DNA of 41,589 bases, taken from the NCBI GenBank assembly GCA_003139615.1, contig PLJH01000117.1, positions 2,225 to 43,813 of the forward strand. The letters run 5' to 3'. The notes under the pieces were generated by a model. The model was not told where the DNA came from and did not search any database. It saw only the letters and a list, made by a program, of their open reading frames with translations. Positions 1-41,589 of the stretch are shown in pieces. A program made the position numbers and the translations under genes. Source of the stretch: Alphaproteobacteria bacterium (GTDB lineage Bacteria; Pseudomonadota; Alphaproteobacteria; Micropepsales; Micropepsaceae). Position 1 is the first letter of the stretch, and each line of letters starts with the position of its first letter.

Positions 1-474
1 CTGCGTATGCGTCCCGAACGCATCATCGTGGGCGAAGTGCGCGGACCCGAAGCGTTCGACCTGTTGCAGGCCATGAACACGGGCCATGACGGCTCGATGG
101 GCACGCTCCATGCCAACTCGCCGCGCGAAGCGATGGGGCGTCTCGAATCGATGATCACCATGGGCGGGTTTTCCCTTCCGCTGAAAACCATTCGCGAAAT
201 GATCGTGGGCTCCATCGACGTGATCATCCAGGCCGAGCGCCTGCGCGACGGTTCGCGGCGCATCACCAGGATCACCGAAGTGGTCGGCACCGAAGGCGAT
301 GTCGTCATCACGCAGGATCTGATGACCTATGAGATGACCGGCGAGGACGAGACCGGCCGCATCAAGGGCAAGCATGTCGGCACCGGCATCGTCCGGCCGA
401 GCTTCTGGGAACGCGCGCGCTATTTCGGCATGGAGCGCGAGCTTGCCGAGGCACTCGACGCGCTTCAGGAATAG
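1..474 (+). CDS. cpaF: TadA/CpaF-family secretion ATPase, C-terminal part (5' truncated by window)
   Basis: The reading frame is open from base 1, so only the last 157 residues are present. It is the C-terminal part of the hexameric ATPase that powers tad (Flp) pilus assembly at the inner membrane. Visible are the Walker B-type segment IIVGEVRG (about residues 9-16) and the following stretch ending in GTLHANS, which carries the His-box region of type II/IV secretion ATPases. The TadB gene starts 8 bases after the stop and TadC follows, the standard tad order, so this is one operon. The true start and the Walker A motif lie outside the window. Family assignment is firm; the choice of TadA/CpaF over other GspE-like ATPases rests on the neighbours. 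Confidence 0.95.
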   Translation: MRMRPERIIVGEVRGPEAFDLLQAMNTGHDGSMGTLHANSPREAMGRLESMITMGGFSLPLKTIREMIVGSIDVIIQAERLRDGSRRITRITEVVGTEGDVVITQDLMTYEMTGEDETGRIKGKHVGTGIVRPSFWERARYFGMERELAEALDALQE

Positions 475-482
475 GGGCGATT

Positions 483-1463
483 ATGGGCAGCCCCGTGATT
501 TTTGCAGTTGCGGCGATACTGCTGGTGCTGGGTCTTGGCGGCGCGGTCTTCGCATTCGCGGAATCGGGCGGCACCTCCAAGAAGCGGCTTCAAGCCGTCT
601 CGCGCCAAACCGCCGTGGGCACAGGCCCGCGGAACACCGCGGATACGCAACAGCAACGCCGCCGCAACGTGACGGCGCTTCTCAAGGATATCGAGAAGCA
701 GCAGGCGCAACAGAAGCAGCGGCCGACTCTACGACGCCGATTGGAGCAGGCGGGGCTCACGATCTCGCCGCGCACCTTCTGGATCGTCTGCGGTATTGCG
801 GCTTTTGCGGCTGCAGCCGGGTGCCTTGTGACGCACCGCGCCTGGTGGGTGGCGGTTTGTGCGGCTCTGTTCTTCGGACTGGGCCTGCCGCGCTGGGTCG
901 TCTCCTTCATGATCAAACGCCGGATCAAGGCCTTCACGGCGGAATTCGCCAACGCGATCGACGTGATCGTGCGCAGTGTCAAATCCGGCCTGCCGACGAA
1001 TGAAGCGCTGAAGATCGTCGCGCGCGAAATGTCTGCGCCCGTCGGTCCGGAATTCTTCAAGCTCTGCGAAGGGCTGAAGGTGGGCGTCACGCTCGAGCAG
1101 GGGCTCAAGAAGATGTTCGAGAACATGCCGACGGCCGAGGTCAGCTTCTTCGGTATCGTGATGACGATTCAGCAGAAGTCCGGCGGCAATCTTTCGGAGG
1201 CCCTCGGCAATCTCGCTTTCGTCCTGCGCGACAGGAAGCGCCTGCAGGGCAAGATCAAGGCGATGTCGTCGGAAGCAAAAGCCTCCGCGATGATCATCGG
1301 TTCGCTGCCGCCGGTCGTGGGCTTTCTCGTCTGGATGTCGACGCCGGCCTATATCGAATCGCTGTTCACCGAACGCATGGGAAACCTGATGATCGCGGGC
1401 TGCGTGGTCTGGATGAGCGTAGGCATCTGGGTCATGAGCAAGATGATCGCGTTCAAGCATTAA
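483..1463 (+). CDS. tadB: TadB, inner-membrane platform protein of the tad pilus machine
   Basis: A 326-residue integral membrane protein. It has an N-terminal membrane segment (about residues 3-23), a charged Gln-rich cytoplasmic linker, two hydrophobic segments around residues 95-135, a type II secretion F-type domain (about 150-275, with the SVKSGLPTNEALKIVAREM-like helix typical of TadB) and C-terminal membrane helices. With TadC it forms the platform that couples the TadA/CpaF motor to pilin movement. The ATG at 483 has GGGG a few bases upstream and lies 8 bases behind the ATPase stop; tadC begins 10 bases after this stop. Length and order match the family. Confidence 0.95.
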   Translation: MGSPVIFAVAAILLVLGLGGAVFAFAESGGTSKKRLQAVSRQTAVGTGPRNTADTQQQRRRNVTALLKDIEKQQAQQKQRPTLRRRLEQAGLTISPRTFWIVCGIAAFAAAAGCLVTHRAWWVAVCAALFFGLGLPRWVVSFMIKRRIKAFTAEFANAIDVIVRSVKSGLPTNEALKIVAREMSAPVGPEFFKLCEGLKVGVTLEQGLKKMFENMPTAEVSFFGIVMTIQQKSGGNLSEALGNLAFVLRDRKRLQGKIKAMSSEAKASAMIIGSLPPVVGFLVWMSTPAYIESLFTERMGNLMIAGCVVWMSVGIWVMSKMIAFKH

Positions 1464-1473
1464 GGCCCGGCAG

Positions 1474-2448
1474 ATGGATATCGGATTTCTCAATGTGCTG
1501 TTCGACCGCGATCTGATGATCTCGGTCGTGGCGGCCGTTTTCGCTTTCGCTACGATCGTGACGATTGGCCTGCCCTATCTGCAACGCGACTCGCTGGGCA
1601 TCCGCATGAAATCGGTGTCGGCGCGCCGCGAGGAATTGCGCCAGAAGCACCACGCCGCGCTCAAGCAGCGTAACGTGTTGCGTGCCGAACCGTCGACGTT
1701 CATGAAGCAGACCATCGAAAGGCTGAAGCTCTCCAACATTCTCGAGTCCGAAGATACGCGCAGCAAACTGACCCAGGCCGGCTATCGCGGCCAGGCACCT
1801 CTCATCGCCTTCATGTTCTTCCGTTTCGTGATGCCGTTCATCGTTTTCGCGGCCGCACTGTTTTATCTTTTCCTGATCACGCATTTCACCTGGTCGCCGC
1901 TGATGAAGCTGCTCGCGGCGTTCGGCGCGGCCTTGTTCGGCTTCTTCCTGCCGGATCTGTTCGTCTCCAACGCCATATCAAAGCGTCAGCAATCGATCAT
2001 GCGCGGTTTTCCCGATGCACTCGACCTGATGCTGATCTGCGTGGAATCCGGCATGTCGATCGAAGCGGCTTTTACGCGCGTCGCGTCGGAAATCGGGCCG
2101 CAATCCGTCGAGCTGGCCGAAGAGCTGGGCCTCACCACCGCCGAGCTTTCATATTTGCCCGAGCGCCGGCAGGCGTTCGAGAATCTCGCCAAAAGATGCG
2201 GCCATTCCGGCGTGAAGGCCGTCGCGGCTTCGCTCAATCAGGCGGAGAAATACGGCACGCCCCTGGGCCAGTCGCTGCGTGTGGCAGCCCAGGAAAACCG
2301 CGAAATGCGCATGCAGGAAGCCGAGAAGAAAGCGGCGGCACTTCCCGCCAAGCTCACGGTTCCGATGATCGTGTTCTTCCTGCCGTGCCTGTTCGTCGTC
2401 ATTCTGGGCCCCGCAGTCATGCGGGTCATGCAGACGCTGCATCACTGA
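1474..2448 (+). CDS. tadC: TadC, inner-membrane platform protein of the tad pilus machine
   Basis: A 324-residue protein with an N-terminal membrane segment, a hydrophobic block around residues 110-165, a type II secretion F domain starting near residue 176 (MRGFPDALDLMLICVESGM) and a C-terminal membrane helix. It is the second platform subunit, working with TadB. An AAGG ribosome binding site lies 8 bases before the ATG, and the gene is 10 bases behind tadB. The operon stops here: the next gene faces the other way, and the TadD-like gene that often follows tadC is found 1 kb further on, on the minus strand. Confidence 0.95.
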   Translation: MDIGFLNVLFDRDLMISVVAAVFAFATIVTIGLPYLQRDSLGIRMKSVSARREELRQKHHAALKQRNVLRAEPSTFMKQTIERLKLSNILESEDTRSKLTQAGYRGQAPLIAFMFFRFVMPFIVFAAALFYLFLITHFTWSPLMKLLAAFGAALFGFFLPDLFVSNAISKRQQSIMRGFPDALDLMLICVESGMSIEAAFTRVASEIGPQSVELAEELGLTTAELSYLPERRQAFENLAKRCGHSGVKAVAASLNQAEKYGTPLGQSLRVAAQENREMRMQEAEKKAAALPAKLTVPMIVFFLPCLFVVILGPAVMRVMQTLHH

Positions 2449-2477
2449 AAAACGTCGAGCGACGCGTTACGCGACGT
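2448..2477 (-). terminator. Probable Rho-independent terminator of the methyltransferase-like gene
   Basis: The arms ACGTCG (2452-2457) and CGACGT (2472-2477) are perfect inverted repeats. Read on the minus strand the hairpin is followed directly by TTTTT (A-run 2448-2452 on the plus strand). It overlaps the stop codon of the minus-strand gene and sits between two convergent genes. The stem is only 6 bp, so strength is uncertain. Confidence 0.5.
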
Positions 2478-3096
2478 AGGGCAACCAGCGCCAGCGCACC
2501 CGCGCCATATAGGCCGTGTATTGCGGGTCCTGGCTCAGGAATCCTTCCTCGACAAAGCTCTTGACCACGAAGAGCGCAATGCCGGTCGCGAAGATCAGCG
2601 CGTTGAGCGCCGTGCAGCTCTGCAGCGCGAGCGCGACATAGGAAATGTAGATGCCGGTATAGATCGGGTGGCGCACGAAGCGATACGCGCCCTCGCTGAC
2701 CAGCTGACGCTGCGCCGGCACGAGCCCGATGTTGCGCCCGAGATTGACGCGCGCCCAGATGCAAATGATGCCGCTGACGATGCTGAGCGTATCGATGAAC
2801 CACATCGGTGCGACCGATGGACCCGGCGTGATCAGCCGTCCCATGATGAACAGCCAATAGGTCGCGACGAACGCGAGGCACCAATAGACGGAGCTCGTCG
2901 TGATGCGCACGGGCGAACGGCGGAACAGCATGGTGACGACGAGCAAGAGAAAGTTTGCGTTCGCCGCGATCCAGGCAAGGTTCCATCCGAAGGTGTGCAT
3001 CTCGTGGCGCAACGAGTAGGCGAACGGAATGACCGCGATGAGAGCAACGAACCGGTCCATCCAGGGGGACGACAACAATTTGGCTATCGATTTCAC
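2467..3096 (-). CDS. Isoprenylcysteine carboxyl methyltransferase-like membrane protein
   Basis: A protein of 209 residues if translation starts at the GTG ending at 3096, which has GGAAGG 8 bases upstream; a longer frame to 3162 lacks such a site. It has about five hydrophobic helices and near its end the segment RFVRHPIYTGIYISYV. This is the RHPxYxG signature of the ICMT/PEMT membrane methyltransferase superfamily, which binds SAM with its C-terminal helices. Bacterial members have few known substrates, so the acceptor is not inferred here. It lies tail to tail with tadC and has no clear functional link to the pilus genes. Confidence 0.8.
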   Translation of the reverse strand: MKSIAKLLSSPWMDRFVALIAVIPFAYSLRHEMHTFGWNLAWIAANANFLLLVVTMLFRRSPVRITTSSVYWCLAFVATYWLFIMGRLITPGPSVAPMWFIDTLSIVSGIICIWARVNLGRNIGLVPAQRQLVSEGAYRFVRHPIYTGIYISYVALALQSCTALNALIFATGIALFVVKSFVEEGFLSQDPQYTAYMARVRWRWLPYVA

Positions 3097-3175
3097 GCGG
3101 CTAACCTTCCGGCGCCGAACGGCGCGATTTGACGAACCCGGAAATGTCCCGATTGACCGCAAGTCGGCGTCGCTT

Positions 3176-3223
3176 AAGCGATCGGCCTGTTTCGATCTGA
3201 AACAGATGCGGCGGAAATCGCTT
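3176..3223. repeat. Nested palindrome
   Basis: Inner arms CTGTTTC (3187-3193) and GAAACAG (3199-3205) are perfect with a 5-base loop. Outer arms AAGCGAT (3176-3182) and ATCGCTT (3217-3223) are also perfect. The internal loop is asymmetric (4 and 11 bases). This looks like an interspersed palindromic element or a structured leader of the minus-strand methyltransferase-like gene that starts 80 bases away. Confidence 0.55.
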
Positions 3224-3311
3224 CAGTCCGGGTCGGATATGAAGTTTCCGACAGACCCCATTCCAGACGCGTGCCAAAGCGGAGCGGGGAAAGAGAGCAA
3301 GACCTCCAAAC

Positions 3312-3471
3312 TTCACCATGGCCGGGCGAAGACCCGGCCACCTAGCGGGCGAGCGTCTGCGAGCCCATTAAACTTCTTCATGCGGCAAGGCATTGCATCG
3401 TTAGCGAGACGTCATTCGCTGTGCGGACGCGCGATGGCTGGGTGGCCGGCTCGGGGGCCGGCCATGGTGAA
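3312..3471. repeat. REPIN-like pair of inverted 31-base palindromic elements
   Basis: Element 1 (3312-3342) begins TTCACCATGGCCGG and ends CCGGCCACC. Element 2 (3441-3471) is its reverse complement with 26 of 31 positions matching, the differences being confined to the central loop. Each element is itself a hairpin (GGCCGGG/CCCGGCC in the first). The 98-base spacer between them has no gene. This is the arrangement of REP doublets: two oppositely oriented REP copies around a short spacer. Confidence 0.7.
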
Positions 3472-3486
3472 ATAGAGTGAGCGCGT

Positions 3487-4467
3487 TCAGTTGACCTGGG
3501 CGGCCGTGCGCAGAGCCGGGGCCGGCGCGGTGTCTTTCGACGCAAGGACCGGCTTCGGCTTCCTGACATGCGTCGCGGCGAGCTTGTGAGGCGGCGGCGT
3601 GACGTGGGTTGCCACGGGGCCGGCCAGGGGATCCTTCGGAACCTTTTGCATCACCACCTGCGGGCCAGCAGGATTCGGCGCATTGACGGCAGGACCCACG
3701 ACGGCATTCGGCCCGACATTGGGCAATGCCGCGACATGCACGATCGAACGCGGTGCGCCGGCTGACATGTTGACTGCGACATCTGCCGAAGGCGCCCGCA
3801 CATTGCTGCCGACAGGCGACCGCATGCTCGCGAGCATGGCGACATTGTTGGCGATCTTGGGGAAATCGCCGCCGTCCGGTGAAGCCCGCGCAATCAGGCG
3901 CTGTGCGCCGTCGAGATCTCCCGCCAGCATGCGCGATACGGCATAGTTGTTGAGGACGGTCGGATCGCCCGGCTTCAGCGTGAGCGCATGTTGGTAGGCC
4001 GCGCGGGCATGCGGATGATCGTCCGCCTGGTCATAGGCGATGCCGAGCGCCGAATAGAGCGTCCAGTCGTTGGGCTGCAGCTCGATGGCGCGCTTGAGGA
4101 ATGCGAGCGCGTCCGCGCAGCGGCCTTCCTGGACCATGACCTTGCCGAACTCGCCCACGACACGCGGATCGTCCGGCGCCACGATCATGAGCTGGCTCAG
4201 CGAACGGGCGGCGTCCTTGTAATCGCCTTTGCCGCGCAACAGCTGGGCGCGGCGGATTTCGCCGTCGAGATTGGCGGGAAGATTCTTGATCACGGCTGCG
4301 ATGTCGGGATCGTTCGCGCCGGGCTGATCGGAAGGTTGCGGCAACGTTGCCGCGGGACCCGTCAGGGCGTCGGCGTCCGGGGCCGCGGTCTCATTCGCGG
4401 CATAGGCCGCACCGGCCCAGAGGGCGCACAATGCGATCGTGGCGGAACGGGCGAGCATGCGGTCCAT
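3487..4467 (-). CDS. tadD: TadD-like exported tetratricopeptide protein
   Basis: A 326-residue protein. The ATG ending at 4467 is chosen because GAGGA lies 5 bases upstream; an ATG nine bases further in is the alternative. Residues 1-20 form a signal peptide (hydrophobic core ATIALCALWAGAAYA). TPR units span about residues 70-200 (for example the ALAFLKRAIELQPNDW and ARAAYQHALTLKPGDP repeats). The C-terminal 110 residues are rich in Pro, Ala and Val. TadD proteins are periplasmic or lipid-anchored TPR assembly factors of the tad secretin; here no lipobox Cys is seen. The gene is near the tad cluster but on the other strand, so the TadD assignment is reasonable but not proven. Confidence 0.75.
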   Translation of the reverse strand: MDRMLARSATIALCALWAGAAYAANETAAPDADALTGPAATLPQPSDQPGANDPDIAAVIKNLPANLDGEIRRAQLLRGKGDYKDAARSLSQLMIVAPDDPRVVGEFGKVMVQEGRCADALAFLKRAIELQPNDWTLYSALGIAYDQADDHPHARAAYQHALTLKPGDPTVLNNYAVSRMLAGDLDGAQRLIARASPDGGDFPKIANNVAMLASMRSPVGSNVRAPSADVAVNMSAGAPRSIVHVAALPNVGPNAVVGPAVNAPNPAGPQVVMQKVPKDPLAGPVATHVTPPPHKLAATHVRKPKPVLASKDTAPAPALRTAAQVN

Positions 4468-4613
4468 GGCGGTCCTCGGGGACGAATTACTCCGTTCCCC
4501 AGCATGCCTTGACCGGGTCAACAAACCCTTAAGTATGTTGGGAAACTGCGTGCGAATTTACGCTTTTGAACGCGTCGAAATATTGACGCAATGAACCTGT
4601 CCTATCCTGGGTC

Positions 4614-5642
4614 ATGACGCGGCGCTTCGCAGGATTTGGACTGTTGATGGCCGGCAGCGTGGCGGTGCTCGCGAGTTTGGCCGGCGCAGGCCTCGTGACC
4701 GCCCAAACGGATGCACCGCGCATCTCATTCATCGTCGCGACCGGGCCGAGCGGTGGAACCTATTTTCCGGTCGGTCAGGCGCTCGCCGATATCGTCAGCC
4801 ACCCTCCGGGCGTTGCGCGTTGCGATACGCCGGATGTGTGCGGTCCCAGCGGGTTGATCGCTTCGGCGCGCACCAGCGACGGCGCCTTTGCGAACGTGAT
4901 CGCTGTGAATGCGCATCGTGTCGACGCGGCGCTCGTGCAATCCGATGTGGTGGCCGATGCCGTCGCGGGCAAAGGTGCGTTCAAAAAACCGGGACCGCAG
5001 AGCCATATCCGCATCATCGCCGATCTGTTCCCCGAGGAGGTGCATGTCGTCGTTGCGCGCAATGCGCATATCGCATCGATCGCGGATCTCAAGGGCAAGC
5101 GCGTCTCCATCGGCGCGGAGGACTCCGGCACCGTCGAAACGGCGCGCGCGCTGCTCGCCGCCTATCGCATCCCCGAATGGCGCATCAAGGAGAGCAACGA
5201 TTCCGCGGATGTCGCAGCCCAAAAACTTCAGCGGGGCGAGATCGATGCGTTCGTGTTTGTCGGCGGCGCGCCGGTCGTGCTGGTCGAAAGCCTGATCGCG
5301 CAGGGGCAGGCGGTGCTCGTGCCCATCGACGGCGCAGGCCGCAAGCGCCTGCTGACGCAAATGCCGAGCTTTGCGCCCGCGGTGATCGCGGCCGATGCCT
5401 ATCCGGGTTCGGGCGCGGTGCAGACGATCAGCGAACGCGCGATCTGGATCGTCAACGATTCCGAACCTGTCGATCTCGTCTATGGCGTGACGAAGGCGCT
5501 GTTCAATCCGCTGAACCGCGAACTGCTCGACGATTCGCATCCAGCCGCGAAATGGATCCGGCTCCAGACGGCCGTCGCAACCTTGCCCGCGCCGCTCCAT
5601 CCGGGTGCGGCGCGGTTCTATCGCGAGGCACGGATACGGTAG
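4614..5642 (+). CDS. TAXI-family TRAP transporter solute-binding protein
   Basis: A 342-residue exported protein with a signal peptide (residues 1-30, core FGLLMAGSVAVLASLAGAGL). Directly after it comes the TAXI family hallmark ISFIVATGPSGGTYFPVGQAL. Such proteins bind small organic acids or amino acids in the periplasm and hand them to a DctQM-type TRAP permease. The segment LKGKRVSIGAEDSGTVETAR is the typical second-lobe loop. No TRAP permease gene is present within the window, so this is an orphan binding protein as far as can be seen. No clear Shine-Dalgarno sequence precedes the ATG, and a start at 4647 would shorten the signal peptide. The ligand cannot be inferred. Confidence 0.9.
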   Translation: MTRRFAGFGLLMAGSVAVLASLAGAGLVTAQTDAPRISFIVATGPSGGTYFPVGQALADIVSHPPGVARCDTPDVCGPSGLIASARTSDGAFANVIAVNAHRVDAALVQSDVVADAVAGKGAFKKPGPQSHIRIIADLFPEEVHVVVARNAHIASIADLKGKRVSIGAEDSGTVETARALLAAYRIPEWRIKESNDSADVAAQKLQRGEIDAFVFVGGAPVVLVESLIAQGQAVLVPIDGAGRKRLLTQMPSFAPAVIAADAYPGSGAVQTISERAIWIVNDSEPVDLVYGVTKALFNPLNRELLDDSHPAAKWIRLQTAVATLPAPLHPGAARFYREARIR

Positions 5643-6095
5643 GACGTGTAAGCAAGTTTCCATTGCAGTGGTAAGTCGGGGCGGCGCGATGCGGATTCGC
5701 CTCGAGCATTTTGCGCATGCGTCTGCTGAACAAATATGTCGCCGACCGAACTACGATTTCTGAGCCCGCAAATCGCGCTCCGGCCGCAATCGTCGTTTTG
5801 TCGGCGTTGCGGCAGAGTTGGTCAAAACTGAACAGTCCGGCTTTGACCTGCGCCCGAGCTGCTGGTCCGCGCGACCTTTGCTCCGAGGCGTCGGCGACCG
5901 AAAGGGACTGCGGCTGGAAACGAAGCACGCCTCCAGCCGCCAATGGATCGAAAGCGGGCCGTCACGCGTTTCTCCCATGAGCGCAGTGGGCAGCAACAGC
6001 AATCTCCCGCTCTTCCTGCCCAATGATGCGCGTTTCACCAAAAGCTGCCTTACCCTGCAACTCGCGCGGCTCGCGCAGCGTGGAAGGAATGGAAT
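5643..6095. other. Gene-free stretch (453 bp)
   Basis: I see no supported gene, RNA or terminator. Short frames on both strands lack ribosome binding sites and have Arg/Ser-rich, shadow-like compositions. It may hold decayed repeat or pseudogene sequence. The last bases (GGAAGG and GGAAT near 6081-6093) are the ribosome binding region of the next small gene. Confidence 0.6.
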
Positions 6096-6392
6096 ATGTA
6101 TAAAGCTCTGAATGGCGCGATCGTCGTGCTCGGCCTCGCCACCGCGTGTTTGGCTGTAACGAGTCCGGCGAGCGCTCAAGGCGTCGGAGTCGGCGTCCAA
6201 GTGGGCGGGGTTGGAGTCGGCCTTGACCTCGGAAACGTGGCCTTTGGCTATCAGGACGGCTATTGGGATCGCGGTCACCAGTGGCACAATTGGCGGAACG
6301 ATCAGGAGATGCGCGACTACAGAAACGCGCCGAACAATCAGTATCACGACTGGAAGCACGACCGCGATCACGACCAAGGCTGGCATAGCTGA
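6096..6392 (+). CDS. Small secreted Gly-rich/His-Asp-rich protein of unknown function
   Basis: A 98-residue protein with a clear signal peptide (residues 1-27, ending SPASAQ). A short Gly/Val repeat (GVGVGVQVGGVGVGLDLG) follows, then a hydrophilic tail crowded with His, Asp, Asn, Trp and Tyr. GGAAGGAAT lies just upstream of the ATG. Exported proteins with such N- and C-terminal halves are common in alphaproteobacteria and unnamed. The His/Asp tail could bind metal ions, which is inference only. The next small gene starts 99 bases downstream on the same strand. Confidence 0.75.
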   Translation: MYKALNGAIVVLGLATACLAVTSPASAQGVGVGVQVGGVGVGLDLGNVAFGYQDGYWDRGHQWHNWRNDQEMRDYRNAPNNQYHDWKHDRDHDQGWHS

Positions 6393-6491
6393 AACATCGC
6401 AAATCGCAATTCTCGGACTTCACAACCCGGCGCTTCCGAGCGTCGGGTTCGTCCGGGCGCATGGCATCGAAACGGCTGAAGGATTGAAATC

Positions 6492-6659
6492 ATGAGTCTG
6501 TTACTTATCATCGTCGTACTCTTGTTGCTGTTTGGCGGCGGCGGATATTACGGCTACAATCGCTACGGCGGAGCCGGCCTCGGTGGAGTTCTCGGCCTCG
6601 TGCTCGTGGTTTTGGTTGTGCTTTGGTTGTTTGGCGGCCTGGGCGGCATGCATATCTGA
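6492..6659 (+). CDS. DUF3309-like 55-aa membrane protein
   Basis: A 55-residue frame beginning MSLLLIIVVLLLLFGGGG and ending GLGGMHI. GAAGGA lies 8 bases before the ATG, a good ribosome binding site. The layout is a hydrophobic helix, a short YYGYNRYGGAG-type polar loop, and a second hydrophobic helix with Gly-rich ends. This matches the small DUF3309 family of alphaproteobacteria, which has no known function. The gene is shorter than usual gene-finding cut-offs and is easily missed. It may be cotranscribed with the small secreted protein upstream. Confidence 0.8.
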   Translation: MSLLLIIVVLLLLFGGGGYYGYNRYGGAGLGGVLGLVLVVLVVLWLFGGLGGMHI

Positions 6660-6818
6660 GCTGCATCTTCCCGCGTTCAACCGGCATTCGACGGTACGAA
6701 CCGCCCGACAGTTTGCACCGCGAACCCGCATCTTTCTGATCGCGGCACAATTTGACCGGAAGAGTGCGATCATCTCTAAAAAGGGCTGATCCCGCTCGTA
6801 TCACCGGACGCTTTTCCA

Positions 6819-8243
6819 ATGCCTGCACCCCGGCGCGCCTTCGATCCCAGACTGCTGGAAGGGCCGATCGTTACGTCGCTGTTCCTGCTGGCCGTTCCCA
6901 TCATGGGAACCAACCTGCTGCAGATCGCCTATCAGCTGATCGACGCGTTCTGGGTGGGCCGCCTGGGTGCGTATGCCGTCGCCTCCGTGTCGATCTCGAT
7001 GCCGGTGATGTTCCTCATGGTCTCGGCCGGCATCGGTTTCGCCGTCGCGGGCACGACTCTGATCGCCCAATATGTGGGGGCAGGGAACCGCATCATGGTC
7101 GATCACGTGGCGGCGCAGACCCTGCTGACGATCGTGACCCTGTCGGTGGTGCTGGGATTCATCGGCTTTGTGGGTTCGCCCTATCTGCTCGGTCTGATGG
7201 GCACGGCGCCGGAGGTTTACGCCAACGCCGTCTCGTTCCTGCGCGTCTCGTTCGTCAGCCTGCCGTTCGTGTTCCTCTATGTCATGTTCCAGTCGCTGAT
7301 GCGCGGAACCGGCGAGGTCACTGTCCCGCTTTACATCGTGGCCGGTACGGTGCTGCTCAATTTCTTCATCGATCCCGTTCTCATATTCGGAATGTATGGG
7401 ATGCCGCATCTGGGTGTGATGGGTGCGGCGTTCTCCACGCTGATTTCGCAAGGCGTCGCCGCAGTCATCGGGCTCGCGCTCCTGATGAGCGGCCGTTACG
7501 GCATTTCCATGAGCTGGAAATCGTTCAAGCCGGATTTCGCCTTCATCCGGCGCGCGTTCAATCTCGGTTATCCCGCCTCGATCGAGCAATCCGCGCGCGG
7601 CCTCGGCATGACGGTGATGACCTTTCTCATCACGAGCTTCGGCACGGTGACGACGGCGAGCTTCGGCGTCGGCGCCAACGTCCTCAATTTCGTGGTCATC
7701 CCGGCCATGGGCTTTTCCATGGCGACCTCGACGCTCGTCGGCCAGAATATCGGAGCGGGCAATATCGCGCGTGCCGAGCGCGTCGCGCGTCTCGCTGCGC
7801 TCATCACGTTCAGCGCGCTGTCGGTTGTGGGCATTTTCTGTTTCGTGTTTGCGCCCGATATCGTCCGGCTTTTCGTGCCGGGAGATACCGATGTCATCCG
7901 CGAGGGTGCCGTCTTCATCCGCACCGTCGCCTGGAGCTTCGGCTTTATCGGTCTGCAGTTTGCGCTGATGGGCGTGCTGCGCGCCAGCGGCAACACGTTC
8001 GAGGCGATGCTCATCAGCCTCGTTGCGCAATGGGTGATTCAATTTCCGCTGGCCTTCATCCTGTCGGAGCACACGCGGCTGCACGCGCACGGGCTGTGGT
8101 GGGCCTTTCCGGTGTCGAATGTCGCGACATCGATCATCGCAGGCGTCTGGTTCGCCCGCGGCGACTGGAAAAAACGCCGCCTCGTCGCCCACACCGAACT
8201 CGAAGCCGAAGAACTGGATGTGGCGGAACGGGTGCAGATTTGA
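6819..8243 (+). CDS. MATE-family multidrug/cation efflux transporter
   Basis: A 474-residue protein with twelve hydrophobic helices in two MatE halves. The first half begins at IVTSLFLLAVPIMGTNLLQ (about residue 17), with QLIDAFWVGRLG in helix 2. The second half begins near residue 250 (NLGYPASIEQSARGLG). MATE transporters export cationic drugs or metabolites in exchange for Na+ or H+. Length is normal for NorM/DinF-type members. The ATG has no good Shine-Dalgarno sequence, but the N-terminal sequence (RRAFDPRLLEGPIV) looks native. No adjacent regulator is seen. Substrate unknown. Confidence 0.92.
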   Translation: MPAPRRAFDPRLLEGPIVTSLFLLAVPIMGTNLLQIAYQLIDAFWVGRLGAYAVASVSISMPVMFLMVSAGIGFAVAGTTLIAQYVGAGNRIMVDHVAAQTLLTIVTLSVVLGFIGFVGSPYLLGLMGTAPEVYANAVSFLRVSFVSLPFVFLYVMFQSLMRGTGEVTVPLYIVAGTVLLNFFIDPVLIFGMYGMPHLGVMGAAFSTLISQGVAAVIGLALLMSGRYGISMSWKSFKPDFAFIRRAFNLGYPASIEQSARGLGMTVMTFLITSFGTVTTASFGVGANVLNFVVIPAMGFSMATSTLVGQNIGAGNIARAERVARLAALITFSALSVVGIFCFVFAPDIVRLFVPGDTDVIREGAVFIRTVAWSFGFIGLQFALMGVLRASGNTFEAMLISLVAQWVIQFPLAFILSEHTRLHAHGLWWAFPVSNVATSIIAGVWFARGDWKKRRLVAHTELEAEELDVAERVQI

Positions 8244-8292
8244 AGGTGGGGCGATCTGGTGTCCTGAACCTGAAGTTCGGCGGACAATTATT

Positions 8293-8469
8293 CACGCGGA
8301 GTCGCGAAGGACGCGGAAAATAATCCTCTTCAGGAGCGCGCGCATCCCGTGCGCAATAGCTATTGAAAATGCGGGCGAAATGCCCGCGCTCCAGCTTTGC
8401 TCCGCGGCTCCGCGTGTCCGCGTGCCCACTTATTCGATTTTTCAATTTAAGCGCAGTCTGACCCCGATT
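8293..8469. repeat. Degenerate repeat remnants: inverted GC-rich arms and a GGGGTCAGAC-type motif
   Basis: The arm at 8293-8317 (CACGCGGAG...GACGCGGA) recurs in inverted form at 8401-8424 (TCCGCG...GTCCGCGTG). Between them is a small hairpin GCGGGC/GCCCGC (8371-8387). At 8456-8465 stands GTCTGACCCC, the reverse complement of GGGGTCAGAC. From memory, that motif is common in intergenic REP sequences linked to REP-associated tyrosine transposases. No transposase gene is present. Confidence 0.45.
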
Positions 8470-8498
8470 CTTTTAGGCTAGAGGAGCTTTAGGGTCTA

Positions 8499-9488
8499 TC
8501 ACCGTCGACGCGTGTTGAGATTTGCAATCAGATTGCTGCGCGCATTGCGAACCATGGCGACTACTCCCTGCCGCTCCGCCCACAAAAACCCCTGTGTGCG
8601 CGTACGCTGCAAACTGGCGATTGCAAAATTGCGGTAGAAAGTTAGATCAACATCAGGTGGGAAGCTATCTCGGGGCATAGCACTTATTTTGTTGTCGACT
8701 ACACTTGTGGCCACTTCCAAGGCACCTCTATAGCTCATGCCGCGATTTGTGCCGACTGTGCTTGCTCTGACAAAGTCAATATATTGAATAGTCTCACCAT
8801 ATCTTGTCGCCCTCTCTTCTGGGGCAAGTTGATCAGCCGTTTCAGGAAGAAACTTCGGACCACGCTCGATCAAATCATCGAGAAATGCGACAGTTGCTTG
8901 GTTTATGCAGAAATCTAGCAAGTGGATCAAATCCATATTCGCCGAATTTAACTTACCTCCAAAGCCATTCGTTTCGTCGCTCATTCTGGCGAGTTGGGAT
9001 TGGAGCACCCCTTGGACGGACTCAAACGCTTCGGTGACGGTGTCGCCAAGGTTCTGCGGAACACCGGTCCGCTTGTCCATTATTTCCAGCGCTTCCTTTA
9101 AGGCATTTAGCGAGGTCCAGATTTTTCCTAGGCTTTCACCGACACCCTTGAGCCGTCCCTCGAAATACTCGTCCATCGTGTTGAAGGTCTCAGCCACCTT
9201 TGCATCCATGGCAGGTGAACTGTCTGCAACATTGAGTTGCTTGGCCAACTGCCCCTGCGCGAGTGAGAGGGGTCGAAAATGACGCCATGCGGCCAGTGTC
9301 GCCGAAAGGCTAAGCGTAACTGCACAGGCCATAACAACGCCGACAAAAACGAAGTCAGCCCATCCATAGCCTTTCATCGGCGTGAGCTTTGAAGAGAGCC
9401 ACGCGAAGGCACCTGCCAAGATGCCGAATATTGTGATCCACGTGATAACGTGGTCCGCCGCTGCCTTGGCTCTCTTGTAGAATCCCAT
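8499..9488 (-). CDS. Unrecognised membrane protein with a helical cytoplasmic domain
   Basis: A 329-residue protein I cannot place in a family. Two hydrophobic helices are near the N-terminus (about residues 14-33 and 44-68), followed by a long, mostly helical hydrophilic region with coiled-coil-like stretches (about 75-180), then a mixed domain to the end. The pattern of a short hairpin anchor plus a helical soluble domain resembles sensor or structural membrane proteins. No enzymatic motif is visible. The DNA is clearly less GC-rich than the genes on either side, and repeat remnants and a long spacer flank it, which suggests recent acquisition. It is transcribed alone. Confidence 0.7.
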   Translation of the reverse strand: MGFYKRAKAAADHVITWITIFGILAGAFAWLSSKLTPMKGYGWADFVFVGVVMACAVTLSLSATLAAWRHFRPLSLAQGQLAKQLNVADSSPAMDAKVAETFNTMDEYFEGRLKGVGESLGKIWTSLNALKEALEIMDKRTGVPQNLGDTVTEAFESVQGVLQSQLARMSDETNGFGGKLNSANMDLIHLLDFCINQATVAFLDDLIERGPKFLPETADQLAPEERATRYGETIQYIDFVRASTVGTNRGMSYRGALEVATSVVDNKISAMPRDSFPPDVDLTFYRNFAIASLQRTRTQGFLWAERQGVVAMVRNARSNLIANLNTRRR

Positions 9489-9815
9489 GCCGGACTCCTA
9501 CCCCGAGTCCTGACAGGAGGGCGAATCCGGCTTGCGCGACAAGGCCGCTCATTGGCGGGCGAAATGTAGGGATTGAGGGGGTGCGCCGATTCCACCGTTT
9601 GCGCCACAAGGTCGGCATTATCAGGACCAATAACAGGGCTCAAAAGCCCTGATCGGCGAGGTCAAGTGATTGATTCTTCGAAAGAATTTACGAGCAAAAA
9701 ATTTTTCGCGTTTTGGGGCGCGATGCCGACGGGCGCAACGGTCCCCCATCGCCTCGCTTTGCTCGGCACTTCCCCCGTAAACGGGGGAAGAAAGATTGGT
9801 GGGCGCTCGCGCGCG
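9489..9815. other. Gene-free stretch (327 bp)
   Basis: No supported gene. The left part should carry the promoter of the minus-strand membrane protein. The middle (around 9660-9720) is AT-rich for this genome. The right part carries a perfect hairpin (9769-9790), listed separately, just downstream of the glutathione transferase stop. Confidence 0.6.
9769..9790. repeat. Perfect 10-bp palindromic hairpin
   Basis: The arms CTTCCCCCGT (9769-9778) and ACGGGGGAAG (9781-9790) are perfect, separated by AA. It lies 26 bases past the stop of the minus-strand glutathione transferase gene, so it could help end that transcript. No T-run follows on the minus strand. Its C/G-run structure looks like the interspersed intergenic hairpins of many alphaproteobacteria. 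Confidence 0.6.
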
Positions 9816-10484
9816 TCACGCCAGGCCCGCATCCACTTCGGCTTGCGAGGCTTGCGCCCAGTCCTGCATCGCGGGGAGCGCGAACATGCGGTCCATATAG
9901 GCGCTCACGACCGGCGGCGTTGCGATGCCGTAGGTGCGGAAGCGCGACACGACCGGGCCATACATGCAATCGGCAATCGAAAAGCGGCCGAACAGGAAGC
10001 CGTTCGTGTCGCTGTGATGGGTCAGTGCGTGCACCCACGACTCGATGATGCGCGCCACCTGATCCTTCGTTTCCGTGTCGAGCGCAGGCGTGGGCAGGCG
10101 TCGCGCGAAATCCATCGACAGGTTCGAGCGCACCGCGGCAAAGCCGGAATGCATCTCGGCGGAATAAGATCGCGCTTCCGCGCGACGGTAAGGATCGTCG
10201 GGCCACAGCTTCGCGGCCGGATGCAGATCGGCGATCGTTTCGCAGATGGCGAGGCTGTCCCAGATGGTGTGGGTTTTGCCGTGCTCTTCGATCTTGAGCA
10301 CGGGCACGCGGCCTGCCGGCGAATGCTTCAGGATCTCGTCGCGCGTGGAGGTGTGGGCCTGGTCGCGCAGCTTGATGACGACCTGATCGAACGGCGCGCC
10401 GCTCGCGCGCAACGCGAGATAGGGCCTCAGGCTCCAGGAAGACCAGGCTTGCGTCCCCATGATCAGCGTATAGTGAGCGGTCAT
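9816..10484 (-). CDS. Glutathione S-transferase family protein
   Basis: A 222-residue protein. The N-terminal thioredoxin-like domain (about 5-85) has the SSWSLRPYLALR stretch with Ser residues in the position used to activate glutathione, the cis-Pro segment GRVPVLKIEE, and WDSLAICETIAD, the usual glutathione-contacting SxAIxEY-like element. The C-terminal all-helical domain (about 95-215) contains FSIADCMYGPV, the conserved N-capping/Asp motif. GGAG lies 8 bases before the ATG. It would conjugate or isomerise electrophiles in the cytosol; the substrate is not deducible. It diverges from pepB with only 72 bases between. Confidence 0.9.
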   Translation of the reverse strand: MTAHYTLIMGTQAWSSWSLRPYLALRASGAPFDQVVIKLRDQAHTSTRDEILKHSPAGRVPVLKIEEHGKTHTIWDSLAICETIADLHPAAKLWPDDPYRRAEARSYSAEMHSGFAAVRSNLSMDFARRLPTPALDTETKDQVARIIESWVHALTHHSDTNGFLFGRFSIADCMYGPVVSRFRTYGIATPPVVSAYMDRMFALPAMQDWAQASQAEVDAGLA

Positions 10485-10556
10485 CTGGAATTCTCCGGTT
10501 GCGGCGCGTGCGCACGATTCCTAGAGTCGCGCGCCTGTTAGTGCAAAGGGTTCGAC

Positions 10557-11939
10557 ATGCATCCCAGCCTTGTGAGAACTGCAAAGAGCGCCGTGAAGCT
10601 TCACGCGGTGAAAGCCGCTGATCTGAAGCGCTGGCTTGGCTCGCGTTCCAAGCGCGAAGCGAGCTGGCTCAAAGAGGCCGGGTTTTCCGCCAAAGCCGGC
10701 GAGCTTGTGCTGGTGCCTGCCGCGAGCGGCGGCATTGCGTTCGCGGTGCTGGGCCTCGGCAAGGGCGAAGATGCGCTGGCGTTTGCGACCTTCTCCGAAA
10801 ACCTGCCGCAGGGCACCTATGCGCTGGGCGACGTGCCGAAGGGATTCGACGGCGCGCTTACGGCCGTCGCCTGGGCGCTCGGCACCTATCGTTTTACGCG
10901 CTACCGCAAGAACACGCGCAAGATTCCACAGCTTGTCGTGCCGTCGGGCGTCGATGGCGAAGAGGCGAGCCGTATCGCGGAAGGCGTGTTCCTCACCCGC
11001 GACCTCGTCAACACGCCCTCCAACGATATGGGGCCGGAAGAACTGGCGGATGCCGCGCGCGATCTTGCGAAGCGGCACGGTGCGAAGATCTCATTCATTG
11101 TCGGCGATGCGTTGCTGAAAGCGAATTATCCGCTGGTGCATGCGGTGGGCCGCGCATCGGTGCGCGCGCCGCGGCTGATCGATATTCATTGGGGCAAGCC
11201 CAACGCGCCGAAAGTGACATTGGTCGGCAAAGGCGTGTGCTTCGATTCCGGCGGGCTCGATCTCAAGGGCGCGGCAGGCATGCTCACGATGAAAAAGGAC
11301 ATGGGCGGCGCAGCACTCGTGTTGGGCCTCGCCCACATGATCATGGGCGCCAAGCTCGATCTGCGGTTGCGCGTGTTGATTCCGGCGGTGGAGAATTCCG
11401 TCTCGGGCAATGCCTATCGGCCGGGCGACATATTTCCCAGCCGCAAGGGATTGACGGTGGAGATCGGCAATACGGATGCCGAAGGCAGACTCGTGCTCGC
11501 CGACGCGCTCACCGAAGCCGACAGCGAAACGCCTGAGCTTCTGATCGATGCTGCGACATTGACGGGTGCGGCGCGCGCCGCCACCGGCATGGAATTGCCG
11601 CCCTTCTTCACCGACGACGAGAAGCTTGCGGCCGATCTTGCGCGTATCGGCATGGAGGTCTGCGATCCTGTTTGGCGTCTGCCGCTGTGGCGCGGCTATG
11701 AGGACACGCTCACAAGCCCCATCGCGGATCTGAACAACAGCCCGCATTATGGCCTCGCAGGCGCCATCACGGCAGGGTTGTTTCTCAATCGCTTTGTCGC
11801 CCGCGCGAAATCCTGGGTGCATCTCGATATTCCCGCCTGGAACGATCGCGCGCGGCCGGGGCGCAAGATCGGTGCGGAAGCGAACACGGCGCGCGCGCTC
11901 TATGCGCTGATCGCCGCGCGCTACGGGGAGAAGACTTGA
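10557..11939 (+). CDS. M17-family leucyl aminopeptidase
   Basis: A 460-residue cytosolic metallo-aminopeptidase. The divergent N-terminal domain covers about residues 1-150. The catalytic domain carries GKGVCFDSGGLDLKG and MKKDMGGAA (metal-binding Lys and Asp), and the family signature NTDAEGRLVLADAL (about 306-319). These are the ligands of the two-zinc centre and the catalytic Arg. It removes N-terminal residues from peptides. Length matches the PepA/PepB class, closer to the shorter PepB-like forms. The stop TGA overlaps the TTG start of the NlpC/P60 gene behind it, so the two are translationally coupled. Confidence 0.95.
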   Translation: MHPSLVRTAKSAVKLHAVKAADLKRWLGSRSKREASWLKEAGFSAKAGELVLVPAASGGIAFAVLGLGKGEDALAFATFSENLPQGTYALGDVPKGFDGALTAVAWALGTYRFTRYRKNTRKIPQLVVPSGVDGEEASRIAEGVFLTRDLVNTPSNDMGPEELADAARDLAKRHGAKISFIVGDALLKANYPLVHAVGRASVRAPRLIDIHWGKPNAPKVTLVGKGVCFDSGGLDLKGAAGMLTMKKDMGGAALVLGLAHMIMGAKLDLRLRVLIPAVENSVSGNAYRPGDIFPSRKGLTVEIGNTDAEGRLVLADALTEADSETPELLIDAATLTGAARAATGMELPPFFTDDEKLAADLARIGMEVCDPVWRLPLWRGYEDTLTSPIADLNNSPHYGLAGAITAGLFLNRFVARAKSWVHLDIPAWNDRARPGRKIGAEANTARALYALIAARYGEKT

Positions 11940-12775
11940 ACGACCCGCGTGTTATTCCTGCGCGCCCCGATCTCGCAGCGGCGCATCTGAAAGGCAAGCT
12001 CGAAGCCGCGCGCTATGTCGAGGGACGCTTGCGCGAAGTCGCGCGCGGGCGCACCGCGTTGCGCCTGGAGCCTTCCGGCGATTCGCGCATGGAGACCGAA
12101 CTGCTGTTCGGTGAGCGCTTCACGGTTTACGAGATCGCCAATGGCTGGGCGTGGGGACAATCCGTCCTCGACGACTATGTCGGCTATGTCGCGGCGAACG
12201 ATCTGCGCGACGTCTCCGTAGAACCCGATCACCGCGTGACAGGGGGCTCGACGCCACTGCTGCCGGCGCCCGACTTCAAGCGAGCCGCGCGCGACTTGTT
12301 GCCGATGAATGCCAAGGTGAAAGTGCTCGAACGCGATGCGCGATACGTCCACATCGCGCCCGACGGGTTCGTCTTTGCAGGCCATCTCGCGCCAATCGGC
12401 GATCGCGTCACCGACTGGGTGGCCGTCGCGGAACGCTTTCGCGGCACGCCCTATCTGTGGGGCGGAAAGACGGTCGCCGGTGTCGATTGCTCGGGCCTTG
12501 TCCAGGCGTCGCTCGAAGCGGGCGGCATTGCGTCTCCGCGCGATGCCGACATGCAGGAAGCAGCGCTCGGCAAAGCCGTTTCCGTTCCGTCCGATTACTC
12601 AGGCTTGAGGCGGGGCGATCTCGTGTTCTGGAAGGATCATGTCGGCGTGATGCTCGATGGGGCGACGCTCCTGCATGCCAATTCGTTCTACATGGAAGCC
12701 GCCGTCGAGCCGCTTGCCGACGCCATCCACCGTATCGCCCAGCGCGGGCCGGTCACCTCGGTCAAGCGGCTATGA
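11936..12775 (+). CDS. NlpC/P60 (C40) cell-wall peptidase with N-terminal SH3-type domains
   Basis: A 279-residue protein starting at a TTG that overlaps the aminopeptidase stop (TTGA); GGGGAG lies 5 bases upstream, and the N-terminal sequence NDPRVIPARPDLAAAHL looks native. Two bacterial SH3-like segments (about 45-90 and 110-150) precede the NlpC/P60 domain (about 155-275). The catalytic Cys lies in VDCSGLVQAS, with the His in HVGVMLDG and the third polar residue in LLHANSF. Such enzymes cleave D-Glu/meso-DAP bonds in murein peptides. No signal peptide is present, which fits a role in turning over cytosolic muropeptides alongside the aminopeptidase; that role is inference. Confidence 0.93.
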   Translation: MNDPRVIPARPDLAAAHLKGKLEAARYVEGRLREVARGRTALRLEPSGDSRMETELLFGERFTVYEIANGWAWGQSVLDDYVGYVAANDLRDVSVEPDHRVTGGSTPLLPAPDFKRAARDLLPMNAKVKVLERDARYVHIAPDGFVFAGHLAPIGDRVTDWVAVAERFRGTPYLWGGKTVAGVDCSGLVQASLEAGGIASPRDADMQEAALGKAVSVPSDYSGLRRGDLVFWKDHVGVMLDGATLLHANSFYMEAAVEPLADAIHRIAQRGPVTSVKRL

Positions 12776-12783
12776 GCGGAGTG

Positions 12784-13491
12784 TCAGAAATCCGCACTGC
12801 CCGTCGGCTGGGAATGGGAATCGGTGAACGAACCCCACGCCGAATAATCGACTTCGAAGGTCAGGTCCTTCGCAGAAAACAACGTCGCAATCGGCATCGT
12901 CCAGGTGATGGTGTGGCCGTGATAGAAATCGCCGGAGACGCTCGGCTTGATTTCCGTGTTGCCGACCCAGACGGGTGCGATGTGTTCGATCGATCCCGGC
13001 AAGGTGACGGTGAAGCTGTAGCTGTGATTGCCCAGCATGCCGGCGAGAAACTGCTTGCCGGCTTCGTCGCTGTCGGAATCGCCGCCATGCGCGCGGCGCG
13101 CGCGATCGACGGCAAAGGTGTAGCGGAACGTGGCATGCGTCGAACCGAGGCCGAAGAAGCCGCGGCCATGCGTGACGATGCTCATGGATTCTTCGCCAAG
13201 CTTCAGGTCGGACAGCGATTTGAAATCGACGACGGAGACGCGCGTCACGCGCCCATTGATATCGCTGGTCGTGGTGCGCGCGGGATTGCCGCCCACAAGG
13301 TCCTTGTCGGATTTGCTCTTGAGCGCCTGGCCGATGAAACCTTCGGCGGCGACCGCCACGCGGTAATGCCCCGTGCCGTCGCGGCCGACGGAAATATTCT
13401 GGCTGAGATCGAAACATCCCGCGAGCGACACCGCCAGGATCACCGGCAACACCACGCGCGTCAAAGATTTCAGGAATTCATGCCCCGTCAT
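12784..13491 (-). CDS. Predicted lipoprotein
   Basis: A 235-residue protein from the ATG ending at 13491, which has GGGAGG 5 bases upstream. The signal peptide ends in the lipobox LAGC (Cys about residue 26), so the mature protein is lipid-anchored. The rest is beta-rich, with repeated hydrophobic/aromatic strands (for example SYSFTVTLPGSIEH and TITWTMPIATLF). This resembles the LppM-type domain, but I do not claim it. It is convergent with the NlpC/P60 gene, 8 bases apart. Function unknown. Confidence 0.85.
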   Translation of the reverse strand: MTGHEFLKSLTRVVLPVILAVSLAGCFDLSQNISVGRDGTGHYRVAVAAEGFIGQALKSKSDKDLVGGNPARTTTSDINGRVTRVSVVDFKSLSDLKLGEESMSIVTHGRGFFGLGSTHATFRYTFAVDRARRAHGGDSDSDEAGKQFLAGMLGNHSYSFTVTLPGSIEHIAPVWVGNTEIKPSVSGDFYHGHTITWTMPIATLFSAKDLTFEVDYSAWGSFTDSHSQPTGSADF

Positions 13492-13564
13492 CAGTCCCTC
13501 CCGTTCGATACGGCGGATGGGAGCCCGCGCGTAAGGCCGAATTGTGACTGCCGTTCGGCGGGAA

Positions 13565-13578
13565 CAAGGCCGGCCTTG
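13565..13578. promoter_or_regulatory. 14-base perfect palindrome in a divergent promoter region
   Basis: CAAGGCC followed directly by GGCCTTG. It lies between the divergent lipoprotein and cytochrome P450 genes, 57 bases before the P450 start, where an operator would be expected. No matching regulator gene is adjacent, so it could be chance in GC-rich DNA. Confidence 0.3.
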
Positions 13579-13634
13579 CCGCCTGCGCTTGCAAAGATGA
13601 CAATCCCGCGACTCGTCATTCGGAAAGAAACGCC

Positions 13635-14900
13635 ATGAGCGACATCGACAACGCCATCGCATCGCCTGCGACCTATGCCGACGAAGCACGCATTCACGCG
13701 ATCTTCGCGCAGTTGCGCAAGGAAGATCCCGTCCATTGGACGGCGCCGGAAGGATTCCGCCCCTATTGGGCGATCACGAAATATGCCGACATCCTCGAGA
13801 TCGAACGGCTCAACGACAAGTTCCTCAACGAACCGCGCACGACCTTGCTCAACGCGCAAACCGAAAAGGATCTCGCGGGCATGTGGGGCGGCCCCGATCC
13901 CAAGACGGGCCGGGTCGAACCGTTCCGCACGCTGGTGCATATGGACAACCCCGACCACCGCGCCTATCGCGGGCTCACGCAAGCCTGGTTCATGCCGCCC
14001 AATCTGAAGAAGCTCGATGCGCGCACGGCGGAGCTTGCGAAGCGCTATGTCGACCGCATGATGGAGCTGGGACCGACCTGCGATTTCACGCGCGATGTCG
14101 CGATGTGGTATCCGCTGCATGTGATCATGTCGATCCTGGGCGTGCCGGAATCCGACGAAAGCCTGATGCTCAAGCTTACGCAGGAATTGTTCGGCGGCAA
14201 CGATCCCGAATTGAAGCGCAAGGACGAAGACCCCGGCATCAACACCAGCACGATCATGGAGTTCTTCAACTACTTCAACAACATGACGGCCGAGCGCCGC
14301 GCGCATCCGGGCGAAGACCTCGCCAGCGTCATCGCCAATGGCAAGATCAAGGGCGAACCGCTGGGCGATCTCGAATCCGCGTCCTATTACATCATCGTCG
14401 CGACCGCCGGCCATGACACGACGAGTGCCACAATCTCGGGCGGCTTGCGCGCGCTGATCGAAAATCCCGATGAACTCGCGAAGCTGAAGGCCAATCCGGA
14501 ATTGCTGCCCACCGCCGTCGACGAAATGATCCGCTGGGTCACGCCCGTGCAGCATTTCATGCGGACCGCGACCGAGGACCACGAACTGCGCGGCAAGACG
14601 ATCAAAAAGGGCGAAGCGGTGCAGCTGCTCTATATGTCCGGCAATCGCGACGAAGATGTCTTTCCCGACGGATTCCGCTTCAAGGTCGATCGCGAGCCCA
14701 ACCGCCATGTCGCGTTCGGCTATGGCGCGCATGTGTGCCTGGGCCAGCATCTCGCCAAGATGGAAATCCGCGCATTCTTTGCCGAACTGCTGAAACGCCT
14801 CGACCACATCGAACTCGCCGGCGAACCCAAGCGCTCGCATTCGGTGTTCGTCAGTGGGCTCAAGACTTTGCCGGTGCGGTATTCATTGAGAGCGGCGTGA
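13635..14900 (+). CDS. Bacterial cytochrome P450
   Basis: A 421-residue soluble P450 monooxygenase. The I-helix oxygen-binding motif is TAGHDTTSA (about residues 256-264). The K-helix ExxR is EMIR (about 297-300). The haem-binding loop is FGYGAHVCLGQ with the axial Cys near residue 368. The length and lack of a membrane anchor fit class I bacterial P450s that use a separate ferredoxin and reductase; neither is in the window. GGAAAG precedes the ATG at good spacing. The SDR reductase 54 bases downstream is on the same strand and may act on the hydroxylated product. The substrate is unknown; the DNA gives no subfamily number. Confidence 0.95.
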   Translation: MSDIDNAIASPATYADEARIHAIFAQLRKEDPVHWTAPEGFRPYWAITKYADILEIERLNDKFLNEPRTTLLNAQTEKDLAGMWGGPDPKTGRVEPFRTLVHMDNPDHRAYRGLTQAWFMPPNLKKLDARTAELAKRYVDRMMELGPTCDFTRDVAMWYPLHVIMSILGVPESDESLMLKLTQELFGGNDPELKRKDEDPGINTSTIMEFFNYFNNMTAERRAHPGEDLASVIANGKIKGEPLGDLESASYYIIVATAGHDTTSATISGGLRALIENPDELAKLKANPELLPTAVDEMIRWVTPVQHFMRTATEDHELRGKTIKKGEAVQLLYMSGNRDEDVFPDGFRFKVDREPNRHVAFGYGAHVCLGQHLAKMEIRAFFAELLKRLDHIELAGEPKRSHSVFVSGLKTLPVRYSLRAA

Positions 14901-14954
14901 TTTTCATTTTCCTTCTCTCCCGAAGAAGAGAGGGAAAAAGAACGAGAGGTTTTT

Positions 14955-15980
14955 ATGAGCGATAAAGCGACGGTATTGGTAACAGGCGGTTCAGGGTTCA
15001 TCGGCGGCTGGTGTGTCGTGGGCCTGTTGCAGCAAGGCTATACGGTGCGCACGACAGTGCGCGACCTCAGCCGCGAGAGCGCAGTGCGCGCGGCGCTCGC
15101 AAAGGCCGTCGATGCGCAGGATCGGTTGAGTTTCTATGCCGCGAACCTCACCTCCGATGCGGGCTGGGATGCGGCCACGAGCGGCTGCGAGTATGTGCTG
15201 CATGTCGCGTCGCCGCTGGGCGTTCCGGCGCCGAAAAATCCCGACGAGCTGATCATTCCCGCGCGCGATGGCGCGAAGCGTGCCGTCAACGCTGCGATCA
15301 GGGCCGGTGTGAAGCGCGTGGTGATGACGTCGTCCGTGGCCGCGACGAGTGGTTCGCCGAACGGACCGGACAGCGTGAAGGACGAGACGACCTGGACCGA
15401 CATTACCGATCCCACCGTCAGCGCCTATGCCCGCTCGAAGACCATCGCCGAACGCGCCGCATGGGATTTGATCGCATCGTCGGGCGGCGGCACGACGCTT
15501 GCGACGGTCAATCCGAGTTTGGTGTTGGCGCCCGTGTTGGGCCGCGACTTTTCGGACTCGGTTCAGGTCATCCAGCGGCTCATGACGGGCAAGGTTCCGG
15601 GGCTTCCGCGTCTTGGCTTCAACATCGTCGATGCACGCGACGTGGCCGACCTGCACATCCGCGCGATGACCGCGCCGGAAGCTGCAGGCCAGCGCTTCAT
15701 TGCGTCGGGAAAATTCGAATGGATGGCGGATATCGCCGCATTGTTGCGCGCAAAGCTCGGCGCGGATGCGGCCAAGGTCCCGACGCGCAAGGTTCCGGAT
15801 TTCGTGCTCCGGCTCGCGAGCATCTTCGACAAGGATCTGCGCTTCGTGACACCGGGCCTTGGCCGCAAGCACGATCACACATCGGCCAAGGCGCAGACGC
15901 TGCTCGGCTGGCGCCCACGGCCGACGGAAGAAACCGTGGTCGATTGCGCCAGAAGCCTGGTGAAAGAAGGATTGGTGTGA
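14955..15980 (+). CDS. Extended SDR, dihydroflavonol-4-reductase-like NAD(P)-dependent reductase
   Basis: A 341-residue protein. The Rossmann motif is VLVTGGSGFIGGW (GxxGxxG, about residues 7-19), followed by an Arg-rich strand that suggests NADP. The catalytic Ser lies in VMTSSVAATSG and the YxxxK is YARSK (about 156-160). This is the DFR/cinnamoyl-CoA-reductase type of the NAD-dependent epimerase family, which reduces aldehydes or ketones. GAGAGG lies 5 bases before the ATG. It sits behind the P450, so joint oxidation and reduction of one substrate is plausible. Confidence 0.92.
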   Translation: MSDKATVLVTGGSGFIGGWCVVGLLQQGYTVRTTVRDLSRESAVRAALAKAVDAQDRLSFYAANLTSDAGWDAATSGCEYVLHVASPLGVPAPKNPDELIIPARDGAKRAVNAAIRAGVKRVVMTSSVAATSGSPNGPDSVKDETTWTDITDPTVSAYARSKTIAERAAWDLIASSGGGTTLATVNPSLVLAPVLGRDFSDSVQVIQRLMTGKVPGLPRLGFNIVDARDVADLHIRAMTAPEAAGQRFIASGKFEWMADIAALLRAKLGADAAKVPTRKVPDFVLRLASIFDKDLRFVTPGLGRKHDHTSAKAQTLLGWRPRPTEETVVDCARSLVKEGLV

Positions 15981-15998
15981 GACCGCACGCAGACGGAC

Positions 15999-17837
15999 TC
16001 AATTGCCCTTGAGATGCACCGCGGGGAAATAGAGTCCGAGCAAGCGTCGCTTCCACCAGATGCCTTTCGCCTTCTCTGCGCCGTCGGAAAAAATGTATTC
16101 GTAGAAAGCGGCGCGCACATAGGCAGGAGGCTTGTCGGGAAACGGGTTCTTTTCGAGCAGCGCGGTCACGGTGGGTTCGTTTTGCAGGAGCTTCGTCATG
16201 AAACTCCAGAACCACGGCAGGCGCTGTGGATCGTCGAGAGCAGCGAACCACATTTGCCAGTCGAGGCGCGGCTGGTGCGGGATGTTCCAGCCGGGCGCGC
16301 GTGCGACATCGCCGGGCTTGTCGCGGAATTCGTATTCCCGCCAGGTGACGCCGTCGTCCGAGCCTTCGATGACGATCTCGTTGCGATGTGTCGTCATCAC
16401 CGAGAAGAGACCATAGGCGCTGACGATGTGCAGCGGCTCGATGACGCCGGCAACGTTTTGCGCCAGCATGGGAGGATTGCCGCCGAAGCGCGCATCCATC
16501 TCAACCAGGCTGCAAAACACGATCAACCCGGCCAGCACTCCAACGCCGATCCTGACGGGCTTCGACGGGTTCTTCGCGCGCAGCGGAAGGAAGCGGAGCC
16601 AACGCTGCGGCAGGATTTTCCGCAGTGCCGCATCGTCGAACAGCACGAGGCACAACAGCATCGTCTGCAGATTGAACCAGTTGTAGTTGCCCGTGAGCAC
16701 GATGAGGGTTTCGAGCAGCAGGAAGCCGAACGCCGCGCAGAAGCGCAGCCGGCGCGGCGCGAAGATCAGGAACGGCAGCACAAGCTCGACGACGAATGTG
16801 GTGCCCGTGGCGAATCTGAGCACGCCCGCCGGCGCATGCGCGGCATACCACGCAAGCGGCGTCGGCAAAGGCTGGGTGAGAAAGTGGTAGTTGAGCGCGG
16901 AGAGATTCCACCAATTGGGATCGCCGCTCGCAAGCTTGACCACGCCCGACATGAACATGAAGCGGAACAGCAGCCATCGCAAAAGCCAGATGCCCGGCAT
17001 GGTGGCGAAGCTCAGCACCAGCGCGAGGAAGCCGGTTTCCAGCAGGAAGGTGTCCCACTGGAACGTCATGAAGGTTTGCCCGGCATAGAACAGCGAGAGA
17101 TAGAGAACGAACAGGAGAACGAGGCAGACGCGCGGCAAGACATTGAACACAAGCAGAAGCGAGATCGCGGCACCTCCCCAGCACACGGCATGAATCGCGA
17201 AGTCGCTTGCGCTCGCCCAGAACACCATCGGCATCAGGAAGAATCGCTGGATGCCCACATGGCTCGCGATGCGGCTCGTCAAATCGGCGAGCGGCAGAAT
17301 GCCGTGACTGCCGATCAATCCTTGCGCCTGCACGGCGAATGACACGAAAGCCGCGAAATAGATCAGCCCAAACAATCGCAGGAACAGGAACGAGGCGAGA
17401 TCGTAACGCGGCGGCGTGAAATCCTTGCCCCACAGAACGAGGCTGATGCGATAGCAGGCCGGGCGCGCCGCCGCGATCGAGGCGTAAGCGAGCTCCGTGA
17501 AGATCGCAAAGCCCGGCAGATAGCGATAAAGCCAGAGCCAGAATCCTTTGCCGGGCACCTGGCTCAGGGTGCGAAAGCTCGCCTCGGCGCCGCTCGCAAA
17601 CTGTCCGTCCGGCGTGATGTATTGCACCGCGCGCTGGAAATCGGTGAGCGGAATGCCGGGATATTGCGCGCCCACATCCTGGAAGGTCCGGAATTCGACC
17701 GCATCGCCCGTCAGCTTCTGCCAATACCGCGCCCAATACCCGCAGAATCCGCAATCGCCGTCATAGATGAGACGCGGACGCGAGATCGCGGACGCATCGG
17801 CGGTGTTGGGGGGTTGATGTCCGGGTATTGGTTGCAA
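15999..17837 (-). CDS. DCC1-like thiol-disulfide domain fused to a lipase maturation factor-like membrane domain
   Basis: A 612-residue protein. Residues about 20-135 form a DCC1/DUF393 domain with the YDGDCGFCGYW motif (DxxCxxC). The remainder is a polytopic membrane region (about ten helices, 150-470) followed by a soluble C-terminal domain. Segments such as FQWDTFLLETGFLA, NWWNLSALNYHFLTQPLP and LTGNYNWFNLQTMLL match the lipase maturation factor family, which assists folding of secreted lipases in animals. Bacterial roles are unknown. The fusion suggests that the membrane protein works on disulfides of exported proteins; this is inference. It is convergent with the SDR gene. Confidence 0.88.
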   Translation of the reverse strand: MQPIPGHQPPNTADASAISRPRLIYDGDCGFCGYWARYWQKLTGDAVEFRTFQDVGAQYPGIPLTDFQRAVQYITPDGQFASGAEASFRTLSQVPGKGFWLWLYRYLPGFAIFTELAYASIAAARPACYRISLVLWGKDFTPPRYDLASFLFLRLFGLIYFAAFVSFAVQAQGLIGSHGILPLADLTSRIASHVGIQRFFLMPMVFWASASDFAIHAVCWGGAAISLLLVFNVLPRVCLVLLFVLYLSLFYAGQTFMTFQWDTFLLETGFLALVLSFATMPGIWLLRWLLFRFMFMSGVVKLASGDPNWWNLSALNYHFLTQPLPTPLAWYAAHAPAGVLRFATGTTFVVELVLPFLIFAPRRLRFCAAFGFLLLETLIVLTGNYNWFNLQTMLLCLVLFDDAALRKILPQRWLRFLPLRAKNPSKPVRIGVGVLAGLIVFCSLVEMDARFGGNPPMLAQNVAGVIEPLHIVSAYGLFSVMTTHRNEIVIEGSDDGVTWREYEFRDKPGDVARAPGWNIPHQPRLDWQMWFAALDDPQRLPWFWSFMTKLLQNEPTVTALLEKNPFPDKPPAYVRAAFYEYIFSDGAEKAKGIWWKRRLLGLYFPAVHLKGN

Positions 17838-17883
17838 GACTTTGACCAGCGTTCGCTAGGCGGTCCGCCACATTATCCCATTT

Positions 17884-17908
17884 CCCTCTACCCCGCAGGG
17901 GGAGAGGG
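17884..17908. repeat. Imperfect GC-rich hairpin
   Basis: CCCTCTACCCC (17884-17894) pairs with GGGGGAGAGGG (17898-17908) with one mismatch and a GCA loop. It lies between purB and the DCC1/LMF gene on the minus strand. No T-run follows on that strand, so it looks more like an interspersed palindrome than a terminator. Confidence 0.5.
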
Positions 17909-17918
17909 AGGAGGTGCA

Positions 17919-19223
17919 CTACTTCCCAAACACCCGCGCGAAAATCGTGTCGACATGTTTGAGGTGGTAGCCGAGGTCGAACAGGGTTTCGAGCTGTGAC
18001 ACAGGCAACGCCTTCGTCACATCTTTATCCGCCTTCAGCAGATCGAGCAGTGCGCCTTCGCCGTTCCAGGCGCGCATCGCGTTGCGCTGTACGAGGCGAT
18101 AGGACTCTTCGCGGCCGACTCCTGCTTGCGTGAGCGCAAGCAACACGCGCTGACTGTGCACGAGGCCGCGCGTGCGGTCGAGATTCTCCTGCATGCGCGC
18201 CGGATAGACGAGCAGCTTGTCGACGACGCCGGCCGCACGAACCAATGCGAAATCAAGCGTGATCGTCGCATCGGGGCCGATATAGCGCTCGACGGAAGAA
18301 TGGGAAATATCGCGCTCGTGCCACAGCGCAATGTCTTCGAGTGCGGGCGCGACATAGGCGCGGACCATGCGGGCAAGTCCCGTCAGATTCTCCGTCAGAA
18401 TCGGGTTGCGCTTGTGCGGCATGGCGGAAGAGCCCTTCTGGCCTTCCGAGAAATATTCCTCTGCCTCAAGCACTTCCGTGCGTTGCAGATGGCGGATTTC
18501 CGTGGCGAGTCTTTCGATCGATCCCGCCACCACACCAAGCGCGGCGAAATAGGCCGCATGCCGGTCGCGCGGAATCACTTGCGTGGACACCGGCTCGATC
18601 TTCAGTCCCATCGCTTTGGCGACATGGGCTTCCACATGCGGATCGATATTCGCGAAGGTGCCGATTGCGCCCGAGATCGCGCAGACGGCGATTTCCTCGC
18701 GCGCTGCCACGATCCGTGCCCGCGCGCGGACGAACTCCGCATAGAAGCCCGCCAGCTTGACGCCGAAAGTCGTGGGTTCGGCGTGGATGCCGTGGCTGCG
18801 GCCGATGGTGACGGCGTCCTTGAATTCGAAGGCGCGCTTCTTGAGCGCGGCCAAAAGCAGATCGACATCGGCGATCAGCAGATCCGCCGCGCGCGCGAGT
18901 TGAACCGACAGACAGGTGTCGAGCACGTCCGACGATGTCATGCCCTGATGCACGAAGCGCGCCTCGGGGCCCACGATCTCGGAGAGGTGGGTGAGAAACG
19001 CGATCACGTCGTGCTTCACTTCGCGTTCGATTTCATCGATGCGCTCGACGTCGAATTTCGCGTTGCGCCCTTTTTCCCAGACGGTTCGCGCTGCGTTCTT
19101 CGGAATAACGCCCAGCTCGGCCAACGCGTCGGCGGCATGCGCCTCGATTTCGAACCAGATGCGGAACTTCGTCTCCGGCGACCAGATCGCCGTCATGTCG
19201 GGTCTTGCGTAGCGGGGGATCAT
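17919..19223 (-). CDS. purB: Adenylosuccinate lyase
   Basis: A 434-residue enzyme, normal for the short bacterial PurB class. It cleaves SAICAR to AICAR and adenylosuccinate to AMP in purine synthesis. The N-terminus IPRYARPDMTAIWSPE is characteristic, and the flexible signature loop is SSAMPHKRNPI (about residues 264-274), which holds the catalytic Ser. The second active-site His region is GRSHGIHAEPTTFG. The start ending at 19223 lies 4 bases after the stop of the dehydrogenase gene and lacks its own strong ribosome binding site, so it is likely translated by coupling. A longer frame into the dehydrogenase gene is rejected. Confidence 0.96.
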   Translation of the reverse strand: MIPRYARPDMTAIWSPETKFRIWFEIEAHAADALAELGVIPKNAARTVWEKGRNAKFDVERIDEIEREVKHDVIAFLTHLSEIVGPEARFVHQGMTSSDVLDTCLSVQLARAADLLIADVDLLLAALKKRAFEFKDAVTIGRSHGIHAEPTTFGVKLAGFYAEFVRARARIVAAREEIAVCAISGAIGTFANIDPHVEAHVAKAMGLKIEPVSTQVIPRDRHAAYFAALGVVAGSIERLATEIRHLQRTEVLEAEEYFSEGQKGSSAMPHKRNPILTENLTGLARMVRAYVAPALEDIALWHERDISHSSVERYIGPDATITLDFALVRAAGVVDKLLVYPARMQENLDRTRGLVHSQRVLLALTQAGVGREESYRLVQRNAMRAWNGEGALLDLLKADKDVTKALPVSQLETLFDLGYHLKHVDTIFARVFGK

Positions 19224-19227
19224 CGGA

Positions 19228-20694
19228 TCAAGCCATCCCCAATCCGCCGAGAGCCAGATATTTGATTTCGAGATAATCCTCGATGCCGTATTTGGAGCCT
19301 TCGCGGCCAATTCCCGATTCCTTCATGCCGCCGAAGGGTGCCACTTCCGTCGAGATGATGCCCTCATTGATGCCGAGGATACCATATTCCAGCGCTTCGG
19401 CCACGCGCATGATGCGCCCCATATCCTTCGAATAGTAATAGGCGGCAAGGCCATATTCCGTGTCGTTCGCCATGCGAACCGCGTCTTCTTCCGTGTTGAA
19501 GCGGAACAGCGTCGCGACGGGTCCGAAGATCTCTTCGCGGGCGCAGGCCATTTTGGTCGTCACGTCGCGCAGAAGCGTGGGCTCGAAATAGGTGCCGCCC
19601 AGCGCATGGCGCTTGCCACCGGTCACGATCTTCGCGCCTTTGGCGGTCGCATCCTTGAGAAGCCGTTCAACTTTTTCGACGCCGTCCATATTGATCAGCG
19701 GGCCTTGCGTCACACCGTCTGCGGCGCCATCGCCCACTTTGAGCTTCGCCATGCGGCTCGCGAGTTTTTCCGCGAACGCATCATAGACGCCGTCCTGCAC
19801 CAGGAAGCGGTTGGCGCAGACGCAGGTTTGTCCCATGTTGCGGAACTTCGACAGCATCGCGCCGTCGGCTGCCGCATCGAGATCGGCGTCGTCGAACACG
19901 ATGAACGGTGCATTGCCGCCGAGCTCCAGCGATACCTTCTTCACGGTGGACGCGCATTGGCGCATCAGGAGCTTGCCGATCTCCGTCGAACCCGTGAACG
20001 AGAATTTGCGCACCAGCGGATTCTGCGTCAGCTCGCCGCCCACTTTCGCCGGCTGATTGCTGGTCACAACGTTGAACACGCCCGCGGGAATCCCCGCGCG
20101 CTCTGCGAGTTCGGCAAGCGCAAGCGCCGAGAGCGGCGTGTCCTCGGCCGGCTTGATGATGAAGGTGCAACCGGCGGCAAGCGCCGGCGCGCATTTGCGC
20201 GTGATCATCGCATTGGGGAAATTCCAAGGGGTCACCGCAGCGACGACACCGATCGGTTCCTTGAACACGAGGATGCGGCGGCCCGCCTGCGTGGTCGGAA
20301 TCACGTCGCCATAGATGCGCTTGCCCTCTTCCGCGAACCATTCGATGAACGACGCGCCATAGGCGACTTCGCCGCGGGTCTCGGCCAATGGCTTGCCCTG
20401 CTCGGCCGTCATCAGCTGGGCCAGATCTTCCTGGTTCGCCATGATGAGATCGAACCATTTGCGCAGGATGTTGGCGCGTTCCTTTGCCGTTTTCTTGCGC
20501 CAGGCCGGAAACACGCGTGCGGCGGCCTCGATGGCGCGGGCGGTTTCGCCTTCGGCCAGATCGGCGACTTCGGCGATGGTCTGGCCGGTCGCGGGATTCG
20601 TGACGGCAAAGCGCGTCCCCCTATCGGCGGAAAGCCACGCGCCGTCCACATAGGCGTCTGATTTGAGAAGCGATGGGTCTTTGAGCGTCAGCAT
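19228..20694 (-). CDS. gabD: NAD(P)-dependent succinate-semialdehyde dehydrogenase-type aldehyde dehydrogenase
   Basis: A 488-residue aldehyde dehydrogenase. It has the cofactor-binding stretch TPWNFPNAMITRKCAPALAA, the glutamate motif LELGGNAPFIVFDDAD (general base), and the nucleophile in MGQTCVCANRF, where the first Cys is catalytic and the second sits two residues on, as in GabD. The KFSFTGSTEIGK loop is also typical. The length matches GabD (about 480), and it would oxidise succinate semialdehyde to succinate in GABA breakdown. No GABA transaminase is in the window. GAGGA lies 6 bases before the ATG. It is cotranscribed with purB, an unusual partner. Confidence 0.9.
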   Translation of the reverse strand: MLTLKDPSLLKSDAYVDGAWLSADRGTRFAVTNPATGQTIAEVADLAEGETARAIEAAARVFPAWRKKTAKERANILRKWFDLIMANQEDLAQLMTAEQGKPLAETRGEVAYGASFIEWFAEEGKRIYGDVIPTTQAGRRILVFKEPIGVVAAVTPWNFPNAMITRKCAPALAAGCTFIIKPAEDTPLSALALAELAERAGIPAGVFNVVTSNQPAKVGGELTQNPLVRKFSFTGSTEIGKLLMRQCASTVKKVSLELGGNAPFIVFDDADLDAAADGAMLSKFRNMGQTCVCANRFLVQDGVYDAFAEKLASRMAKLKVGDGAADGVTQGPLINMDGVEKVERLLKDATAKGAKIVTGGKRHALGGTYFEPTLLRDVTTKMACAREEIFGPVATLFRFNTEEDAVRMANDTEYGLAAYYYSKDMGRIMRVAEALEYGILGINEGIISTEVAPFGGMKESGIGREGSKYGIEDYLEIKYLALGGLGMA

Positions 20695-20730
20695 GATGGT
20701 CCTCGGGCGGAATGGCGCCTTGGACCTCTT

Positions 20731-22323
20731 CTAGCTCCCCGGCGCGGCGGGCGAAAGTGTGCTGTTTTTGACCGGGGCGGAGGCCTCGATCAGCGATGCG
20801 GTGTAGACGGTCTTGGGCGCGCGCAGGATATCGGCCAGTGGACCGCGCTCGATCACGCGGCTGTCCTTCATGATCATTGCGTCTTCGGCGAGCGCCAGCG
20901 CAACCGTTATGTCGGAGGTGATCACGAGAAACGCCGGGCCTTCCTGGGTACGGAAATTCTTCAGCAGATCGCGCATGACGGCTTGTGCGAATGCATCGAG
21001 ACCGCGCAAAGGCTCGTCGATCACCGCCAACACCGGCGCGCTGACGATCGCGCGCGCCACCTGCAGCCTGCGCTTGTCGAAGGCGGAGAGACTTGCAACC
21101 ACGCGATTGCCGGGCAATGAAGCCAGCCCCACGCGCTTGAGCGCCACGTCGCGATAACTGGCGACCACATGCCGTGGCAGATCGAGATGGGTGCGCAGGG
21201 GTTCGGCGACCGTGTCCCAGATGGTCATGCGCGGGTCGAGCATGTCGTCCGCCCCCGCCACGAATGCCACGCGACGCCGCAACCGCGCCATCATGTTGTT
21301 CGCAAGCACGCCGATATCGACGGCATCGAACACGACCCGTCCCGACGGTGCGCGATCGAGCCCGAGCAGGATGCGCGCCAGCGTGTGCCGCCCGGATCCT
21401 TCATCGCCGATCAGTGCCAGCGACGCGCCGCGACGCAGTTCGAACGTCAGATCGTCCCGCGCGCGCCTGGGCGACGGCTTCGCCATTTCGATGCGATAGG
21501 CCTGGATGACGGGCTGACCGCGCGTGCTTGCGCGCGGTTGCGGCTTGTCGCTCAACGGAGCGGGCTGTGCTTTGAACAGGGTTTGCGTGTAGCTGTGCGC
21601 CTGCGATGTCGCGAGCCGTTCGGCGGGACCTTCTTCCACGACTTTGCCGTGGCGCATCACGATCAAACGGCCTTTGAGCCACACCGGCGTTTCGGCATTC
21701 ATCGCTGCATAGAGAATCGCAAAACCGAGGCGCGCTTGTTCCGCCAGCAGCGCACGTGTCAGTGCGCGCGCATGTCCCGGCGCGAGACCTGCCAACGCGT
21801 GATCGGCGAGCAGCAATTCCGGGTTCTGCGCGTAAGCCGCCGCAAACAATCCCCAGGCCTGCATTTCGGGCGACAATTCCGCAGGTGGTTTGTCGAGATC
21901 GATGAGCTTCGGCGCGCCGGAAAGACGCCCAAGCGCAAGACCGAGTTCCTCCTGTGCGCTCGCCCGCGGCGCGTCGAGTTTGCGCGCAACAATCCGGGTC
22001 AATTGCGAAAGCGCCGAGACGTGCCGATTCAATGGCTGTTCGAACGGCCCCGGCAGATAGGACATCCGGATTGCAGGCTTCGGGAATTTCACGGCGCGCT
22101 CCGGCGACGCATCGCCGAATTGCAACGTGCCGTCCACGATTTCGTCGCGTTCCGCCGCGCCGGCCAGCACGCGCATCAGCGCTTCCTTGCCGCAACCCGC
22201 TTCGCCGAGAATGACCAGCGTCTCGCCCGCGTCGACAGCGAGTGAAAGGCGGTCGAGTTCAGGCCGTTTCGCGCCGGGACGCGTCACGGTCAGTTCGGTG
22301 ACGGTGAGAAGGTGGCCGCTCAT
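20731..22323 (-). CDS. Fused double ABC ATPase of a peptide-type importer, with degenerate nucleotide sites
   Basis: A 530-residue protein with two ATP-binding cassettes in tandem (about 7-235 and 270-520), the layout of fused DppDF-type subunits. The key motifs are altered. Walker A of the first half is GEAGCGKE (residues 40-47), with Glu in place of Ser/Thr. Walker A of the second is GDEGSGRH (306-313), with Arg-His in place of Lys-Ser/Thr. The first Walker B is LLLADH (D174-H175, no Glu); the second is intact (VIDEP, D436-E437). The signature loops read LSPEM and LSAFD rather than LSGGQ, and the switch His is replaced (ITSD). The ATG overlaps the stop of the upstream permease (ATGA). Transport activity is therefore doubtful or unusual. 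Confidence 0.88.
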   Translation of the reverse strand: MSGHLLTVTELTVTRPGAKRPELDRLSLAVDAGETLVILGEAGCGKEALMRVLAGAAERDEIVDGTLQFGDASPERAVKFPKPAIRMSYLPGPFEQPLNRHVSALSQLTRIVARKLDAPRASAQEELGLALGRLSGAPKLIDLDKPPAELSPEMQAWGLFAAAYAQNPELLLADHALAGLAPGHARALTRALLAEQARLGFAILYAAMNAETPVWLKGRLIVMRHGKVVEEGPAERLATSQAHSYTQTLFKAQPAPLSDKPQPRASTRGQPVIQAYRIEMAKPSPRRARDDLTFELRRGASLALIGDEGSGRHTLARILLGLDRAPSGRVVFDAVDIGVLANNMMARLRRRVAFVAGADDMLDPRMTIWDTVAEPLRTHLDLPRHVVASYRDVALKRVGLASLPGNRVVASLSAFDKRRLQVARAIVSAPVLAVIDEPLRGLDAFAQAVMRDLLKNFRTQEGPAFLVITSDITVALALAEDAMIMKDSRVIERGPLADILRAPKTVYTASLIEASAPVKNSTLSPAAPGS

Positions 22324-23150
22324 GCGCGCTCGCCTTCGTCGAGGCCGGCAGCGAGACGCGCGCACAAAATGAACAATGCCAGCGCTGCCGCAGGAACCGC
22401 AGCCGTCCACCACGCATCGAAATAGACATCGCGGGCCGCTGCAATCATCAAGCCCAGATCGCGATGGGGTGGTGTTGCGCCGTAACCGAGAAAGCTGACT
22501 GTCGACAAAACGATCGTCACGGCAGCGAGCGCGCGCGCCGCGATGGAGAGAAACGAGTCGCGGAATTCATAAGTCAGATCGCGGCGCAGCAGCGCGCCCG
22601 GCGAGATGCCCGTGGCGCGCGCGAATTCTGCGTGGCGTGACTGTCCCAATGCACGTGCGCGATCGAAGGCGCGCGTAAATCCGAGAGGCGCCACGGCAAG
22701 GCCTGCAGCGAGAGGCGCCAGTCCGCGACTGGCAAGTCCGATAAACAGAATGGCAAGCAGAAGTGCGGGGATCGCGCCCAGAATTCCCGCGATGCCGCGC
22801 AACACGAACCCGATGCGATAGGGCAGGCGCGCGGCGATGAAGCCGGCGAGTCCTCCCGCGACAACGACCACGATCGCGGCGAGTCCCGCATTGGTGACGG
22901 TCACGGCCAGCGCATGCAGCGTTTCACTGAGCATATCGCGGCCGAGAACGTCGGTGCCCAACGGAAAATGGATTGACGGTGCGATCAGCGGCGGACCGAA
23001 ATCGATGGTGTCGGCCGGCGCTCGCGCCAGCACTTCGCTCAAGCCGACCGTCACGCCAATGGCGCCCAATCCGATAAAACCTACGGCACGGATCACGCCC
23101 CCAAGCGTGATCGCGGGAGCGGGCGCCTCATGTGCCGAGACGACGCTCAT
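22320..23150 (-). CDS. ABC transporter permease, DppC/OppC-like
   Basis: A 276-residue inner-membrane protein with about five or six helices. The middle carries the cytoplasmic coupling loop region (FDRARALGQSRHAEFARATG) and the end has FLGYGATPPHRDLGLMIAAA, which matches the FLGLGxxPPxPxWG stretch of DppC/OppC. The ATG ending at 23150 overlaps the stop of the preceding permease by four bases (ATGA), and its own stop overlaps the ATPase start in the same way. The three genes are one tightly coupled unit. The substrate is probably a peptide or similar compound by family; it cannot be deduced here. Confidence 0.88.
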   Translation of the reverse strand: MSVVSAHEAPAPAITLGGVIRAVGFIGLGAIGVTVGLSEVLARAPADTIDFGPPLIAPSIHFPLGTDVLGRDMLSETLHALAVTVTNAGLAAIVVVVAGGLAGFIAARLPYRIGFVLRGIAGILGAIPALLLAILFIGLASRGLAPLAAGLAVAPLGFTRAFDRARALGQSRHAEFARATGISPGALLRRDLTYEFRDSFLSIAARALAAVTIVLSTVSFLGYGATPPHRDLGLMIAAARDVYFDAWWTAAVPAAALALFILCARLAAGLDEGERA

Positions 23151-24049
23151 GGGTTGGCCTCTATTCCGGCGAGCGCGCGCGCGCCCAACGAACCCACGAA
23201 TTCGGCAAACAGCGTGATCGCGGCGAATGCGAACAACACCAGCGCGACCACGCTCCAATCGTGCAACGCGACGGATTTGAGGAACAGCACGGCCGCGCCC
23301 GGCCAGCCGAACACCCATTCCGCAACAGCGGCGGCAGAGAACAGCGACAAGGCGATCTCGCCGAGATTGGCAAGCACGCCTGCCAGCACCTGCGGCACGA
23401 GATAGAGACGATCCACTTCGAACGGCGTGAGCCCCATCATTCTGAGCCCGCGCCGATAGGGTGCATCACGCGACTCGTTTGCGGCCCGCCGAAGAGCCAG
23501 TTGCACGCCGGCGGCGCCGGCCGCACCAACGGTGAGCGCCGGCAAGGCAAGCAGGCGAAACGCGTCGCGGATCGCCGCGCCGTGACCGCTCGCAAGCGCG
23601 CTCCACAGATCGGGCGCCCCCTGCAATTGCGCGTCCCAATGGAGCACCTGAACGGAGAGCCACAGCAACGCCAACGCGGCACAGAACACGGGCGCCGCGG
23701 CGACAATCTGGATCAGAGGGGCGGCGGCTCGCGATGCACGGCCAATGCTCAAAACGATTCCGAGCGGGATTCCGATCAGGGCGGCGACGAGGGCGCCGGC
23801 CGCCACGAGTTCCAGAGTTGCCGGCAATCTCTGGGCAACTTCCTGGGCGGCGGATGCGGCGGTGATCGCACTCGACCCGAAGTCAAAGCGGACGAATTCG
23901 CCGAGTCGCGACAGGACCGTGCCGATGAAATGCGACACGCCGCCTTTCCCGGGCGGCGCGGCCTGCGCCGCGACCACAGCCGCCATCAGAATCGCGCCAA
24001 GAAGGCCCAGCGCAAAACGCCCGGCCCGCCTGAGCCCAAAACGCCACAT
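23147..24049 (-). CDS. ABC transporter permease, DppB/OppB-like
   Basis: A 300-residue inner-membrane protein; the ATG ending at 24049 is preferred because GGGGA lies about 5 bases upstream, though a GTG ending at 24067 is possible. It has an N-terminal helix, a periplasmic segment, then five helices. The coupling loop is RRGLRMMGLTPFEVDRLYLV, and the C-terminal region AEWVFGWPGAAVLFL matches the VExVFxxPGLG segment of DppB. It is the first gene of the three-gene unit. No solute-binding protein gene lies upstream; the next gene in that direction is an HlyD-type efflux adaptor. Confidence 0.88.
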   Translation of the reverse strand: MWRFGLRRAGRFALGLLGAILMAAVVAAQAAPPGKGGVSHFIGTVLSRLGEFVRFDFGSSAITAASAAQEVAQRLPATLELVAAGALVAALIGIPLGIVLSIGRASRAAAPLIQIVAAAPVFCAALALLWLSVQVLHWDAQLQGAPDLWSALASGHGAAIRDAFRLLALPALTVGAAGAAGVQLALRRAANESRDAPYRRGLRMMGLTPFEVDRLYLVPQVLAGVLANLGEIALSLFSAAAVAEWVFGWPGAAVLFLKSVALHDWSVVALVLFAFAAITLFAEFVGSLGARALAGIEANP

Positions 24050-24152
24050 AAAATCCCCGGAATCCACTCGTCCCGAAACCTACCATAGATAAGACCGGTT
24101 TCGAGGCAATTACACTTGCGTCCGCTGGCCGGCGCTTTAGTGCCGTCCGGAA

Positions 24153-25229
24153 TTACTCAAAGGCGACCGTCACATCTGCAGACAGACCCGGCCGCAGGCG
24201 CTCAAGGCCGGGCTGGTTGCGGTCCAGGCGGATGCGCACGGGCAGGCGTTGCACGATACGCGTGAAATTTCCGGTGGCCGGCTCGAAGGGGAGAAGCGAG
24301 AACTCCGAGCCGGAACCGGGGGAAAAGCTTTCCACCTCTCCGGTGAAATCGCGGCCAGGAAGGGCATCGAATCGCACGCGGGCCTTCTGGCCTACGAGCA
24401 TGCGCGCGGTTTGCGTTTCCTTGAAATTGGCCGCCACATAGACCGTGTCCATCGGCACCACAGTCATCAATTGTGTGCCGGGCTGCACATATTCGCCGAT
24501 CTGTGCCTGGCGATCTCCGACCACGCCTGCGACGGGTGAACGAATGATCGTGTGTGAAAGATTAAGTTGCGCAAGCATCAGCGCCGCCTTGGCCTTCGAG
24601 ACGGCGGCCTGCAATTGCGCCCGGGTCCGCGCGACGACGGTCTCCTGCTGCCGGCTCGCCGCAAGAGACGCGCGGGATTTCTCCGAATTTGCGCTGTCCT
24701 CGACGGACGTCGCATGAATCTGCTCCGCTTGACTGTGCGAGACATAACCGTCTGCGACCAGCTGGGCGTAGCGGCGATTGTCGGCCTCGGCGCGTGCGCT
24801 TTCCGCATCGGACGAACGGATTGTCGCCTCCGCCGCGCGGGTATTGGCAGCGGCAAGAGCCTGTTGCGCATCCTGCTGCGAGAGCGTGGCTTGGGCGGAC
24901 TCCAGGTCCGCCTGCGCGGCCATGACGGCTTGCTGGTAGTCTTCCGGGTCGATGCGGATCAGCGGCTGGCCCGCGACCACATGCTGATTGTCACGCACCA
25001 ATATCCGGGAGACGAGGCCCTGAATTTTCGGTGCGACGATCGTGGAATCGGCTTTCACATAGGCGTCATCCGTGGACACGGACGAGGCCGGCAATGCGAT
25101 CCACCAGGCGCCCAGTGCGATCAGCGCAATTGCTGCAGCGGCGACGACAAACGCACGCCGCGGGATGGCGGCGAGCCGGGACTTCGGACGCGCCACGGTT
25201 TCGAGGCCGATGTCGAATGTCGTGCTCAT
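24153..25229 (-). CDS. emrA: HlyD/EmrA-family membrane fusion protein of a drug-efflux pump
   Basis: A 358-residue protein with one membrane helix (about 26-46), a biotinyl-lipoyl-like half (STDDAYVKADSTIVAPKIQG), a long alpha-helical hairpin (about 100-210), the returning lipoyl half (SPVAGVVGDRQAQIGEYVQPG) and a beta-barrel domain. It bridges an MFS pump to an outer-membrane channel. The pump is the divergent MFS gene 1.1 kb away; no TolC-type gene is visible. The start overlaps the stop of the thioesterase gene (ATGA), so it is the last gene of the TetR-thioesterase-HlyD operon. The symbol is by family only. Confidence 0.92.
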   Translation of the reverse strand: MSTTFDIGLETVARPKSRLAAIPRRAFVVAAAAIALIALGAWWIALPASSVSTDDAYVKADSTIVAPKIQGLVSRILVRDNQHVVAGQPLIRIDPEDYQQAVMAAQADLESAQATLSQQDAQQALAAANTRAAEATIRSSDAESARAEADNRRYAQLVADGYVSHSQAEQIHATSVEDSANSEKSRASLAASRQQETVVARTRAQLQAAVSKAKAALMLAQLNLSHTIIRSPVAGVVGDRQAQIGEYVQPGTQLMTVVPMDTVYVAANFKETQTARMLVGQKARVRFDALPGRDFTGEVESFSPGSGSEFSLLPFEPATGNFTRIVQRLPVRIRLDRNQPGLERLRPGLSADVTVAFE

Positions 25230-25669
25230 GGTGTGACCACCAGACAGGTTGTTGTGCCGCTGGCGCAGAGCCGGCCCTGCGCATCCAGCAATCGGCCTTC
25301 CGCAAACGCGGCGCGCCGGCCGACGGAGATGATTTTGCCTTCCGCGCGCACGGGAGCCGAATCCTCGGTCATTGCGCGGTGGTAGGCGACCTTGAGTTCG
25401 AGCGTGGTGTAGGACTGGCCCGGCTTCAGCGTGGAATGGACAGCACAAGCCATCGCGCTATCGAGCAAGGTGGCAGCGTAACCGCCATGCACGGTACCGA
25501 TGGGATTGTAGACGGATTGATCCGGGCGACCCTCGAAGACGACGCGGCCTTCTTCCAGCGTCGCAAGGCGGAAGTTGAGCGTTTTGCCGATACCTTTGAA
25601 TGTGCCGTCGAAAGCCGCACGCAATTGCTCAAGGCCGGAGAGATTCGCGAATTCAACGCTGGCGTTCAT
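25226..25669 (-). CDS. PaaI-type hotdog-fold acyl-CoA thioesterase
   Basis: A 147-residue hotdog protein. The segment VHGGYAATLLDSAMACAV is the PaaI/YbdB-type active-site region: HGG plus an acidic residue (Asp) on the central helix, about residues 60-77. The strands LELKVAYHRAM and AEGKIISVGRRAAFAEGRL follow. It would hydrolyse an aryl- or acyl-CoA thioester in the cytosol. It starts one base after the TetR stop and its own stop overlaps the HlyD start, so it is cotranscribed with the efflux adaptor. A thioesterase is not a normal efflux component and may free an acyl or aryl acid that the pump then exports; this is inference. Confidence 0.9.
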   Translation of the reverse strand: MNASVEFANLSGLEQLRAAFDGTFKGIGKTLNFRLATLEEGRVVFEGRPDQSVYNPIGTVHGGYAATLLDSAMACAVHSTLKPGQSYTTLELKVAYHRAMTEDSAPVRAEGKIISVGRRAAFAEGRLLDAQGRLCASGTTTCLVVTP

Positions 25670-25670
25670 C

Positions 25671-26282
25671 TCAGTTTACAGCTTTCGAGAGTTCGGCATC
25701 GGACACACCCAACCGTGCTCGGATACCGGCGCGCGCGGAGGCGAGAAGTTCATCAGACAAAGCTTTGTCGGCCACCGCGCGGGACAGAGCGACCGCGCCT
25801 GCCATGGCAGAGAATGCGGCGCGCGCGAGTGTTTGTGCATCTTCGCGGCCGGTTTCAGCGATCCATCCCGCCAACGCATCGACAATGTGGTCGATACCCG
25901 CCTGGAACGCCGTCTGAAATTTCTTCGATTGCCGCGGCGCATCGGAATTGAGCGCCACGATCGGGCAGCCGCCCGACACATTGTCCCGATGGACGGGCGA
26001 CACATACATGTCGATATAGGTCGCAAGCGCGTGCCTCGCGGGCATGCCGTCGACGACTTTGCGGAATTTTGCGCCTGCATGTGCGAAGGCGGAATTCAAC
26101 GCTTCGACCAGGAGCGCATCCTTCGATTTGAAATGCGCATAGAACCCGCCATGGGTGAGGCCGGCTGCCTCCATCACCTCGGCGACCGAGAGCCGATCGG
26201 GCCCCTTTTCCCGCAAGACCGTGCAGGCGGCCCGAACAAGCTTCTTGTGGGTCTCTTCCTTGTGATTTTCGCCGTACCGCAT
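25671..26282 (-). CDS. TetR-family transcriptional regulator of the efflux locus
   Basis: A 203-residue regulator. The N-terminal TetR DNA-binding domain (about 10-58) has LSVAEVMEAAGLTHGGFYAHFKSKDA with the recognition helix THGGFYAHF. The C-terminal ligand-binding domain contains GGCPIVALNSDAPRQ, typical of NemR/AcrR-like members that have a Cys near a ligand pocket. The ATG ending at 26282 has GGAG at good spacing. It heads the operon with thioesterase and HlyD, and diverges from the MFS pump. The palindrome 24 bases away (26306-26327) is its likely operator, so it would control both directions. Confidence 0.93.
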   Translation of the reverse strand: MRYGENHKEETHKKLVRAACTVLREKGPDRLSVAEVMEAAGLTHGGFYAHFKSKDALLVEALNSAFAHAGAKFRKVVDGMPARHALATYIDMYVSPVHRDNVSGGCPIVALNSDAPRQSKKFQTAFQAGIDHIVDALAGWIAETGREDAQTLARAAFSAMAGAVALSRAVADKALSDELLASARAGIRARLGVSDAELSKAVN

Positions 26283-26305
26283 CCTTGTTCTCCGCTCCCG
26301 AGGAG

Positions 26306-26328
26306 TTATATGATATGCATCATATAAT
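26306..26328 (+). promoter_or_regulatory. Palindromic operator overlapping the MFS pump -10 box
   Basis: The perfect 9-base arms TTATATGAT (26306-26314) and ATCATATAA (26319-26327) are separated by ATGC. The AT-rich site stands out in GC-rich DNA. On the plus strand the right arm contains TATAAT (26323-26328), an ideal -10 box 20 bases before the pump ATG. The -35 region is poor, as expected of a regulated promoter. It lies between the divergent TetR and MFS genes, so a TetR dimer bound here would block both promoters. Confidence 0.85.
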
Positions 26329-26347
26329 CCGGCAGGGGACGATTGCA

Positions 26348-27937
26348 ATGGCTGAGGCGAGCGCGGGAACCGCAGAATTGCATGTCGCAGCGCAGGGGCT
26401 TTCGCACGGCCGCAAGCTCCTGATTTTCGGGATCATGGCGTTCGGTCAGTTCATGGCCCTTCTGGATGTGCAGATCGTCGCGGCGTCCCTGAACTCGATC
26501 CAGGCGGGACTTTCAGCGGGGCCGGACGAGATCGCCTGGGTGCAGACGGCCTATCTGATGGCGGAGATCGTGATGATCCCGCTCGCGGCCTATCTCAGCC
26601 AGGCGCTGTCCACGCGTTGGCTGTTCGTGGGTTCAGCGGTGCTGTTCACCCTGTCGAGCCTGATGTGCGGCATGGCGTGGAGCATCCAATCGATGATCGT
26701 CTTTCGTGCCATCCAGGGCTTTGTCGGCGGCGCGATGGTGCCGACGGTGTTCGCAACCGGCTTTGCGATGTTCTCCGGCAAGAGCCGCGCGATGATCCCG
26801 GCCATCCTCGGCATGGTTTCGACCCTGGCGCCCACGCTCGGCCCCACGGTGGGCGGGTGGATTACGGATGTTTCGAGCTGGCACTGGCTGTTTTTCGTCA
26901 ATGTCATTCCCGGCGCGGCCATTGCGGTTTTCCTGTCGATGCTCGGCAAGGTCGATGAACCGAATCTCAGGATGCTGAAGCGCATCGACTGGCTGCACGT
27001 CGCATCGCTCGCACTCTTCCTCGGCGCGCTCCAATATGTGCTGGAGGAAGGCCCGCGCAATCAGTGGTTCGAGGATCCGACCATCCAGCTTGCGGCGTGG
27101 ATGTCTTTTGTCGGCGCGCTCGTATTCTTCGAGCGCTCATTCTTCTCCCTGATGCCGGTGCTGAAATTAAGCCCCTTTCGCCATAGAACGTTTACGCTCG
27201 CCTGCATCCTCAATCTCGTCATCGGCTTCGGTCTCTATGCGGCGACCTATCTGACGCCGATCTTTCTCGGGCGCGTGCGCGGCTATTCGAGTTTCGACAT
27301 CGGAACGACTGTGTTTGTCGCGGGCTTCTTCATGGTTTTCGGCGCGCCGCTGGCCGCCCGGCTCACGACCCTTGTCGACCAGCGGATCGTGATTACGGTC
27401 GGGTTCTCGCTCTTCGCCTTTTCGTGCTGGCTCTTTTCGGGCATCACGTCGGACTGGGGATTCTGGGAATTGTTTCCGGCACAGGCGATCCGCGGCTTCG
27501 CAATCCTGCTCTGCATCGTGCCGTCCGTCGGCATGGCGTTGAATGGGCGAGCGCCGGACGAACTGCGCTATGCGTCGGGCCTGTTCAATCTGATGCGCAA
27601 TCTGGGCGGAGCAATCGGCATCGCGACCGTGACGACCTGGTTGCAGGATTACGGCCGCATCCACGGCGAGTTGCTGGGGGAAGCCATTCCGCATACCGGC
27701 ACGGCCGCGCTGGCGCAGGCGACGGCGCGGGTTGCGGCGTTCACTTCCGACGCCGCGCACGCCCAACAGGTGATCGCGGGCGAACTGACGCAATTGGTGA
27801 CGCAACAGGCGCTCACGCTTGCCTTCAGCGATGTGTTCCTGCTGATGGCGGGGATGTTCGTGATCGCGCTGGCAATCGTGCCCTTCTGCAAGGTGCCGCC
27901 GCTGACCGACACAGCGCCGGTCGTCGAAGCGCATTGA
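26348..27937 (+). CDS. emrB: EmrB/QacA-type (DHA2) MFS multidrug efflux pump
   Basis: A 529-residue inner-membrane protein with about fourteen hydrophobic helices, the length and layout of DHA2 pumps. It begins with FGQFMALLDVQIVAASLNSIQ (helix 1, with the conserved D in LDVQIV) and has the loop AAYLSQALSTRWLF. It exports drugs by proton antiport and couples to HlyD/EmrA and an outer-membrane channel. The ATG at 26348 is chosen because AGGGGA lies 8 bases upstream and the operator palindrome covers earlier in-frame start candidates (26315). The TetR-thioesterase-HlyD operon diverges from it. Confidence 0.95.
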   Translation: MAEASAGTAELHVAAQGLSHGRKLLIFGIMAFGQFMALLDVQIVAASLNSIQAGLSAGPDEIAWVQTAYLMAEIVMIPLAAYLSQALSTRWLFVGSAVLFTLSSLMCGMAWSIQSMIVFRAIQGFVGGAMVPTVFATGFAMFSGKSRAMIPAILGMVSTLAPTLGPTVGGWITDVSSWHWLFFVNVIPGAAIAVFLSMLGKVDEPNLRMLKRIDWLHVASLALFLGALQYVLEEGPRNQWFEDPTIQLAAWMSFVGALVFFERSFFSLMPVLKLSPFRHRTFTLACILNLVIGFGLYAATYLTPIFLGRVRGYSSFDIGTTVFVAGFFMVFGAPLAARLTTLVDQRIVITVGFSLFAFSCWLFSGITSDWGFWELFPAQAIRGFAILLCIVPSVGMALNGRAPDELRYASGLFNLMRNLGGAIGIATVTTWLQDYGRIHGELLGEAIPHTGTAALAQATARVAAFTSDAAHAQQVIAGELTQLVTQQALTLAFSDVFLLMAGMFVIALAIVPFCKVPPLTDTAPVVEAH

Positions 27938-27976
27938 GCCGCGAGACAAACGTCGAACACCGCGCCTGCGCTTATG

Positions 27977-28288
27977 TCAGCGAAACCGCGGCCCGCAATG
28001 CTCGTTGCCGTTGCAACGGCATTCGTCGGAGATCAGGTGATCGGGATTGCCGACGACTTCGCGCAACCTGTTGTGCGCGATATCGAGCAGCGAAACCGCG
28101 GTTTGGAACTTTGCGCGATCAGCCGGAGCCTCAGGGAGCACCGAGAGCAATTCGCCCTGATCGATGGCGGCGAAGATTGCGAGGACATCGTTGATGGAGC
28201 GCAACGTCGCGCAGCCTTCGTCGGTGTGTTCGGATTCGTCACCATCGGCATATGACGGCGTGAGCAGGTGAATTTTCGACGTTTCCAT
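27977..28288 (-). CDS. Small acidic protein of unknown function
   Basis: A 103-residue frame whose composition looks protein-like: acidic N-terminal half, amphipathic helices in the middle (RSINDVLAIFAAIDQGELL and AVSLLDIAHNRLREVV) and a short Cys-containing tail (CRCNGNEHC), which might bind a metal. No signal peptide and no known family are recognised. AAGGG lies about 12 bases before the ATG, a weak site. A plus-strand frame across the same DNA is judged a shadow. The gene is transcribed alone or follows the GNAT-like gene 76 bases upstream on the same strand. Moderate doubt remains whether it is a gene. Confidence 0.5.
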   Translation of the reverse strand: METSKIHLLTPSYADGDESEHTDEGCATLRSINDVLAIFAAIDQGELLSVLPEAPADRAKFQTAVSLLDIAHNRLREVVGNPDHLISDECRCNGNEHCGPRFR

Positions 28289-28364
28289 GGTCGTTTTAGC
28301 CCTTTCAAAAAAACTCTTTAGACGGGTCAGTTAGTTCTGGAGACTCGAATTTGAGCGAAACTCC

Positions 28365-29546
28365 TCAATGCGGGTTGGTGGCCGGCCGCATGGACGACTT
28401 GTCGAGGACGCCGGGTTCGTCCCAGCGACCTTCCGGCCTTACCAAGAGATAAGGGTCGCTGTGCATGGTGAGTGGATTGGGATGCGGCTCCAGCTCGCCG
28501 TACATCTCGACGAATTCGTGATCCGAAAAGACAAGGTCGTAATTTTTCATCAGAGGTTGAAAGCCGAAACGTGACCAGAATTTGACGAGATGCTTTTCCG
28601 CTTGACCATAAACCTTGCGATATCCCTTGCGCCGACAGAAATTGAAGGCTGTGTCGACAAGTTCTTTCGCGATCAGCGTCCGACGGAATCGCGGTAGCAC
28701 AGCCAGTCGTTCGATCTTGGCAAAGTCAGCGAAATATCTCACGCGCATCGTCGCTGCCGGCTCGTCGTCCACGTAGCCCACAAAATGTGTCGCACTACGA
28801 TCGTTGCCGTCAAATTCTTCTGCATACGGACAATTCTGTTCTACCAGAAACACCGCCGCCCGGATGGCCAATGCCTTTTCGACATCGTCACTCGTGGCCG
28901 CAACGACCGTTTTGAATCTCGAACTCCAGGGATTCTTGCGTCTGGGTTGTTGTTCACCGCTCTTGCCGGCAGAGCGTTCGAGCACAAAGAGGTCACTGAT
29001 ACCGGCTCTTCCTTCCTCGACGGGTCTAAAGCCAAACCCAAAAATCGTTCGCAGTCCCGCTAAAGAGGCCGCGCCCGCATACAAAGGCAGCCCAGCGTAA
29101 GAAGGCCCCATCGCTTTTGCGACCATCCCGATGGCGATCTTGCCCAACTTGGGTGCCACGATGCTCCAGAGATAGATCGCCTCCAATTCGGCATCGGAGC
29201 TGACAAGATGCAGCGGATTAGGGTTTTTCGCGTCAAAGTTGTACGACTTCAGCGCTGCAACGCCTTGGCCGTTAAGAAAAAGCATTCCAACGTAGCCAAC
29301 CAGACGGTCCGGATCGGCGGCCTCTCGAGGAAATACTCCCCAAAATGACTCGGGATGGTTGCGGAGAATTGGGCTTACCACCTCGTATGGGGCGACTGAT
29401 GCTGATAGATTGTCGCGGGTTAATTGAAACATGTCTTGGAGTTCGAAGTCTTGCAGCGGTCTAACCCTGAACTGCTCTTCGACAGGAGGCGTTGCTCCTC
29501 TTAAACTATATGATACATCAATGTTTTGAGAATCAGCCGCCAACAT
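28365..29546 (-). CDS. GNAT-superfamily acetyltransferase-like protein with a long N-terminal domain
   Basis: A 393-residue protein from the ATG ending at 29546 (GGGAG 10 bases upstream); a GTG ending at 29594 would add 16 residues. The C-terminal half (about 200-345) is a GNAT domain: AIRAAVFLVEQNCPYAEEFDG is the ElaA-like N-terminal strand and helix, KIERLAVLPRFRR the acetyl-CoA-binding beta4 (motif A about residue 277), and VKFWSRFGFQPL the C-terminal strand. The pyrophosphate loop (RRTLIAKE) departs from Q/RxxGxG. The N-terminal half also reads like a GNAT fold but has no clear motif. It diverges from a LysR gene. GC content is lower than the surroundings. Confidence 0.75.
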   Translation of the reverse strand: MLAADSQNIDVSYSLRGATPPVEEQFRVRPLQDFELQDMFQLTRDNLSASVAPYEVVSPILRNHPESFWGVFPREAADPDRLVGYVGMLFLNGQGVAALKSYNFDAKNPNPLHLVSSDAELEAIYLWSIVAPKLGKIAIGMVAKAMGPSYAGLPLYAGAASLAGLRTIFGFGFRPVEEGRAGISDLFVLERSAGKSGEQQPRRKNPWSSRFKTVVAATSDDVEKALAIRAAVFLVEQNCPYAEEFDGNDRSATHFVGYVDDEPAATMRVRYFADFAKIERLAVLPRFRRTLIAKELVDTAFNFCRRKGYRKVYGQAEKHLVKFWSRFGFQPLMKNYDLVFSDHEFVEMYGELEPHPNPLTMHSDPYLLVRPEGRWDEPGVLDKSSMRPATNPH

Positions 29547-29630
29547 GTCTATTGCGCTCCCTACGCGAATGCCAAACAACGATTTCGCGAACACCTAACG
29601 TCCGTGCTCCGACAGTGAGAGCTTCGCGTA

Positions 29631-30692
29631 ATGCCCTCGAACAAAAAAGTAGTTAATCGTCTATCGGGGTATAAGGCGGACGAAGCGCCCGGTGCCGCCA
29701 TTCCGAATTGGGACGACATTCGTGTGTTCGTGACCGTTGCACGGAGCGGGAGTTATCGTCGTGCCGCGCGAGAGCTGTCGATGACTCAACCCTCCGTCAG
29801 CCATCGAATAGCGCGGTTTGAGGCAGCCGTGGGAGCCAAACTCTTTGACCGTTCTTCGCGCGGCACTGAGCTGACAGCCGACGGACATCGAGTTCTCAAT
29901 CATGCAAGTGCCGCCGAGCTGTCGTTGACGAAGGCAGTCCTTGCCGTGCGGGACGCAACCGAAAATGCCGAAGGCGAATGCAAGCTCGGCGTCGGAGACG
30001 GATTGGGTGGTGCCTGGGTGCCGCGCTTTATGCCGGCATTTTTGACTCAAAATCCCAATGTCAAACTTAGTCTGTTCACAACCAACGACCGGGGCGTCAG
30101 CAAGAAGCCGCTCTTCGATCTTCAAATCCAGTATCAGGAGCCGTTGGAACCGCATTTGGTCGTTTTGCGGCTCGCCGAATTGCACTTTACGCTGTTTGCC
30201 TCGCGTGCCTATGTCGAAAAATATGGCTGTCCCGCGTCACAGGAAGATTTGGCGCATCATCGTGTGCTCGATCTTTCGCTAGCCCTCACCGACAAAGGCA
30301 CGCTGTCATTCTGGGCAGGCGTTTCCAACAAAACCGTGTTGTTCACGAATTCAAGCCTTACGCTGGCCGAAGCCGTCTGGGCCGGTGCAGGCATTGGCCT
30401 CCTCCCGACTTATGCTGCAGCGATTGGGCCCGAACTGATTGCCGTCCTGCCGCAATTGCATTTTCAAGCACCTGTGTATGTGTGCTTTGAGCGCGAGATG
30501 GGAGCAAGGCCGGCCGTTCGTGCAACGTTGAATTTTCTGCGCGATTGTATTTTCAATTGGCAGGCCATGCCTTGGTTCGCACAGAATTTTTGCCTTCCAG
30601 AGCCGGGATGGCACAATCAGCTTTTGCTTCATCTCGCAAATTTGGGGGATTCTCATTTTCCGGAAACGCGTCGCCGACCCAAGAAACCATAA
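29631..30692 (+). CDS. LysR-family transcriptional regulator with extended C-terminus
   Basis: A 353-residue regulator, longer than the usual 300. After a 26-residue leader comes the winged helix-turn-helix (about 28-87: WDDIRVFVTVARSGSYRRAARELSMTQPSVSHRI). The substrate-binding domain covers about 115-305. The C-terminal 40 residues start with PWFAQNFCLP, a motif shared in pattern with the second LysR protein 1.8 kb downstream. The GNAT-like gene diverges from it, the usual geometry for a LysR regulator and its target, so the GNAT gene is the likely target. The ligand is unknown. Confidence 0.88.
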   Translation: MPSNKKVVNRLSGYKADEAPGAAIPNWDDIRVFVTVARSGSYRRAARELSMTQPSVSHRIARFEAAVGAKLFDRSSRGTELTADGHRVLNHASAAELSLTKAVLAVRDATENAEGECKLGVGDGLGGAWVPRFMPAFLTQNPNVKLSLFTTNDRGVSKKPLFDLQIQYQEPLEPHLVVLRLAELHFTLFASRAYVEKYGCPASQEDLAHHRVLDLSLALTDKGTLSFWAGVSNKTVLFTNSSLTLAEAVWAGAGIGLLPTYAAAIGPELIAVLPQLHFQAPVYVCFEREMGARPAVRATLNFLRDCIFNWQAMPWFAQNFCLPEPGWHNQLLLHLANLGDSHFPETRRRPKKP

Positions 30693-30729
30693 GCCAAATG
30701 GAAACAGGCTTAAATGTTAGCGTGGCTAA

Positions 30730-31161
30730 TTATTGCCATGCCGGCCGCCTTTCGATCTCGTAGCTCCCCAGCAATATCATCGTAACATCCGTAGCGTCGT
30801 CCGATAGCGGAAGAATGAGCTCCTGAAATTTCAGCTGCATGCCGTCAACTGTACAATCGTATATGCTGATGCTCGATGATTGCGTCTTTCGCGCGCAGTG
30901 GATGTATGAAACGATGGACCCAGCAACGAGTTCGTCCAAGTCGGCGATATCGCGCCCTGTGGCGTCGCATCCAAACCGCGAAATCAGATTGGTGCCGCAC
31001 AGGCGAACCGTGCGGGATGGGATATCGATCAGAGCGAGGTTTCCATACCAGGCGCGGAAGTCCCGGGTGCTGAATTGTGCCCTCTGGGGCATCATCCGTT
31101 CGCCGCGCTTCTTGTCCCAAAGAGATTTTAATTCCAGCAGTTTTTGCTCCGGCATATCCAT
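30730..31161 (-). CDS. PAS_5-type PAS domain protein
   Basis: A 143-residue protein from the ATG ending at 31161, with AAGGA 4 bases upstream. The sequence follows the alphaproteobacterial PAS_5 pattern: ELKSLWDKKRGERMMPQRAQF at the start, then LALIDIPSRTVRLCGTNL, FGCDATGRDIADLD, and the closing strand ELILPLSDDATDVTMILLGSYE. Such single-domain PAS proteins are thought to sense small ligands or redox state, but no output domain is present here. It lies between two LysR genes, convergent with the first and divergent from the second, so it may be a target or partner of the second. Confidence 0.82.
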   Translation of the reverse strand: MDMPEQKLLELKSLWDKKRGERMMPQRAQFSTRDFRAWYGNLALIDIPSRTVRLCGTNLISRFGCDATGRDIADLDELVAGSIVSYIHCARKTQSSSISIYDCTVDGMQLKFQELILPLSDDATDVTMILLGSYEIERRPAWQ

Positions 31162-31402
31162 TTGTTCCTTACCCGAAACAGGCGGCATTCGGGCACTGGT
31201 CGCCGCGCTTCGAGGTTTCCGGCAAGGCATAAAATCGACTTGAGGGGTGTAGACAGGAAACCGTGCCGGATTCGCGCCATAAGTCTCGGCACGCCGCCCA
31301 GGATGGCCGCCCAACGCTCATTCGGTTGCCATCGGCATAATCCCTGACTCGATTGCACAATTGGTGGATACTGCCCTCTATAGCGCGCCATCAGGCAGAG
31401 AC

Positions 31403-32470
31403 ATGCAGGCAAATCCCGCACAGGGTGTTCCGTTGATTGAGTCACCCAAGAAGGCCGGCCGGCGGGGCGTCCCGGATTGGGAAGGCACGCGCATTTTTCT
31501 CGAGACGATCCGGGCCGGAAGCTTCCGCTCGGCCGGTGAGGCTTTGAAGCTTTCGGTCAATGCGCTACGGCGCCGTTTCGACGATTTCGAAGAGAGTTGC
31601 GGCGTCACGCTCGCGTCGCGCGATACCTTTGGCGTCCACCTCACAAGCGAAGGCGAGAGGATTTTCGCCGCAGCGCAGAAGATGGAAGCGGCCTATTTCG
31701 ACGTGCTGCGCGCGCGCGACCGATCGGAAATTGCCCTCGAAGGACGGGTGAAGCTCGCGATCACGGAGGGACTTGGCACATTCTGGGTCGCGCCGCGAGT
31801 GATCGAATTTCGGCGCATGTTTCCCAAGATCACGATCGACATGCAGTGCGCGATGTCACCCGCCGACATTTTGCGTTCGGAAGCCGATATCTGCGTGCAA
31901 CTCACGCGGCCCAACAACGGGGATATCAAAGTCGTCAAGATCGGACGGCTGCACACCATGCCCTTCGCCGCAGCATCCTATATCCAGAAATTCGGCGCGC
32001 CGAAAACGATCGACGAACTCGCCGCACACAGCATCGTGCTTCAGATTTCGCAGCAAGTGGAATCGGAAAAAACCTTTCGGCAGATATTCCCCGACTTACC
32101 CATCGAGTCGATGGTCGTATTTCAGTGCAATGTCAGCAGTGCTCATTATTGGTCGATTGCGAAGGGTGCGGGGATCGGCATATTGCCGACCTACGCCAAT
32201 GGATTGGGCGCACCTGTGGTCCCAATGGATATCAACGACAATGAGACCCCCCATAAATTACTGCGTTGGCACTATGATATCTGGCTCACGTATCATCCTG
32301 ACGGTAAGCGCATTCGGCGGGTGAACCGCCTCATCGAATGGCTGAAGGAAGCGTTCTCGCCCAAGCTGTATCCCTGGTTCGGCGACGAGTTCATTCACCC
32401 GAACGATCTGCCTCTTTCGGTGGACGGACTGCCGTTGATGAATTTGTTTGCGGGGTTTTCCGCAAAGTAG
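31403..32470 (+). CDS. LysR-family transcriptional regulator with extended C-terminus
   Basis: A 355-residue regulator. The ATG at 31403 places the HTH at the same distance from the N-terminus as in the first LysR; a TTG at 31361 and a GTG at 31364 are alternatives. The wHTH region (about 27-86) reads WEGTRIFLETIRAGSFRSAG and NALRRRFDDFEES, and the substrate-binding domain follows (about 115-310). The last 32 residues begin PWFGDEFIHP, matching the first LysR in pattern P-W-F-x3-F-x2-P. The PAS_5 gene diverges from it with about 240 bases between. A hairpin beginning 19 bases beyond the stop may end the transcript. Confidence 0.87.
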   Translation: MQANPAQGVPLIESPKKAGRRGVPDWEGTRIFLETIRAGSFRSAGEALKLSVNALRRRFDDFEESCGVTLASRDTFGVHLTSEGERIFAAAQKMEAAYFDVLRARDRSEIALEGRVKLAITEGLGTFWVAPRVIEFRRMFPKITIDMQCAMSPADILRSEADICVQLTRPNNGDIKVVKIGRLHTMPFAAASYIQKFGAPKTIDELAAHSIVLQISQQVESEKTFRQIFPDLPIESMVVFQCNVSSAHYWSIAKGAGIGILPTYANGLGAPVVPMDINDNETPHKLLRWHYDIWLTYHPDGKRIRRVNRLIEWLKEAFSPKLYPWFGDEFIHPNDLPLSVDGLPLMNLFAGFSAK

Positions 32471-32479
32471 TTTCGGGAT

Positions 32480-32524
32480 CAGAAAACGAAAACCCCGCGC
32501 AGCTTGTGACGGCCAGCGGGGTTT
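32480..32524 (-). terminator. Rho-independent terminator
   Basis: The arms AAACCCCGC (32490-32498) and GCGGGGTTT (32516-32524) are perfect, 9 bp, with a 17-base loop. On the minus strand the stem is followed by TTTTCGTTTT, a good U-tract; on the plus strand only TTT follows. It lies between convergent genes and may serve both directions, but it is oriented best for a minus-strand transcript. Confidence 0.7.
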
Positions 32525-32594
32525 GCCGCATAGAGCGGTCTTGAGGCGTAACCTACCGCAATGATGACAAAAGTTGCCCTCCTGGTAGGCACGC
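32480..32594 (-). ncRNA. Candidate small RNA
   Basis: Read on the minus strand, a TATACT box (32606-32601) would start a transcript near 32594. It could fold into three stem-loops: CCTACC (32589-32584) with GGTAGG (32557-32552), CCGC/GCGG (32538-32526), and a terminator (32524-32490). It ends in a U-rich tract. A TTGACA (32633-32628) lies upstream, but its 21-base spacing to TATACT is too long for a normal sigma-70 promoter. No known RNA family is recognised. The RNA is a hypothesis from structure only. Confidence 0.4.
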
Positions 32595-32642
32595 AGACCA
32601 AGTATAGATGGATATTTATGAATGCTGTGTCAACGCCTCAAG
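32540..32642. repeat. Perfect 10-bp inverted repeat around the candidate small-RNA promoter
   Basis: CTTGAGGCGT (32540-32549) and ACGCCTCAAG (32633-32642) are perfect inverted repeats 83 bases apart. They bracket the promoter-like region and first stem-loop of the candidate RNA. They could be paired binding sites for a regulator or the outer stem of a longer RNA. Confidence 0.55.
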
Positions 32643-32800
32643 GCCCAGTGCGTGAAGGACAGCCTTGCGAATCGATCTTAAGTAATCTGGAATAACGGCA
32701 ATCGCGGTGAAATGACAACAGCCGGCCTGCGCTTCGCCATCTCAGGAACTCGGAATCCGCTGCGGCGATTGAAGAGCGGCGACGGAATGATGCGCCCGGA

Positions 32801-33235
32801 TTAAGACGCGTCGCTTTCCGCGAGACTTTCGACCATGCGAAGAAGGGTCCGCTGCGTCTCTTTCTTTCGGATTTGCGCGAACGCGCGATAGAGACGCTCG
32901 CCTTCGGTGCTGGTGACGAACGCCAGGAGCTGCTGGTAGGCAGGGACCGCCGCGGCATCGGAACCGGCGGAATTTTCCGCTTCGAGGCCGTCGAAAAATT
33001 CGGTCACGGGAACACGCAGAAAGCGCGCGATCTGAAACAGCTTGCCGGCGCTGACGCGGTTGGTGCCGTTTTCGTATTTCTGGATTTGCTGGAAGGTAAT
33101 TCCGATCGCGTTTGCGAGTTCTGTCTGGGTCGCGTTTCGCAACATACGCTGTATACGAATGCGACGGCCGATCTCGATATCGAAATCGATGATACGCCGG
33201 GTAGGGCGGCGTTCTTCCAGCTTGTTCTCCGGCAT
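32801..33235 (-). CDS. XRE-family HTH transcriptional regulator
   Basis: A 144-residue protein. The HTH_3 domain covers about residues 22-78, with IGRRIRIQRMLRNATQTELA, the recognition-helix region GITFQQIQKYENGTNRV and GKLFQIARFLRVPVTEFF. A helical tail follows, ending RLYRAFAQIRKKETQRTLLRMV. This tailed form is common in alphaproteobacteria. The ATG ending at 33235 is chosen by the family N-terminus; no good Shine-Dalgarno sequence is seen. It follows radC by 190 bases on the same strand. An AT-rich promoter-like region lies about 140 bases upstream. Targets unknown. Confidence 0.9.
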   Translation of the reverse strand: MPENKLEERRPTRRIIDFDIEIGRRIRIQRMLRNATQTELANAIGITFQQIQKYENGTNRVSAGKLFQIARFLRVPVTEFFDGLEAENSAGSDAAAVPAYQQLLAFVTSTEGERLYRAFAQIRKKETQRTLLRMVESLAESDAS

Positions 33236-33425
33236 CGAAGGACCCGTATTCGTTTTCCTGGGGCGACTGAGTGCCAATTGCCGCTTACAATCGATCCGAC
33301 TTCGACCGAAGACGGTAAATGAACAATCCAGTCTCAACGTGAATCAATTCCGGAAATATAGGTCAAATTTGTATTCAAGTCATGCGACGGGCACGGTGTT
33401 TTGTCGTATTCTGTCGCAGCATCTC

Positions 33426-34169
33426 CTACAGCAGTCCCAGCGCCTTGAAGCTGGCCGTGCCGCCCCGACCCACCACCAGATGATCGTGAACCGCAATGCG
33501 AAGTGCCTTGGCGGCCTGGACGATTTCGTTGGTCATCTCGATGTCCGCCCGGCTCGGTGTGGGGTCGCCGCTGGGGTGATTGTGCACCAGGATCATGGCC
33601 GAGGCCGAATGCTCGAGCGCCCGCCGCAGGATTTCCCGTGGATAAACGGGCGTATGATCGACCGTCCCCTGGCTCTGGACTTCGTCCGCGATCAACACAT
33701 TCTTGCGGTCGAGAAAGAGGACCCGGAATTCCTCCTGCGGCGCCCGTGCCATCGCGGCCGCGCAATAGTCGAGTAATGCGTTCCAGGAACTCAGAACCGG
33801 TCGATTCAGAAGCCGCGTTTTCGACAGACGAAGAGCGGCGGCTTCGATCACCTTGAGCTGGATCGCGGTCGCTTCCTTGATGCCGTCGATTTCGATCAAT
33901 TGTTCGATCGGCGCTCCGATGGCGTCGGCGAAACCGCCGAACTTCGCCATCAGCGCCTTTGCCAACGGCTTCACGTCGCGTCGGGGAAGAATCGTCGTGA
34001 GCACGAGTTCGAGGATTTCGTAATCCGGCATGGCGTCAGCGCCCGCCGCGAGAAAACGCGCGCGCAAACGTTCGCGATGCCCGAAGTAATGCGGGGTGCC
34101 CGCCTCGTCGTCAGAGGTAAGGGGGCTTGTCCCAGCCTTTGGGCGAGCGGGTAAAGATTTCGACCCCAT
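33426..34169 (-). CDS. radC: RadC/UPF0758 family JAB domain protein
   Basis: A 247-residue protein. The N-terminal helix-hairpin-helix-like region (about 28-110, [13 protein letters not shown] and [21 protein letters not shown]) precedes a JAB/MPN domain (about 125-247) with the metal motif [19 protein letters not shown] (HxHx...SxxD). Named for DNA repair, the family has no settled function and was shown not to correspond to the classic radC repair phenotype. The only usable start (34169) lies within the end of the methionine aminopeptidase gene, a 59-base overlap in another frame, so the two are cotranscribed. Confidence 0.92.
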
Positions 34170-34953
34170 CTTCCGTGACGCCGACGCTGTGCTCGAATTG
34201 CGCGGACAGCGAACGGTCGCGCGTCACCGCCGTCCAGCCGTCATTCAGCACTTTCACGCCGTATCCGCCGAGATTGATCATCGGCTCGACGGTGAAAAAC
34301 ATTCCCGGTTTCAGGCCAAGCCCGTAACCGGGCTTGCCGTAATGCACGATATTCGGCAGCGCATGGAATACGCGGCCAAGGCCATGACCGCAGAAATCGC
34401 GCACCACGGCGCAACGCTCTTCGCCTTCGGCGTAGGATTGAATGGCGTGGCCGATGTCGCCTGTCGTGGCGCCCGGCTTCACGACGGAGATGCCGCGCAT
34501 CATCGAATCATAGGTGATCTCGACAAGACGCATCGCTTTGCGCTTTACCTCGCCGACCGGATACATACGGCTCGTGTCCCCGTGCCAGCCGTCCACGATC
34601 ACGGTCACGTCGATATTGACGATGTCGCCATCGCGCAACGGCTTGTCGTTCGGAATGCCATGGCAAACGACGTGATTGATCGATGTGCAGAGCGTGTGTC
34701 GATAGCCGCGATAGCCGAGGCAGGCGGGCGTCGCCCCATGATCGATCACGTAGTCATAGGCCAACTTGTCCAGCGCCGCCGTCGTCACGCCGGGTTTCAC
34801 TTCGGGAACGAGCAGGTCGAGAACTTCAGCGGCCAGCCGGCCGGCCCGCCGCATGCCGTCGAACGAAGCCGCGTCGTGCACCGAAACCGCCACATTCGCG
34901 CGGCGGGCGGCGTCGAAGACGTTGGAATCCGGCATTTCAGAGGCTGACATCAT
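34111..34953 (-). CDS. map: Type I methionine aminopeptidase
   Basis: A 280-residue enzyme that removes N-terminal methionine from new proteins. The pita-bread domain has the metal ligands Asp in [19 protein letters not shown] (two Asp), His in [10 protein letters not shown], Glu in [11 protein letters not shown] and Glu in [11 protein letters not shown]. The substrate His lies in [10 protein letters not shown]. Two adjacent ATG codons (34953 and 34950) are possible starts; AGG lies just upstream. It overlaps radC at its 3' end and diverges from the CinA-type gene. An apparent open frame extending to 35748 runs antisense to cinA and is rejected. Confidence 0.96.
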
Positions 34954-35088
34954 CGGCCTGATCTGGGGTCTTTCTCGTTCTCTGGCAAGGCCAAGCTTGC
35001 GACCGCCTCGTGCGACATGCTTTTTAGCGCGCAAAGCTTGCGCGATCTTTACACGAGCACGCGACCACATACCAGCCTGAAGGCCACC

Positions 35089-35853
35089 ATGGAAAACGTA
35101 CAATCCGGCGAGGCGGTATCGGCAGCCGTATTGGTGATCGGGGACGAAATCCTTTCGGGCCGCACCCAGGATACGAATCTCGCTTATCTCGCCAAATTCC
35201 TGGCCTCGATCGGCATCGATCTGCGCGAAGCACGCGTGGTTCCCGATATCGAGGTTGAGATCGTGGCAGCGGTGAATGTGCTGCGCGCCCGCTATACCTA
35301 TGTGTTCACTACGGGCGGGATCGGACCGACGCATGACGACATCACGGCGGATTCGATCGCCAAGGCATTTGGCGTCGGGATCGATTATCACCCTGAAGCC
35401 CTTGCCATGCTGGGCGCACGTTACAAGCCCGGTGAATTCAACGAGATGCGCAAGCGCATGGCGCGCATCCCCGACGGGGCAACCCTGATCCGCAACAGCG
35501 TCTCCACGGCGCCCGGGTTCCAGCTCGGCAATGTGTTCGTGATGGCCGGTGTTCCCATGATCATGCGCGCCATGATGGAAGACGTAGCGCCTCGCTTGAA
35601 ACGAGGGACGGTGGTCACCACGGCCACCATCAGCGCCCGGATTGCGGAAGGCCGGATCGCGGCGCCCCTCGCACGCATTCAGGAGGGTCACAAAACGGTT
35701 GCGATCGGCAGCTACCCCTTCTACGCGGAAGATGGCTCCGGGGTACAACTCGTCGTCCGTGGCCGTGCCCCCGAGGACGTCGAGGCTGCGGCCCGGGATA
35801 TCGAGGCAGCAATCCGGGCTGAGGGTATTGAGTCGACACGGATTCGCGCCTGA
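35089..35853 (+). CDS. CinA-type molybdopterin-binding domain protein (no PncC domain)
   Basis: A 254-residue protein. The ATG at 35089 has AAGG 5 bases upstream. The MoCF_biosynth/MPT-binding domain (about 9-175) begins AAVLVIGDEILSGRTQDTN and has FTTGGIGPTHDDITADSIA, both characteristic of CinA. The C-terminal nicotinamide-nucleotide amidase (PncC) domain of full-length CinA is absent; the short form is common in alphaproteobacteria. CinA N-terminal domains hydrolyse ADP-ribose in some bacteria, which is of interest because NudC and a macrodomain protein follow 1.5-2.6 kb further on. Confidence 0.88.
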   Translation: MENVQSGEAVSAAVLVIGDEILSGRTQDTNLAYLAKFLASIGIDLREARVVPDIEVEIVAAVNVLRARYTYVFTTGGIGPTHDDITADSIAKAFGVGIDYHPEALAMLGARYKPGEFNEMRKRMARIPDGATLIRNSVSTAPGFQLGNVFVMAGVPMIMRAMMEDVAPRLKRGTVVTTATISARIAEGRIAAPLARIQEGHKTVAIGSYPFYAEDGSGVQLVVRGRAPEDVEAAARDIEAAIRAEGIESTRIRA

Positions 35854-35993
35854 GTCTTAAGGCTCTGGAAAATCAGTATAATTACGGGGTGACAGACGCG
35901 CCGACACGGTATACATTGGCATCGTTGAGGGTCGAGGGTGTCTAGGATCGGGCCGTAGTTGGGGGGCTTCATCTGAACAGACAATCGTTCAGG

Positions 35994-36033
35994 TTCTCGA
36001 GTTCCCGTTAATTTTCGGAACACTCTTCGAGAA
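35994..36033 (+). promoter_or_regulatory. Hairpin upstream of the small secreted protein gene
   Basis: TTCTCGA (35994-36000) pairs with TCGAGAA (36027-36033), and inside it GTTCC (36001-36005) pairs with GGAAC (36017-36021), with a 5-base bulge and an 11-base AT-rich loop. It lies 43 bases before the ATG. It could be a structured leader or an operator. It is not followed by a T-run, so it is unlikely to end cinA. Confidence 0.4.
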
Positions 36034-36075
36034 TCCAGGAATGGACCGAAGGGACGATCTGTGGGAGTAAGAAGT

Positions 36076-36351
36076 ATGACGATGAGACGGATCCTTGGAG
36101 CAGTTGTCGGCGGCGTGATCTTCGCCGGAGCGGGAGTCGCCGTTGCGGCCAACTTCACATCCTCCGCGCAAACGGATTTCTTCGCGCCCGGCAAGCATCA
36201 GTTCTATGTGTGGTGCGCGGGATCGTCGGACTACATGGCGACGGCGAGTGGGGCCAACGCCGAAGACGCTCAAATGAAGCTGTATAATTCCGTGAAGGCC
36301 GTGGGTCACAGCACATGCTGGCCGGTCTGGCAGGGGCGCGTGCGTACCTGA
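36076..36351 (+). CDS. Small secreted protein of unknown function
   Basis: A 91-residue protein. GGAG lies 8 bases before the ATG at 36076. The signal peptide covers about residues 1-24 (hydrophobic core GAVVGGVIFAGAGVAVA, cleavage after AVA). The mature part has two Cys next to Trp (VWCAG and STCWPVW), which could form a disulfide, and aromatic residues scattered through it. No family is recognised. It has its own strong terminator, so it is a single-gene transcript. Confidence 0.82.
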   Translation: MTMRRILGAVVGGVIFAGAGVAVAANFTSSAQTDFFAPGKHQFYVWCAGSSDYMATASGANAEDAQMKLYNSVKAVGHSTCWPVWQGRVRT

Positions 36352-36376
36352 TTTCGCGCGCATCGGGAATTTGAAG

Positions 36377-36405
36377 CGGCGGCCTCTCGGTCGCCGTTTT
36401 TATTT
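36377..36405 (+). terminator. Rho-independent terminator of the small secreted protein gene
   Basis: CGGCGGCC (36377-36384) pairs with GGTCGCCG (36389-36396), 8 bp with one G-U pair and a TCTC loop, followed by TTTTTATTT. It lies 26 bases past the stop. The T-tract overlaps the stop codon of the convergent TPR gene. Confidence 0.9.
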
Positions 36406-37275
36406 CTCGAGCTTGAGATCTCGTGCTTCCGTCGCCAGAGCGGCGGTCGCTGCAGGATCGGCCCTGAGCGCAATGCGGGCATCCGCCAGTGCCGCGTGAG
36501 CCTTATTCCGATCGCCCAGCACGGTGTAGGCGCGTATCAGGCGCTGCCATCCTTCGGGGTCGTCGGGTTCGGCCTTCAATCGCGCCGCGAGGCTTTCGAC
36601 CATCGCAGCGATGTTCGGCGCCCCGCCGTTTGTGCTTTTCAGCGCCGCAATGCGATCGACCAACACATCGTGAATCCGGGTCTGGGGCGGGATGTCCTGC
36701 AGAAGACTCTCCCATATGGCAATCGCGCGCGCATTGTCCCCCCGCGCAGCGTAGTCGAAGCCCATGTAGTAGCGCGCCCTGAGGTTCCTGGGGTCGAGAG
36801 CCAACGCGGATTTGAATGCGGCCTCGGAGTCCTCCGTGATACCGCCGGCGGCGGCACTCAGCGTTTCGCCATAGTTCGAATAGAGGCCGGCGCGCAGGTT
36901 GGCCGGCGCGATCTCTACCTCGTGCCGAAAAGCGGCTTCCGCATCCCGTGCGTCGCCGAGCCTCAGATAGCTGGGCCACAACAGGGCCCAGGCTCTGAGG
37001 TCGCCGGGTTGGCTTCGGACCCGCCAGGCGAGCGTGGTCACGAGCGAACTGAAATCGTCGGCGCTTGGACCGGTCAAAGTTCGCAACGCGAGCGCTGGTT
37101 TGCCCAGATAGATGTAAAGTCCGCCGCCAATGCCGAGCAGGAACGCACCTACGGCAGACAGCAGCACGATGCGGCTGGCCAGGCTTCCGCCCCCGACTCG
37201 CAGTATGGGCCAGCCCACGAAACCGATCGCTACGGCGGCGAGGGCAAGAAAAATCAGAACGAGCAGCGCTGTCAT
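36400..37275 (-). CDS. CcmI/CycH-like TPR protein
   Basis: A 291-residue inner-membrane protein. Two N-terminal membrane helices (about 2-22 and 37-57) are followed by periplasmic TPR repeats (about 75-285), including WRVRSQPGDLRAWALLWPSYLRLGDARDA and AFKSALALDPRNLRARYYMG. This is the layout of CcmI, which presents apocytochrome c for haem attachment. AAGGGG lies 5 bases before the ATG. The other ccm genes are not next to it, so it may be a stand-alone homologue. The gene faces nudC divergently with 119 bases between. Confidence 0.78.
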   Translation of the reverse strand: MTALLVLIFLALAAVAIGFVGWPILRVGGGSLASRIVLLSAVGAFLLGIGGGLYIYLGKPALALRTLTGPSADDFSSLVTTLAWRVRSQPGDLRAWALLWPSYLRLGDARDAEAAFRHEVEIAPANLRAGLYSNYGETLSAAAGGITEDSEAAFKSALALDPRNLRARYYMGFDYAARGDNARAIAIWESLLQDIPPQTRIHDVLVDRIAALKSTNGGAPNIAAMVESLAARLKAEPDDPEGWQRLIRAYTVLGDRNKAHAALADARIALRADPAATAALATEARDLKLEK

Positions 37276-37394
37276 CGGCGCCCCTTAGCACGGCGGCGAA
37301 ATATGCGCGACCGCGTCCGGTACAAATCAATCTGGCTTGCCTTCTTGTCCGCCGTCTCTAGGTTTGTGGCCTGTCTGGCAGACGAAGGTGGTTG

Positions 37395-38315
37395 ATGATT
37401 CCTTTCTCCGGCAATCCATTGAACAGGGCGAGCGAGAAACGGCCTGACTCTGACTGGGTCGCAGCGAAGCGACGCGATCCGTCCTCGCTGATTCTTCCTC
37501 TTTGGCGCCTGCAGCCCTTTTTGCTGGGGTCCGAAAAATCGCGCGGTCCGCTTGAGGCGGGCTTCCTGATGCCGGGGCTCGCCGAACAACTGGCAGCCGA
37601 TGACGCGCCCTGGGTTCTGCTGGGTCTGGAAGGCGAGCGGGCGCTGTTCGCCCTCGATATCAGCGCCGCGAAAGATCCGGCAAACGAAGGTGCTCTCGCA
37701 GGTCTGGGGCACTTCCGCGACATGCGCGCTGCGGCAATGCTTTTGCCGGATAAAGACACCGCGATTCTCGGTCAGGCGAAAGCGCTGATCGATTGGCATC
37801 AGCGCAATGGTTTTTGTCCGCGCTGCGGCAGCCGAACGGCGCTCGCGGATGCGGGATACAAGCGCGTTTGCAGCAATTGCAATGCGGAACATTTCCCCCG
37901 CACCGATCCTGTGGTCATCATGCTCGCGACATTTGGCGACTCTTGCCTTGTCGGGCGCGGAAAGCAGTTTCCGCCGGGCATGTTTTCTGCGTTGGCCGGA
38001 TTCATCGAACCGGGCGAAACGATCGAAGAAGCCGTGCGCCGCGAACTGTTCGAAGAGGCAGGTGTGCGAACGGGTGCCGTTCATTATTACGCGACGCAAC
38101 CCTGGCCGTTCCCGTCGTCGCTGATGATCGGATGTTTTGCAGAGGCGACCGGTCCTGAAATCAACGTCGACGGCAACGAATTGGCGGAAGCGTTCTGGCT
38201 CGAACGCACCAAAGCGCGCGCACTGATCGGAGGCGAAAGGGTCGATGGATTGTGGGTGCCGCCGTCAATCGCCATTGCCCATCACCTGATCAAGGCATGG
38301 GCCAACAAGGATTAA
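37395..38315 (+). CDS. nudC: NAD+ diphosphatase / NADH pyrophosphatase (Nudix)
   Basis: A 306-residue enzyme. Residues about 141-170 form a zinc ribbon (CPRCG and CSNCNAEHF). The Nudix box GFIEPGETIEEAVRRELFEEAG lies about 200-221 (the REL-x2-E-x-G core visible), followed by the NudC-specific QPWPFPSSLM. It splits NAD(H) into NMN(H) and AMP and removes NAD caps from RNA. GAAGG lies about 6 bases before the ATG at 37395. The macrodomain gene follows on the same strand after 112 bases, so both act on NAD-derived nucleotides. Confidence 0.95.
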   Translation: MIPFSGNPLNRASEKRPDSDWVAAKRRDPSSLILPLWRLQPFLLGSEKSRGPLEAGFLMPGLAEQLAADDAPWVLLGLEGERALFALDISAAKDPANEGALAGLGHFRDMRAAAMLLPDKDTAILGQAKALIDWHQRNGFCPRCGSRTALADAGYKRVCSNCNAEHFPRTDPVVIMLATFGDSCLVGRGKQFPPGMFSALAGFIEPGETIEEAVRRELFEEAGVRTGAVHYYATQPWPFPSSLMIGCFAEATGPEINVDGNELAEAFWLERTKARALIGGERVDGLWVPPSIAIAHHLIKAWANKD

Positions 38316-38427
38316 TTTGGCGACGGGACTTACGCAGTCCGTTGCGCTCAAGAATTCAATGGAATAGCCGCGCGCGAGGCCCCAACATCGATTGCGGCAC
38401 ACGAAAGTCGGATGCTAGATTTTCGCC

Positions 38428-38970
38428 ATGGTCTCCAATTCCGAAATCGCAGCGCGCCTCGAGGCGATCGAAGGCGACATCACCACGCTTAAGGTGGATG
38501 CTGTCGTGAATGCCGCAAATGCGCCGCTCATGCGGGGCGGCGGCGTTGACGGCGCGATCCGGCGCGCGGCCGGGTTTGAGATCGATGAAGATTTGCAACG
38601 AATCGGGCACTGCGAACCCGGCACGTCGATTTTCACATTCGGTTACCGACTGCCCGCAAGCTATGTCATCCACACGGTCGCCCCGGTGTGGTCGGGCATG
38701 AACGGCAACGCGCAAGAGGAACGAATATTTTCGGCGTGTTATGCGAGCGCACTCAAGCTCGCCGACGAAAACGACATCGATTCGATCGCATTTCCTGCCA
38801 TTGGAACCGGCGCATATCGCTGGCCGCCGCAGCTTGCGGCCGAACTTGCGCTGGCGGCGGTGGTTCGCCATCTGCGAGATGGCGGCAGGCAGACGCGCGT
38901 GATCTTCTGTTGTTTCGCGGTCGTGGATCGTGAGCGCTATGCCGATCTCATTTCACGCTTGGCGGGATGA
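38428..38970 (+). CDS. Macrodomain protein, O-acetyl-ADP-ribose deacetylase type
   Basis: A 180-residue single-domain protein of the YmdB/MacroD type. The ADP-ribose-binding elements are GDITTLKVDAVVNAANAPL and the GGGVDGAIRRAAG loop, near residues 10-45. IEGDITTLK is the beta1 strand and IAFPAIGTGAYRWP the phosphate loop. It removes acetyl from O-acetyl-ADP-ribose or mono-ADP-ribose from acidic residues. It lies behind nudC and shares the ADP-ribose theme. It is convergent with pheA. Confidence 0.95.
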   Translation: MVSNSEIAARLEAIEGDITTLKVDAVVNAANAPLMRGGGVDGAIRRAAGFEIDEDLQRIGHCEPGTSIFTFGYRLPASYVIHTVAPVWSGMNGNAQEERIFSACYASALKLADENDIDSIAFPAIGTGAYRWPPQLAAELALAAVVRHLRDGGRQTRVIFCCFAVVDRERYADLISRLAG

Positions 38971-38997
38971 ATTCCTTACGAAGCCCGCTGACCAGTC

Positions 38998-39870
38998 TCA
39001 CATCGACGGCATCCGGGCGCGGAACGGATGGGCGGGATAGACGCCGAGGATGGTCAGCTTGCTGGTGAAGAAGCGCAACTCTTCCAATGCGAGTCGCACA
39101 TTGTGTTCCTGCGGGTGTCCTTCGATGTCGGCATAGAACTGCGTCGCGTTGAATGAGCCGCCGAGCTGGTAGCTTTCGAGCTTGGTCATGTTGACGCCGT
39201 TGGTTGCGAAGCCGCCCATGGCTTTGTAGAGCGCGGCGGGTACGTTGCGGACGCGAAATACGAATGTCGTCACGACAGGTCCCGAATCGAGCGGCGCGTC
39301 ATCGGGTTCGTGCGCCATAATGAGGAAGCGCGTCATGTTGTGCGACTCGTCTTCGACATCGGCTTTGAGAATATCGAGCCCGTAGATCTCCGCGGCCAGT
39401 CCTGACGCGATTGCGGCGACAGTTGGGTCATTCAATTCTGCGACGTGGCGCGCCGAGCCGGCCGTGTCGTGCCAGTTTTGTGCTGTGAGCTTCATGTCGC
39501 GGATCAGCTTGCGGCACTGCCCGAGTGCGGGTCCCTGGCTCAACACGGTTTTCAAGCCGTCGAGAGTCGCGCCCTTCACTCCCAGCAATTGATGGCGCAC
39601 GCGATGAAAGTGCTCGCCCACGATGTACAGGCCGGCATCGGGCAGCAGATGATGAATGTCCGCAATTCGCCCGTGAAGAGAATTCTCCACCGGGATGATC
39701 GCGAGTTCCGTTTCACCATCGCGCACAGCCGCTACCGCGTCATCGAATGTCGGATAGGGAACCGTGGCGACATGCGGCAGAGCTTCTCGCGCCGCCAGGT
39801 TTGCGTAAGCGCCGGGCTCCCCCTGAAAGGCGACTTTCTGCGCGCGAGCGATAAGCGTGGACGTCGTCAT
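38998..39870 (-). CDS. pheA: Prephenate dehydratase
   Basis: A 290-residue monofunctional enzyme that converts prephenate to phenylpyruvate in phenylalanine synthesis. The catalytic domain (about 10-190) starts KVAFQGEPGAYANLAA and contains NSLHGRIADIHHLL and NMTRFLIMA (the TRF motif that is catalytic). The C-terminal ACT domain (about 200-285) binds phenylalanine as feedback inhibitor; its ESRP motif is ESYQ here. The start ATG overlaps the kdsB stop (ATGA), so it is the second gene of a pair. No chorismate mutase domain is fused. Confidence 0.95.
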   Translation of the reverse strand: MTTSTLIARAQKVAFQGEPGAYANLAAREALPHVATVPYPTFDDAVAAVRDGETELAIIPVENSLHGRIADIHHLLPDAGLYIVGEHFHRVRHQLLGVKGATLDGLKTVLSQGPALGQCRKLIRDMKLTAQNWHDTAGSARHVAELNDPTVAAIASGLAAEIYGLDILKADVEDESHNMTRFLIMAHEPDDAPLDSGPVVTTFVFRVRNVPAALYKAMGGFATNGVNMTKLESYQLGGSFNATQFYADIEGHPQEHNVRLALEELRFFTSKLTILGVYPAHPFRARMPSM

Positions 39871-40619
39871 AACGGCTTGCTCCGGGATGGGCGTCCCAGC
39901 AACGCACGTGCTTTTTCGAGATCGGCTGGAGTGTCGACACTGAGCGGAACGACGTCAACGCGCGCAACCGCGATGGTCATGCCCGCTTCGAGCGCGCGCA
40001 GCTGTTCAAGCTTTTCGCGTCTCTCGAGCGGTGAGGGCGCGAGCTTTACGAAGCGCGCCAGTGCTGAGCGACGGAAGGCATAGATACCAATGTGATGAAA
40101 CAGTGGGCCGTCGCCAGTCGGGATTCGTGCGCGCGAAAAATAAAGCGCGCGGCCGCGTTCTCCCGTCACATCCCACACAACCACGGGCTTCACGACGCTG
40201 GGATTGTCGTAATCGGCAGAATCGTCGATCTCTGCGGCGAGCGTCGCAATATCGGCTCCCGTCGTCACGAGCGCGTCGACAACCGTGCGTATGCTTTGGG
40301 AATCGAGGGCAGGCAGATCACCTTGCAGGTTTACAATCACGTCGCGGTTCTGTTCGGGATCAAGTTTTTCCACAGCCGCGAATACGCGATCGGAACCGGA
40401 AGGAAGATCGGGATCGGTCAGAAACGCGGTTCCGCCGGCGCTCTCGATTGCGTCGGCGATTTCGCGTTCGGCTGCGGCAACGACGACAGGTCCCACATCC
40501 GCCGCGACCGCTTGCCGCCACACGCGCACGATCATCGGGACGCCGGCGATGTCCGCAAGCGGTTTGCCGGGCAGTCTGGTCGATGCCATCCGCGCGGGTA
40601 TGACGACGATCGCTCTCAT
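39867..40619 (-). CDS. kdsB: 3-deoxy-manno-octulosonate cytidylyltransferase
   Basis: A 250-residue enzyme that activates Kdo as CMP-Kdo for lipid A core synthesis. The signature is IPARMASTRLPGKPLADIAG at the N-terminus (nucleotide-binding loop). The typical elements LPSGSDRV, VNLQGDLPALD and HHIGIYAFRRSAL follow. It leads the kdsB-pheA pair. Its 5' side diverges from the cytochrome c gene over 175 bases, an order found in many alphaproteobacteria. Confidence 0.96.
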   Translation of the reverse strand: MRAIVVIPARMASTRLPGKPLADIAGVPMIVRVWRQAVAADVGPVVVAAAEREIADAIESAGGTAFLTDPDLPSGSDRVFAAVEKLDPEQNRDVIVNLQGDLPALDSQSIRTVVDALVTTGADIATLAAEIDDSADYDNPSVVKPVVVWDVTGERGRALYFSRARIPTGDGPLFHHIGIYAFRRSALARFVKLAPSPLERREKLEQLRALEAGMTIAVARVDVVPLSVDTPADLEKARALLGRPSRSKPL

Positions 40620-40794
40620 GCGAGTCTGCCTTCCAACTTATGCGACGCTTCGCCGCAATGACGCATCAATGTCGGCGGGTAATGTCGCGCCGGTCCTCAC
40701 GGGGGGCATCCCGGGCTCAGTGCCCATCATTGCCGCCATTCCCTTCCGAGAACCTTGAGCGGCGCAAGCCCCCTGCAATGCGGAGCGTGACCTT

Positions 40795-41541
40795 ATGGAT
40801 TCCTGGGAGTGGAACAAGATCGTCGGTGCAATTCTCGGCACCTGTCTGTTCGTTTTGATCGTCAAGCTCGCATCGGAATCGCTCTTCGAAGTGCCACCGC
40901 CCGCCAAGCCCGGTTATGTGGTCGAAGGCGTCCAGGAAGCTTCCACGTCAACCGGCGCGGCCGCAGCGCCGGTTGAAGAGGCATTGCCGGATTTCGGAAC
41001 GGTTCTTCCGACCGCGAGCGTCTCGGACGGCCAGCAGGTCGCCGTGCGTTGTCAGCAATGTCACAATCTGCAAAAGGACGGCCCGAACGAGATCGGTCCC
41101 AATTTGTGGGGCATCGTAGGCCGCGCGCGCGCGACTCATCCCGGCTTCGATTATTCCACCGCGATGATGTCGAGCCACGAACCATGGACCTATGAACTTC
41201 TGTTTCGCTATCTGAAATCTCCTGCCACCATGGTGCCGGGTACGAAGATGAGCTTTGCAGGTCTGCGCAGCGCAACCGATCGCATCAATCTGCTGGCTTA
41301 TTTGCGCACGCTTGGAGATTCGCCCGCGCCGATTCCGCCGCCCTCGCCCGCAAAGGCTGCCGCGCCTGCGACCGCTACGGCTGCAGCGCCGAGCACTGCG
41401 AAGTCGACGGCAGCGCCGACACCCTCAAACGGTGCACCGGCTCCCGCGGCTGCAGGAACAAAGCCCACGCCTGCTGCACCCAACACATCGACGGGCGGCG
41501 CGACGGCGAACCCGGCCACCACGCCTGCAAAACCGCACTGA
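40795..41541 (+). CDS. cycM: Membrane-anchored class I cytochrome c (CycM-like)
   Basis: A 248-residue protein. A single N-terminal membrane anchor (about 8-25) is followed by a linker and a c-type haem domain (about 75-185) with CQQCH (haem site about residues 84-88) and the axial Met in VPGTKMSFAG. The C-terminal 60 residues are an Ala/Pro/Thr-rich low-complexity tail, probably periplasmic, which is unusual in length for the family. CycM carries electrons from the bc1 complex to an aa3 oxidase in rhizobia. GGAG lies 9 bases before the ATG. It diverges from kdsB. Confidence 0.92.
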   Translation: MDSWEWNKIVGAILGTCLFVLIVKLASESLFEVPPPAKPGYVVEGVQEASTSTGAAAAPVEEALPDFGTVLPTASVSDGQQVAVRCQQCHNLQKDGPNEIGPNLWGIVGRARATHPGFDYSTAMMSSHEPWTYELLFRYLKSPATMVPGTKMSFAGLRSATDRINLLAYLRTLGDSPAPIPPPSPAKAAAPATATAAAPSTAKSTAAPTPSNGAPAPAAAGTKPTPAAPNTSTGGATANPATTPAKPH

Positions 41542-41543
41542 CG

Positions 41544-41559
41544 CCCTTGCGAAGGGTTT
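41544..41559 (+). terminator. Weak hairpin after the cytochrome c gene
   Basis: CCCTT pairs with AAGGG around a GCG loop, followed by TTT, 3 bases past the stop. The stem is only 5 bp. An ATG at 41582 near the window edge might start the next gene. Confidence 0.3.
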
Positions 41560-41589
41560 GGAAAGCGGCGAGCGTGCGGCCATGACCGC

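Follow-up and report, generated by a model that had tools for sequence, protein, structure and literature searches.

ATP hydrolysis is the defining feature of ABC transporters, and the locus described here raises the question of what a fused ABC ATPase does beneath two permeases when neither of its nucleotide-binding domains (NBDs) carries a normal ATP site. The gene lies in a window, i.e. the whole stretch of DNA that was analysed, of 41,589 nucleotides from a contig (PLJH01000117.1) of an alphaproteobacterium of the family Micropepsaceae. The original prediction, made on this window alone, had pointed to the loss of key residues in both halves of the ATPase, and had offered three explanations: a transporter driven in a different way, a regulatory ATPase, or a gene early in decay. 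The genes concerned are the following, in window numbering:

23147-24049, minus strand: PermB, OppB/DppB-type permease of 300 residues, without the scoop segment between TM1 and alpha3
22320-23150, minus strand: PermC, OppC/DppC-type permease of 276 residues, with a 4-base overlap with each neighbour
20731-22323, minus strand: fused two-domain ABC pseudo-ATPase of the Opp/Dpp type, 530 residues plus stop by translation
19228-20694, minus strand: aldehyde dehydrogenase (called GabD; Pfam Aldedh), 36 bases downstream of the ATPase
17919-19310, minus strand: PurB, adenylosuccinate lyase (Pfam Lyase_1 and ADSL_C), the conserved downstream neighbour

The order of the cassette is PermB, PermC and then the ATPase, and both the PermB/PermC and the PermC/ATPase junctions are 4-base ATGA overlaps; the intact frame of the ATPase, with its coordinates and strand, and its coupling to two permeases are as the original prediction had them. 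The protein has two ABC_tran stretches that score above the Pfam gathering score, and its motifs are found at these positions:

22180-22206, minus strand: NBD1 Walker A GEAGCGKEA (residues 40-48), with the Lys kept and Glu in place of Ser/Thr
21862-21876, minus strand: NBD1 signature position, LSPEM (residues 150-154)
21799-21813, minus strand: end of the NBD1 Walker B, LLADH (residues 171-175), with His175 in place of the catalytic Glu
21385-21408, minus strand: NBD2 Walker A GDEGSGRH (residues 306-313), with Arg in place of Lys, as in 31/31 orthologues
21076-21090, minus strand: NBD2 signature position, LSAFD (residues 412-416; family consensus LSxFDKRR)
21013-21030, minus strand: NBD2 Walker B LAVIDE (residues 432-437), with Asp-Glu retained
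20914-20916, minus strand: NBD2 switch position, Ser470 in place of His

All the altered residues reported before in the Walker A motifs, the first Walker B, the signatures and the second switch are present in the protein, and the first switch His (M208) and the Q-loop Gln of NBD2 (G357) are gone as well. The sequence LSGGQ appears in neither signature, both switch His are absent, and Arg-His stands in the second Walker A where Lys-Ser/Thr is expected; in NBD2 the Walker B Asp-Glu and the D-loop are intact.

Relatives of the cassette were searched for in 96 genomes of the order, the ATPase query being run in 37 of them (the own genome included) and in 59 more, and the PermC query in all 96. 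The ATPase and PermC occur in the same 31 genomes and neither was found in the other 65. Thirty of the 69 genomes of the genus are carriers, the cassette being absent from the other 39, and the remaining carrier is one of the 27 genomes of sister genera (G065). The carriers include Rhizomicrobium electricum DSM 21034, placed by NCBI in the order Micropepsales, whose protein (L062) is the same as that of carrier G076. The orthologues are 43-58% identical to the window protein. A pattern scan of the genome contigs, with patterns derived from this ATPase family that could miss distant degenerate relatives, returned 24 loci at 51-59% identity, each matching one of the 31 members, and 34 further loci, all of which have one or more canonical Walker A motifs by regular expression. 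A tblastn search of plasmids gave 151 records, all of them below 60% identity; in the plasmid record that was inspected, from Sinorhizobium meliloti (CP050561.1), both ATPase halves are canonical and a binding protein is annotated.

At the positions counted, a canonical composite ATP site is present in none of the 31 orthologues, in contrast to 10/10 fused controls, which comprise the canonical paralogue of the own genome (L002), seven lower-scoring fused hits (L149-L155) and two full-length hits from outside (L072 and L073). In NBD2 the Walker A Lys (Arg in 31/31), the adjoining Ser/Thr and the Q-loop Gln are missing from all 31 proteins, and the same is true, in both domains, of the switch His and of the Gly at the third signature position; each of these residues is found in 10/10 controls. 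The Walker A Ser/Thr and the catalytic Glu of NBD1 are kept in 1/31 each, whereas the controls have both in 10/10. The Walker A Lys of NBD1 is conserved in 24 of the 31, replaced by Arg in four and by Ala, Thr or Asn in three, and its Walker B Asp is retained in 28; the NBD1 Q-loop aligns poorly, and Gln occupies the control position in 4/31. The Walker B of NBD2 retains its Glu in every member and its Asp in 29. The claim that neither composite site looks normal is true of the whole family; the earlier observation was right, and understated. Chance or sequencing error was considered and is ruled out by the 31 open orthologues, the shared residues and the comparison with the controls. The copy from the sister genus (L148, G065:C207) is the only one that keeps ADEP (ADEPTDGLD) in NBD1, with most other motifs lost, and may be an evolutionary intermediate; a second, more distant fused ATPase match is found in the same genome (C214).

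In TAP, CFTR and SUR the two NBD halves differ and catalytic residues are altered, and in this they resemble the window ATPase; one of their composite sites stays canonical. In contrast to ABC proteins with one degenerate site, both sites are noncanonical in 31/31 members of the family described here. Within the open-access literature, in those parts of it that were accessible, we found no counterpart among published ABC systems with both ATP sites dead, a result that does not amount to absence from print. The loss of both ATP sites is well supported by these alignments.

Such a loss could denote a gene in decay or a recent pseudogene, as the original prediction had considered. The absence of the cassette from more than half of the genus genomes (39/69), in some of which it was apparently cleanly removed, would be in line with decay; against it, the ATPase frame is open in 31/31 carriers, the odd residues are common to the family, and the window preserves both 4-base overlaps. 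In G091 the frame is of 516 residues and open, and the TAG in its match falls beyond the frame's own stop. Nei-Gojobori dN/dS was calculated for all 465 pairs, of which the 12 of lowest dS were considered, and for a selection of nine. Among these nine, the four closest pairs (86-92% identical) gave ATPase values of 0.186, 0.190, 0.084 and 0.135; in the same pairs the values were 0.075-0.180 for PermB and 0.071-0.186 for PermC, and in three of them 0.042-0.069 for PurB. For the ATPase, the other five chosen pairs gave 0.22-0.40 and values up to 0.67 appeared among the 12 pairs of lowest dS; we judge the higher ratios of the less close pairs to be inflated by third-position base bias, which was not modelled. 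The ratios of the closest pairs (0.08-0.19 for the ATPase) indicate purifying selection on the cassette genes. The alignment of orthologues that had been proposed as a check therefore speaks for functional changes, with odd residues shared, frames open and low dN/dS in these four pairs, and relatives with canonical motifs and frameshifts, which would have pointed to decay, did not turn up (0/31 canonical, 31/31 open). Decay is already refuted at the level of the family and retains hardly any plausibility.

Constraint is not evenly distributed between the two halves. By domain, dN/dS in the closest pair was 0.27 for NBD1 and 0.08 for NBD2, and a relaxed constraint on NBD1 is possible. The motif positions of NBD2 are conserved above the rest of the domain (0.84 vs 0.74, a value reached by 1 of 246 circular shifts), with 0.85 and 0.84 for the altered Walker A and signature, and part of this excess comes from the retained canonical residues of the Walker B and D-loop. 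The motif positions of NBD1 show no excess (0.67 vs 0.65; 88 of 247 circular shifts). Since the motif positions are over-conserved in NBD2 and not in NBD1, the pocket of NBD2 looks rebuilt and held, and that of NBD1 less so.

These data bear on two explanations in which nucleotide would still have a role. In one, the P-loop of NBD1 would bind nucleotide without hydrolysis and so determine the state of the permeases or of a partner protein, the complex being a nucleotide-gated regulator or channel. The frequent retention of the Walker A Lys (24/31) and Walker B Asp (28/31) of NBD1 is in its favour, and there is a precedent in SapD/TrkE, an Opp-family ATPase subunit that serves also a membrane system other than an ABC transporter, the Trk potassium system, which needs it (PMC9629497); the likeness is limited in that SapD is described there as an ATP-binding protein. 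In contrast, the NBD1 Lys is changed in seven proteins (Ala/Thr/Asn in three, Arg in four), the adjoining Ser/Thr is absent in 30/31, and conservation at the NBD1 motif positions does not exceed that of the remaining domain; we regard this explanation as unlikely. In the other, the complex would be a working pump with an unusual chemistry, in which the Arg and the Walker B Glu of NBD2 hydrolyse ATP slowly. The Walker B Asp-Glu and D-loop kept in NBD2, in a conserved pocket, could be read in this way; however, hydrolysis would have to proceed without the Walker A Lys, the Ser/Thr, the Q-loop Gln, the switch His and a facing LSGGQ, and we regard such a pump as improbable, all the more given the missing binding protein and docking segment described below. 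Nucleotide binding, or a residual unusual hydrolysis, is possible in view of the NBD1 Lys (24/31) and the NBD2 Walker B Asp (29/31) and Glu (31/31).

The origin of the cassette is indicated by its permeases and by the predicted structures. Two OppB/OppC-type permeases adjoin the ATPase; PF00005 was found in 18/18 of the members scanned (of 31) and PF08352 (oligo_HPY) in 16 of these 18. The NCBIfam matches listed place the ATPase, PermB and PermC near the peptide-type systems Opp/Dpp/Nik/Sap, each below the curated cut-off. PermB gives matches under cut-off to Opp2B, Opp4B and SapB, and its Pfam BPD_transp_1 match is above the gathering score. PermC has no Pfam match at 1e-3; it matches the NCBIfam model Opp2C (E 1.3e-28, under that model's cut-off) and, by sequence, DppC of E. 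coli (8z1v_B; E 3.4e-12). The AlphaFold2 model of the ATPase, built from 25 rows (pLDDT 88.6, pTM 0.86), has as its best PDB matches the fused ATPase DppD of the M. tuberculosis DppABCD complex (8wd9_D; Z 32.6, rmsd 4.0, 498 residues aligned), which it follows along its length, and the fused ATPase of OppABCD from the same bacterium (8j5s_D; Z 31.2, rmsd 3.1, 510 aligned). The model of PermB (pLDDT 89.1) has as its best PDB matches M. tuberculosis OppB (8j5q_B; Z 23.2, rmsd 3.8, 291 aligned) and E. coli DppB (8z1v_A; Z 23.0, rmsd 3.5, 289 aligned). M. tuberculosis DppABCD and OppABCD and E. coli DppABCDF and OppABCDF share with the window system fused or paired Opp-type NBDs, two permeases and the folds; in contrast to them, the window system is without a canonical ATP site, an SBP_bac_5 at the locus and the scoop segment of PermB. 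The window system is thus homologous to the Opp/Dpp importers but lacks these three features, each of which is among those that define a functional importer.

In E. coli DppB a periplasmic scoop between TM1 and alpha3 fills the cleft of DppA, the binding protein; deletion of the scoop impairs growth on dipeptide and lowers the ATPase activity to about a quarter (PMC12136057). At this position about 20 residues are missing from 19 of the 21 PermB proteins examined (of 31 carriers): the distance from the start to the DxGxS motif is 51-57 residues in these 19, vs 74-88 in 14 of 15 canonical permeases, several of which are close relatives of one another. The motif was not found in two of the 21 PermB, one of the 15 canonical permeases or the S. 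meliloti permease, and all of these stand outside the ranges given. The same gap is seen in an alignment. Two cut-off rows (L061 and L063) of 24 PermB rows were left out of the PermB set. In the PermB model TM1 is predicted to end at residue 30 and the next helix to begin at 37, joined by a linker of residues 31-36.

The binding protein was searched for as family SBP_bac_5 (PF00496) only. In all 31 carriers, the own genome among them, no PF00496 match lies close to the locus, and a search of whole genomes gave none in seven of the 30 others (G006, G010, G025, G032, G077, G079 and G080). Five of the seven genomes are at least 92% complete, and G077 is a single contig of 4.26 Mb, 99% complete. 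The other 23 carriers have SBP_bac_5 matches that lie either on a different contig or 0.89 Mb or more away from the locus; together with the own genome, 24/31 carriers have a match elsewhere, and for these a shared SBP_bac_5 is possible. The loss thus extends beyond what the original prediction could see in its single window, to the family-5 binding protein and to its docking element in PermB.

The permeases might instead be energised by a canonical NBD encoded elsewhere in the genome, with the fused protein as an accessory. The own genome does have a canonical fused paralogue (G000:C98:48068-49882), which belongs to a canonical Opp cassette of two permeases, a fused ATPase and a binding protein (L186, 4084-10296). 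This cassette has the same order, permease-permease-fused ATPase, and the two ATPases are 27-29% identical; it differs in that both ATPase halves are canonical at the motifs and in that the single SBP_bac_5 match of the genome lies about 1 kb downstream of its ATPase, on contig 98. Against a borrowed NBD, this canonical set has permeases and a binding protein of its own, and in five of the seven carriers without SBP_bac_5 (G077, G006, G032, G079 and G080) neither a second full-length fused ATPase (canonical fused query, E 1e-30) nor a second OppC-type permease (canonical OppC query, E 0.001) was found, PermC being the only match of the latter query. At E 1e-30, G006 and G077 have besides two single-domain ATPase matches each, one of which, by reading the ORFs, we take in each genome to be PhnK, beside PhnJ and PhnL; the oligo_HPY matches over the cut-off in both genomes are likewise presumably PhnK of a C-P lyase cluster. 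With these results, a canonical NBD supplied from elsewhere is very improbable. Canonical fused ATPases occur also in the non-carriers G096, G100 and G103, and are seemingly missing from five carriers.

On balance, we favour as the probable reading that PermB, PermC and the ATPase derive from a peptide importer and form a conserved membrane complex, gated or structural, that neither hydrolyses ATP nor depends on a binding protein. At the level of sequence, the cassette has kept its predicted fold, gene order and reading frame but has neither the catalytic set nor the docking segment, and some of the carriers are without any family-5 binding protein. The role of the complex is probably something other than ATP-driven import. 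We infer a descendant of the Opp/Dpp peptide importers that would have given up ATP hydrolysis and the family-5 substrate-binding protein, and whose fused NBDs would stay in place under the permeases, on the cytoplasmic side, permanently serving as a scaffold or gate. The remodelled pocket of NBD2 (GSGRR, LSxFDKRR, DEPLRGLDAFAQ) may bind a ligand or a partner, or lock the NBD pair shut, and the complex would act as an energy-independent gated pore or sensor, and not as a pump; it may be either of the two. A more specific version, which we put forward tentatively, is a passive gated pore or sensor in which the dead NBD dimer, through the rebuilt NBD2 pocket, would read an intracellular ligand, perhaps a purine metabolite; this ligand comes to mind because the purB neighbour is conserved, which is a lead and not a proof. 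Of the other two explanations in the original prediction, that the system is driven differently or has a regulatory role stays possible, but the lack of the catalytic set makes a regulatory ATPase as such doubtful. A membrane complex kept under purifying selection, and with confidently predicted folds, without ATP sites, the usual binding protein and the dock would be a natural test of the engineless ABC scaffold, and the plain label 'ABC transporter ATP-binding protein' can hide pseudo-ATPases.

The surroundings of the cassette give some indication of its history. PermB, PermC and the ATPase are contiguous in 18/18 neighbourhoods compared, and PurB lies within about 1.6 kb downstream of the cassette in 17 of them. 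In G077, R. electricum and the sister-genus genome G065, Map and RadC are found together upstream of PermB (map-radC-PermB). The surroundings of PurB were compared also in 17 non-carriers, 11 of them in the genus: in L161, L163 and L165 RadC is about 70 bases from PurB, as if the cassette had been cleanly excised; L164 is similar by its ORFs, L158 and L166 have one ORF between RadC and PurB, and the others differ or are cut off. A PurB tree with a midpoint root was built from 35 rows, without two carriers in which PurB is a fragment or missing and without G019, where it is split over contigs. On this tree the distribution of carriers needs four changes; of the ten non-carriers of the genus that it includes, nine group together with support (99/98), and only G089 is placed elsewhere. 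One ancestral cassette followed by a few losses would fit this tree, the root of which is only a midpoint.

GabD adjoins the cassette only in the own genome and in two of the relatives compared (L034 and L037). A GabD match upstream of purB is found also in two non-carriers of sister genera (L169 and L171), and gaps of 1.3-1.5 kb in L039 and L040 contain no match. The TTG start listed for PurB overlaps GabD by 83 bases; in the relatives the start is later, at MIPRYAR. A promoter and terminator scan was uninformative, with 0 promoters against 0.6 in the shuffles, and 7 terminator-like sites against 5.1. RadC has no match in the window at E 1e-5, and Map (34114-34941) is about 10 kb from PermB; the region between them (24153-34111), of about 10 kb, includes an HlyD/EmrA-like gene by Pfam, and other genes in it we take to be a thioesterase, a TetR and an MFS protein. 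On the other side of purB, a frame of 612 residues (15999-17837) carries the sequence DGDCGFC close to its N-terminus and many hydrophobic stretches after it, and presumably joins a DCC1-type thiol domain to a membrane domain.
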